From the IMG/VR virus record IMGVR_UViG_3300034066_000840, positions 1-35,446 of that record: a stretch of 35,446 nt of DNA; one strand, given 5' to 3'. Below, piece after piece: positions 1 through 35,446 of the stretch. Position 1 is the first letter of the stretch. Each line of letters starts with the position of its first letter. Position numbers and translations under genes: made by a program. Origin of the DNA: a virus. The notes under the pieces are model-generated. The model saw only the letters and a program-made list of their open reading frames with translations, ran no database searches and had not been told where the DNA came from.

Positions 1-172
1 TAGGGGTTTCCAAATCTTCCAGACGAACATTCCAATTATTTAGATTGGCAGCAGCAAGCATTTCGCTTGTTGTTTTTTCTTCTGTAAATACGGTACCCAA
101 TCCATGCCAAGCAGGTTCACGAAATGAAGCGAATGAAGCCTTACCATTTTGTGATTCTAGTTCATGTGCCAT
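1..172 (-). CDS. DUF932/TIGR03299-type phage protein (partial, runs off left end)
   Basis: Only the first 57 codons are in the window; the gene continues beyond base 1. The N-terminus has the sequence EPAWHGLGTVF at about residues 18-28, which resembles the AWHGLGT signature of the phage/plasmid-like TIGR03299 (DUF932) family. The function of that family is unknown. The start is the ATG at 172, preceded by a good ribosome binding site (AAGGAG, 7 nt upstream). A promoter lies at 204-226 and a CRP-like operator at 275-290. Family assignment is from the short motif only. Confidence 0.72.
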   Translation of the reverse strand, partial: MAHELESQNGKASFASFREPAWHGLGTVFTEEKTTSEMLAAANLNNWNVRLEDLETP

Positions 173-203
173 GAGTTTTCTCCTTTTTGTTGTTGATAGT
201 TTA

Positions 204-226
204 AGTATACACCGACCCACCGACAA
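204..226 (-). promoter_or_regulatory. Promoter for the DUF932 gene (TTGTCG, 11 bp, TATACT)
   Basis: Reading the minus strand, TTGTCG (226-221) is followed by 11 bp and TATACT (209-204). An alternative -35, TTGCAT, lies 17 bp from the same -10. It belongs to the family of promoters with an 11-bp gap seen repeatedly in this arm. The 5' leader to the ATG at 172 is about 25 nt and contains the ribosome binding site. Confidence 0.65.
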
Positions 227-274
227 ATGCAAATCGAGATAGTTAAAGATGGGATAAATCGGACATTTCTTAAA

Positions 275-290
275 TGTGTCCTTAATCACA
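275..290. promoter_or_regulatory. CRP/GlxR-like operator (TGTGT-N6-TCACA)
   Basis: One mismatch from the TGTGA-N6-TCACA palindrome bound by CRP and by actinobacterial GlxR/Crp. Its centre lies 73.5 bp upstream of the first base of the -10 at 209. A second, more degenerate copy (TGTGA-N6-TCATG) follows at 291-306. Between this site and the promoter, at 256-267, is the recurrent AAATCGGACATT motif. Confidence 0.6.
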
Positions 291-304
291 TGTGATCTTC
301 GTCA

Positions 305-324
305 TGTGGATAACCTGTGGATAA
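305..324 (-). promoter_or_regulatory. Two tandem DnaA boxes (TTATCCACA)
   Basis: Minus-strand TTATCCACA occurs at 305-313 and again at 316-324, both perfect matches to the TTATNCACA DnaA box. Similar boxes recur at 4877, 5806 and 5821. They could bind host DnaA for regulation or replication; the sequence alone does not decide which. Confidence 0.5.
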
Positions 325-353
325 CCCCACGTGCAATTTTTTGAGGGAACAGA

Positions 354-378
354 GGAGCAGTTTAAAAACATGCTCAGG
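354..378 (-). repeat. 25-nt hairpin repeat, copy 1
   Basis: The plus-strand pattern is GGAGCAGTTT-N7-ATGCTCAGG. As minus-strand RNA it folds as GAGCA/UGCUC around an 11-nt loop. It lies 21 nt after the stop codon of the gene at 399-818. Five copies of exactly the same length exist (354, 879, 1255, 1793, 4934). Confidence 0.75.
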
Positions 379-398
379 TTTGTATTAGTAGCCCCCTA

Positions 399-818
399 CT
401 AAATATCTATTCTGTCAACACTTGATGACAGATATTGAATTTCTTCACCATATGATACAGAATCAAAATCAATATCGTGAATTGCATTCTGTGCACTTTC
501 TTCATCTCGTGCATTGACTGTGATTGAATATTGAACTGTAACTTCCAATTCAAATTCTTTTGTTAATTCAAAACCGCAAATGCTAGCAATCTCTTCTGCA
601 TTTGATTCTGTGATTGCAGCATCATCCAATGCTTCCAAGGTCCACTCTTGCATTTCGTTACGCATTCGTGAGCGCTCTGCAGCCTCGCCATATGAGCGCT
701 GGGTTACCGTTTGAATGTGTGATTCAAGATTAGCAATGCGTTCTTTGTTTGCTACTAGTTGTGACTCAAGAAATTCTCGTGTCATGAAGTGATTATCTAC
801 TTTTGTTACCTGGTCCAT
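399..818 (-). CDS. Hypothetical protein with coiled-coil N-terminal half
   Basis: A 139-aa protein that I do not recognise. Residues about 15-60 are polar and helix-prone (likely coiled coil). The C-terminal half is acidic, with a TVQYSITVNA strand-like stretch, suggesting a small alpha/beta domain. The start ATG at 818 follows an AGAGG ribosome binding site. Its own 11-bp-gap promoter is at 852-874, and hairpin repeats lie on both sides (copy 2 upstream, copy 1 downstream). It is probably an accessory early gene; no function can be claimed. Confidence 0.75.
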   Translation of the reverse strand: MDQVTKVDNHFMTREFLESQLVANKERIANLESHIQTVTQRSYGEAAERSRMRNEMQEWTLEALDDAAITESNAEEIASICGFELTKEFELEVTVQYSITVNARDEESAQNAIHDIDFDSVSYGEEIQYLSSSVDRIDI

Positions 819-851
819 GGGGGCCCTCTTTCTGTTTGGTTGATTAATTCA

Positions 852-874
852 ATTGTACTGGGTACCGCTGACAA
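852..874 (-). promoter_or_regulatory. Promoter (TTGTCA, 11 bp, TACAAT)
   Basis: Minus strand: TTGTCA (874-869), 11-bp gap, TACAAT (857-852). It drives the gene starting at 818. The flank AATTTGTCAG is shared with the promoters at 5607 and 6805. Confidence 0.6.
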
Positions 875-878
875 ATTG

Positions 879-903
879 TGAGCAGTTTAAGATCTTACTC
901 AGG
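879..903 (-). repeat. 25-nt hairpin repeat, copy 2
   Basis: TGAGCAGTTT-N7-TTACTCAGG on the plus strand. The A in TACTCA replaces the G of TGCTCA. In minus-strand RNA this becomes a G-U wobble, so the stem survives only in the direction of gene transcription. It lies 62 nt after the stop of the gene at 965 and just upstream of the promoter at 852-874. Confidence 0.75.
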
Positions 904-964
904 ATCCTCATCTCAGGCATACCCACGCATGGTGTCATGGGGCTTAGCAGAGATAAAAGCCTAT

Positions 965-1231
965 CTAGATAGCCATTAGAGAGCCAAGGGCTATTACATA
1001 GAAAAACCCAAAGATAACAATAAATACCGTGCTAACGATTGAGATAATAAGCCCTGCCTGCGCTAGACCCTTGCCTCGCTGGTTTGGGTTTGCCTTTAAC
1101 TGATTTAGTGCCATTGGGCTAAATACAAATCCAAGTGGCCATAGGAATAGGCTAAAGCAAAATCCCAAGATAGCAAATAGGTTCCAAGACTGGTCTGTTG
1201 TTACTGGTTGTTCTACTCTTAGTGATGTCAT
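965..1231 (-). CDS. Small membrane protein, DUF4190-like
   Basis: An 88-aa protein with two hydrophobic segments (residues about 15-37 and 57-85) separated by a polar loop, FSPMALNQLKANPNQRGKGLA. This architecture and loop (conserved Pro, Gly, Ala, Leu) match DUF4190-type membrane proteins. I chose the ATG at 1231, which has an AGAAAGAAT purine stretch upstream. An earlier in-frame start at 1270 would translate straight through hairpin copy 3. The role is unknown; many actinobacterial and phage DUF4190 proteins are uncharacterised. Confidence 0.75.
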   Translation of the reverse strand: MTSLRVEQPVTTDQSWNLFAILGFCFSLFLWPLGFVFSPMALNQLKANPNQRGKGLAQAGLIISIVSTVFIVIFGFFYVIALGSLMAI

Positions 1232-1254
1232 TTTATTCTTTCTGTTAGTTGGGG

Positions 1255-1279
1255 TGAGCAGTTTAGACACTTACTCAGG
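1255..1279 (-). repeat. 25-nt hairpin repeat, copy 3
   Basis: TGAGCAGTTT-N7-TTACTCAGG (plus strand). It has the same compensating G-U pair as copy 2 when read as minus-strand RNA. It lies 54 nt after the stop of the gene at 1333-1758 and 24 nt before the start of the gene at 1231. Confidence 0.75.
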
Positions 1280-1332
1280 TGGTTTCCACTCTATTTATTT
1301 ATACACGCATTTCTGTGGTCGTGTTGATTTAG

Positions 1333-1758
1333 TTAGAGATAACGAGCAACCGCATTGTAAGTGCTGGTATTAACTGTTTCCTCATCTGTCATCTTGAGAA
1401 TACGAATTGCGTTCTCAATCTCATCTACAATTTCCTTGTAGTTCCATTGTGACATAACCTCAAAGTCCTTAGTAGGCTCTTTTGGTAGGTCTGACTCTGA
1501 AAGACCTGTTAGGTCGAAGTCAATGTTTAGTGTTCCGTTCCATGAACGAAATCCTGTTCGGAAGTTTTCTGCTTTCTTGATGTTAGCGATTGCAAATGCA
1601 ACAACTTCCTTCTGATACTTGTCATGTAACTTCTTAAACTTTGCTTCGTTTGCTTCTTGATTAGCATAGTTAGAATTAACTTCTGCTAACTTTGTCTCAA
1701 GTGCCTTGATTACCTTTGGTGTTGCGATTTTAACTGAGATTGCTTTTCCTCTTGCCAT
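1333..1758 (-). CDS. Hypothetical protein, helical, charged
   Basis: A 141-aa protein of unrecognised family. Residues 15-60 are rich in Lys, Glu, Asn and Ala and probably form a long helix. The rest is mixed, with an acidic NIDFDLTGLSESDLP segment. The ATG at 1758 follows a GTAAAGGAAC ribosome binding site at a suitable distance. It lies between hairpin copies 3 and 4, in the same transcription direction as its neighbours. Confidence 0.75.
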   Translation of the reverse strand: MARGKAISVKIATPKVIKALETKLAEVNSNYANQEANEAKFKKLHDKYQKEVVAFAIANIKKAENFRTGFRSWNGTLNIDFDLTGLSESDLPKEPTKDFEVMSQWNYKEIVDEIENAIRILKMTDEETVNTSTYNAVARYL

Positions 1759-1792
1759 GTGGGTCTGTTCCTTTACTGTTAGGGGGTTGAGT

Positions 1793-1817
1793 TGAGCAGT
1801 TTGTATTCATGCTCAGG
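1793..1817 (-). repeat. 25-nt hairpin repeat, copy 4
   Basis: TGAGCAGTTT-N7-ATGCTCAGG with a perfect TGAGCA/TGCTCA stem. It lies 15 nt after the stop codon at 1832 and 35 nt before the ATG at 1758. Confidence 0.75.
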
Positions 1818-1831
1818 AATTACTAATTGTA

Positions 1832-1996
1832 TTACTTAGCCGTCCAAGTTGTATAGCGAGCCTGTCCATTGACATCTAACTTTACACGAACATTACCATT
1901 TGCCTGTGGGTTAATCTCTGTGATTACTCCTGTGACCTTTGACTTCTGAGTTGTGAAAGTGTCGCCTACCTTGTATGTTGCTGTTGCTACTGCCAT
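1832..1996 (-). CDS. Small KOW/SH3-like protein
   Basis: A 54-aa protein. The segment YKVGDTFTTQKSKVTGVI and the following beta-rich residues look like a compact SH3/KOW-type barrel. It is a clear paralogue of the product at 2105-2275 (shared pattern Y-x-[VI]-G-D-x-F-T-T-x-K-x-x-V-T-G). The ATG at 1996 follows AAAAGGAAAT. Its own consensus promoter is at 2044-2073. The role is unknown; similar small folds bind nucleic acid or protein. Confidence 0.72.
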   Translation of the reverse strand: MAVATATYKVGDTFTTQKSKVTGVITEINPQANGNVRVKLDVNGQARYTTWTAK

Positions 1997-2043
1997 TTGT
2001 TTATTTCCTTTTCTGTTAGAGGGTTGTTATTTCGTTATACCTA

Positions 2044-2073
2044 AGTATAACATTTTGGGGATAAAAATGTCAA
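2044..2073 (-). promoter_or_regulatory. Consensus sigma70-type promoter
   Basis: Minus strand: TTGACA (2073-2068), 18-bp spacer, TGT then TATACT (2049-2044), i.e. an extended -10. It drives the gene starting at 1996. Confidence 0.75.
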
Positions 2074-2089
2074 ATCCATTTCTGACATT

Positions 2090-2104
2090 TCTCACAATGT
2101 GAGA
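2090..2104. promoter_or_regulatory. Perfect palindrome TCTCACA-A-TGTGAGA
   Basis: Fifteen bases with 7-bp arms, between the stop of the gene at 2105 and the promoter at 2044-2073. It contains TCACA and TGTGA half-sites in the opposite arrangement to the CRP-like operators, so it may be a different operator or a hairpin. Confidence 0.4.
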
Positions 2105-2275
2105 TTACTTAGATGTCTTGACCATAGCCAAGCGACGAGAGCCGTTTGCTAGGACTAAACTAACTCTAGTAACCTTATTACTGATTGGTGAGAAACCTGC
2201 GATACGACCTGTAACGCCTGTTTTGCTTGTTGTGAATAAATCACCGATTTGGTATGTGTATCCGTTAATTGACAT
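2105..2275 (-). CDS. Small KOW/SH3-like protein (paralogue of 1832-1996)
   Basis: A 56-aa protein whose segment YQIGDLFTTSKTGVTGRIAG matches the paralogue at 1832-1996, followed by a basic tail (RRLAMVKTSK). I place the start at the ATG at 2275 because the paralogue begins at the equivalent point, an AAAGG ribosome binding site precedes it, and the promoter -10 at 2314-2319 lies inside the longer reading frame. The function is unknown; a nucleic-acid or protein adaptor is possible. Confidence 0.7.
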   Translation of the reverse strand: MSINGYTYQIGDLFTTSKTGVTGRIAGFSPISNKVTRVSLVLANGSRRLAMVKTSK

Positions 2276-2313
2276 TTGGGTCTTGCCTTTCGTTGTGGGG
2301 GTTAATTGCTTAT

Positions 2314-2340
2314 AGTATAATTTTAGCAGAAAAATGTCAG
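2314..2340 (-). promoter_or_regulatory. Probable promoter for the gene at 2105-2275
   Basis: Minus-strand TATACT at 2319-2314 with CTGACA 15 bp upstream (2340-2335). The spacing is short for sigma70. A CRP-like operator is centred 57.5 bp upstream of the -10. Confidence 0.5.
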
Positions 2341-2368
2341 AAATACCAATCCTAGCGACATTTTTCGG

Positions 2369-2384
2369 TGTGTGCTTAATCACA
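2369..2384. promoter_or_regulatory. CRP/GlxR-like operator (TGTGT-N6-TCACA)
   Basis: One mismatch from TGTGA-N6-TCACA. The spacer GCTTAA resembles the CCTTAA spacers at 275 and 5786. It lies upstream of the promoter at 2314-2340. Confidence 0.55.
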
Positions 2385-2444
2385 TCTTAAAGGCGTGTCG
2401 CAACTTGACAAATAAGATTTTGCGGACGTGCTGCCCTTTCAGTT

Positions 2445-2507
2445 TTATTGGTATAAAAATAAAAGAAAGAAGCACCAAAATAAAAATATTACTTGCATTG
2501 AATTCAT
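2445..2507 (-). CDS. Possible 20-aa hydrophobic micropeptide
   Basis: An ATG at 2507, 7 nt after the stop of the GP88-type gene, opens a 20-codon frame, MNSMQVIFLFWCFFLLFLYQ, that is almost entirely hydrophobic. No clear ribosome binding site is visible, so this may be chance. It resembles in position and character the 29-aa hydrophobic product at the end of the operon at 5885-6748. Confidence 0.3.
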   Translation of the reverse strand: MNSMQVIFLFWCFFLLFLYQ

Positions 2508-2513
2508 GCTATC

Positions 2514-3236
2514 TCATTTCTTAGTTGCAGAAAAAATTATGTCACTCTTAGAGTATACACAAAGTGAGCAAGAAACGCAAGCCGAGCCAGCCGATGAGAT
2601 AAGTGGAATCTGTTTATTATTCTCAGGACACTTAGCAGCAGGGCGACCAATCATTTCTTTTACATCTGCTTGACCAATAGCAAAATTCTTAGCAAGGTAT
2701 GCCATGCGAACACCGCTATTAATTTTTAGATCAACGGCAGTTTTAACATTCTCGCTATCAGCAGAGAAGTACAAACTAAGATTAGCAATGTCCTTAAGAA
2801 TAAGCGCAGCGCTCTTCACACGAGTGTATACCCAGAATTGAACATCCTCATGCTTATCGATAACTACTTTCCATGCATATGCGTAGGTATCATTAAAGAA
2901 ATCTCCGTCCCAGTGGATACGGAATAGCATAGGAGCGTCTTTCTTTACACAGTCAGCCTTGAAATCAACAATCATTTCATTAAGCAAGCGGACCATGGTC
3001 TCGCCGTCTGCGTCTTTAAGTAGGTCCCAGTTATGCAATAGGTTTACTTTAACGGAAGGGAAGATCTTTTCCAATTTGCCTGCATAGCAAACACTCTCGC
3101 AGACACTCGTTGCGCCAGGACATGAATAGTTTTTTCCTGCGGGTAGTCCGAATGTATTGGCAATTGCGGCTTGCTTTCCATTTTTTGTGACAAGGTTAGC
3201 CACCTTTCTATCATTAGATCTTTTTAGTTTAGTCAT
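2514..3236 (-). CDS. GP88-type (gene product 88) cysteine-rich phage protein
   Basis: A 240-aa protein resembling the mycobacteriophage 'gene product 88' family, whose function is not established. The N-terminus has the characteristic NTFGLPAGKNYSCPGA, with CPGATSVCESVC at residues about 38-50. The C-terminus has CVSCSLC at about 221-227, so six or seven cysteines could bind metal or an Fe-S cluster. A conserved-looking FRIHWDGDFF segment lies mid-protein. The ATG at 3236 overlaps the end of the 50-aa gene upstream (3229-3381) and follows AAAGAGG. Promoters at 3258-3280 and 3388-3416 both read into it. Confidence 0.78.
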   Translation of the reverse strand: MTKLKRSNDRKVANLVTKNGKQAAIANTFGLPAGKNYSCPGATSVCESVCYAGKLEKIFPSVKVNLLHNWDLLKDADGETMVRLLNEMIVDFKADCVKKDAPMLFRIHWDGDFFNDTYAYAWKVVIDKHEDVQFWVYTRVKSAALILKDIANLSLYFSADSENVKTAVDLKINSGVRMAYLAKNFAIGQADVKEMIGRPAAKCPENNKQIPLISSAGSACVSCSLCVYSKSDIIFSATKK

Positions 3237-3381
3237 TAGGGCCTCTTTCTTTCTTTAATTCTAACATAAGGGACTGACATTTTTTTCTGTCATATTTCTT
3301 TTTATTGGGTACGGCAGAAGCCGCATTGCTACGGCGTAATTCCATAAGCCTACGTAATTCTTCGGGGGTCTTTTTTTGCAT
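3229..3381 (-). CDS. Hypothetical basic 50-aa protein, leaderless start
   Basis: A 50-codon frame starting MQKKTPEELRRLMELRRS, rich in Lys and Arg, ending with TAA overlapping the GP88-type gene start by 8 nt. An extended -10 (TGCTAGAAT) lies exactly 6 nt before the ATG at 3381, with TTGACA 17 bp further upstream, so the mRNA would begin at or next to the start codon. Its charge suggests nucleic-acid or protein binding, but no family is recognised. Confidence 0.65.
   Translation of the reverse strand: MQKKTPEELRRLMELRRSNAASAVPNKKKYDRKKCQSLMLELKKERGPND
3258..3280 (-). promoter_or_regulatory. Promoter (ATGTCA, 11 bp, TAGAAT) inside the 50-aa gene
   Basis: Minus strand: ATGTCA (3280-3275), 11-bp gap, TGT-TAGAAT (3263-3258). 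It lies within the upstream 50-aa coding sequence and would give the GP88-type gene its own transcript with a short leader and ribosome binding site. Confidence 0.55.
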
Positions 3382-3387
3382 ATCTTA

Positions 3388-3416
3388 ATTCTAGCAGACA
3401 TGGGAAAAAATGTCAA
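3388..3416 (-). promoter_or_regulatory. Consensus promoter giving a leaderless transcript
   Basis: TTGACA (3416-3411), 17-bp spacer, extended TGC-TAGAAT (3393-3388), then 6 nt to the ATG at 3381. The predicted +1 coincides with the start codon. Confidence 0.75.
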
Positions 3417-3425
3417 TTTCTTAAA

Positions 3426-3441
3426 TGTGATTAATCTCACA
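3426..3441. promoter_or_regulatory. CRP/GlxR-like operator, perfect TGTGA-N6-TCACA
   Basis: Exact palindrome, spacer TTAATC. Its centre is 52.5 bp upstream of the predicted start of transcription at 3381. Confidence 0.7.
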
Positions 3442-3455
3442 TACGACACACGTGC

Positions 3456-3483
3456 ATTTTTATGCGGGGAAGTGCATAAAAAT
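3456..3483. terminator. Perfect 10-bp hairpin after the 3492-4662 operon
   Basis: ATTTTTATGC (3456-3465) and GCATAAAAAT (3474-3483) form a perfect stem around an 8-nt loop, 8 nt after the stop codon at 3492. The stem carries its own A/T tracts rather than a separate U tail, so termination is plausible but not certain. Confidence 0.5.
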
Positions 3484-3491
3484 ACTTTTAC

Positions 3492-3734
3492 TTATTCATC
3501 ATAGTCAATGAACACATACAATGGAACTAAATCAGTGTATGCAAATTGTGTAACTGTTTTTTCACCGAATTCGTTTTCGGTTTGTATGTCATAGTTATCT
3601 CCTGTTGAGTCACTTTCAATAAAAATAACTTCAACAATGTCGTCTTCGATCTTGATTAAATCACCAAGCATTAACTGGTCTGGTGTTAAGTTGTCAGCGT
3701 GTGTCAATTCCATGCTTATCATTGTATCACTCAT
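3492..3734 (-). CDS. Hypothetical acidic 80-aa protein
   Basis: A strongly acidic protein whose segment DQLMLGDLIKIEDDIVEVIFIESD looks like a small beta-barrel, a common pattern in phage accessory proteins. No family is recognised. It is the last gene of the operon 4662 to 3492. The start ATG at 3734 overlaps the upstream stop as TAATG, implying translational coupling. Confidence 0.7.
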   Translation of the reverse strand: MSDTMISMELTHADNLTPDQLMLGDLIKIEDDIVEVIFIESDSTGDNYDIQTENEFGEKTVTQFAYTDLVPLYVFIDYDE

Positions 3735-4054
3735 TACTCTAACCCCAATCCTAATTCAAATCCTAAGTCTTCATTATAGTCCTCAGTGTTTTCTGGCAAC
3801 CATGCATGCAAGTGGTGTTGCTCAATGATAGCCCACACTGGCGCAGAAGTTTCACCCTTGTAGAATACACCATCTGGCATTTCGATAGTTTCGTCCCACA
3901 TGTCCTGGTGAGCAAAATCAATTGCTTCAATACATACTGGAACCATCATTAGTGGTACTGGTGGATAGTGATTACCTTGTAAGTGATAACCAATAGCCTG
4001 TTCAAGGCTTATGTCAATGTTTTCTGCTAAGTCTTGTGCAAAATTACTTCCCAT
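3734..4054 (-). CDS. Hypothetical 106-aa protein
   Basis: An acidic protein with a central hydrophobic stretch (PPVPLMMVPVCIEAIDFA, residues about 31-48) and a His-rich EQHHLHAWLP segment. I do not recognise it. The ATG at 4054 directly follows the upstream stop and is preceded by GGGGG, a plausible ribosome binding site. It is the fourth gene of a five-gene minus-strand operon. Confidence 0.7.
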   Translation of the reverse strand: MGSNFAQDLAENIDISLEQAIGYHLQGNHYPPVPLMMVPVCIEAIDFAHQDMWDETIEMPDGVFYKGETSAPVWAIIEQHHLHAWLPENTEDYNEDLGFELGLGLE

Positions 4055-4273
4055 TTACTTACCCCCTACAATTCCTGAGCGATACAAAATCTTTGTATGC
4101 ATTTTGCCTGACGGCTCTGATAGATTAACTGTTCGGTATTCGTTAGCAAATCCGTGGTCTACAAATCGTTGATAAACTTCAACGGCAGATAAAGCATCTG
4201 AGTAGCGACCAATCCAATTAGGCTTAGTCTCACTATCATTAGTGGTAGTTACTGAGTATAGGTATTCGTTCAT
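4055..4273 (-). CDS. Hypothetical 72-aa protein
   Basis: A small soluble protein (MNEYLYSVTTTNDSETKPNW...), mixed alpha/beta in character, of unknown family. The ATG at 4273 overlaps the upstream stop as TAATG and follows AAGGAG, a strong ribosome binding site. Tight coupling with neighbours argues for a shared transcript from the promoter at 4695-4717. Confidence 0.72.
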   Translation of the reverse strand: MNEYLYSVTTTNDSETKPNWIGRYSDALSAVEVYQRFVDHGFANEYRTVNLSEPSGKMHTKILYRSGIVGGK

Positions 4274-4449
4274 TATGCATTCTCCTTATAAAATTCGTTC
4301 ATTACTGTTTCAGCATACCATGCTGAGTATTCATTTTCAAGAGACACGCCCTTGTTGCACTCACAAAATTCTGAGTCAAATTCTCCGTGACCATTACCAA
4401 AAAAGAGGACACCCTCATCATAGCAATCATAGCAATTCCAATTATTCAT
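4273..4449 (-). CDS. Small zinc-ribbon-like protein
   Basis: A 58-aa product starting MNNWNCYDCYDEGVLFFG with a CYDC pair near residue 6-9 and a second CEC pair at about 29-31. This is the spacing of a small zinc ribbon. The frame lies between the genes at 4453 and 4055 with overlapping ends and no gap, which supports it. The role is unknown; it could bind nucleic acid or act as an adaptor. Confidence 0.65.
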   Translation of the reverse strand: MNNWNCYDCYDEGVLFFGNGHGEFDSEFCECNKGVSLENEYSAWYAETVMNEFYKENA

Positions 4450-4452
4450 TTA

Positions 4453-4662
4453 TTAGTCTCCAATCTTTACTGCAAGTATGCGGTATGTATCTTTTAGGTT
4501 AAGTGGTGCTGAGTAGTGAGGGCGTACCTGAACACGATAAGACTCGCAATCTGCGTACCATACATCAGACTTTTCTGCTGAGATAATTTCTCCCTTTAGT
4601 GTGCGAGAGTGATAAGTTTTTCCTACAAGTAGGTTTTCTATTGTATAGACATTTGCTGACAT
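4453..4662 (-). CDS. Hypothetical 69-aa protein
   Basis: First gene of the operon; basic-to-neutral, beta-rich (TYHSRTLKGEIISAEKSDVWY, then SYRVQVRPHY). It is unrecognised, possibly a small barrel like the products at 1832 and 2105. The ATG at 4662 follows AGAGG at good spacing, and the promoter at 4695-4717 lies just upstream. Confidence 0.72.
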   Translation of the reverse strand: MSANVYTIENLLVGKTYHSRTLKGEIISAEKSDVWYADCESYRVQVRPHYSAPLNLKDTYRILAVKIGD

Positions 4663-4694
4663 TTGCCAACCTCTTTCTTTTTGTTGATAATTCT

Positions 4695-4717
4695 ATCCTA
4701 TCATGGGGGTCTGACAT
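4695..4717 (-). promoter_or_regulatory. Promoter (ATGTCA, 11 bp, TAGGAT)
   Basis: Minus strand: ATGTCA (4717-4712), 11-bp gap containing ACCCCCATG, then TAGGAT (4700-4695). The same gap sequence occurs at the 6805-6827 promoter. It drives the operon 4662 to 3492. Confidence 0.6.
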
Positions 4718-4848
4718 TTTCGGTTAGACACGCCGTAAGCGAATAGACTTTCTTTTATTTATTTTTTCTTACTATGTAAGTCTAGCCTATTAGTCATAAA
4801 TTATCAACCTACTAGCGAGTAATCTTAAATAGTGAGACGCTCAGTGGG

Positions 4849-4864
4849 TGTGTTTAATCTCACA
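4849..4864. promoter_or_regulatory. CRP/GlxR-like operator (TGTGT-N6-TCACA)
   Basis: One mismatch from consensus; its TTAATC spacer is identical to that at 3426-3441. No promoter is evident at the usual distance. Confidence 0.5.
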
Positions 4865-4876
4865 TCTTAAATGACC

Positions 4877-4885
4877 TGTGGATAA
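4877..4885 (-). promoter_or_regulatory. DnaA box TTATCCACA
   Basis: Perfect match on the minus strand. A one-mismatch copy, TTTTCCACA, is at 4898-4906, both preceded on the plus strand by GACC. Confidence 0.45.
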
Positions 4886-4933
4886 CTTGGTCTGACCTGT
4901 GGAAAACGGCACGTGCATTTTTTGTTGATGTGT

Positions 4934-4958
4934 TGAGCAGTTTTAGATCTTGCTCAGG
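4934..4958 (-). repeat. 25-nt hairpin repeat, copy 5
   Basis: TGAGCAGTTT-N7-TTGCTCAGG (plus strand), with a TGAGCA/TGCTCA stem around an 11-nt interval, 8 nt after the stop of the gene at 4967. Confidence 0.75.
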
Positions 4959-4966
4959 ATTTTATT

Positions 4967-5149
4967 TTATGCGTTTGCTAATTCTTTAACGCAAGCATCC
5001 CAAAATCTGTTTTCATCAAATCTTGGATTGTCTGCACTAAACCATTCACTAAATTCAAAAATTAAATCTTGAAAAGTGTGTGAGTCGATTGTGTCTGCAA
5101 ATTTATTTAGAATGCTTGCAGTTTCTACATAGTCTTTACGAGTCATCAT
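4967..5149 (-). CDS. Hypothetical 60-aa protein
   Basis: A small helical acidic protein (KDYVETASILNKFADTIDSH...FSEWFSADNPRFDENRFWDAC). The pattern of Asp/Asn residues near the C-terminus is not a recognised motif. The start overlaps the upstream stop (TAATGATG). It is the last gene of the operon 5571 to 4967, followed directly by hairpin copy 5. Confidence 0.7.
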   Translation of the reverse strand: MMTRKDYVETASILNKFADTIDSHTFQDLIFEFSEWFSADNPRFDENRFWDACVKELANA

Positions 5150-5355
5150 TATTCGGCCACCTTTAGAATTGCATAGGACCCACCCGCATTTATTTCATCA
5201 AGTGCAGGCTTTAGTGCAGGCGCTAACAATTCTTTTAGCATTCCCTCAAGCATTGCAATACGCATCGACTCCTCAAGGGCCAATAGTCGTGCACCCACTG
5301 GATGAGTCTCGTCTACTTCTGTTACGAATTTTAGATTGTGTTCGATTTGTACCAT
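5149..5355 (-). CDS. Hypothetical 68-aa protein
   Basis: A helical protein with an amphipathic central region (ALEESMRIAMLEGMLKELLAPALK). No family is recognised. The ATG at 5355 follows AATAGGAAAA. Second gene of the operon. Confidence 0.68.
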   Translation of the reverse strand: MVQIEHNLKFVTEVDETHPVGARLLALEESMRIAMLEGMLKELLAPALKPALDEINAGGSYAILKVAE

Positions 5356-5373
5356 TGTTAGTTTTCCTATTCT

Positions 5374-5571
5374 TTAGTTTGAGTTTGTAAGTGTTTGAGT
5401 GCCACGAAGTGTGCCACTAATTCCGAGAGTATCGCAAGCGATTTTTACAGATACACCAACAGGGAGTTGAGTTGGGTATTGTGATACGAATTGAGCAACC
5501 GCACCCTTGCTAGGGAGTGAGATAGATTTTACAGAACCGTTAAAGGTTTCTAGTTTTACAATGTAGTTCAT
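5374..5571 (-). CDS. Hypothetical 65-aa protein
   Basis: A small Ser/Thr-rich, beta-prone protein starting MNYIVKLETFNGSVKSISLP, with no recognised family. The ATG at 5571 follows AGAAAGG. It is the first gene of the operon driven by the promoter at 5607-5629 and possibly also by the one at 5726-5754. Confidence 0.7.
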   Translation of the reverse strand: MNYIVKLETFNGSVKSISLPSKGAVAQFVSQYPTQLPVGVSVKIACDTLGISGTLRGTQTLTNSN

Positions 5572-5606
5572 TTATTGACTACCTTTCTTGTTTGTTTGTA
5601 TAAGTA

Positions 5607-5629
5607 AGTATAACAGGGGGCACTGACAA
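5607..5629 (-). promoter_or_regulatory. Promoter (TTGTCA, 11 bp, TATACT)
   Basis: TTGTCA (5629-5624), 11-bp gap, TGT-TATACT (5612-5607). It drives the gene at 5571. The CRP-like operator at 5657-5672 is centred 52.5 bp upstream of the first -10 base. Confidence 0.68.
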
Positions 5630-5638
5630 ATTGGGCAC

Positions 5639-5690
5639 TTATTTGCTTAGGCTCACTGTGATACTCGTCACATTTATTTGCTAAGGCTCA
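5639..5690. repeat. 17-bp direct repeats bracketing an operator
   Basis: TTATTTGCTTAGGCTCA at 5639-5655 and TTATTTGCTAAGGCTCA at 5674-5690 (one mismatch) lie 35 bp apart. The perfect CRP-like palindrome at 5657-5672 sits between them. The arrangement looks like a compound operator. Confidence 0.7.
5657..5672. promoter_or_regulatory. CRP/GlxR-like operator, perfect TGTGA-N6-TCACA
   Basis: Exact palindrome with spacer TACTCG, centred 52.5 bp upstream of the -10 at 5612. This is the same distance as in the two plus-strand promoters at 7007 and 7112. Confidence 0.72.
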
Positions 5691-5725
5691 TTGCTTATTT
5701 ATCTTTATTTAATTGTTATACTAGA

Positions 5726-5754
5726 AGTATAGCAAAGAAATGTCAAAAAGTCAA
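5726..5754 (-). promoter_or_regulatory. Sigma70-type promoter (TTGACT, 17 bp, TATACT)
   Basis: TTGACT (5754-5749), 17-bp spacer, TGC-TATACT (5731-5726). A transcript from it would carry the 5639-5690 repeats as RNA leader before the gene at 5571. Confidence 0.62.
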
Positions 5755-5785
5755 ATCGACACGCCGTAAAATGGGGAAATAAAGA

Positions 5786-5801
5786 TGTGACCTTAAACAC
5801 A
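5786..5801. promoter_or_regulatory. CRP/GlxR-like operator (TGTGA-N6-ACACA)
   Basis: One mismatch, spacer CCTTAA. The centre is 62.5 bp upstream of the -10 at 5731, about one helical turn further than the 52.5-bp class. Confidence 0.5.
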
Positions 5802-5805
5802 TTGG

Positions 5806-5829
5806 TTATGCACATCACCCTGTGGATAA
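5806..5829. promoter_or_regulatory. Facing pair of DnaA boxes
   Basis: TTATGCACA on the plus strand (5806-5814) and TTATCCACA on the minus strand (5821-5829), both perfect TTATNCACA matches, separated by 6 bp. Confidence 0.5.
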
Positions 5830-5849
5830 CTTTTTGGACGTGCAAAAAA

Positions 5850-5872
5850 ATCGCAGTTTTTATTTCTGCGAT
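5850..5872. terminator. Bidirectional intrinsic terminator
   Basis: ATCGCAG (5850-5856) pairs with CTGCGAT (5866-5872) around a 9-nt loop. There is a run of seven A before and seven T after the stem, so it works in either direction. It ends the minus-strand operon 6748 to 5885. Confidence 0.82.
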
Positions 5873-5884
5873 CCTTTTTTTATT

Positions 5885-5974
5885 TTATTCTTTTGCAAAT
5901 AAATAAAATCCATAAAATAAACAAATAAAAGAAAACCAAAACAATGCGTTTCCGCTTACAAAAAAGTTACTCAT
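5885..5974 (-). CDS. 29-aa single-span membrane micropeptide
   Basis: Starts MSNFFVSGNALFWFSFIC and continues as one hydrophobic stretch ending in AKE. The ATG at 5974 abuts the stop of the preceding gene and a strong terminator follows, so it looks like the true last gene of the operon. Its function is unknown. Confidence 0.55.
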   Translation of the reverse strand: MSNFFVSGNALFWFSFICLFYGFYLFAKE

Positions 5975-6091
5975 TTATTTACCTTCATTCTTTCTAATTA
6001 TTGCAATGCATTCTCTAATAGCGGTTACACCATTTTGGTCACCACGATACTCAATGATTAGATTTTCTAATTCACGAATTGTTTTTTCCAT
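5975..6091 (-). CDS. Hypothetical 38-aa protein
   Basis: MEKTIRELENLIIEYRGDQNGVTAIRE..., a short charged helical peptide, possibly coiled coil. It starts one base after the stop of the gene at 6092 (TAAATGG). No family is recognised. Confidence 0.6.
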   Translation of the reverse strand: MEKTIRELENLIIEYRGDQNGVTAIRECIAIIRKNEGK

Positions 6092-6229
6092 TTATGCAAT
6101 CTCCAATTCGTTATAGTCAATGACCTCAAAGTCATGTCGTTCTAGTGGCATAGCCTTTAGCCATGATAGTGCAGACTCAAAGTCATCTGCTTCGATAGTG
6201 ACCATTAGGTCAAAGTTAAATAGTGGCAT
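6092..6229 (-). CDS. Hypothetical 45-aa protein
   Basis: MPLFNFDLMVTIEADDFESALSWLK..., with a DFE-A-WL pattern typical of small ferredoxin-like phage accessory proteins. The segment TIEADDFESAL resembles the second half of the 139-aa protein at 399-818 (ARDEESAQNAI). The start overlaps the upstream stop (TAATG) behind AAGGAG. Function unknown. Confidence 0.62.
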   Translation of the reverse strand: MPLFNFDLMVTIEADDFESALSWLKAMPLERHDFEVIDYNELEIA

Positions 6230-6393
6230 TAGTTAGCCTCCTTGTATAGGTAGTCCCAAGCCTTACGGCATAACACAATTGATTTGCAATTGTCACAACA
6301 GATAACCCCATGAGGGTTAAGGTCTAAGTCATAGACATCTACGCTTGCAGATGTAGCCCCACAAACTGAGGGGAGATTAACAAAGGTACTCAT
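6229..6393 (-). CDS. Small cysteine-containing protein, 54 aa
   Basis: Contains VICCDNCKSIVLC, a CxxC-type cluster that could bind zinc with the earlier Cys at residue 11. The ATG at 6393 forms an ATGA overlap with the previous gene. No family is recognised; part of the same micro-gene operon. Confidence 0.62.
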   Translation of the reverse strand: MSTFVNLPSVCGATSASVDVYDLDLNPHGVICCDNCKSIVLCRKAWDYLYKEAN

Positions 6394-6572
6394 CTTTTAA
6401 GTCCTTCCTTTCCATAAGTGTTGATAAAATCAGGGAGAGCCATTACGCCCTTGTAGTCTTTACACGCTGGGCAAAATCTATTCCACCCGTCAAATAGTGT
6501 TATGCAAAAAGCGCAGATGTTATCCATAGCGCATAAGCCTTGCTCATCTATGAATTGCATAGTGTCGTTCAT
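6390..6572 (-). CDS. Small zinc-ribbon protein, 60 aa
   Basis: Two CxxC pairs, CAFC and CPAC, about 14 residues apart, form a clear zinc-ribbon/rubredoxin-like knuckle. I use the ATG at 6572 because it makes an ATGA overlap with the upstream stop and follows GGAAGG. An in-frame ATG eight codons earlier lies inside the upstream gene. Its role is unknown. Confidence 0.68.
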   Translation of the reverse strand: MNDTMQFIDEQGLCAMDNICAFCITLFDGWNRFCPACKDYKGVMALPDFINTYGKEGLKR

Positions 6573-6748
6573 GCTGATACCTTCCAATCTGTCCACATAG
6601 GCAAACGCTCAGGGTCGGTATCGTTATACCAACGCTCAATGTTCTGCTCACAATTTTGGCAGAAGGTAAATTGCTCATCACCGATTTCGGAGATAGCAGA
6701 TTTCATAGGGTTATGCTCAACGCATTTTGTTATTGTTAGTGTAGTCAT
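6569..6748 (-). CDS. Small zinc-finger-like protein, 59 aa
   Basis: Starts MTTLTITKCVEHNPM and contains FCQNCEQNIERW. Cys9, His12 and the CQNC pair could coordinate zinc. It is the first gene of the six-gene minus-strand operon; the ATG at 6748 follows AAAGGTAGG. The promoter at 6805-6827 lies upstream. No family is recognised. Confidence 0.68.
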   Translation of the reverse strand: MTTLTITKCVEHNPMKSAISEIGDEQFTFCQNCEQNIERWYNDTDPERLPMWTDWKVSA

Positions 6749-6804
6749 TTTGACCTACCTTTCTTTAGCGGATTTCTTTACCGCTTGTTTTTCTTTATAC
6801 TGTA

Positions 6805-6827
6805 AGTGTAGCATGGGGGTCTGACAA
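6805..6827 (-). promoter_or_regulatory. Promoter (TTGTCA, 11 bp, TACACT)
   Basis: TTGTCA (6827-6822), an 11-bp gap, TACACT (6810-6805). It drives the operon 6748 to 5885. Confidence 0.58.
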
Positions 6828-6860
6828 ATTGAGGGGTACAAATACTACCAAAACGGACAT

Positions 6861-6876
6861 TGTGAGGTAGGTCACA
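6861..6876. promoter_or_regulatory. CRP/GlxR-like operator, perfect TGTGA-N6-TCACA
   Basis: Exact match, spacer GGTAGG, centred 58.5 bp upstream of the minus-strand -10 at 6810. A weaker copy, TGAGA-N6-TCACA, follows directly at 6877-6892, and the CGGACATT motif abuts it at 6850-6861. Confidence 0.7.
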
Positions 6877-6897
6877 TGAGATGTAGGTCACATTTAA

Positions 6898-6922
6898 ATG
6901 GTCATAAATAAACAATGACCAT
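6898..6922. promoter_or_regulatory. Inverted repeat ATGGTCAT / ATGACCAT
   Basis: Perfect 8-bp arms (6898-6905 and 6915-6922) with a 9-bp AT-rich spacer. It looks like a repressor-type operator; no function is known. Confidence 0.45.
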
Positions 6923-6969
6923 AAATGTCGGTGTGTCGGCTTGACAAAATCGGCACGTGCGATTTTTTT

Positions 6970-6985
6970 TGTGATGTAAATCACA
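6970..6985. promoter_or_regulatory. CRP/GlxR-like operator, perfect TGTGA-N6-TCACA
   Basis: Exact match, spacer TGTAAA, centred 52.5 bp upstream of the first base of the -10 at 7030. Confidence 0.72.
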
Positions 6986-7006
6986 TGCGACACGCCGTGT
7001 AGATAC

Positions 7007-7035
7007 TTGACTTTTGGCAGGGTATGTGATAGGAT
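7007..7035 (+). promoter_or_regulatory. Plus-strand promoter 1 (TTGACT, 17 bp, TGA-TAGGAT)
   Basis: -35 at 7007-7012, -10 at 7030-7035 with an extended TG. It reads towards the micro-gene operon at 7168. Confidence 0.65.
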
Positions 7036-7068
7036 ACTCCTATAACAATTAAATAACAGGCTAATCCA

Positions 7069-7084
7069 TGTGGTACACATCACA
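7069..7084. promoter_or_regulatory. CRP/GlxR-like operator (TGTGG-N6-TCACA)
   Basis: One mismatch. It is again centred exactly 52.5 bp upstream of the first base of a -10 (7129). Confidence 0.6.
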
Positions 7085-7111
7085 TGCGACACACCCGAAA
7101 AACAGGCTAAT

Positions 7112-7134
7112 TTGTCAGTACCCTATGATAGGAT
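7112..7134 (+). promoter_or_regulatory. Plus-strand promoter 2 (TTGTCA, 11 bp, TAGGAT)
   Basis: TTGTCA 7112-7117, 11-bp gap, TGA-TAGGAT at 7129-7134. It leaves a leader of about 25 nt with an AAAGAAAGG ribosome binding site before the ATG at 7168. Confidence 0.62.
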
Positions 7135-7167
7135 ACTATGTATAGAAACTAAAGAAAGGTGTTCTCA

Positions 7168-7314
7168 ATGAATACACTAGAAAGACTAAGAGCAGAGCAA
7201 CAGGCTCGCTACGCTATCCAACGAGAGAAGGATAAGGCTAAGATTGAGGCTATGTTTGCTAGTCACTCTCGCCCCCTAAATAACCAATACCTTTTAGAGA
7301 AAGAAGAAAACTAA
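7168..7314 (+). CDS. Hypothetical charged 48-aa protein
   Basis: MNTLERLRAEQQARYAIQRE..., a highly charged helical protein. It is the first gene of a four-gene operon and its TAA overlaps the next ATG. The ribosome binding site AAAGG is well placed. No family is recognised. Confidence 0.68.
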   Translation: MNTLERLRAEQQARYAIQREKDKAKIEAMFASHSRPLNNQYLLEKEEN

Positions 7315-7433
7315 TGAACCCTTTTACATACATGATTGATTTATTAGATGAATACGATTACATGGGACCAATCGGTGCCTTTGTTGGTGTTGCAATAGCA
7401 ATCATCACCGCTTTTGTTATTGGAGGTAACTAA
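7314..7433 (+). CDS. 39-aa single-span membrane protein
   Basis: A polar acidic N-terminus (LLDEYDYMGP) is followed by one transmembrane-like segment (FVGVAIAIITAFVIGG). It is coupled to the previous gene by TAATG. Unknown function. Confidence 0.62.
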   Translation: MNPFTYMIDLLDEYDYMGPIGAFVGVAIAIITAFVIGGN

Positions 7434-7595
7434 ATGATAAGTAACAATGAAGTAATTGCAGAGATTAACTCTCTTGCTAAGACACACTATGATGACATGG
7501 CACTTGCATGGTCATGGGGTTGTGCAACAGCCCTACTCACAACAGAACAGTTGCAGTTAATTCTAGGAATACTAAAAGAGAAAGAGGTAGCATAG
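7434..7595 (+). CDS. Hypothetical 53-aa protein
   Basis: MISNNEVIAEINSLAKTHYDDMALAW..., a helical protein beginning directly after the previous stop with a TGGAGG ribosome binding site. Its TAG overlaps the GTG of the next gene. No family is recognised. Confidence 0.65.
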   Translation: MISNNEVIAEINSLAKTHYDDMALAWSWGCATALLTTEQLQLILGILKEKEVA

Positions 7596-7693
7596 TGAAC
7601 GCTATGTACGCACACACCTGCGAGTTTTGCGGGGATACAGGTATCATCATTTTTAGTGAGAAAGAGACCCGCATAGACCCTTGCAAGTGTTAA
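7595..7693 (+). CDS. 32-aa zinc-ribbon protein (GTG start)
   Basis: GTG at 7595 overlaps the upstream TAG and follows AGAGG. The product contains CEFCGDTG and ends DPCKC, giving two cysteine pairs of a DnaJ-like (CxxCxGxG) zinc knuckle. An ATG at 7604 is an alternative start. Function unknown. Confidence 0.6.
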   Translation: MNAMYAHTCEFCGDTGIIIFSEKETRIDPCKC

Positions 7694-7703
7694 GATAATT
7701 AGC

Positions 7704-7741
7704 GGGTACTAGTGTCAAACTAAACCATGGCACTAGTATCC
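7704..7741 (+). other. Strong hairpin after the micro-gene operon
   Basis: GGGTACTAGTG (7704-7714) pairs with CACTAGTATCC (7731-7741), 11 bp including one G-U, with a 16-nt loop, 10 nt after the last stop. It has no T tract, so it is more likely a 3' stabilising or processing structure than the terminator. Confidence 0.55.
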
Positions 7742-7810
7742 AATACTTAGGCAGACCTTGTTAGTTAGGGTTTGAGGTTTGAGATCTTAGCAAAATCATC
7801 ATCATTATGG

Positions 7811-7838
7811 GCGCACTATTATTTTGTGTGCATTTTTT
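7811..7838 (+). terminator. Intrinsic terminator
   Basis: GCGCAC (7811-7816) pairs with GTGTGC (7826-7831) with one wobble and a 9-nt loop. It is followed by A and six T. It closes the transcript of 7168-7693, leaving a 3' tail of about 140 nt that could be a small RNA. Confidence 0.78.
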
Positions 7839-7927
7839 GTATAGCATGTATCATACATCTGGACAAAATATTCAGATTTTAGGCTATTTGGGTTTTACAA
7901 AATTTTTCAGATTTCGACGGGATAAGG

Positions 7928-7933
7928 TATAAT
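7928..7933 (+). promoter_or_regulatory. -10 element of a leaderless promoter
   Basis: TATAAT ends 6 nt before the ATG at 7940. No convincing -35 is seen. Confidence 0.7.
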
Positions 7934-7939
7934 ATTCCT

Positions 7940-8152
7940 ATGGGCATATTAGATAATCTAGAAAATTCCTGGGACATAGAAGTCAGACCAGAACCAAGCA
8001 ATCCAAAGTTTGAATCAAGCCCATTCCCAGTAACAGACAACATGGGTAGAGAAGTATTTTGGAAGGATATGGGTAGACCAGAAGAGCCTAACCTGGCTGT
8101 AAAATTATTTTCAGAAATGTGCTGCACGAACTGTAGTTGCAAAAATGAGTAA
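7940..8152 (+). CDS. Hypothetical 70-aa protein with C-terminal cysteines
   Basis: An acidic, Pro-rich protein (DIEVRPEPSNPKFESSPFPV) ending CCTNCSC, which could bind metal. The start has no ribosome binding site but sits 6 nt after TATAAT, so it is probably leaderless. It overlaps the next gene by 8 nt, implying coupling with the SGNH-like hydrolase. The family is not recognised. Confidence 0.68.
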   Translation: MGILDNLENSWDIEVRPEPSNPKFESSPFPVTDNMGREVFWKDMGRPEEPNLAVKLFSEMCCTNCSCKNE

Positions 8153-9179
8153 CGAGTTAACCCCAGAGGGATACTATAAACCAAAGCCAAGTGCAAATGA
8201 AGATTTGACAAAAAGGTTTGTCAATGATCCTTTCAATTGGTATAACTCAAAATATAAATTTCATTACAGAAAAGGTGGAACATATACTTTAACCCAAGAT
8301 TTAATCTGGACTCCAGATGAAGATAAAGATCCGTACATACGTAATTCTATGGGATACAGAAGTGATGAATTTGCAGAAACCAGAGATGCAATATTTGCAG
8401 GTTGCTCTTTTACTTGGGGATCAGGAGTTGTGCGTGATGGAATTTGGGGAAACATTTTATCTAAATCGCTAAATACAAAATCATACAATCTTGGCTGGGG
8501 AGGGAAAAGTACACAATTTATTGTAAGAAACACAATAGCATTTTGCAAAGAATATGGAAACCCCAAAGTCCTATTTTGTTTATTTCCAGACTTTACAAGA
8601 ATTCAAATGAAATCTGAAACTACATTTATGCGTGGGAACATTGTTGATCCTGATAGAATTGGAAGAATGGAATATGACATAATGCTAAAAGGAAGAAGGA
8701 GTCCAGTAAAGGATACAAAGTATTCTAAGGCTCCACATTTGGCGGAAGATATGATTCCTTCAGAATTTCTTTTTTCAATAAACCTAGACTACATTCACAT
8801 GCTAGAGTTATACTGTCAACTAAACAACATCCAACTATTTTGGGGAACATGGGATAAATGGCAAGACGAATATTTGAATAAAAACATAGACTCAATGGAC
8901 TTTAAAAATTATGTATACCTAGAACAAGATAAATGGTCATACGGACCTGATGGAAGTTATAAAGAAAATTTTTACGAAAATGATCCTCTGTACATAACCC
9001 ACAAGCAATGTCATGAGGAATATAGGGACACCTATGGCCTAAATTTTGACTTCCCTATGGACGGAGACCCTAAAAGTGGTTTGCCAGGAGTAGAGGTAGT
9101 AACAGGACACATGGGTGTACACAAGCATATTCACATTGCAGAAAAGTTTGAAGAGGCTTTTAAAAATGCTGGCAATTAA
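8145..9179 (+). CDS. SGNH/GDSL-hydrolase-like protein
   Basis: A 344-aa protein. GCSFTWGSG, with candidate nucleophile Ser88, matches block I of SGNH hydrolases. NLGWGGKST (115-123) fits the block II Gly and a nearby polar site. GHMGVHKHIHIAEKF near the C-terminus places His322 where the catalytic His lies, although the usual Asp three residues before is not visible. Family members remove acyl or acetyl groups from sugars or lipids; in phages such proteins may modify host polysaccharide or virion glycans. The substrate is unknown. The gene is coupled to the one at 7940. Confidence 0.62.
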   Translation: MSNELTPEGYYKPKPSANEDLTKRFVNDPFNWYNSKYKFHYRKGGTYTLTQDLIWTPDEDKDPYIRNSMGYRSDEFAETRDAIFAGCSFTWGSGVVRDGIWGNILSKSLNTKSYNLGWGGKSTQFIVRNTIAFCKEYGNPKVLFCLFPDFTRIQMKSETTFMRGNIVDPDRIGRMEYDIMLKGRRSPVKDTKYSKAPHLAEDMIPSEFLFSINLDYIHMLELYCQLNNIQLFWGTWDKWQDEYLNKNIDSMDFKNYVYLEQDKWSYGPDGSYKENFYENDPLYITHKQCHEEYRDTYGLNFDFPMDGDPKSGLPGVEVVTGHMGVHKHIHIAEKFEEAFKNAGN

Positions 9180-9252
9180 GTATTATCTATACAAAATCAA
9201 ACTAAAGTTTCGCAGAAAAAAAGATGACGACAAACCAAGGTTTATCTATTAG
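9166..9252 (+). CDS. Possible 28-aa basic peptide
   Basis: An ATG at 9166 overlapping the end of the SGNH-like gene by 14 nt opens a 28-codon frame, LAIKYYLYKIKLKFRRKK followed by DDDKPRFIY. GAGG lies 11 nt upstream. The amphipathic basic composition and coupling position are suggestive only. Confidence 0.38.
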   Translation: MLAIKYYLYKIKLKFRRKKDDDKPRFIY

Positions 9253-9255
9253 TCT

Positions 9256-9441
9256 TTAATTAAAAACGCCTTTAACTTCAAGATCATCATAGATCATACC
9301 AAACATATGTTGCAATGCTGGATACTGGCCATCAATGTTTTTTGTAATATCAGCATCGCTCATCTTGGCTTGCTTCATTAGGTTGATGTTATAACCATTT
9401 ACTGTTTCAATCATAATTTCAATTACTTCGTGTCGGTTCAT
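9256..9441 (-). CDS. Hypothetical 61-aa protein
   Basis: I use the ATG at 9441 because it overlaps the upstream stop as ATGA and follows AAAAGGA; an ATG two codons earlier lies within the upstream gene. The product (MNRHEVIEIMIETVNGYNINLMKQ...) is helical and acidic with no recognised family. It is translationally coupled to the DHH-like gene and converges on the SGNH-like gene. Confidence 0.65.
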   Translation of the reverse strand: MNRHEVIEIMIETVNGYNINLMKQAKMSDADITKNIDGQYPALQHMFGMIYDDLEVKGVFN

Positions 9442-10208
9442 GCCCATTCCTTTTCTTGATCGTAAGTTACAGAATACTCTCCTGTAAATATCTCTGCATA
9501 AGAGATGATATCTCTATTATACCTTATAAGGGTTTCTATGCCAACTTTGTCACATACATACTTCATACCCTGGACTAGTGGCTCAAACTTCATCTCCTGC
9601 CCTGCTAGGGCGTTATTAAGGGTATCTATGTAACGAGTCTTGCCATAACGTTTTGATGTAAATGATTGATCAACATAATCAAACCTTGCTTGTGCATCAT
9701 TTCTTTTTGCAATGTCCGAATTGTCTGTTATGTACTTTGTTGCAGGATGTTCCATCCGTGTAGACCAGTTTCGCATGTTATCGCTGTATTTCTCCATGTT
9801 CTTTAGAGTTGAGTCAGCGAAAGCCATGCGTATAAGGTCTTGTTCGGATAGGTCAGCCTCTATTGCGAACGAAATCAAAAAAGCGGTTGCGAAAGGAAAC
9901 TTGTCGCTATATGTCGAAACGCCGAAGTGCACATTCGGATTAAACGACTCGACTGACATATTATCTTCTAAGAGTCGCATATGGTTGCCGAGAGATACAT
10001 ACTCTTGACGATTCATATCGCAGTCGACGAACAAGCATTCTTCTGGATTGATCCCGTCGGCGAGACACAAGATATTTTTGTCATACGAACCAACTATTTT
10101 CGAACCGTTAAAACGCTCTAGTAATTTTGCGGACATAAAACCATCCATGTCAGGGGATATAATTAAATTCTTAGAATGCTGAAGCGTATCAAGTATGTCT
10201 GTTTTCAT
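9438..10208 (-). CDS. DHH-like phosphoesterase
   Basis: A 256-aa protein. LIISPDMDGFMSAKLLERF near residues 15-33 resembles motif I (HxDxDG) of the DHH superfamily, with Ser in place of His. CLFVDCDMNR at about 58-67 fits motif II, GNHM at 73-76 could stand for the DHH triplet, and FADST at about 129 may be motif IV. DHH enzymes include RecJ nucleases and small-molecule phosphoesterases; the substrate here cannot be told. Between about 9841 and 10140 the gene is unusually CpG-rich. A weak -10 (TATTTT) lies 6 nt before the ATG at 10208. It is divergent from the gene at 10241. Confidence 0.5.
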   Translation of the reverse strand: MKTDILDTLQHSKNLIISPDMDGFMSAKLLERFNGSKIVGSYDKNILCLADGINPEECLFVDCDMNRQEYVSLGNHMRLLEDNMSVESFNPNVHFGVSTYSDKFPFATAFLISFAIEADLSEQDLIRMAFADSTLKNMEKYSDNMRNWSTRMEHPATKYITDNSDIAKRNDAQARFDYVDQSFTSKRYGKTRYIDTLNNALAGQEMKFEPLVQGMKYVCDKVGIETLIRYNRDIISYAEIFTGEYSVTYDQEKEWA

Positions 10209-10225
10209 TTTTGTAAAATACCCCT

Positions 10226-10231
10226 TATAAT
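10226..10231 (+). promoter_or_regulatory. -10 element upstream of 10241
   Basis: TATAAT ends 9 nt before the ATG, giving at most a 3-nt leader. No ribosome binding site is seen. Confidence 0.55.
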
Positions 10232-10240
10232 AATCTAGTT

Positions 10241-10507
10241 ATGACAATCCAGGACTGGGCTTCGCTAATCGTAGCCATACTTACAATTGTATCATCACTA
10301 GGACTTTCAATCAAGTGGCTTGTCAAACATTATCTCAGCGAACTTAAACCAAATTCTGGATCTTCGCTAAAAGACCAAGTCAATAGACTTGAAACTGCTT
10401 TGGACGAACAAAGAATTGACTCTATTAGATCTAGAGATCGCCAAGAAAAGAAACTTGACGAAATGTATCAGATTTTGATTAAGCATATTGCTAAAAACGA
10501 TAAGTAG
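10241..10507 (+). CDS. Small membrane protein with coiled-coil tail
   Basis: An 88-aa protein. Residues about 6-28 form a transmembrane helix (ASLIVAILTIVSSLGLSIKW). The rest is charged and heptad-like (LKDQVNRLETALDEQRIDSI), likely a coiled coil facing the cytoplasm. Size and topology would suit a holin-like or phage membrane-anchor protein, but no sequence signature proves it. It is followed by a 270-bp gap with tandem promoters. Confidence 0.6.
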   Translation: MTIQDWASLIVAILTIVSSLGLSIKWLVKHYLSELKPNSGSSLKDQVNRLETALDEQRIDSIRSRDRQEKKLDEMYQILIKHIAKNDK

Positions 10508-10622
10508 TAATTTACTATATACTATATATAAAGATAGTTTTTAAAACTATAAGGATATTCTTTTCTCTTATATATATTTTAAGTATACACTATCCCAATC
10601 TTGGCAAATAGTTCTAAAAGTA

Positions 10623-10682
10623 ACAAATCGGACATTGGCTATTATAACAATTTGATAACTTTAAATATCATGTCCGTTTTGT
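10623..10682. promoter_or_regulatory. 13-bp inverted repeat with CGGACAT core
   Basis: ACAAATCGGACAT (10623-10635) and ATGTCCGTTTTGT (10670-10682) match at 12 of 13 positions as inverted repeats. The core AAAWCGGACAT also occurs at 256 and 6850 beside promoters, so this is a candidate phage operator. Confidence 0.5.
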
Positions 10683-10689
10683 ACCTTTA

Positions 10690-10698
10690 TGGTATAAT
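10690..10698 (+). promoter_or_regulatory. Extended -10 promoter (upstream of a tandem pair)
   Basis: TGG-TATAAT. The predicted start of transcription at about 10705 precedes the 10707-10760 hairpin rather than an ATG. A TTG at 10705 is in frame with the gene at 10777 but is an unlikely start. Confidence 0.6.
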
Positions 10699-10704
10699 TT
10701 ATTA

Positions 10705-10760
10705 TTGGCTAATACCTTGGTTTGTCCTATACCCACCAACCTTGGTATTAGTCAATTTTT
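10705..10760 (+). ncRNA. Candidate small hairpin RNA / attenuator
   Basis: GGCTAATACC (10707-10716) pairs with GGTATTAGTC (10744-10753). Inside, TTGGT (10717-10721) pairs with ACCAA (10735-10739), giving about 15 paired bases. Five T follow (10756-10760). With its own extended -10 just upstream this could make a RNA of about 56 nt, or serve as an attenuator before the second promoter. Confidence 0.42.
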
Positions 10761-10761
10761 A

Positions 10762-10770
10762 TGGTATAAT
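10762..10770 (+). promoter_or_regulatory. Extended -10 leaderless promoter for 10777
   Basis: TGG-TATAAT ends 6 nt before the ATG at 10777. Confidence 0.75.
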
Positions 10771-10776
10771 CACAGT

Positions 10777-11172
10777 ATGCCTATTCATTCATCCCTGACT
10801 TTTGGTGCTGATCCAGTAACCATGCAGTGGAGTGTTGTCAGAGGAGATACTGCTACTTTAAGAGTAGAGTTTTATGAAGACAATGAAGTAGATTATTACG
10901 ATACTTCTGGCTGGATTTTTAGAGCAACCGCTTATGATCAATCTGGAAATGTTCTAGATGCCCTTGAATGTGAGCCTGGTGAGGGATTTGTAGATATTAC
11001 AGCATACCCATCGGTTACAAAAAATTGGGGATCAAAATACTCATCAATCGTGGCTCAACTACCATTTGACGTACAGGTAACAATTCCAGAATTAATAGAA
11101 GACACAGTTTGGACTCCTGTAATTGGAACCATACATGTGTTAGGCGACATCACACCAGGGGGTACACTATAA
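10777..11172 (+). CDS. Tail-fibre/baseplate adaptor, BppU N-terminal-like
   Basis: A 131-aa beta-rich protein. Its core, QWSVVRGDTATLRVEFYEDN, followed by a WIFRATAYD strand pattern, is paralogous to the product at 19273 (RWTVVRGDSAAFRVYVTND). It resembles the Ig-like N-terminal domain of phage baseplate upper proteins (BppU) and similar fibre connectors. I chose the ATG at 10777 because TATAAT lies 6 nt upstream; there is no ribosome binding site. The stop overlaps the next ATG (TAATG), so it is coupled to the collagen-like fibre that follows. A role in attaching fibres is inference. Confidence 0.68.
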   Translation: MPIHSSLTFGADPVTMQWSVVRGDTATLRVEFYEDNEVDYYDTSGWIFRATAYDQSGNVLDALECEPGEGFVDITAYPSVTKNWGSKYSSIVAQLPFDVQVTIPELIEDTVWTPVIGTIHVLGDITPGGTL

Positions 11173-12053
11173 TGGCAGTTATTAAGATTGTTCCAATGCC
11201 AGGCGCAGTTGGAGACAAGGGAGACGAAGGAGCCATAGGCCCAAGAGGTCAACAAGGCGAAACAGGTTTACAGGGCCCAGCAGGTGCTGATGCGCTATGG
11301 TCTTACAATGGTCAATACAACCCAGGTGCAGGATATGCAGTTGGAGATGTTGTAACATACCAAGGACAACTTTGGTATCGTAAGAATTCAAATGGTGGAA
11401 ATGTCGGAGACACACCATCACAAGGTTTGTTCTGGGACTTACTTGCAGCAAAGGGTGAAGACTGGACTAGTCAAACATCAAATGGAATGTGGGACACAAA
11501 CATAAAGGCGCAATCAGGTATTTCTGGTGGATACAGCATAGGACTTAACTTCCCATCAATGGGAACATATACAAAAATGGGCAATGTCGTAAACTTTTAC
11601 TTTACATATAACCTGTCAGATGAGTTTATGGGTCAGGCATACCCAGTATCGTACAACAGTTCTTCAGACAGCAACTTTTCATTTAAACTTCCATTTCCAA
11701 TAGCGCAAAGTATTCATGGTGTAGCATCATCCTTTAATGGATATGATTATGCAATGAATAACTATGTTTTTACTGGTAGATTTTTTGGTAGAGTCGATTC
11801 ATCTCTTCCTGCAGGAGAGTTCAACCAACCAGACGAAGAAGGTTGGACAGAGGTCCATGGAATTGGTTTTACACATGAAGACCCAAATAACAGACAGTCT
11901 TACGTTATTCTTTCTTCTCAAGATTTTGAAGATATAAACACCAATAGCAAAAGATGGAGAAATATGTCTCACTCCTGGCCATTTGATTTTTCAGGAACTA
12001 CAGGACATAGATACTTCCAACTTCAAATCAGTGGCACATACATCTCTGAATAA
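11172..12053 (+). CDS. Collagen-like tail fibre with carbohydrate-binding-like module
   Basis: A 293-aa protein. Residues 11-40 are ten uninterrupted Gly-X-Y triplets (GDKGDEGAIGPRGQQGETG), a trimerising collagen-like stem. Then WSYNGQYNPGAGYAVGDVV and LWYRKN at about 43-72 resemble a small chitin-binding-type (CBM5/12-like) module. The C-terminal 200 residues are beta-rich and probably form the receptor-binding tip. The ATG at 11172 overlaps the upstream stop and follows AGGGGG. A neighbouring predicted prolyl hydroxylase (16829) raises the question of whether such stems are modified. Confidence 0.75.
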   Translation: MAVIKIVPMPGAVGDKGDEGAIGPRGQQGETGLQGPAGADALWSYNGQYNPGAGYAVGDVVTYQGQLWYRKNSNGGNVGDTPSQGLFWDLLAAKGEDWTSQTSNGMWDTNIKAQSGISGGYSIGLNFPSMGTYTKMGNVVNFYFTYNLSDEFMGQAYPVSYNSSSDSNFSFKLPFPIAQSIHGVASSFNGYDYAMNNYVFTGRFFGRVDSSLPAGEFNQPDEEGWTEVHGIGFTHEDPNNRQSYVILSSQDFEDINTNSKRWRNMSHSWPFDFSGTTGHRYFQLQISGTYISE

Positions 12054-12058
12054 TATCG

Positions 12059-12067
12059 TGAGATAAT
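12059..12067 (+). promoter_or_regulatory. Extended -10 leaderless promoter for 12074
   Basis: TGA-GATAAT ends 6 nt before the ATG. Confidence 0.65.
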
Positions 12068-12073
12068 GTCTCT

Positions 12074-12805
12074 ATGGCTGTTTCTAAATCTATGGATTTT
12101 CCAGGTGCAAAAAAGTCTTCATATGCTGCACAAGTAGAACAAAGTCAAGCATCTCCTACTGTAGATAATTCACTTTCATTTCTTCCAGTCCCTGGCCCAG
12201 TCGGACCACAAGGACCTGCAGGTAGAGACGGTAAAGACGGAAAGCCAGGACCTGAAGGACCAGAAGGAAAGCCAGGACAAAAAGGTGATAGAGGTTTTCC
12301 AGGAAAAGACGGCCTAAGTTCTTTATCATCTTCAGGACAGCAAGCAGGTTGGGCTTCATACACTAACACTATTGACAAACCAACAAAACTTGGAGTATCT
12401 CAAGGAAACGATGGCTGGGTAACACTTTTGTTAGACACGAAAGACAAATCCCAAAATGAAAAATACCTTCCTAAAGGATGTACTAGCCTTTGGAACAGCC
12501 ACCAAAGAGCCCTAAACTTCCACGGTATAAACGAAGGCTCCCAAGTATTCATAACATACAACTTTGAACTAACTACCTATACTGCCAATACTGAGGTTTG
12601 GCTAAGGACGTACTTTGCAAATAAGGATCAGGAGTTTGTACAGTTTGTTGGCTCCTTGAAGTATCAAAATGTTTATAACCTTTCAGTTACCCAAAATATC
12701 TTTATCGAAGACAACTCTATGTGGCTAAACGGAGCAGTCCCACAACTTAGAACAGATTTTGATGCATCCGTAATTATCAATTCTATCTACGTCAGCGTGG
12801 TATAA
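12074..12805 (+). CDS. Collagen-like tail fibre
   Basis: A 243-aa protein. A Ser/Ala-rich N-terminus is followed at residues 41-82 by fourteen Gly-X-Y triplets, including Pro in the Y position three times (GKP twice, GFP once), the classic site of 4-hydroxylation in collagen. The C-terminal 155 residues look like a compact beta-sandwich tip (WLRTYFANKDQEFVQFVG). No ribosome binding site; GATAAT is 6 nt before the ATG. Its end overlaps the promoter of the next gene. Confidence 0.75.
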   Translation: MAVSKSMDFPGAKKSSYAAQVEQSQASPTVDNSLSFLPVPGPVGPQGPAGRDGKDGKPGPEGPEGKPGQKGDRGFPGKDGLSSLSSSGQQAGWASYTNTIDKPTKLGVSQGNDGWVTLLLDTKDKSQNEKYLPKGCTSLWNSHQRALNFHGINEGSQVFITYNFELTTYTANTEVWLRTYFANKDQEFVQFVGSLKYQNVYNLSVTQNIFIEDNSMWLNGAVPQLRTDFDASVIINSIYVSVV

Positions 12806-12806
12806 T
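12798..12806 (+). promoter_or_regulatory. Extended -10 leaderless promoter for 12813
   Basis: TGG-TATAAT ends 6 nt before the ATG and overlaps the last codons of the preceding fibre gene. Confidence 0.75.
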
Positions 12807-12812
12807 AAAACC

Positions 12813-13301
12813 ATGGCATTTCCAGCAATTTATGACTTTAATTACTACAAGGGTGATACCTTTGAGTTTCGTATCTACCCGAAAAAGAACGATGGTACGG
12901 TCTTTGATTTAAGCGCATTTTATGTGCCTACAAATTTTGCAAACAACCCAGACGATGTAACTGACACAACAGCGCCATATGATAGTGCCCAGTTTACAAT
13001 TGCTCCAGTCAGAGGTAGATATACCGTTGTTAATGGTGTTACAACAAATATAGAGGTTACGCCAATAAAGTGTTTTGCTAGAGTTTCAGATGACAATACT
13101 TTTGTTCAGTGTGCAATCAGACCAGCAGAAGGAGAGTCTCTTATCGCTGGCACAGAATATGTCTATGACGTTGAAGTAAGAAAGCCAGCAGGACTTGCAG
13201 GAAGTGGAAGTTATGAAGTTGTTCAGACTTTACTAACTGGAAAAATTACAATTACAGATCAAGTTACAGGCGCTACGTCTGCAACTAAGCCAGGTGTTTA
13301 A
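12813..13301 (+). CDS. Fibre/baseplate adaptor, BppU-like N-terminus
   Basis: A 162-aa beta-rich protein. FNYYKGDTFEFRIYPKKNDG at about residues 9-28 shares the [KR]GD-[ST/D]-x-x-x-[FR]-[RIV] pattern of the products at 10777 and 19273. The C-terminal GKITITDQV strand is also comparable. It is leaderless by its -10 position. The stop overlaps the next ATG. A connector or assembly role for the adjacent fibre is inferred. Confidence 0.62.
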   Translation: MAFPAIYDFNYYKGDTFEFRIYPKKNDGTVFDLSAFYVPTNFANNPDDVTDTTAPYDSAQFTIAPVRGRYTVVNGVTTNIEVTPIKCFARVSDDNTFVQCAIRPAEGESLIAGTEYVYDVEVRKPAGLAGSGSYEVVQTLLTGKITITDQVTGATSATKPGV

Positions 13302-13897
13302 TGGCAGACATATTGTTATCAAACGATGACTTAACAGTTTTTGGTGGACCAGAAAGTATAAGTCTTGACCTAGATGTAGGACCACAAGGAGATCGTGGAA
13401 GCATTATCATTGGAACTCTTGGAGATCCAAGGGATGCAACTGTTAGATCATACATAGTTCAAGATGTTCAAGCCCTTGATATTGCGGTAGACGTAAACCC
13501 CAACTCAACAACATTTAAAAGTCTATTTCAATTAGTTGCAACACCAGCAGGACTACAGTGGACTCCAGTGGTTAGCCTAAAAACAGATTTTTATTCTTCT
13601 ATTAAAACCGTAACTGCTGCAAATGGAAAACTTACAATTCCTCCAATCAATGTAACAGACATTTATCTGTTTCAGGAAAATAGTACCGTAGATTCTTCTA
13701 ACTTTAGCGTACAGTATTCTATATCATCACCAGACTCTGGTGGTCCACTAGCAACAACCTTAGTTGTAAAGGAATTAACAGATGGACCAGGATTTTTAGC
13801 ATTACCACTTGAAATAAAGGGTGTAGAATATGATGGAACGGCATGGGTCCCTATAACGGGCACTAAAAACGTCCACCTATTTATTACGGTGGTATAA
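13301..13897 (+). CDS. Small tail-fibre protein with short collagen-like segment
   Basis: A 198-aa protein. A short VGPQGDRGS segment at about residues 27-35 is a truncated Gly-X-Y stem. The rest is beta-rich and resembles a fibre tip (VTDIYLFQENSTVDSSNFSVQ). The ATG at 13301 overlaps the upstream stop, so it is coupled to the adaptor-like gene at 12813. Its last codons contain the promoter of the next gene. Confidence 0.62.
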   Translation: MADILLSNDDLTVFGGPESISLDLDVGPQGDRGSIIIGTLGDPRDATVRSYIVQDVQALDIAVDVNPNSTTFKSLFQLVATPAGLQWTPVVSLKTDFYSSIKTVTAANGKLTIPPINVTDIYLFQENSTVDSSNFSVQYSISSPDSGGPLATTLVVKELTDGPGFLALPLEIKGVEYDGTAWVPITGTKNVHLFITVV

Positions 13898-13898
13898 T
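13890..13898 (+). promoter_or_regulatory. Extended -10 promoter for 13917
   Basis: TGG-TATAAT. Unlike its neighbours it leaves a leader of about 13 nt containing an AAGGG ribosome binding site before the GTG. Confidence 0.65.
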
Positions 13899-13916
13899 GA
13901 AAAAGGGTGATTTATA

Positions 13917-16565
13917 GTGGCAGAAGAGAATATTGACAATACCGTCGGTGGTACTGGGCTCTTCAATACCAAAATCCCTGGACTTTCAGATGCAGCCGAT
14001 ATTCAGGCAGCCCTTAGACTTTATCACTATGGAACATATACCTACGACGGTGCAAACACAAACCCAGCGATACTTCCAGTACCGTCTATGGCAAAGCATC
14101 TTCAAAATCTTGTCGAAGCAGATGCAGCAGAAATAGTAAATAGAAATGCTGCTATTGCTGTAGAAACAGCAAATAGAAACACTGCAATTTCAAACCACAA
14201 TGCAGCAACCACAAATGTCCACGGTATATTAAACACAGCACTCCTTGCAACAAAAGAGTATGTAGATACAGAAATACTAGATGCAATTGATGGTGCAACA
14301 GGCGCTTATTCAGAACTTGCTGGAACTGGTCTTGATTGGAATTCTGCTGATGACAGGTTTGATGTCGAGCCAAGAATTTCAAATGTTAATACCTTAGTAA
14401 CAAAAACATCTGACTTTACTTTAGAGTTAAACGATGTTTCAAAAACAATACTAATTGATTCTTCATCTGCAGTAACTGTTACCATTCCAACTAATGCAAA
14501 TGTTGCAATTCCAGTAGGATATCAATTTAACTTAATAAGAATTGGTTCTGGCTCTGCAGAAATTAGACCAGCCACAGCACCTATATACTTAAAGTCAAAA
14601 GCGTCAAACATTGTAGGTGGACTTTCTTATACTCCAGTTCCAGGAATGCCAACACCTCCAACATCTTTGCCATTTGTTGGGCAATATTCAAAAATAACTA
14701 TCTTAAAAATTGATACAGACATTTGGGTTGCATATGGTGATATTGACGAAGAATCAATTGTAAATCCAACACAGGTAACGCCTGTAACACCTGCTGTAAC
14801 ACCTGCTGTAACACCTGCTGTAACACCTGCTGTAACACCAGTTACTCCAGTAACACCTGTAACCCCAGTTACCCCTGTAACACCAGATGTAACCCCTGTA
14901 ACTCCAGTAACTCCACCAGTCACACCTGTAACTCCTCCAGTAACTCCAGTTACACCAGTTGAATGTGGAGAATGCGAATCATATACAGAAACTGCACCAA
15001 CTTGTAACGGAGAAGATAGTTACGTAGGTATTTATAGTGGAACTCGTAAAACATGCACCGATGGAAGTTTTGTTATTTGTACTCAGCCTACCCTTACTGG
15101 ATTTGGTGAATGTCTTGCCACTAACGTAAGTTCTTGTGGTGGGTCAGGTGGCTCAGGCGGATCTTGTACTCCTGCAGTAACACCAGTAACACCAGTGACT
15201 CCTCCAGTTACCCCTGTAACTCCACCAGTAACACCCGTAACTCCTCCAGTAACTCCAGTTACACCATTTGAGCCAAACTGTAATGATGTAAACACATTAG
15301 GATCTGGTGATTGTGCTGCTTGTGGACTAGTTTGGTCTCCAGTGTTTGGAGAATGTATTCAGCCAGAAGTTACACCTTCTGTAACTCCTGTAACTCCCCC
15401 TGTAACTCCAGTAACTCCACCAGTCACACCTGTAACTCCTCCAGTAACTCCAGTCACACCACCTGTAACTCCAGTAACTCCAGTTACACCATTTGAGCCA
15501 AACTGTAATGATGTAAACACATTAGGATCTGGTGATTGTGCTGGTTGTGGATTAGTTTGGAACCCATCATTTGGTGAGTGTGTTGAACCTTCAGTGACAC
15601 CTGTTACTCCAGCAGTGACACCTGTTACTCCAGCAGTGACACCTGTTACTCCAGCAGTGACACCTGTTACTCCAGCAGTGACACCTGTTACTCCAGCAGT
15701 GACACCTGTTACTCCAGCAGTGACACCTGTAGACCAGTATGGTTGCCCTCCAGGATACACATGGAATGCATCATTTGGTGAGTGCATAGTAAGTTCAGTC
15801 ACACCTGCTGTAACACCAGCAGTAACACCAGCAGTAACACCAGCAGTCACACCTGCTGTAACACCAGCAGTCACACCTGCTGTAACACCAGCAGTCACAC
15901 CAGATGAGACTCCGTTCTCAGCCTTCGGAGCCTTCGGTGCATTCTCAGCCTTCGGAGCCTTCGGTGCATTCTCAGCCTTCGGAGCCTTCGGTGCCTTTGC
16001 TGCATTCGGTGCATTCGGTGCATTCGGTGCTTATGGCGGAGGCCCAACACCAACATCCGTTGGCCCAGATACCTTGATTTTGACAACAACTGGATATGTT
16101 ATGGCAAAGGATCTTAAGGTAGGAGATATTCTTGTTTCAACAGACGTTCCTGGATTAGGAATGTCATTTACAAAGCAAGAAATGATAGCATGGACCAATG
16201 ATCCAGAAAATCTAACAATTATTCCAGATAAAACAACAACAGTTAAGATGGTTGGACTATCAAATGCTCCAGTTGTTGTAATGATAAATGGTGAAACATA
16301 CTCAGGCACCCATCATTTACTTACAAAGAGAGATGACGTTGCTCAGATGATTTTGTCCGCAGACCTTTTGACCACAGATAAATTATGGTCTACACAAACA
16401 AATACATGGATTGATATAGTTGATTTAGTTATAACACAACTTGATCACCAGGTTGTTTCTATTAACTGTGAACCACTAGATATTTTCTTTACAGAAAACT
16501 TCTTAGTCTATGATGGATACCAAATAGACTACCCATTGCCTGACTCAGATCCTGTGGTAGAATAA
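13917..16565 (+). CDS. Large mosaic tail fibre with TPVTP arrays, AFGAFG array and C-terminal Hint-like domain
   Basis: An 882-aa protein with GTG start and AAGGG ribosome binding site. The order is: N-terminal fibre region with [19 protein letters not shown] (about 100-118); a beta region to about 280; TPVTP/TPAVTP arrays interrupted by two near-identical cysteine modules ([13 protein letters not shown]...CGLVW...FGEC) and a shorter third (CPPGYTW...FGEC); an [12 protein letters not shown] array (about 665-703); and a Hint/intein-like domain (714-868). The Hint evidence is [18 protein letters not shown] (block A-like), YSGTHHLL (block B-like) and [19 protein letters not shown] (block F-like). 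The usual first Cys is Ser and the final His-Asn is Tyr-Asp, so splicing is doubtful. The last two modules recur at 24024-25634. Function is inferred as host adsorption. Confidence 0.7.
14776..15905. repeat. Coding tandem repeats (TPVTP/TPAVTP arrays and a duplicated Cys module)
   Basis: Short repeats of 9-18 nt (ACACCTGCTGTA, ACTCCAGTAACACCTGTA, GTGACACCTGTTACTCCAGCA) occupy most of 14776-14960, 15172-15265, 15370-15490, 15592-15730 and 15797-15905. A stretch of about 50 nt encoding the Cys module is repeated almost perfectly at 15267 and 15491. Such arrays are prone to length change by slippage or recombination. Confidence 0.85.
15916..16034. repeat. AFGAFG-encoding 9-nt tandem repeat, copy 1
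   Basis: Repeats of TTCGGTGCA / TTCGGAGCC with TTCTCAGCC variants encode Phe-Gly-Ala and Phe-Ser-Ala units just before the Hint-like domain. Confidence 0.85.
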
Positions 16566-16610
16566 TATATTAATGTGTTTTATTTTTAAAAATAACGGAA
16601 GGTTAAAATT

Positions 16611-16829
16611 ATGGAAAAATCTGATAAGGAACCAAGAGACGTTAAGCCCTGGGATCTCATAAACCCAAATAGTGAATGGGCAACCGAAGATGTTTCATCT
16701 GAAAGATATTCTATCTGTAAAACATGTCCAGAATTAATTAAGTTAACAAAACAATGTAAAAAATGTGGCTGTTTTATGGCTGCAAAAACAAAACTACAAA
16801 AAGCAACCTGTCCAATAGGAAAATGGTAA
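16611..16829 (+). CDS. Small zinc-ribbon protein (DUF6171-like)
   Basis: A 72-aa protein with CKTCPELIKLTKQCKKCGC, then FMAAKTKLQKATCPIGKW: two CxxC pairs plus a later Cys, as in small phage zinc-ribbon proteins often annotated DUF6171. The ATG at 16611 follows GGAAGG. Its stop overlaps the start of the oxygenase gene (TAATG), so the two are made together; it may assist or regulate it, which is inference. Confidence 0.65.
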   Translation: MEKSDKEPRDVKPWDLINPNSEWATEDVSSERYSICKTCPELIKLTKQCKKCGCFMAAKTKLQKATCPIGKW

Positions 16830-17428
16830 TGAATAAAAAAGAATTAGTTCCAGGTATTGTTGTTTATTCTAACGCCATAGATTACGATGGCTCTTTAGTT
16901 ATTGACATAGAAGAAGGAATGTCTAGTGCAAAAATAGACTGGCAGTTGGCTGGTGTAAAATCAGGGTACGAAGAAGCCAAAGAAAATAAAGAACTTAGAG
17001 ATACTTTTATAGTGCCAGTTCCATACAATGACCAAGAGATAAAAGAATTTGCTACTTTAAGGGATGCATTTTTTTCATCTCTTTCAAACCTATTTCTTGA
17101 AAACCTTGGTCCACTTGAAAATGATTATAAAGTTGGATATGGGCTTTCTACAGACTGGCATGACCAATATAGCATATTAAAATACGGAGTAGGTCAAAAA
17201 TTTGTTAATCATATTGACGACCATAAAGATTATCATAGAAGGATGTCAACAATATACTATATTAATGACAACTATGAAGGTGGTGAGATTGTGTTTCCAA
17301 GATTTGGAATAACATACAAACCTGCAGCAAACGATTTTATTGTTTTCCCATCAACATATGTATATAATCACTCTGTTCTTCCAGTTATTGAAGGAACACG
17401 GTACGCAGTAGTCAGTTGGTTAACATAA
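16829..17428 (+). CDS. Prolyl-4-hydroxylase-like Fe(II)/2-oxoglutarate oxygenase
   Basis: A 199-aa protein of the P4Hc type. The iron site is His128-x-Asp130 in FVNHIDDHKD and His181 in YNHSVLPV; Arg191 in GTRYAVVSW is placed to bind 2-oxoglutarate. YINDNYEGGEIVFPRFG between them is typical of the family. These enzymes hydroxylate prolines or other residues using O2 and 2-oxoglutarate. The start at 16829 overlaps the upstream stop and has AGGA 8 nt before; an ATG two codons earlier is less well placed. It is followed by a second predicted oxygenase with TAATG coupling. The fibre proteins nearby, which contain Gly-X-Pro and Thr-Pro repeats, are the obvious candidate substrates (inference). Confidence 0.85.
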   Translation: MNKKELVPGIVVYSNAIDYDGSLVIDIEEGMSSAKIDWQLAGVKSGYEEAKENKELRDTFIVPVPYNDQEIKEFATLRDAFFSSLSNLFLENLGPLENDYKVGYGLSTDWHDQYSILKYGVGQKFVNHIDDHKDYHRRMSTIYYINDNYEGGEIVFPRFGITYKPAANDFIVFPSTYVYNHSVLPVIEGTRYAVVSWLT

Positions 17429-18000
17429 TGATAGATATGGGTTTGGTTGAGCAAGCAAGGTTAGAGAATAGAATTCATATATTCAAAAATGTTTTTACAG
17501 ACTTGCCATCACTAGACACTATAATGTCGGTAGTCTCAAATTATGTTTCCGAAGATTTAAAATCTTTTCCAGATAGATCATACCTTTTAAATGATTTTGT
17601 TGAAGGAGAGTCTTCTGACATGAGGCTAAAGTGTAGATTTTGGTCAAGAATGGCCTTTCAACTTTATGACACACAAGATCTTTATATGTCAATAATTCCA
17701 GAACTTGCTCCAGTAACTCAGTGGGGGCTTTCTCAATACCCAGAAGAAATATATACTGGAAACTTTTGTTTAGTATCTTTGATGAAAAATAGGGGAGTAG
17801 TTGGAAGCAAGCACAGAGACTACGTTGATCAATTTCAATGGGTAGTTAAGGGTGAAATGATTTGGCGTACTGGAGAGAACTTAGAGAATGAAGACCATGT
17901 GGTAGAGGGCGACTTTATATTTGTTCCTAAAAATCTTGCTCATGAGGTTGAAACAATAAAGGCTCCAAGAGCAGCAATAAATCTTATTTTAAGAAACTAA
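17428..18000 (+). CDS. Cupin/JmjC-like oxygenase
   Basis: A 190-aa protein with a C-terminal double-stranded beta-helix pattern: KHRDYVDQFQWVVKGEMIW, giving candidate metal ligands His129 and Asp131; GDFIFVPKNLAHEVETI with His172; and Arg181 for the co-substrate. This is the HxD...H arrangement of JmjC and cupin-like Fe(II)/2OG enzymes. It is coupled to the P4H-like gene by TAATG. Family and substrate are uncertain; a plain cupin is possible. A terminator follows at 18004-18028. Confidence 0.62.
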   Translation: MIDMGLVEQARLENRIHIFKNVFTDLPSLDTIMSVVSNYVSEDLKSFPDRSYLLNDFVEGESSDMRLKCRFWSRMAFQLYDTQDLYMSIIPELAPVTQWGLSQYPEEIYTGNFCLVSLMKNRGVVGSKHRDYVDQFQWVVKGEMIWRTGENLENEDHVVEGDFIFVPKNLAHEVETIKAPRAAINLILRN

Positions 18001-18003
18001 AAA

Positions 18004-18028
18004 GCACCTACAGTTTTACCATAGGTGC
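18004..18028. terminator. Bidirectional intrinsic terminator
   Basis: GCACCTA (18004-18010) pairs with TAGGTGC (18022-18028) around an 11-nt loop. On the minus strand it is followed by TTTTT and on the plus strand by a T-rich tail. It separates the convergent genes at 17428 and 18045. Confidence 0.8.
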
Positions 18029-18044
18029 CTTTAGTTCTTATAAT

Positions 18045-18608
18045 TTACTTGGGAAATTTAGACATCCAGGATTTAGTCCTTGGAGTCATGCCTTTCCAGG
18101 CAATCCAGTTTTCTCCACCATTACTCATGTGGTATGCAATCTGTGCATTAAGGACTGGGTTAAAAAGTTCAGCATTTGCAGATAACTCAAACTTGTCTCT
18201 ACGATCAGGACCAAGGGAGTCAATCATATTAATCTGGAATATTCCGTATGAGGAGTCTCCAGTGCTTTCATTTCCGTTAAAAGCCAATGGTCGACCATTA
18301 GACTCCTTCTTTGCTACAGCCCAAGCCTCAATAAGGTTTTGGCCTTTGAAGCCAACTAGGGATAGCATCTTCTTTAGTTCTAAATCTGTAAGAGATGTCT
18401 TGTTTGCAAAACTCTCCAACATTTTTTCCTTAGAAACCAAAAAAACCTCTTTCGAGGTTGTTTCCGCTGACTGAGCCTGTTCAAGGCTAAGGTTATTTTT
18501 CGTGCTTAGTTCTGGGGTAGCATTAGCAGCATTAGAAAATACACTGACAAGTGCCACGATACTGAGTGTGCTAATGATCTCTTTGTTTCTTTCGATAAAT
18601 TTAATCAT
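18045..18608 (-). CDS. Exported lysozyme/transglycosylase-like enzyme
   Basis: A 187-aa protein. It has a signal peptide (basic MIKFIERNKE, hydrophobic IISTLSIVALVSVF, likely cleavage after ANA at residue 30). The C-terminal half has AVAKKESNGRPLAFN with candidate catalytic Glu102, SYGIFQINM (121-128), then NPVLNAQIAYHMS and a W-x-x-WKG end, the pattern of the lysozyme-like/SLT fold that cuts peptidoglycan. The ATG at 18608 has an ideal AAGGAGG ribosome binding site. It is the only minus-strand gene in the late region, with its own promoter at 18656-18678. It could be the endolysin or a muralytic superinfection or entry factor. Confidence 0.75.
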   Translation of the reverse strand: MIKFIERNKEIISTLSIVALVSVFSNAANATPELSTKNNLSLEQAQSAETTSKEVFLVSKEKMLESFANKTSLTDLELKKMLSLVGFKGQNLIEAWAVAKKESNGRPLAFNGNESTGDSSYGIFQINMIDSLGPDRRDKFELSANAELFNPVLNAQIAYHMSNGGENWIAWKGMTPRTKSWMSKFPK

Positions 18609-18629
18609 AGTTTCCTCCTTAGAAAACAA

Positions 18630-18649
18630 TAACACCCTGGTAGGTGTTA
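18630..18649 (-). promoter_or_regulatory. 5' leader hairpin of the lysozyme-like gene
   Basis: TAACACC and GGTGTTA form a 7-bp stem with a 6-nt loop in the leader, 10 nt upstream of the ribosome binding site. It could influence translation or mRNA stability. Confidence 0.45.
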
Positions 18650-18655
18650 CTACCA

Positions 18656-18678
18656 AGTATAACATAAAATTATGTCAA
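18656..18678 (-). promoter_or_regulatory. Promoter for the lysozyme-like gene
   Basis: TTGACA (18678-18673), 11-bp gap, TGT-TATACT (18661-18656), the same layout as the left-arm promoters. An alternative -35, TTGACT, lies 18 bp from the -10. Confidence 0.62.
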
Positions 18679-18695
18679 AAGTCAACTTTATAGGG

Positions 18696-18704
18696 TGGTA
18701 TAAT
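18696..18704 (+). promoter_or_regulatory. Extended -10 leaderless promoter for 18712
   Basis: TGG-TATAAT ends 7 nt before the ATG. It is divergent from the lysozyme-like promoter. Confidence 0.72.
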
Positions 18705-18711
18705 AAATATT

Positions 18712-19260
18712 ATGCCTGTATCATCATCTAACTATCCTACCATGAAGTATCCTATTGCTTCAGATCCCGTCAATGTACACGGAGATTTTAAGGTATTGGT
18801 TGATGCTTTAAATAATATTTTACCACCATTGGGAATGACTAGTGTTTCTTCTCCTGTAAGAAATAATAATAGTTCTACATTAATTGCTGGAACTCCCGTC
18901 TATATTTCGGGAAATGTTTCTCATGGTGGACAGATGAAAACGACGGTAGAAAGATATAACCCATCAAGTTCAACCCATAACCCAGATTCACCTATTCTTG
19001 GATTAATACAAACAGGAATCCCTGGATTAAGCGATGGTGTTGCAGTTGTTTCTGGAGTGCTACAAATGAATACAACAGGACTTGGATCTCCTGGAACTAA
19101 AGTTTATATAAACTCTAGCGGAGAACTTGTTGGTGGAAGGCCTTTAACTGGCCCAGCAAGATATGTTGCTGTAGTTGCGGTTCAAGGAACACAAGGTTTG
19201 ATAGTTGTTCAGACAAAAGGCAACGGTACATGGGGAGCATTAAAAGACGGATTGTCGTGA
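18712..19260 (+). CDS. Virion surface/fibre protein, beta-rich
   Basis: A 182-aa protein with LIAGTPVYISGNV, then a repeated beta pattern (GLSDGVAVVSGVLQMNT, GSPGTKVYINSSGELVGG). This is reminiscent of small decoration or fibre-associated domains, but no family is certain. The start is leaderless (no ribosome binding site, -10 at 7 nt). Its location among fibre genes suggests a structural role. The stop codon TGA forms part of the next promoter. Confidence 0.6.
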   Translation: MPVSSSNYPTMKYPIASDPVNVHGDFKVLVDALNNILPPLGMTSVSSPVRNNNSSTLIAGTPVYISGNVSHGGQMKTTVERYNPSSSTHNPDSPILGLIQTGIPGLSDGVAVVSGVLQMNTTGLGSPGTKVYINSSGELVGGRPLTGPARYVAVVAVQGTQGLIVVQTKGNGTWGALKDGLS

Positions 19261-19266
19261 TATAAT
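19258..19266 (+). promoter_or_regulatory. Extended -10 leaderless promoter for 19273
   Basis: TGA-TATAAT ends 6 nt before the ATG; the TGA is also the stop codon of the upstream gene. Confidence 0.72.
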
Positions 19267-19272
19267 AACATT

Positions 19273-19662
19273 ATGGCAACTTTTAGAAACCAACCCACAG
19301 ATTCTTATGCACTAGGTGCAGCACCACCAGAAATCAGGTGGACAGTTGTCCGTGGAGATTCAGCAGCATTTCGTGTTTATGTAACAAATGATGCAAGAGT
19401 TCCTCTTCTTCTTGAAGACTGGGAAGTTGCTATGGATATCTATAGACCTTCTACTGATGATGTTGTTTTGTCTTTATCCCCTGAGCCAATTGAGTTTCAG
19501 GATGAAGAAGGAAGTTTTACAGTTAAATTAACATCTGCACAATCTCAACTTCTTGAGACAGGAGATATCTTCGACATACAACTCACAGAACTTCTATCAG
19601 AAGGCAGAGTTTGGACGGTAGCCAAAGGCTCAATGGTTATCCTTGAAGATGTAACACAGTAA
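19273..19662 (+). CDS. Fibre/baseplate adaptor, BppU N-terminal-like
   Basis: A 129-aa protein, paralogous to the product at 10777 (RWTVVRGDSAAFRVYVTND; GRVWTVAKGSMVILEDVT compared with VWTPVIGTIHVLGDIT). It has the same leaderless start arrangement and is coupled by TAATG to the short gene that follows. Its function as a fibre connector is inferred from the BppU-like pattern. Confidence 0.66.
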   Translation: MATFRNQPTDSYALGAAPPEIRWTVVRGDSAAFRVYVTNDARVPLLLEDWEVAMDIYRPSTDDVVLSLSPEPIEFQDEEGSFTVKLTSAQSQLLETGDIFDIQLTELLSEGRVWTVAKGSMVILEDVTQ

Positions 19663-19868
19663 TGCCAACACACCAATTAGCGCATGCACAGATAACGGAT
19701 CTTGATTTAAGAAAAATCCGCATAGATCATATTCAGCCAAAAGCAAGAGTTCAAGAGGTTTTGCCATTTAGAGTTAAGTTTACAAACGTAAGTGTGTTTG
19801 GATATTCCAAAACAAATCCACCCCCAATCCCATTGCAAGTTATTGGCTATAGCAACTACATTCTTTAA
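19662..19868 (+). CDS. Hypothetical 68-aa protein
   Basis: MPTHQLAHAQITDLDLRKIRIDHIQPKARVQEV... The start overlaps the upstream stop (TAATG). The phrase AHAQITDLDL resembles N-terminal tail-fibre attachment segments. It is a possible short fibre remnant or baseplate-attachment peptide. No ribosome binding site is obvious, so it is probably translated by coupling. Confidence 0.55.
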   Translation: MPTHQLAHAQITDLDLRKIRIDHIQPKARVQEVLPFRVKFTNVSVFGYSKTNPPPIPLQVIGYSNYIL

Positions 19869-19886
19869 TAAGATTATTAAAAGGGG

Positions 19887-19895
19887 TGTTATAAT
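19887..19895 (+). promoter_or_regulatory. Extended -10 leaderless promoter for 19902
   Basis: TGT-TATAAT ends 6 nt before the ATG. Confidence 0.72.
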
Positions 19896-19901
19896 TACCA
19901 C

Positions 19902-20348
19902 ATGGCTAAAGTATCCATTCCAGCAGTTAAGAGTCTATTCCAAACAGGTGATAGACCAACTCAAGAAAATTATGTAGATTTAATCGACACCGCAACTGCT
20001 CAGTCAACAGACTTGGGCTCTTCAGGTAATAATGAAAATACAATCAATGGTATTGAGAACTTAACTGTTGTTGATAACTTTGACGCTACAGTTTGGCGTA
20101 TGGTCAAGTATATTGTTTCAATATCAAAGACCTCTGCAGGGGACAATAAGTTCTATGCAACCGAACTAACAATTCTCGTTGACGGTACAAATGTAAATGT
20201 CAGCGAATACGGAACAATCGACAATGATGGGAATATTGGCACCATTAATGTCTCTCGCACTGGAAATACCGTGGCTTTAACAGTCACTCCAGACCCTGCG
20301 ATCAAGCCAGTCACAGTTCGTTTCGCACGAATTGGACTTAAGGCATAA
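19902..20348 (+). CDS. Short tail-fibre protein
   Basis: A 148-aa protein. Its C-terminal domain (FYATELTILVDGTNVNVSEYG, then NDGNIGTINVSRTGNTVAL) is paralogous to the C-terminus of the fibre at 20366 (SKVLLTLDSSDNISMTEYG). This suggests a shared tip fold. The N-terminus (MAKVSIPAVKSLFQTGDRPTQEN) matches the attachment segments of phage fibres. It has a leaderless start. Confidence 0.65.
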   Translation: MAKVSIPAVKSLFQTGDRPTQENYVDLIDTATAQSTDLGSSGNNENTINGIENLTVVDNFDATVWRMVKYIVSISKTSAGDNKFYATELTILVDGTNVNVSEYGTIDNDGNIGTINVSRTGNTVALTVTPDPAIKPVTVRFARIGLKA

Positions 20349-20365
20349 CTAAGGAGATATAAAAA

Positions 20366-21832
20366 ATGGCAACAGTAAATAAAGATTTTAAGATTAAGAG
20401 TGGACTTATCGTTGAGGGCCTACAAGGTACAATCAACAATAAGAGAATTCTTACAGAAGATGCAGGAGATCAATACATCCTGGACCTTATTGGTGGAGAA
20501 ACACTAGTAAAGTCAGTTTCAAACCAGTTTGATGTTTCAGCAGGTGGAGAACTTTCACTTGACCGTGCAGTAGTAGATGCTTACTACGACGCAGCAGGCG
20601 CAGCAGCATCAGCACAAGCAGCAGCAGAAGCAACTGCTTCAGCAGACGCTACTTCAAAGGCTAACGCTGCACAGGCTGCAGCAGAACTAACTGCTTCAGC
20701 AGATGCAACATCTAAGGCTAACGCAGCACAGGCTGCAGCAGAACTAACTGCTTCAGGAGATGCTACAACCAAGGCTAACGCAGCAGAGCAGAACGCTAAG
20801 GACTATGCAGATGACAAGATTAATGATGCATCATCTTCTTCAACAGAAGTTTGGTCAGCATACAAGACAAGCACAGAAATTGGTCTTGCTCAAGCAGCAG
20901 CAGAGCAGCATGCAGATGATGCAGTAGCAGCCCTTGTTGGTTCAGCACCACAACTTCTTGATACACTTCAAGAATTGGCAGCAGCACTTGACAACGATCC
21001 AGATGCAATCAACTCACTTCAGAGCATTGCAGCAGGAAAGCAAGATGAATTAACTGCAGGCGCAAACATTGACATTACAGGAGCAACAATTTCTGTAACT
21101 GGTCTTGATACTGATGATGTAGCAGAAGGCTCAAACCTTTACTTCACAAACCAAAGAGCACTTGATGCAACATCAGCAGCATACGATGCAGCAGGATCTG
21201 CTTCAGCAGCCCAAGCAGCAGCAATTGCACACGCAGATGCACTTACAACATCTGATATTGCAGAAGGCACAAACGAGTACTTCACAGATTATCGTGCAAA
21301 GGTTTCAGCAGTTGATCTTTTGACTAATGCTTCAAAGAGCAACATCGAAATCACTTGGACTAACCAAGGTGGTCTTGTTATTGCAGCAGAAAATGGTGTA
21401 GCAGGTTCTACAACAACTGATCTTGCAGAAGGTACAAACCTTTACTTCACAGATGAAAGAGCAGTAGATGCTCTTGAAGCAGTAGTTCCAAACTTCACAG
21501 CAGTTGAGGTAAACTCAGTTGCTAAGCAGGTTGCTTCAACAATGTCAGCAGCAAGCGCAGGCGCTCATGTAGGACACGCATTTGCTAAGGCAGATTACCG
21601 TTCAGCAGAGTTCCTTGTAAAGGTTGCATACGGAACACACACTGAAATCTCAAAGGTCCTTTTGACACTTGATTCTTCAGACAACATTTCAATGACTGAA
21701 TATGGCATTGTTGGAACAAATGGCTCAGCGTCATCAGTTTCAGCAAATGTTGACGGTGCAAATGTACAACTTCTAGTGACAACCACAAACAATAACTCAA
21801 CAGTTACTGTTGTCGGAACACTACTTGCGTAA
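20366..21832 (+). CDS. Tail fibre with Ala-rich repeats
   Basis: A 488-aa protein. The N-terminus MATVNKDFKIKSGLIVEG is shared with the product at 21868. Residues about 74-145 hold a triple Ala-rich repeat (AAAELTASADATSKANAAQ) likely to form a coiled-coil shaft. AEGSNLYFTNQRA, AEGTNEYFTDYRA and AEGTNLYFTDERA are fibre repeats. The C-terminal 110 residues share a tip domain with 19902. The ribosome binding site is AAGGAG; it probably shares a transcript with 19902. Confidence 0.72.
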   Translation: MATVNKDFKIKSGLIVEGLQGTINNKRILTEDAGDQYILDLIGGETLVKSVSNQFDVSAGGELSLDRAVVDAYYDAAGAAASAQAAAEATASADATSKANAAQAAAELTASADATSKANAAQAAAELTASGDATTKANAAEQNAKDYADDKINDASSSSTEVWSAYKTSTEIGLAQAAAEQHADDAVAALVGSAPQLLDTLQELAAALDNDPDAINSLQSIAAGKQDELTAGANIDITGATISVTGLDTDDVAEGSNLYFTNQRALDATSAAYDAAGSASAAQAAAIAHADALTTSDIAEGTNEYFTDYRAKVSAVDLLTNASKSNIEITWTNQGGLVIAAENGVAGSTTTDLAEGTNLYFTDERAVDALEAVVPNFTAVEVNSVAKQVASTMSAASAGAHVGHAFAKADYRSAEFLVKVAYGTHTEISKVLLTLDSSDNISMTEYGIVGTNGSASSVSANVDGANVQLLVTTTNNNSTVTVVGTLLA

Positions 21833-21867
21833 TAAAAAATAAAAATAGTTGGAAGAGGGAGCAGTAA

Positions 21868-22317
21868 ATGGCAACAGTCGATAAAGACTTCAAGGTCAAG
21901 AATGGGTTAGTCGTAGCAAACGGCGGTACATTCGGAGATGCAGTAACAGTAGGAGCACCAACTCTTGCTGTGCATGCAGCAACTAAGGAGTATGTCGATA
22001 ACCGATCAATGGCTGTTGGCTCAACTGCTCCTTCTTCACCAACTAATGGAACCCAGTGGTTAGACACTGGAACAAACCGAATTAATTTCTATTACAATGG
22101 AGTTTGGTATACCCAAGCAACTATTGATGATACAAATAATTTACCACAGCACATTCACGATACCGCAATTGATGGAACTGGTTTCATAGTATCTCAGTTC
22201 TATGAAGGTGGATCATTCAACAGCCCATTGGGTGTAGGTTTGGATGCAGGTGGACCAGACACAACAGTTTGGACAGTTGTATTCGATGGCGGTAGTGTAG
22301 TAGATAACTTCAATTAA
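21868..22317 (+). CDS. Short tail-fibre protein
   Basis: A 149-aa protein. The N-terminus MATVDKDFKVKNGLVVANGG is paralogous to 20366. LAVHAATKEYVDNR and PTNGTQWLDTGTNRINFYYNGVW are common fibre motifs. The acidic C-terminal segment is a likely tip. The ATG follows GGGAG. Confidence 0.68.
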   Translation: MATVDKDFKVKNGLVVANGGTFGDAVTVGAPTLAVHAATKEYVDNRSMAVGSTAPSSPTNGTQWLDTGTNRINFYYNGVWYTQATIDDTNNLPQHIHDTAIDGTGFIVSQFYEGGSFNSPLGVGLDAGGPDTTVWTVVFDGGSVVDNFN

Positions 22318-22325
22318 AAAATTGA

Positions 22326-22334
22326 TGTTATAAT
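22326..22334 (+). promoter_or_regulatory. Extended -10 promoter for 22376
   Basis: TGT-TATAAT. It leaves a leader of about 35 nt with an AAGGAG ribosome binding site. Confidence 0.62.
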
Positions 22335-22375
22335 AAGATAAGTTAATGGGCAGCCCCCATAAGGAGAATATAAAA

Positions 22376-23992
22376 ATGGCAACAAGAATGCAACAGCGCA
22401 GAGGTACTGCAGCACAATGGACGGCTGCAAACCCAATTCTAGCAGCAGGTGAAATCGGTTTTGAAACCGACACAAATAAATTTAAAATGGGTAACGGCTC
22501 ATCAGCATGGTCTGCTTTGCAATATTTTGCTAATGCAGCAGAACTGGCAGCAATTATTGATGGCGCTCCAGATCTTCTGAACACTCTTAATGAGTTAGCA
22601 GCAGCCATTGGCGATGACCCTGACTTTTTAACAAATTACGCAACAATAACAGAAACTACAGCAGCAATTGCAGAATCACGCTCTACTTCAGCAACAGATG
22701 CAACTGCAAAAGCAAATGCAGCAATGGCAGCAGCAGCACTAGATGCCACTGGAAAGGCAGCAACTGCTAAAGCAGAAGCAATTACAGAAGCAGCAGCAAG
22801 CGCAGCAACAGGAATTGCAAACCACCAAGCAGATACAACAGATGTTCATGGAATTCCAAACACTGCACTTCTAGCAACAAAGGAATATGCAGATGAGGCA
22901 GTTTCAGTACACAATACCGATGAAACAAATGTTCACGGAATTGCAAACACAGCACTGCTTGCAACAAAGGAATATGCAGATGATGCAGTGGCTGCAGCAG
23001 TTTTAGCGCTTACACCTGAAACTATTGGACTTGAAAACGTAGATAATACAACAGATGCCAACAAGCCAGTTTCAACAGCACAGGCAACAGCAATTTCAGG
23101 TGCAGTTTCTGATCACAATGCAGAAACCGAAAATGTTCACGGTATTGCAGACACTTCAGAACTTGTAACACAGACACAACTTACAAACGCTATTTCAGGT
23201 GCAACTGTAGATCAGTCAGCACTTGCAGGCCTAGGTCTTGATTGGAACGCAGCAACTGATAAGTTTGATATTGAAAGCACACACATCACAGCAGCAACAC
23301 AGACAGCACTTGACCTAAAAGCACCTCTTGCAGATCCAACATTTACAGGAACTGTTTCAGGCGTAACAAAGTCACATGTTGGTCTTGGAAATGTTGACAA
23401 CACAGCAGACTCAGCAAAGCCAGTTTCAACAGCACAGGCTACAGCAATCGCAACTGCTAAGTCAGAGGCTATTGCAGATGCAACAGCACAGGTAAATGCA
23501 GTAATTGCATCTGCCCCAGCAGCATTAAATACTCTTGACGAATTAGCAGCAGCACTTGGTGACGACGCAAACTTTGCAACAACAGTTACTAATGGTCTTG
23601 CAGCAAAAGCACCAATCAATGCTCCAACATTTACAGGTCTTGTAACAGTTTCAGCATCAGGTGTAGCATTTACTGACGGAACCCAAACAAAGGTTGGCGT
23701 ACCATCTATAACAACATTTGGATCATCTTTTGCAGCAACAGGAACACTTGCAGCAGGAGAACAAGATAAGTTTGTCCCAGTGGCTGGAGCAGTAACAATT
23801 ACTCTTCCTGCAACAGGATATTCAACTGGACAGTCAATCGACTTCTACCAGGCTTCAGGAACTGGAGCACAATTCTCTAACGCCAACTCAACAGTTGGTA
23901 CACCAGGTTTGAAGTTCAGAACTACAAACTCAGTAGTAACAGCAATGAAGACTGCAGCAGGATGGTTAGTCTTCGGAGACCTATCAGCATAA
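22376..23992 (+). CDS. Tail fibre with VHG/LATKEY repeats
   Basis: A 538-aa protein. QQRRGTAAQWTAANPILAAG near the N-terminus, then GEIGFETDTNKFKMGNG, is the domain found at the start of many phage fibres and tropism determinants. Three VHGI modules follow, two of them continuing [11 protein letters not shown], plus HVGLGNVDNTADSAKPVST repeats, and a TLPATGYSTGQSIDFYQ tip-like end. The ATG at 22376 is chosen because AAGGAG lies 7-8 nt upstream; an ATG 30 nt earlier has no such signal. Adhesion is the likely role. Confidence 0.74.
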   Translation: MATRMQQRRGTAAQWTAANPILAAGEIGFETDTNKFKMGNGSSAWSALQYFANAAELAAIIDGAPDLLNTLNELAAAIGDDPDFLTNYATITETTAAIAESRSTSATDATAKANAAMAAAALDATGKAATAKAEAITEAAASAATGIANHQADTTDVHGIPNTALLATKEYADEAVSVHNTDETNVHGIANTALLATKEYADDAVAAAVLALTPETIGLENVDNTTDANKPVSTAQATAISGAVSDHNAETENVHGIADTSELVTQTQLTNAISGATVDQSALAGLGLDWNAATDKFDIESTHITAATQTALDLKAPLADPTFTGTVSGVTKSHVGLGNVDNTADSAKPVSTAQATAIATAKSEAIADATAQVNAVIASAPAALNTLDELAAALGDDANFATTVTNGLAAKAPINAPTFTGLVTVSASGVAFTDGTQTKVGVPSITTFGSSFAATGTLAAGEQDKFVPVAGAVTITLPATGYSTGQSIDFYQASGTGAQFSNANSTVGTPGLKFRTTNSVVTAMKTAAGWLVFGDLSA

Positions 23993-24023
23993 TAAAAAAT
24001 TAAAGAAACAAGGGAGATTAAAT

Positions 24024-25634
24024 ATGTCAAAGCAAGCAGGTAGAATGAGTCAGTCGGCAAACGACTTTCTGACTCCATACGCACCAACAATAGGTACAGC
24101 AACAGATGTTGGAACAGCACGACCATTCAACAATGGTGCTGTATCAGTGACATTTACTCCTACGGGTCCTAATGCTGCAATAGACTTTACAGTAACAGCA
24201 AGCACAGGACAAACAGCAACTGGAGCATCTTCTCCAATTGTTGTAACTGGAATTGCTTCAGGAGCGACTCCAACATTTACAGTAACAGGAAGAAACGCTG
24301 TAGGCGTTGGACCAGCATCTGCTGCATCTAACACTGTAACAGTTACTACTGTTCCAGACGCACCTTCACTTGGAGCAGTAACAAATGTTTGCTCAGGTCG
24401 TCCATTTGGTAATGGTTTGATTACTGTTGCTATGACAGCAAACGCAACAGGTGGAAAAGCAATTTCATCATTCTATGCAATTTCAAATGCTGGACAGAGT
24501 GCATCAGGTTCATCTTCCCCAGTAAGTGTTACTGGACTATCAGGAGGAGTTGGTTATACATTCCAGGGTCGTGTTTCAAATGCAAATGGTGACTCTGCTC
24601 TAACAGCATCATCAGGTGCAGTCACTGCAACAACAGTACCTGCAACACCTGGCGCACCTTCTGCATCATCACCATCAGCAGGAACTGACTCTGTCTCATG
24701 GTCAGCACCATCAAATGGTGGTTCTGCAATCACAAACTATTACTGGGCATCTTCTGATGGTAAGGCTGGAAATACTGGTTCTACATCAGTATCAGTAGGT
24801 CAAGAACAAGGAACAGCACAGACTTACACAGTTCGTGCAGATAATGCTTGTGGTTCTTCTGCAACATCTCCTGCATCAGGATCTGTTACAACCGTATTCG
24901 CTGCATTCGGTGCCTTCGGTGCGTTCTCAGCATTCGGTGCCTTCGGTGCCTTCGGTGCCTTCGGTGCCTTTGGTGCATTCGCTGCATTCGGAGCATTCGC
25001 TGCATTCGGTGCCTTCGGTGCGTTCTCAGCATTCGGAGCATTCGCTGCATTCGGTGCCTTCGGTGCGTTCTCAGCATTCGGTGCCTTCGGTGCCTTCGGA
25101 GCATACGGTGGAGGACCACGAGCAACATCTGTTGGTCCAAATACTTTAATTCTAACTACAACTGGATATGTAATGGCACAAGATCTTCAAGTAGGAGACA
25201 CTCTTGTTTCTGCAGATGTTCCTGGATTGGGAATGTCCTTTACAAAAGAAGAGATGTTAGCATGGACTAATAATCCAGACAATCTAACAATTGTTCCAAA
25301 TGCAACAACAACAGTCAAGATGGTTGGACTATCAAATGCTCCAGTTGTTGTAATGATCGATAATGAAACATACTCAGGAACTCACCATTTGCTTGCAAAG
25401 AGAGATGGCGTTGCTCAGATGATCCTATCTGCAAATCTATTAACTACAGACAAGTTGTGGTCTACACAGACCAACTCTTGGACCGATATAGTTGATCTCG
25501 TTATAACAAACGTTGAGCATCAGGTTGTTTCTATTAACTGTGAACCACTAGATATGTTCTTTACAGAAAACTACCTAGTCTATGACGGTTATCAGATAGA
25601 TTACCCATTACCTGAACCAACACCTGAAGCATAA
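24024..25634 (+). CDS. Fibronectin-III-type fibre with AFGAFG array and C-terminal Hint-like domain
   Basis: A 536-aa protein. Three FN3-like repeats (for example GVGPASAASNTVTVTTVPDAP, GYTFQGRVSNANGD, VPATPGAPSASSP) span about 15-290. Then comes an [12 protein letters not shown] array (about 292-361), followed by a Hint-like domain almost identical in order and length to that of 13917-16565 ([44 protein letters not shown]). Cys1 is replaced by Ser and the last His-Asn by Tyr-Asp. The protein ends 17 residues later. The ATG follows GGGAG. The role of the Hint-like domain is unknown. Confidence 0.68.
   Translation: MSKQAGRMSQSANDFLTPYAPTIGTATDVGTARPFNNGAVSVTFTPTGPNAAIDFTVTASTGQTATGASSPIVVTGIASGATPTFTVTGRNAVGVGPASAASNTVTVTTVPDAPSLGAVTNVCSGRPFGNGLITVAMTANATGGKAISSFYAISNAGQSASGSSSPVSVTGLSGGVGYTFQGRVSNANGDSALTASSGAVTATTVPATPGAPSASSPSAGTDSVSWSAPSNGGSAITNYYWASSDGKAGNTGSTSVSVGQEQGTAQTYTVRADNACGSSATSPASGSVTTVFAAFGAFGAFSAFGAFGAFGAFGAFGAFAAFGAFAAFGAFGAFSAFGAFAAFGAFGAFSAFGAFGAFGAYGGGPRATSVGPNTLILTTTGYVMAQDLQVGDTLVSADVPGLGMSFTKEEMLAWTNNPDNLTIVPNATTTVKMVGLSNAPVVVMIDNETYSGTHHLLAKRDGVAQMILSANLLTTDKLWSTQTNSWTDIVDLVITNVEHQVVSINCEPLDMFFTENYLVYDGYQIDYPLPEPTPEA
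24896..25110. repeat. AFGAFG-encoding tandem repeat, copy 2
   Basis: Nine-nt units (GCATTCGGT, GCCTTCGGT, GCGTTCTCA) repeat through about 215 bp, longer than copy 1. The same unit types in different order imply independent expansion. Confidence 0.85.
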
Positions 25635-25644
25635 TAGTATCTTA

Positions 25645-25674
25645 ATATGTTATAAGTTTTAAAAACATATTTTT
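25645..25674 (+). terminator. Weak intrinsic terminator
   Basis: ATATGTT (25645-25651) pairs with AACATAT (25664-25670) with a 12-nt loop, followed by a T run. It lies just after the fibre gene. The stem is all but one A-T, so it is weak. Confidence 0.42.
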
Positions 25675-25733
25675 AAATTTTATGCAGATACAACACTTAC
25701 GGTTATGTCATAAAAATGCCAATCCATTTTTTA

Positions 25734-25742
25734 TGATATAAT
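25734..25742 (+). promoter_or_regulatory. Extended -10 promoter for 25756
   Basis: TGA-TATAAT; transcription would begin near 25749, leaving about 7 nt before the ATG. Confidence 0.6.
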
Positions 25743-25755
25743 TGTGAGTAAGAGA

Positions 25756-26478
25756 ATGGAAATTATGAATACTATTAGATTTCTTCAGATGTATCCTCAG
25801 TTGTTAAGCATTGTTCCAGAACCAGAGCAGGGGACAAAGAATGTTCCTACCTGGTACAAAGATCAGCCAGCAATCTCAGGAAGCGATATTCCTGACAGAG
25901 GTATCATGAGGCTTACTGTAAAGAAATGTCAAGCCTTTTTTGACGCTATGGCAATGGGATATATTTTAAAAGTTCCATGTGACATATATATAGATACAAC
26001 TGACGGTAATCTAAACATTCAACTTCCTGCTGGTATGAACAAGTACCATTCAATGCTTATAAGTGAGCATTCAGCAGAACAAATTTCTCATTTGCCTATA
26101 GATAAAGATATTTATTGTAACAAAGTTTTAAGAATTCATCCCACATGGATGGTTCAAACTGATCCTGGTTACAGCACATTTTTTACAACTCCAATGCATC
26201 AAAGTCCATCACCACTAAAGGCAATCGATGCTGTTGTTGACACTGATAACTATTTTACTGATGGGCATCTTTCATTCCTAGTAAAAAAGAATTTTAAGGG
26301 AACATTAAAACAGGGAACTCCAATGTCTCAAGTATTTCCATTTAAAAGAGAAGAATGGACAATGGAACTAGATAAAAACTTTCCAGCAAAGAAAATAGAA
26401 GAGCAGAGAAGCAAGGTAAGGTCTACTTTCCAAAATGGATACAGACTAAAGTTTTGGCAAAAGAAAACCTTTAAGTAA
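25756..26478 (+). CDS. DUF6065-like protein
   Basis: A 240-aa protein resembling DUF6065 (RFLQMYPQLLSIVPEPEQG near the start; LRIHPTWMVQTDPGYSTFF and KQGTPMSQVFPFKREEW later). That family is found in marine and freshwater phages and in bacteria and has no established function. The start is uncertain: GTG 25744 lies too close to the -10, ATG 25756 is used here, and ATG 25765 is equally possible. It is followed by a terminator. Its His, Trp and Pro-rich core suggests an enzyme-like fold, but no catalytic motif can be named. Confidence 0.6.
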   Translation: MEIMNTIRFLQMYPQLLSIVPEPEQGTKNVPTWYKDQPAISGSDIPDRGIMRLTVKKCQAFFDAMAMGYILKVPCDIYIDTTDGNLNIQLPAGMNKYHSMLISEHSAEQISHLPIDKDIYCNKVLRIHPTWMVQTDPGYSTFFTTPMHQSPSPLKAIDAVVDTDNYFTDGHLSFLVKKNFKGTLKQGTPMSQVFPFKREEWTMELDKNFPAKKIEEQRSKVRSTFQNGYRLKFWQKKTFK

Positions 26479-26517
26479 AACTCTCAACAAAACATTTAGG
26501 TAGAGTTTTGCTTTTTT
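26477..26517 (+). terminator. Intrinsic terminator
   Basis: AAAACTCT (26477-26484) pairs with AGAGTTTT (26502-26509), followed by GC and six T. It separates the DUF6065-like gene from the reductase gene. Confidence 0.8.
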
Positions 26518-26525
26518 AAAAACTC

Positions 26526-26534
26526 TGCTATACT
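26526..26534 (+). promoter_or_regulatory. Extended -10 promoter for the ribonucleotide reductase
   Basis: TGC-TATACT at 26526-26534 just after the terminator, giving a leader of about 27 nt with AAAGGA. Confidence 0.65.
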
Positions 26535-26568
26535 TAGGTCTTAATCCGTTTTTGAAAGGACGATACAA

Positions 26569-28602
26569 ATGTCAGATTTTTTTAGTTTTAAACTTCCAGA
26601 GGACTTCGTAGAAAAGTACAAAAGCCAAGAAAGCCCATTTGGGTTTAAGGATGCAGCAGAAAATTCACTTGGAGAAATTACTTTTATTCGTACATATTCT
26701 CGCATGAAGGAAGATGGAACTAAGGAAAGATGGCACGAGGTTTGTCGTCGTGTAATCGAGGGTATGTATTCAGTTCAGAAGAATCATGCCAAAGAAAACC
26801 GTTTGCCATGGAATGACTACAAGGCTCAGAAGTCAGCACAAGAAGCATTTCAAAGAATGTTTGAATTGAAGTGGACACCACCAGGACGAGGCATGTGGGC
26901 ATTTGGAACTCCTATGACTATGGAGAAGAAAAACTCTGCAGCACTTCAAAACTGTGCAATGGTATCTACTAAGGACCTTGACAAGAATGATCCAGGGGCA
27001 TTGTTTGCTTGGGTTATGGATGCACTGATGCTTGGTATTGGTGTAGGGTTTGACACAGTAGGACAGGATAAGAATTTCTCAATCTATGCCCCAACAGAAC
27101 CAGAACAGGTGTTCGAAATTCCAGACACTCGTGAAGGCTGGGTAGAGTCAGTACGATTACTTATCAACTCTTACCTAAGACCAAACCAAAGTATTCAGAA
27201 GTTTAACTATGATTTGATCAGACCTCTTGGAGCACCCATTAAGGGCTTTGGAGGCGTTGCATCAGGACCTGCACCTCTTATCAAGTTGCATGACCAGATA
27301 GACCGTGTAATCGGCTCCAGAGGCGGAGAAACACTAGACTCTCGTGCTATCGTAGACTTGGTAAACCTTATTGGTACATGCGTTGTGTCAGGCAATGTTC
27401 GTAGATCAGCAACACTAGCACTTGGTAATGCAGGGGATGAAACATTCATGAATCTAAAGAATTCAGAACTATTCCCAGAGCGTAACTCATTTGATCCAGA
27501 GAATCCAGGTTGGGCTTGGATGTCTAACAACTCTATCTCAGCAGAGGTAGGAACAAAGTACGAAGACTATGTAGATTTAATTACAGAAAACGGAGAACCA
27601 GGTTTTATCTGGCTTGATGTTGCTCGTAACTATGGACGACTAAAGGATGCGCCAGACGGTAAGGATTATCGTGTGATGGGATTTAACCCATGTGCGGAGC
27701 AGCCATTGGAGTCATACGAATTATGTACGCTTGTAGAAGTGCACTTAAATCGTCATGAATCTAAGGAGGACTTCCTGCGTACCCTGAAGTTTGCATACCT
27801 TTACGGAAAGACTGTAACACTTGTTCCAACACACTGGCCACAAACAAACGGCATCATGCAGCGTAACCGTCGCATTGGTACATCACTTACTGGTATTGCA
27901 TCATTTGCAGATCAAAAGGGTTTGCCAATTGTTCGTGAGTGGATGGATGAAGGATACAACAAGATTCGTCACTATGACCATCAGTATTCAGAATGGCTAT
28001 GTGTTCGTGAATCAATTCGTGTAACAACTGTAAAGCCATCTGGATCAGTATCAATTCTTTCTGGTGCAACTCCTGGAGTTCACTGGGGACCTGGAGGAAA
28101 CTTCTTCCTTCGTGCAGTTCGATTTGGAAATACAGATCCAATGATGCACTTGTTCAAAGCAGCAGGGTATACAATTGAAGATGACGTAGTATCAGCAAAC
28201 ACATCAGTAGTTTACTTCCCAATCAAGTCGGGTCATCCAAGATCTGAAAAGGATGTAACTCTATTTGAAAAGATTGCACTTGCTGCAACTGCTCAGAAGT
28301 ACTGGTCTGACAATGGAGTTTCTGTAACACTTTCATTTGATAAGGAAACAGAGTCAAAGCATGTTGTACCAGCACTACATATGTACGAGGGACAGTTAAA
28401 GGCAGTGTCATTCCTACCAATGGGAAATACTGTTTATCCTCAGCAGCCATATACTCAGATTACTGAAGAGCAGTATGAGTCGTATATTGGTAAGTTGAAG
28501 CACATTGATTTTAGTGCAATTTATGACGGTGTAGATAATCTTGAGGCTCAAGGCGAATCATACTGCACAACAGACTACTGTGAAATTAAAATAAACAAGT
28601 AG
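26569..28602 (+). CDS. nrdJ: Adenosylcobalamin-dependent (class II) ribonucleoside-triphosphate reductase
   Basis: A 677-aa protein, slightly shorter than the well-known Lactobacillus enzyme (about 739). It makes deoxynucleotides for phage DNA synthesis. All expected cysteines are present: Cys129 in LQNCAMVS, Cys375 and Cys386 in NPCAEQPLESYELC with Glu377, and the C-terminal redox pair Cys666/Cys671 in YCTTDYCEIK. Spacing between the two active-site cysteines (11 residues) equals that of the Lactobacillus protein. The start ATG follows AAAGGA, with its own promoter. Its location between fibre and structural genes, not next to replication genes, is unusual. It depends on host B12. Confidence 0.92.
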   Translation: MSDFFSFKLPEDFVEKYKSQESPFGFKDAAENSLGEITFIRTYSRMKEDGTKERWHEVCRRVIEGMYSVQKNHAKENRLPWNDYKAQKSAQEAFQRMFELKWTPPGRGMWAFGTPMTMEKKNSAALQNCAMVSTKDLDKNDPGALFAWVMDALMLGIGVGFDTVGQDKNFSIYAPTEPEQVFEIPDTREGWVESVRLLINSYLRPNQSIQKFNYDLIRPLGAPIKGFGGVASGPAPLIKLHDQIDRVIGSRGGETLDSRAIVDLVNLIGTCVVSGNVRRSATLALGNAGDETFMNLKNSELFPERNSFDPENPGWAWMSNNSISAEVGTKYEDYVDLITENGEPGFIWLDVARNYGRLKDAPDGKDYRVMGFNPCAEQPLESYELCTLVEVHLNRHESKEDFLRTLKFAYLYGKTVTLVPTHWPQTNGIMQRNRRIGTSLTGIASFADQKGLPIVREWMDEGYNKIRHYDHQYSEWLCVRESIRVTTVKPSGSVSILSGATPGVHWGPGGNFFLRAVRFGNTDPMMHLFKAAGYTIEDDVVSANTSVVYFPIKSGHPRSEKDVTLFEKIALAATAQKYWSDNGVSVTLSFDKETESKHVVPALHMYEGQLKAVSFLPMGNTVYPQQPYTQITEEQYESYIGKLKHIDFSAIYDGVDNLEAQGESYCTTDYCEIKINK

Positions 28603-28609
28603 TCTTCTG

Positions 28610-28618
28610 TGGTAAAAT
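28610..28618 (+). promoter_or_regulatory. Extended -10 promoter for 28628
   Basis: TGG-TAAAAT, 9 nt before the ATG; almost leaderless. Confidence 0.55.
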
Positions 28619-28627
28619 AGACCTATA

Positions 28628-31600
28628 ATGTCTAATCCATCAAACCTATATGCTGAAAAAGTCTTTGCTGAGCATCCGACTGGCTTATGGGCGTTGGATG
28701 ATAAAGCAGACTATGTTTCCTTGCTTTCGGAGTCTAAAAGAAACCTGTCAAATTGGACAATTACTGGCGGTACATATGAAAACTATACACAGTCAACAGA
28801 TGAACCTTTTATCAATAGTTACGTAGGCAAGATAACAGCCACTCCAACACAGGATGAGATTGCCTCAATAATTGCAGTAAGCAATGAAGTGATGAACCTG
28901 AGAGACCTTAATGAATACCTAAGAACATTTTCCGTAGGAGGGTATTTCTATTCTGAAAGCGCTTATGTTGCTGGTTTTGAAATTGGCTATCAGTATACAG
29001 ACACAACAAGTGGGCAAGAAGTTAGGCATTTAAAAAACTACGATACAGTTATAAACAGCAATTGGATTTTTATATCAGAAACATTTGATACACCACCAGA
29101 TGACTCAGAGTTAAAACTTGTATTCAAGATAAACTTTATCGGTGGATCAGAGACAGAAGATGTGTTTTTAGTCAATGGAATAAGTCTTGGACAGTGGTCA
29201 GAAGAGTTTGCCTCGACCTCACTTGGAGTAGAACCAATAGACATATCTGACAAAAATATTGCAATTTCTTCAACAGAAGCAGTAGTCTCAAAGTGTTACG
29301 GTTTGCAGGAGTTGGATGGTTACTACTTAGTTTCTGACAATATGCTTAAGGCTAAGAATTCAGGAATTCCTATTGTATATGGAACATCTGGGCTTACAAC
29401 TATGTATCCAAATGGTGATAGCCCATCATTAATAATTCCTGGAGTTGGATTTTTAAATGAGTCTGGAAAGTTTAAGCAATATACTTTTGAGACATGGCTT
29501 AGAATAAATTCTTATAGCAATGATAGAAAAAGAATTATTGGTCCAATTGGATCAAAAGATGGAATTTACGTAGATGGTCCATCTATTGGATTAAAAATAG
29601 GAAACGAGTATAGTTCATACTATGTTGGCGAATGGACAAGACCAATGTTGGTTCATGTGCGTGTTGGAAAAGATACTGCATCTCTTGTCATAAATGGTCA
29701 AGAGGTTATATCCTTAAACTATATAACAGAAGAACTTTCTTTGCCTACAATGTTGGATGCAAATAAAAAAGATCAAGACTGGATAGGATTTTATGCATAC
29801 GATGACATATATCCAATAGAGATTGATTGTGTTGGAATTTATCCCTACATTGTAGCAACAGCCGTTGCAAAAAGAAGATTTGTTTTTGGTCAGGGTGTTG
29901 ATATTCCAGAAAACATCAATACTTCTTACAGTGGAACATCTGTGTTTATTGATTACTCATTTGCTGACTATACATCAAACTATTCTTATCCAAGAATTGG
30001 TTCATGGACACAGGGGTTTAGCGATAATGTTTCTGTTGCCAATAGATCTCTTTCTGTTTTGTCCCACCCTCTCCCAGAAATAGTCTTGTCATCAAAAACA
30101 GAAGAAGAACTGTTTTTGGATTGCAAAGTAGTGCAGTCCTCAGACACAAAAGATTTTTTTTCTTTTAGACCAAACGAATCCTGGAACTCAACATCTGGAT
30201 ACTTGTTTTTTAAAAACTTTGACTTCATGAAGTCACCAGTATCTGCATTCTATGGTTGTTTTAAGTTGCCACAGTCATCGACTTCCGCTCAAACATTGAT
30301 AAGAATTGAAAAGGAAAATACATCAAGTTATTTTTTAATACAACTTTTAAATAATCAAATTTCTTATGTTATAAACTATAATGGAACTTCAGAAACTATT
30401 TATTCTCCATTGATTGCAGAGCCAGGAGAGTTGGTAGATATAGGTCTTAACATTCCAGCATTTGTTGCAAGGTTTGGAAACCCAGCGTCTAACTTCTTTG
30501 GATCTCTTTCAGATTTAAGAATGTATGTTGGCGGAGACAAGAGCGGTACATCAACATTTACTGGAAGAATCTATAGCCTTGGAATATGTACCGCATACAA
30601 CTTTCAAAAGATTAGATCTCTGTTTAATGAGATTGGCGTACCAATATGGAACGAAGATCTATTTGCTGTATATCAAAATAATCAGTTGATAGATATAGAT
30701 GGAGGTTTGGACACTACATCTATACAAAATCCAGTTGGAACATATACAGTAAACGGTGCAATATCTGGTGGAGGTGTAGTAATTACTGAAGAAGATTCTT
30801 TATTGGATCACATTGCAAGTTATACTATTTTGCCAGAAACAATTTTTGATACATATAAACTAACAGTCTCTGCAAATGCATACTGGGAAGACCAATTACC
30901 ATTAACATATTTTGCCGAATCTGTTATTGATAAAAGGGGCGATCAATATTTTGATCTTGACTTTATTCAGTTTAATGTAGACTATCCAATACCATCAAAG
31001 ACAATTGCAATAGAAACAACCCCCCAGCCATGGACTTATGCAGAACTAGCAAGCGAGTATGGTGTGCCAGTTCAAAGAACATACACATCTCTTGATAATT
31101 ATTTATTTACTGGATACAACGATTATGAAGATTTAAAGAATAAGGTTTCAAAAGACTATAGATATGATACAGATGGCGCAGTTGTAAAAACATACGTAAC
31201 TTTTCAATACACAGAACTAGGAGCAAATCAAACTTCTTTTTATTTTACAAAGACAGAAAGACCAGCAAGAGATGGAGTTCTTATTCCTGGACATGACTGG
31301 ATGACAACAAAGTATGAGGTTGTTGATAATATGATAATATATCCACCATCTGGCGTAGACTTTAATGATTTATCAATTGTCACACACATAGAAATGAACG
31401 TAAAAAATTCACAAACAAACAATGTTGCAATTAAAAAACTTGCCTATTCGTCTCAGGCGCTTAACGAATCTGATGCAAGCCCGATTGGAACAAGATTTGG
31501 AACATCTATCTATCCATACACTAAGACTGGAATTTATTATAACTTTAAAAAGAATAATCCCTTTTCAATTTATACAGGATCATCACCTTATCTATACCTA

Positions 31601-32344
31601 ACAAAGACAAGCGGAATTCAGTTAAAAGGAAAGTATGATCCTCTTATAAATAGAGGTCTTGTTGTTCCAGTAAACGAAAGCAGATCAGAAGGATTTAAAG
31701 TTATAGCCATGCAAATGGCAGTTAGGTTTGATGGAGATTATTTCCCATATGCTCCAACCCAAATATTTGAAGTTCAAAGCAAAGACTCCTACATTAAGTT
31801 TTATATGGTTGCCTGCGATCCATCTGGAAGAAGAGCAAAGATTTATGCAATAGATGCAATGACTGGACTTATTCAAAATGGCATTGGTTTTTACTTAAAT
31901 GGAAAAGTAGTAAAAGAGCCAATCCTCACTCTTCAGGAGTGGTCATTCCTTGGAATTAATTTTTCAAGCAGTTTAAACTTTTCATTTTTTGAAGGGGCAG
32001 TAAGACTAACAGGTCCACTACTATTTAACAGCATATCTTACTACCAGTCTACAAATCTTCAAGAGGTTCAAAATATAGCAGAACGACCTTGGTTTAGAGT
32101 AAAGGTTCTTGGGTCCTATGGGCTTGACTGGGAATTTTGGAATACTGGCTCATTTAACTGGAATAAGGTTCTTGTTTTATCAGAAACAAGTTATTATGGG
32201 GTAAATCCATCAGATATCTATAAGAGTTACACTGGAACTAACAAGATAATAGTAGATGATGACAGGCCTGTTCGTTTTAGTGAGTACGCATATACCTTGT
32301 TCACAGATGTAAATTGGAACCAATTCGTACAAGACCCAGTGTAA
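28628..32344 (+). CDS. Large virion protein with LamG-like domains
   Basis: A 1238-aa protein without a clear enzymatic motif. Beta-sandwich (concanavalin/LamG-like) signatures appear, e.g. KQYTFETWLRINSYSNDRKR followed by LVHVRVGKDTASLVINGQEV around residues 290-370, and PVSAFYGCFKLPQSSTSAQT near 540. Aromatic, Ser/Thr-rich content suits a secreted or virion surface protein. It sits directly before the portal region, so it could be a large tail or capsid-decorating adhesin. Function is inferred only from size, fold and context. Confidence 0.65.
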   Translation: MSNPSNLYAEKVFAEHPTGLWALDDKADYVSLLSESKRNLSNWTITGGTYENYTQSTDEPFINSYVGKITATPTQDEIASIIAVSNEVMNLRDLNEYLRTFSVGGYFYSESAYVAGFEIGYQYTDTTSGQEVRHLKNYDTVINSNWIFISETFDTPPDDSELKLVFKINFIGGSETEDVFLVNGISLGQWSEEFASTSLGVEPIDISDKNIAISSTEAVVSKCYGLQELDGYYLVSDNMLKAKNSGIPIVYGTSGLTTMYPNGDSPSLIIPGVGFLNESGKFKQYTFETWLRINSYSNDRKRIIGPIGSKDGIYVDGPSIGLKIGNEYSSYYVGEWTRPMLVHVRVGKDTASLVINGQEVISLNYITEELSLPTMLDANKKDQDWIGFYAYDDIYPIEIDCVGIYPYIVATAVAKRRFVFGQGVDIPENINTSYSGTSVFIDYSFADYTSNYSYPRIGSWTQGFSDNVSVANRSLSVLSHPLPEIVLSSKTEEELFLDCKVVQSSDTKDFFSFRPNESWNSTSGYLFFKNFDFMKSPVSAFYGCFKLPQSSTSAQTLIRIEKENTSSYFLIQLLNNQISYVINYNGTSETIYSPLIAEPGELVDIGLNIPAFVARFGNPASNFFGSLSDLRMYVGGDKSGTSTFTGRIYSLGICTAYNFQKIRSLFNEIGVPIWNEDLFAVYQNNQLIDIDGGLDTTSIQNPVGTYTVNGAISGGGVVITEEDSLLDHIASYTILPETIFDTYKLTVSANAYWEDQLPLTYFAESVIDKRGDQYFDLDFIQFNVDYPIPSKTIAIETTPQPWTYAELASEYGVPVQRTYTSLDNYLFTGYNDYEDLKNKVSKDYRYDTDGAVVKTYVTFQYTELGANQTSFYFTKTERPARDGVLIPGHDWMTTKYEVVDNMIIYPPSGVDFNDLSIVTHIEMNVKNSQTNNVAIKKLAYSSQALNESDASPIGTRFGTSIYPYTKTGIYYNFKKNNPFSIYTGSSPYLYLTKTSGIQLKGKYDPLINRGLVVPVNESRSEGFKVIAMQMAVRFDGDYFPYAPTQIFEVQSKDSYIKFYMVACDPSGRRAKIYAIDAMTGLIQNGIGFYLNGKVVKEPILTLQEWSFLGINFSSSLNFSFFEGAVRLTGPLLFNSISYYQSTNLQEVQNIAERPWFRVKVLGSYGLDWEFWNTGSFNWNKVLVLSETSYYGVNPSDIYKSYTGTNKIIVDDDRPVRFSEYAYTLFTDVNWNQFVQDPV

Positions 32345-32346
32345 TA

Positions 32347-32355
32347 TGGTATACT
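32347..32355 (+). promoter_or_regulatory. Extended -10 promoter upstream of 32363
   Basis: TGG-TATACT, 7 nt before the ATG at 32363. It overlaps the end of the preceding gene. Confidence 0.6.
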
Positions 32356-32362
32356 TATGGAT

Positions 32363-32749
32363 ATGGATTCACTAATAGACCCGAAAACTGGTCAGCCAAT
32401 TGTAAAAAATGTTAGACGACAAGTCATCGAAAAGAACTATGACTGGGGACTTTATGTGTATAAAAAAGCAAATGGTAAGTGGTTTACAGATGGCAATGGT
32501 TCAGTTCTCAACATACCTTCAGACAAGAATGACATTTCTAGAATTGCAGAACTAAAAAAGACCGCAATGTATTACGGAGATCCAGGAGACGGCACATGCG
32601 TATTTGTTCCAGGATTAACAAGAGTTTCTGAAGAGGAATATTCTGAGCAAGTGGACAGACTAAAGGCAGGTCTAATTCCATCACTAAATGACCTAGGTGC
32701 TGTACAAGCAGCAAAGGACACAATTGCCAAGTATGGTGACGAGGATTAA
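32363..32749 (+). CDS. Hypothetical 128-aa protein before the portal
   Basis: MDSLIDPKTGQPIVKNVRRQ..., a soluble protein with a WFTDGNGSVLNIPSDKNDI segment. The second in-frame ATG (32363) fits the 7-nt distance to the -10 better than the first (32357), so I use it; the alternative adds two residues. It lies 2 nt before the portal start. It could be a head-completion or structural accessory; no family is recognised. Confidence 0.65.
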   Translation: MDSLIDPKTGQPIVKNVRRQVIEKNYDWGLYVYKKANGKWFTDGNGSVLNIPSDKNDISRIAELKKTAMYYGDPGDGTCVFVPGLTRVSEEEYSEQVDRLKAGLIPSLNDLGAVQAAKDTIAKYGDED

Positions 32750-32751
32750 TC

Positions 32752-34344
32752 ATGGAAGATAATGAATACGAAATCGGTGCAAGAATTGATGATGCAGCAA
32801 AAAAAGATGAGCCATTTGCAAAGTCAGATCCATTTGCTGGAAACTGGGAAACACTAAAAACTTTAGACGGCTTAGACGCAAACTTTAAAAGACGTACAAG
32901 TAGAATGTCAACCAAGATGGTTGAGCCAACGACACAATATACAACCGCAGCATTGGCTGGAAAAAGCGGTATTGATGGAGCACAGTCAAAAGAGATAAAC
33001 CCAGGAATGGTATATGTAAACGGCTACGGAATGTTTGACGTAATCACACCACCATGGAACCTTTATGAATTAGCAAACTATTACGACACATCATTTGCAA
33101 ACCATGCAGCAATCGATGCTAAGGTAGAAAACATTGTAGGTCTTGGATATGAGTTCAAGGTTTCTCCAAGAACAATGATGAGACTTGAAGCATCAGAAGA
33201 TAACAGCGCAACTCAAAAGGCAAGAAAAAGAATTGAACGAGCCAAGATTGAAATGCGTGACTGGCTAGAGTCTCTTAATGACGATGACTCTTTTACAGCC
33301 ACAATGGAAAAGGTTTATACAGATCTTCAGTCAACAGGAAATGGCTACTTAGAAATTGGCAGAACAACCCGTGGAGAAATCGGGTACGTTGGACACATAC
33401 CATCAACAACAATGCGAGTAAGAAGACTAAAAGACGGCTATGTTCAAATTATTGGAAACAAGATTGTTTACTTCCGTAACTTTGGTGCAAAGAATCAAAA
33501 CCCACTAACCACAGATTCTAGACCAAACGAGATTATTCACTTTAAGCAGTACTCACCTCTAAACACATTCTACGGAGTGCCAGACATTATGTCGGCAATT
33601 AACTCACTACATGGAGACTCTCTTGCTTCTCAGTACAACATTGACTATTTTGCAAACAAGGCAGTTCCACGATACGTTGTAACATTAAAAGGTGCGAAAC
33701 TTTCTGGAGATGCAGAAGACAAGATGTTTAGATTCTTGCAAACAAGTCTCAGAGGGCAGTCTCACAGAACGCTATATATTCCACTTCCAGGTGATAGCGA
33801 AAACAACAAAGTTGAATTCAAGATGGAGCCCATCGAAGACGGCATACAGGACGGCTCATTTAAAGAGTATCGTAAGCAAAACCGTGATGATATCCTAGTA
33901 GCACATCAAGTGCCATTGTCTAAACTTGGAGGTGGCGATTCTGGTTCTATTGCAGCAGCACTTGCACAGGATCGTACCTTTAAGGAGCAGGTTGCAAGAC
34001 CAGCACAAAGACAACTTGAAAAAATGATCAACAAGATCATTCGTGAAAAGACAGACATTATTGAGTTTGTGTTTAACGAGTTAACATTAACAGATGAGAT
34101 TGCACAGTCTCAGATTCTTGAAAGATATGTTAAGAATCAGATCATGACTCCTAACGAAGCAAGAGTCGTTTTGGATATGCCACAAAGAGATGGTGGGGAT
34201 GAAGTTCTAGACCTAAGTCCAGCATCTGCAGCAGAGGCAAGAACAACAAGGTCAAGAGATGCCGAAAGAACCAACAGTAATTCTGACAGCACTTCAACAG
34301 TTGCTGGCAGAGCACCAAAGGGAGAGGGACGACAAACACCTTAA
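32752..34344 (+). CDS. Phage portal protein
   Basis: A 530-aa protein resembling PBSX/HK97-type portals. Conserved features are the N-terminal LYELANYYDTSFANHAAIDA helix, KVENIVGLGYEF, STGNGYLEIGR, IIHFKQYSPLNTFYGVPDIM (about 263-282), PRYVVTLKG, and the HQVPLSKLGGGDSGS loop typical of portal clip/stem regions. It forms the dodecameric ring through which DNA is packaged. The C-terminus is a Ser/Thr/Arg-rich tail. It is immediately followed by the protease gene, as expected. Confidence 0.9.
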   Translation: MEDNEYEIGARIDDAAKKDEPFAKSDPFAGNWETLKTLDGLDANFKRRTSRMSTKMVEPTTQYTTAALAGKSGIDGAQSKEINPGMVYVNGYGMFDVITPPWNLYELANYYDTSFANHAAIDAKVENIVGLGYEFKVSPRTMMRLEASEDNSATQKARKRIERAKIEMRDWLESLNDDDSFTATMEKVYTDLQSTGNGYLEIGRTTRGEIGYVGHIPSTTMRVRRLKDGYVQIIGNKIVYFRNFGAKNQNPLTTDSRPNEIIHFKQYSPLNTFYGVPDIMSAINSLHGDSLASQYNIDYFANKAVPRYVVTLKGAKLSGDAEDKMFRFLQTSLRGQSHRTLYIPLPGDSENNKVEFKMEPIEDGIQDGSFKEYRKQNRDDILVAHQVPLSKLGGGDSGSIAAALAQDRTFKEQVARPAQRQLEKMINKIIREKTDIIEFVFNELTLTDEIAQSQILERYVKNQIMTPNEARVVLDMPQRDGGDEVLDLSPASAAEARTTRSRDAERTNSNSDSTSTVAGRAPKGEGRQTP

Positions 34345-34387
34345 TGTCCAATATGTCCAATATGTGATATATGTACAAAAAGGGGTT

Positions 34388-34393
34388 TATAAT
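34388..34393 (+). promoter_or_regulatory. -10 element upstream of the protease gene
   Basis: TATAAT ends 3 nt before the ATG at 34397 and exactly 6 nt before an in-frame GTG at 34400, so the leaderless start may be the GTG. Confidence 0.5.
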
Positions 34394-34396
34394 ATA

Positions 34397-35446
34397 ATGG
34401 TGAGCAATATATCCAAGGCCCATTGGAATTCAGATGGGGAAAATCTTCGTCTTTCAATGCCTTTTAATAAGGTAGACAAAGAGCGTCGTATCGTTTCAGG
34501 TTTTGCATCATTAGACAACCTTGACAAGCAGATGGATATTGTTACATCAGAAGCATCAATGAATGCGTTTGCAAAGTTTCGTGGAAACATTAGAGAAATG
34601 CACCAGCCACTAGCAGTAGGAAAGATGGTTAACTTTAAAGAAGATAAGTATTTTGATCCAGAGACAAAGAAGTTTTATAAGGGCGTATTCGTTTCTGCAT
34701 ATGTTTCAAAGGGCGCACAAGATACCTGGGAGAAAGTTCTAGATGGAACTCTAACTGGTTTTTCTATTGGCGGAAGAATGAATAAGTGGGACGATGGCTA
34801 TGATGAGAAGTCAGACTCACAAATTAGAATTATTAAGGACTATGATTTAGTTGAGTTGAGTCTTGTAGATTCCCCAGCAAATCAGTTTGCAAATATTGTT
34901 TCAGTTGAAAAGGTTGATGGCGTAGACGTTATCAAGGCAGATTCAACAGTACTAGAAAATGTTTTTTACGATAAAGAAAATGGAATTGTTATATCATCTG
35001 AAAACGAGTCAGAACTTAGCCCCGTTACTGGAGAGCAGATGGAAAATATAGGGTTCGTTGAAAAAACGGATGATGAAAAAACAACAATGATAAAATTCTT
35101 AGTTGATAGTGCTAAAGGCATTAATACTTCTAAGATTAACAAGGAGGTACAACCTATGACAAAATCAAAAACACAAGTTGAAAAGACAGATGTAGTTGAA
35201 GATGTTGTGGTCGCTCCAGAGGCAGATGCCGTGGTTGAAGAAGTTACCGAAGAAGTTGCAAAGGCAGAAGAGACAGAAACAGCAGATGTTGTTAAGTCAG
35301 ACGAAGCAGTTGCAGAAACTACTGAAGATGCACCAGTTGCAGAGTCAGTTGAAAAGGTAGCAGACACAGACGCAGATGTATCTAAGTCAGATGATGTAGT
35401 TGTAGAAGCAATTGCAGAAATCAAGAATAATCTAACATCAGCCTTT
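34397..35446 (+). CDS. Capsid maturation protease (XkdF/S78-like), partial
   Basis: 350 codons are in the window and the gene runs off the right end. The N-terminal 175 residues match the prohead protease pattern: RIVSGFASLDNLDKQMDIV, REMHQPLAVGK with candidate catalytic His69, GTLTGFSIGG with candidate nucleophile Ser123, and LVELSLVDSPANQF. It processes the prohead scaffold and capsid. The C-terminal part is an acidic, Val/Glu/Ala-rich region that looks like a scaffold, with its own internal start (35156). Start ATG 34397 or GTG 34400. Confidence 0.85.
   Translation, partial: MVSNISKAHWNSDGENLRLSMPFNKVDKERRIVSGFASLDNLDKQMDIVTSEASMNAFAKFRGNIREMHQPLAVGKMVNFKEDKYFDPETKKFYKGVFVSAYVSKGAQDTWEKVLDGTLTGFSIGGRMNKWDDGYDEKSDSQIRIIKDYDLVELSLVDSPANQFANIVSVEKVDGVDVIKADSTVLENVFYDKENGIVISSENESELSPVTGEQMENIGFVEKTDDEKTTMIKFLVDSAKGINTSKINKEVQPMTKSKTQVEKTDVVEDVVVAPEADAVVEEVTEEVAKAEETETADVVKSDEAVAETTEDAPVAESVEKVADTDADVSKSDDVVVEAIAEIKNNLTSAF
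35141..35148 (+). promoter_or_regulatory. Strong internal ribosome binding site AAGGAGGT
   Basis: Seven nt before the in-frame ATG at 35156. It is the best Shine-Dalgarno match in the late region and lies inside the protease reading frame. Confidence 0.7.
35156..35446 (+). CDS. Nested scaffold protein (internal start in the protease gene), partial
   Basis: Begins at residue 254 of the protease frame, MTKSKTQVEKTDVVEDVVV, in the same frame, and continues off the right end. It is very acidic and low in complexity (Glu, Val, Ala, Asp, Lys), as phage scaffolds often are. The strong ribosome binding site and in-frame nested start parallel the lambda C/Nu3 arrangement, in which scaffold and protease share a C-terminus. 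It is inferred from sequence signals. Confidence 0.6.
   Translation, partial: MTKSKTQVEKTDVVEDVVVAPEADAVVEEVTEEVAKAEETETADVVKSDEAVAETTEDAPVAESVEKVADTDADVSKSDDVVVEAIAEIKNNLTSAF

Follow-up and report, generated by a model that had tools for sequence, protein, structure and literature searches.

Length-variable linker repeats in a phage tail-fibre-like gene and their match to the enzyme cassette just downstream

Threonine- and proline-rich, length-polymorphic repeats that undergo hydroxylation and glycosylation are known from eukaryotes, in mucin VNTRs and in extensin- and Skp1-type pathways, and phage-encoded 2OG oxygenases and glycosyltransferases are often unexplained neighbours of tail genes. 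In-frame tandem duplications in a phage tail fibre gene have been described for the Enterococcus phage EfV12-phi1 under host resistance, with a copy number that is variable within the phage population; according to the available extract of that report (PMC6365445), the duplicated segment measures 1.8 kb and was present in each of the four coevolved replicates and in no phage control. The BACON repeats of crAssphage are likewise repeated modules of a tail-associated protein that has grown by internal duplication, but as portrayed in the accessible portion of PMC6949934 they are folded Ig-like domains rather than low-complexity linkers between Cys modules, and no matched enzyme cassette is described there. 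Glycosylated capsids are suggested for a mycobacteriophage in the excerpted text of PMC11256854, and papers on Hint that turn up for tail fibres describe, as far as accessible, inteins in terminases and a reductase.

Here we analysed a window of 35,446 bases, a virus record from IMG/VR, in which a sequence-only reading had proposed expansion-prone coding repeats in an adhesin. Compared with EfV12-phi1, the changes at this locus are of 6-48 nt plus one 159-nt module, occur in nature and concern Thr/Pro linkers that are tied to an enzyme cassette; unlike the eukaryotic mucin, extensin and Skp1 systems, the putative system here is phage-encoded and known from genomic association with that cassette. 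The repeat region (14776-16034) lies wholly within a single open frame (13917-16565, + strand), whose 882-aa product is ordered as a conserved N-terminus, linkers interspersed with Cys modules, an FGA-repeat linker and, at the C-terminus, a Hint domain. Its parts are as follows.

13917..16565, + strand: tail-fibre-like gene, 882 aa, GTG start; one open frame; relatives known
13917..14753, + strand: conserved N-terminal part; relatives in the best 80 of 179 loci; part resembles Gordonia phage minor tail proteins
14782..14839, + strand: 12-nt array (AVTP), 100% pure by TRF; tract 58 nt in the window, 82 nt in related contigs L044 and L064
14832..14959, + strand: diverged VTP linker; synonymous codons without homogenisation
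14960..15168, + strand: first Cys-rich stretch (beginning CGECES)
15183..15259, + strand: diverged VTP linker
15244..15377, + strand: duplicated stretch, copy 1, with a Cys module
15379..15482, + strand: diverged VTP linker
15469..15602, + strand: duplicated stretch, copy 2; shares a 75-nt perfect repeat with copy 1
15592..15730, + strand: 21-nt array (VTPVTPA), 100% pure; one unit shorter in L044 and L064
15735..15794, + strand: last Cys module
15796..15901, + strand: 24-nt array (VTPAVTPA); 24 nt longer in L044 and L064
15915..16025, + strand: FGA/FSA linker array, 27-nt unit
16056..16565, + strand: Hint domain, with Ser (codon 16056-16058) at the nucleophile position, the block-B His at codon 16311-16313 and Asp (codon 16512-16514) where the terminal Asn would stand

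The identification of the product as a tail fibre or other phage adhesin stands as plausible: the gene sits among fibre-like structural genes, the record contains a portal gene, and part of the N-terminus is similar to annotated tail proteins. Conservation covers the N-terminal 279 residues, and a part of this stretch is similar to proteins from 187 phage records (182 from Gordonia phages); the 20 of these 187 matches listed are annotated as tail or minor tail protein and have 26-34% identity, a weak and partial similarity. The portal gene of the same record finds its best isolated-phage matches in Streptomyces phages (48% identity). A structure model of the N-terminus was poor (pLDDT 65.3) and its BFVD matches were not relied on. 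Elsewhere in the window, another tail-fibre-like gene carries a 57-nt coding repeat (3.1 copies at 88%, 20610-20785). The sequence-only reading had overlooked the C-terminal Hint domain, a second gene with FGA array and Hint (24024-25634) and the enzyme genes just downstream of the fibre.

TRF analysis of the fibre gene yielded arrays of 12 nt (4.8 copies, 100%, 14782-14839), 21 nt (6.6 copies, 100%, 15592-15730), 24 nt (4.4 copies, 92%, 15796-15901) and 27 nt (4.1 copies, 89%, 15915-16025) and added the diverged VTP arrays. Unit lengths range from 9 to 27 nt, so that the 9-18 nt read earlier from the letters proves too narrow, and every one is a multiple of three, bearing out the claim of tandem coding repeats that keep the frame. 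The arrays occupy 752 of the 1259 nt of region 14776-16034, where 100 dinucleotide shuffles give at most 50 nt; the repeats are genuine and coding, and they far exceed chance. A duplication of a Cys module, previously put at about 50 nt, is present and larger than that, comprising a 75-nt perfect repeat (15244/15469) within a 134-nt pair identical at 117 of 134 positions. An open frame on the reverse strand over the arrays (15359-15898) mirrors the repeats and was not counted as a gene.

The level at which the arrays repeat was assessed by shuffling codons among identical amino acids, with 5000 shuffles per array. Codon identity between units was 14/14 in the 12-nt array, 38/38 in the 21-nt array and 20/26 in the 24-nt array, values equalled in 0 of 5000 shuffles, and 20/27 in the FGA array of the fibre, equalled in 6 of 5000. 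In the three diverged VTP arrays tested, codon identity was not above chance (3242-3964 of 5000 shuffles), and in the FGA array of the second gene (24024-25634) it was weakly so (199 of 5000). Repetition in the 12-, 21- and 24-nt arrays and in the fibre FGA array is thus at the DNA level and not at the protein level alone: codons are homogenised in young arrays only, and the old arrays are repetitive as protein only.

Relatives of the fibre were collected with an N-terminal profile, and the best 80 of 179 hits were kept, 74 of them complete; the six that run off their contig were left out of the cassette and module analyses. All 80 of these best relatives have a tail composed of 45-92% P, T, V and A, with Cys residues there in 77. 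The Cys modules are shared and re-ordered among fibres, as exemplified by L065, whose modules are 85-96% identical to three of the four window modules at an N-terminal identity of 75%, and by L003, whose N-terminus is 96% identical to that of the window while its first module is from a different family and an SVTP array stands where the window has the 21-nt VTPVTPA array. Module clustering was redone at 55% and 70% after single linkage had over-merged. In GTDB genomes, 93 stretches fitted a pattern and none was confirmed. The idea of an S74 chaperone at the end of L014, which had a short motif as its sole basis, was dropped.

We then compared linkers and neighbouring genes across 51 dereplicated fibres, obtained from the 74 complete ones by removing 23 near copies or close relatives with a hand-typed list; linker composition was measured and the 4 kb downstream of each fibre were searched with profiles. 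VTP linkers are accompanied by a 2OG-Fe(II) oxygenase and a cupin, with GT61 in some cases; for Thr-rich linkers the neighbour is mostly a PF11397 GlcNAc-transferase, and for Thr-poor, Pro-rich linkers an O-FucT-like gene plus an epimerase. The cut-offs of these linker classes were chosen after the table was seen; a ranking of the fibres by Thr fraction needs none but ignores relatedness. By this ranking, a PF11397-type gene is found in 16 of the 21 fibres at ranks 1-21 and in 0/30 elsewhere, a cupin in all 15 at ranks 23-37 (0/36 elsewhere), and an O-FucT-like gene, each time with an epimerase, in all 14 at ranks 38-51 (0/37 elsewhere). No fibre of the 51 has two of these three genes. In four other Thr-rich fibres an epimerase is accompanied by a different, unnamed gene, and two (L072, L085) lack all of these. 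Taken alone, the 2OG oxygenase (36/51) and the epimerase (22/51) are not sorted by Thr rank. As a control, the 2OG, GT61-cupin, PF11397, O-FucT-like and epimerase profiles were run upstream of the fibre and matched in 0 of 65 loci (E 1e-5); the control consists of these five profiles, with the cupin covered only within the GT61 fusion and with the second oxygenase and the unnamed gene of the Thr-rich fibres outside it.

Pfam confirms the families in examples (PF13640, PF11397, PF04577 and the epimerase); for the O-FucT-like gene, Pfam support is weak in L011 (E 0.022) and L015 (E 0.0045) and none was obtained in L107. GT61 counted by its own domain occurs in 8 of the 74 complete loci, and any glycosyltransferase or epimerase in 44 of the 51 dereplicated fibres; first counts of 18/74 for GT61 and of 73 with any glycosyltransferase or epimerase were too high on account of the cupin half and were discarded. 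In 7 of the 51, six of them beside a cupin, no recognised glycosyltransferase or epimerase lies within 4 kb.

The pairing of linker and cassette recurs across the family. The best N-terminal tree implies 20 changes of linker class; supported branches force fewer than this (11, 7 and 6 when each of the three main classes is counted separately). In the three main comparisons of independent pairs on supported branches, linker and cassette change in the same sense in 7.6 pairs (p 0.008; a further 3.4 show no difference), in 6 (p 0.03) and in 7 (p 0.016), and in the opposite sense in 0 pairs each time; the comparison of TTT-only linkers with PF11397 was not significant (5 pairs, p 0.125). In these 51 relatives, linker type predicts the cassette just downstream. 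Switches of linker type have recurred within the family, and Cys modules are common to several types: modules cross linker classes in 17 of the 34 clusters that contain several fibres, and 231 of 274 linkers agree with the class of their own fibre. Such a match might also come about by neighbourhood rather than function, if the fibre tail and the genes behind it move as one recombination block, as their adjacency and the shuffling of modules among phages would allow. We consider this somewhat unlikely, given that L107 and L109 have near-identical N-termini and the same last Cys module yet differ in linkers, inner modules and cassette, and that modules up to 100% identical are found in different linker types, observations that a double exchange could nevertheless explain. 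Searches of the open-licence literature on tail fibres for hydroxylation, glycosylation, mucin-like tails, Hint and tandem repeats returned, in the texts available in part, no linker-cassette match. In-frame tail-fibre duplications are already known, from EfV12-phi1; the match is apparently new within the literature searched. Beyond the variation proposed earlier, the evidence adds another role that the repeats may have, as substrate-like linkers matched to phage-encoded enzymes.

In the window itself, the fibre is followed by three genes, the second of which is a prolyl-hydroxylase-like gene of the kind that, next to a PF11397 transferase, presumably resembles the Skp1 pathway.

16611..16829, + strand: small DUF6171 protein
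16763..17428, + strand: 2OG-Fe(II) oxygenase, prolyl-4-hydroxylase-like (PF13640, E 3e-16)
17416..18000, + strand: cupin protein; 190 residues align at 87% identity with the C-terminal third of the L003 GT61-cupin fusion

The nearest solved relatives of the oxygenase are PiuC and prolyl 4-hydroxylases (E about 5e-4). In L003 the fusion (L003:6620-8233) includes a GT61 part that the window lacks, and because no recognised glycosyltransferase lies beside the fibre in this fragment, modification in the window phage might be limited to hydroxylation or be absent. Alternative substrates are offered by two genes that contain collagen-like stretches (11109-12805) and lie upstream of both the fibre and the prolyl-hydroxylase-like gene.

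Length variation was followed in 13 groups of near-identical phages (34 contigs), drawn from the N-terminal profile relatives and a few loci fetched earlier. The window and L044, the full contig from which L002, L009, L020 and L064 derive, show 0 SNPs across 9805-18995 (9.2 kb), and they are distinguished there solely by three indels (+24, -21 and +24 nt), each consisting of whole repeat units and each in one of the pure or nearly pure 12-, 21- and 24-nt arrays; the diverged arrays are unchanged. SNP clusters between the two contigs at 9420-9804 and 18996-19838 border this SNP-free stretch and are perhaps due to recombination or to strain mixing at contig ends. Over all groups, fibre length differs in 7 of 13 and is constant in 6, and repeat number is accordingly not invariant among related contigs. 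The pair count rests on 21 of 46 pairs (13 fail filters of at least 2000 flank columns, at most 0.4% flank SNPs and at most 15 fibre SNPs; 12 are redundant within their group), those failing being pairs with L117 or L067, L137/L138, L107/L110 and pairs across the L033/L035 and L034/L036 subgroups. Over 50,580 columns of fibre, the spanning pairs differ by 9 indels and 17 SNPs, against 1 indel and 24 SNPs over 114,227 columns of flank (P=1.75e-4). All nine fibre indels are multiples of three (24, 21, 24, 48, 39, 21, 159, 15 and 6 nt), and a 9-nt difference in the partial pair L003/L045 is extra to these nine. The 159-nt indel is one whole Cys module and separates two contigs without a SNP in 6.7 kb. 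The 48-nt indel has just 5 nt of exact repeat at its ends and is therefore not simple slippage. The single indel in the flanks concerns one 30-nt unit and lies in the Pro-rich end of a different coding frame (L112 3887-5170), which makes this frame, upstream of the fibre in L112 and L113, a second length-variable gene in those phages. Pairs with L117 combine near-identical flanks with 82-83 fibre SNPs and many indels, and leaving them out lowers the counted variation; L070, L071 and L073 differ from L117 by 2-3 flank SNPs in 3 kb, as if much of the fibre had been exchanged by recombination.

The fibre linker arrays therefore gain and lose in-frame stretches, mostly whole units, between near-identical phages, in agreement with the earlier suggestion that the length of this fibre varies by slippage or recombination. 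A diversity-generating retroelement was also considered as the source of variation; no PF00078 reverse transcriptase was found in any of 8 records searched, which may be fragments. At 22346-23992 the window has a gene whose N-terminal domain matches Mtd (PF18454, E 1e-14).

Variation of this kind could be neutral, the linkers being unmodified flexible spacers whose repeat number drifts without effect while the enzymes act elsewhere, on host glycans, DNA or other virion proteins. Pure coding repeats can slip without selection, and both the groups of constant length and the 2OG oxygenase, which alone follows no Thr rank, fit such drift; that linker type and cassette switch together in independent pairs, with none in the opposite sense, and that linkers are mostly uniform within a fibre though its Cys modules are mixed, makes neutral slippage in our view unlikely. 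That the length differences are short-read assembly artefacts is improbable even for contigs from IMG/VR metagenome assemblies, since six of the nine tracts at fibre indels are just 23-92 nt, under 100 nt and able to fit one short read, changes run in both directions within one pair and one of the five contigs L102-L106 deviates in length from four that agree, although the other three tracts (139, 134 and 308 nt, the last resting on a 149-nt perfect repeat) exceed or approach the usual read length and could be assembly errors.

The last 170 residues of the fibre resemble inteins, bacterial intein-like (BIL) domains and the hedgehog C-terminal domain by fold, and weakly by profile. An AF2 model of this region (pLDDT 81.6) superimposes on 1mi8 with Z 14.8 and rmsd 2.3 over 128 aligned residues and on hedgehog 1at0 with Z 14.6, and Foldseek matches it to 38 PDB chains at E<=0.001; model residue 11 aligns to intein residue 1 and hedgehog residue 258. 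A Ser occupies the nucleophile position in 19 of 19 aligned Hint domains. Among these 19 members, curated profiles match weakly (Hint_2 in 6, best E 0.089; Hom_end_hint in 5, best E 0.002), and a profile built from the 19 matches the PDB intein 9hth (E 0.0017); the window Hint domain and the full fibre gave no match to curated Hint profiles, nor did the window domain find a match when relatives were sought among isolated phages (50,697 phage records, tblastn, E 0.01). The likeness to inteins, BIL and hedgehog comprises the fold, the Ser or Cys nucleophile position and the block-B His; the differences are the placement at the C-terminus of phage structural proteins and, in the window type, an Asp-Gly, found in 19 of 19 members where a splicing intein ends in Asn followed by Cys, Ser or Thr. 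Splicing is accordingly unexpected for the window type, as Asp-Gly replaces Asn plus nucleophile. The best structural matches, from uncultured Caudovirales in BFVD (E 2e-12 to 3e-11), are named 'Hint domain containing protein' and 'Fibronectin type III', so these names already exist for such phages, a likeness that rests on names and fold scores.

A Hint match was obtained in 12 of the best 80 of 179 relatives. Six of the 12 are of a more distant kind with Cys at position 1 and the end HNK, and a further one (L077) has Gly-Cys and HN; in the seven distant Hint fibres (L120, L123, L125, L127, L132, L133 and L077) the ends read HN-K or HN-Y, with the terminal His-Asn, and the Cys at position 1 was read by eye. 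These distant Cys-type domains possibly have fuller intein-like chemistry. Aromatic repeats (PPFF, PPYF) occur near the C-terminus in L126, L135, L137, L120, L132 and others, and in some fibres they directly precede the Hint domain in place of the FGA array. The same kind of Hint domain, again preceded by the FGA linker seen in the fibre, forms the end of one further structural gene of the window.

24024..25634, + strand: second structural gene, with an fn3-like domain, an FGA array at 24896-25110 and a Hint domain of the kind found in the fibre

Both deep Hint subtypes are found in both gene types, the fibre and the fn3-like gene; gene conversion of Hint between the genes is not claimed, as only 4 of 16 inner branches are well supported. 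From the conserved Ser or Cys we infer that the C-terminal Hint may cut itself off or transfer the fibre C-terminus.

Taken together, these data lead us to favour, as the probable explanation, a modular fibre with enzyme-modified, mucin- or extensin-like stalk repeats that vary by slippage or recombination, combined with Hint self-cleavage or C-terminus transfer after assembly. The repeats would form stalk segments in which small Cys-rich modules are joined by threonine/proline linkers, and slippage or unequal recombination would add or remove in-frame units. The linkers would serve as substrates for the phage's own hydroxylase, cupin and glycosyltransferase genes, and modification would produce a stiff, decorated stalk in which repeat number tunes both length and the count of modified sites. 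Once the fibre is assembled, the Hint domain may remove itself or transfer the C-terminus. A change in length may in turn alter reach, or binding and receptor specificity. A more specific proposal, for which we see an even balance of belief and doubt, is that array turnover re-codes the linkers to suit the phage's own cassette, such that length and glycan number and type would be rapidly adjustable, with the Ser/Cys Hint removing itself in some fibres.

What began as a guess at slippage has become a measured, natural hypervariable site in uncultured phages, and phage-encoded 2OG oxygenases and glycosyltransferases gain a concrete candidate substrate. If the linkers are modified, these fibres would represent viral stalks of a mucin-like kind whose enzyme-to-substrate code can be tested, and would give Hint domains a new setting.
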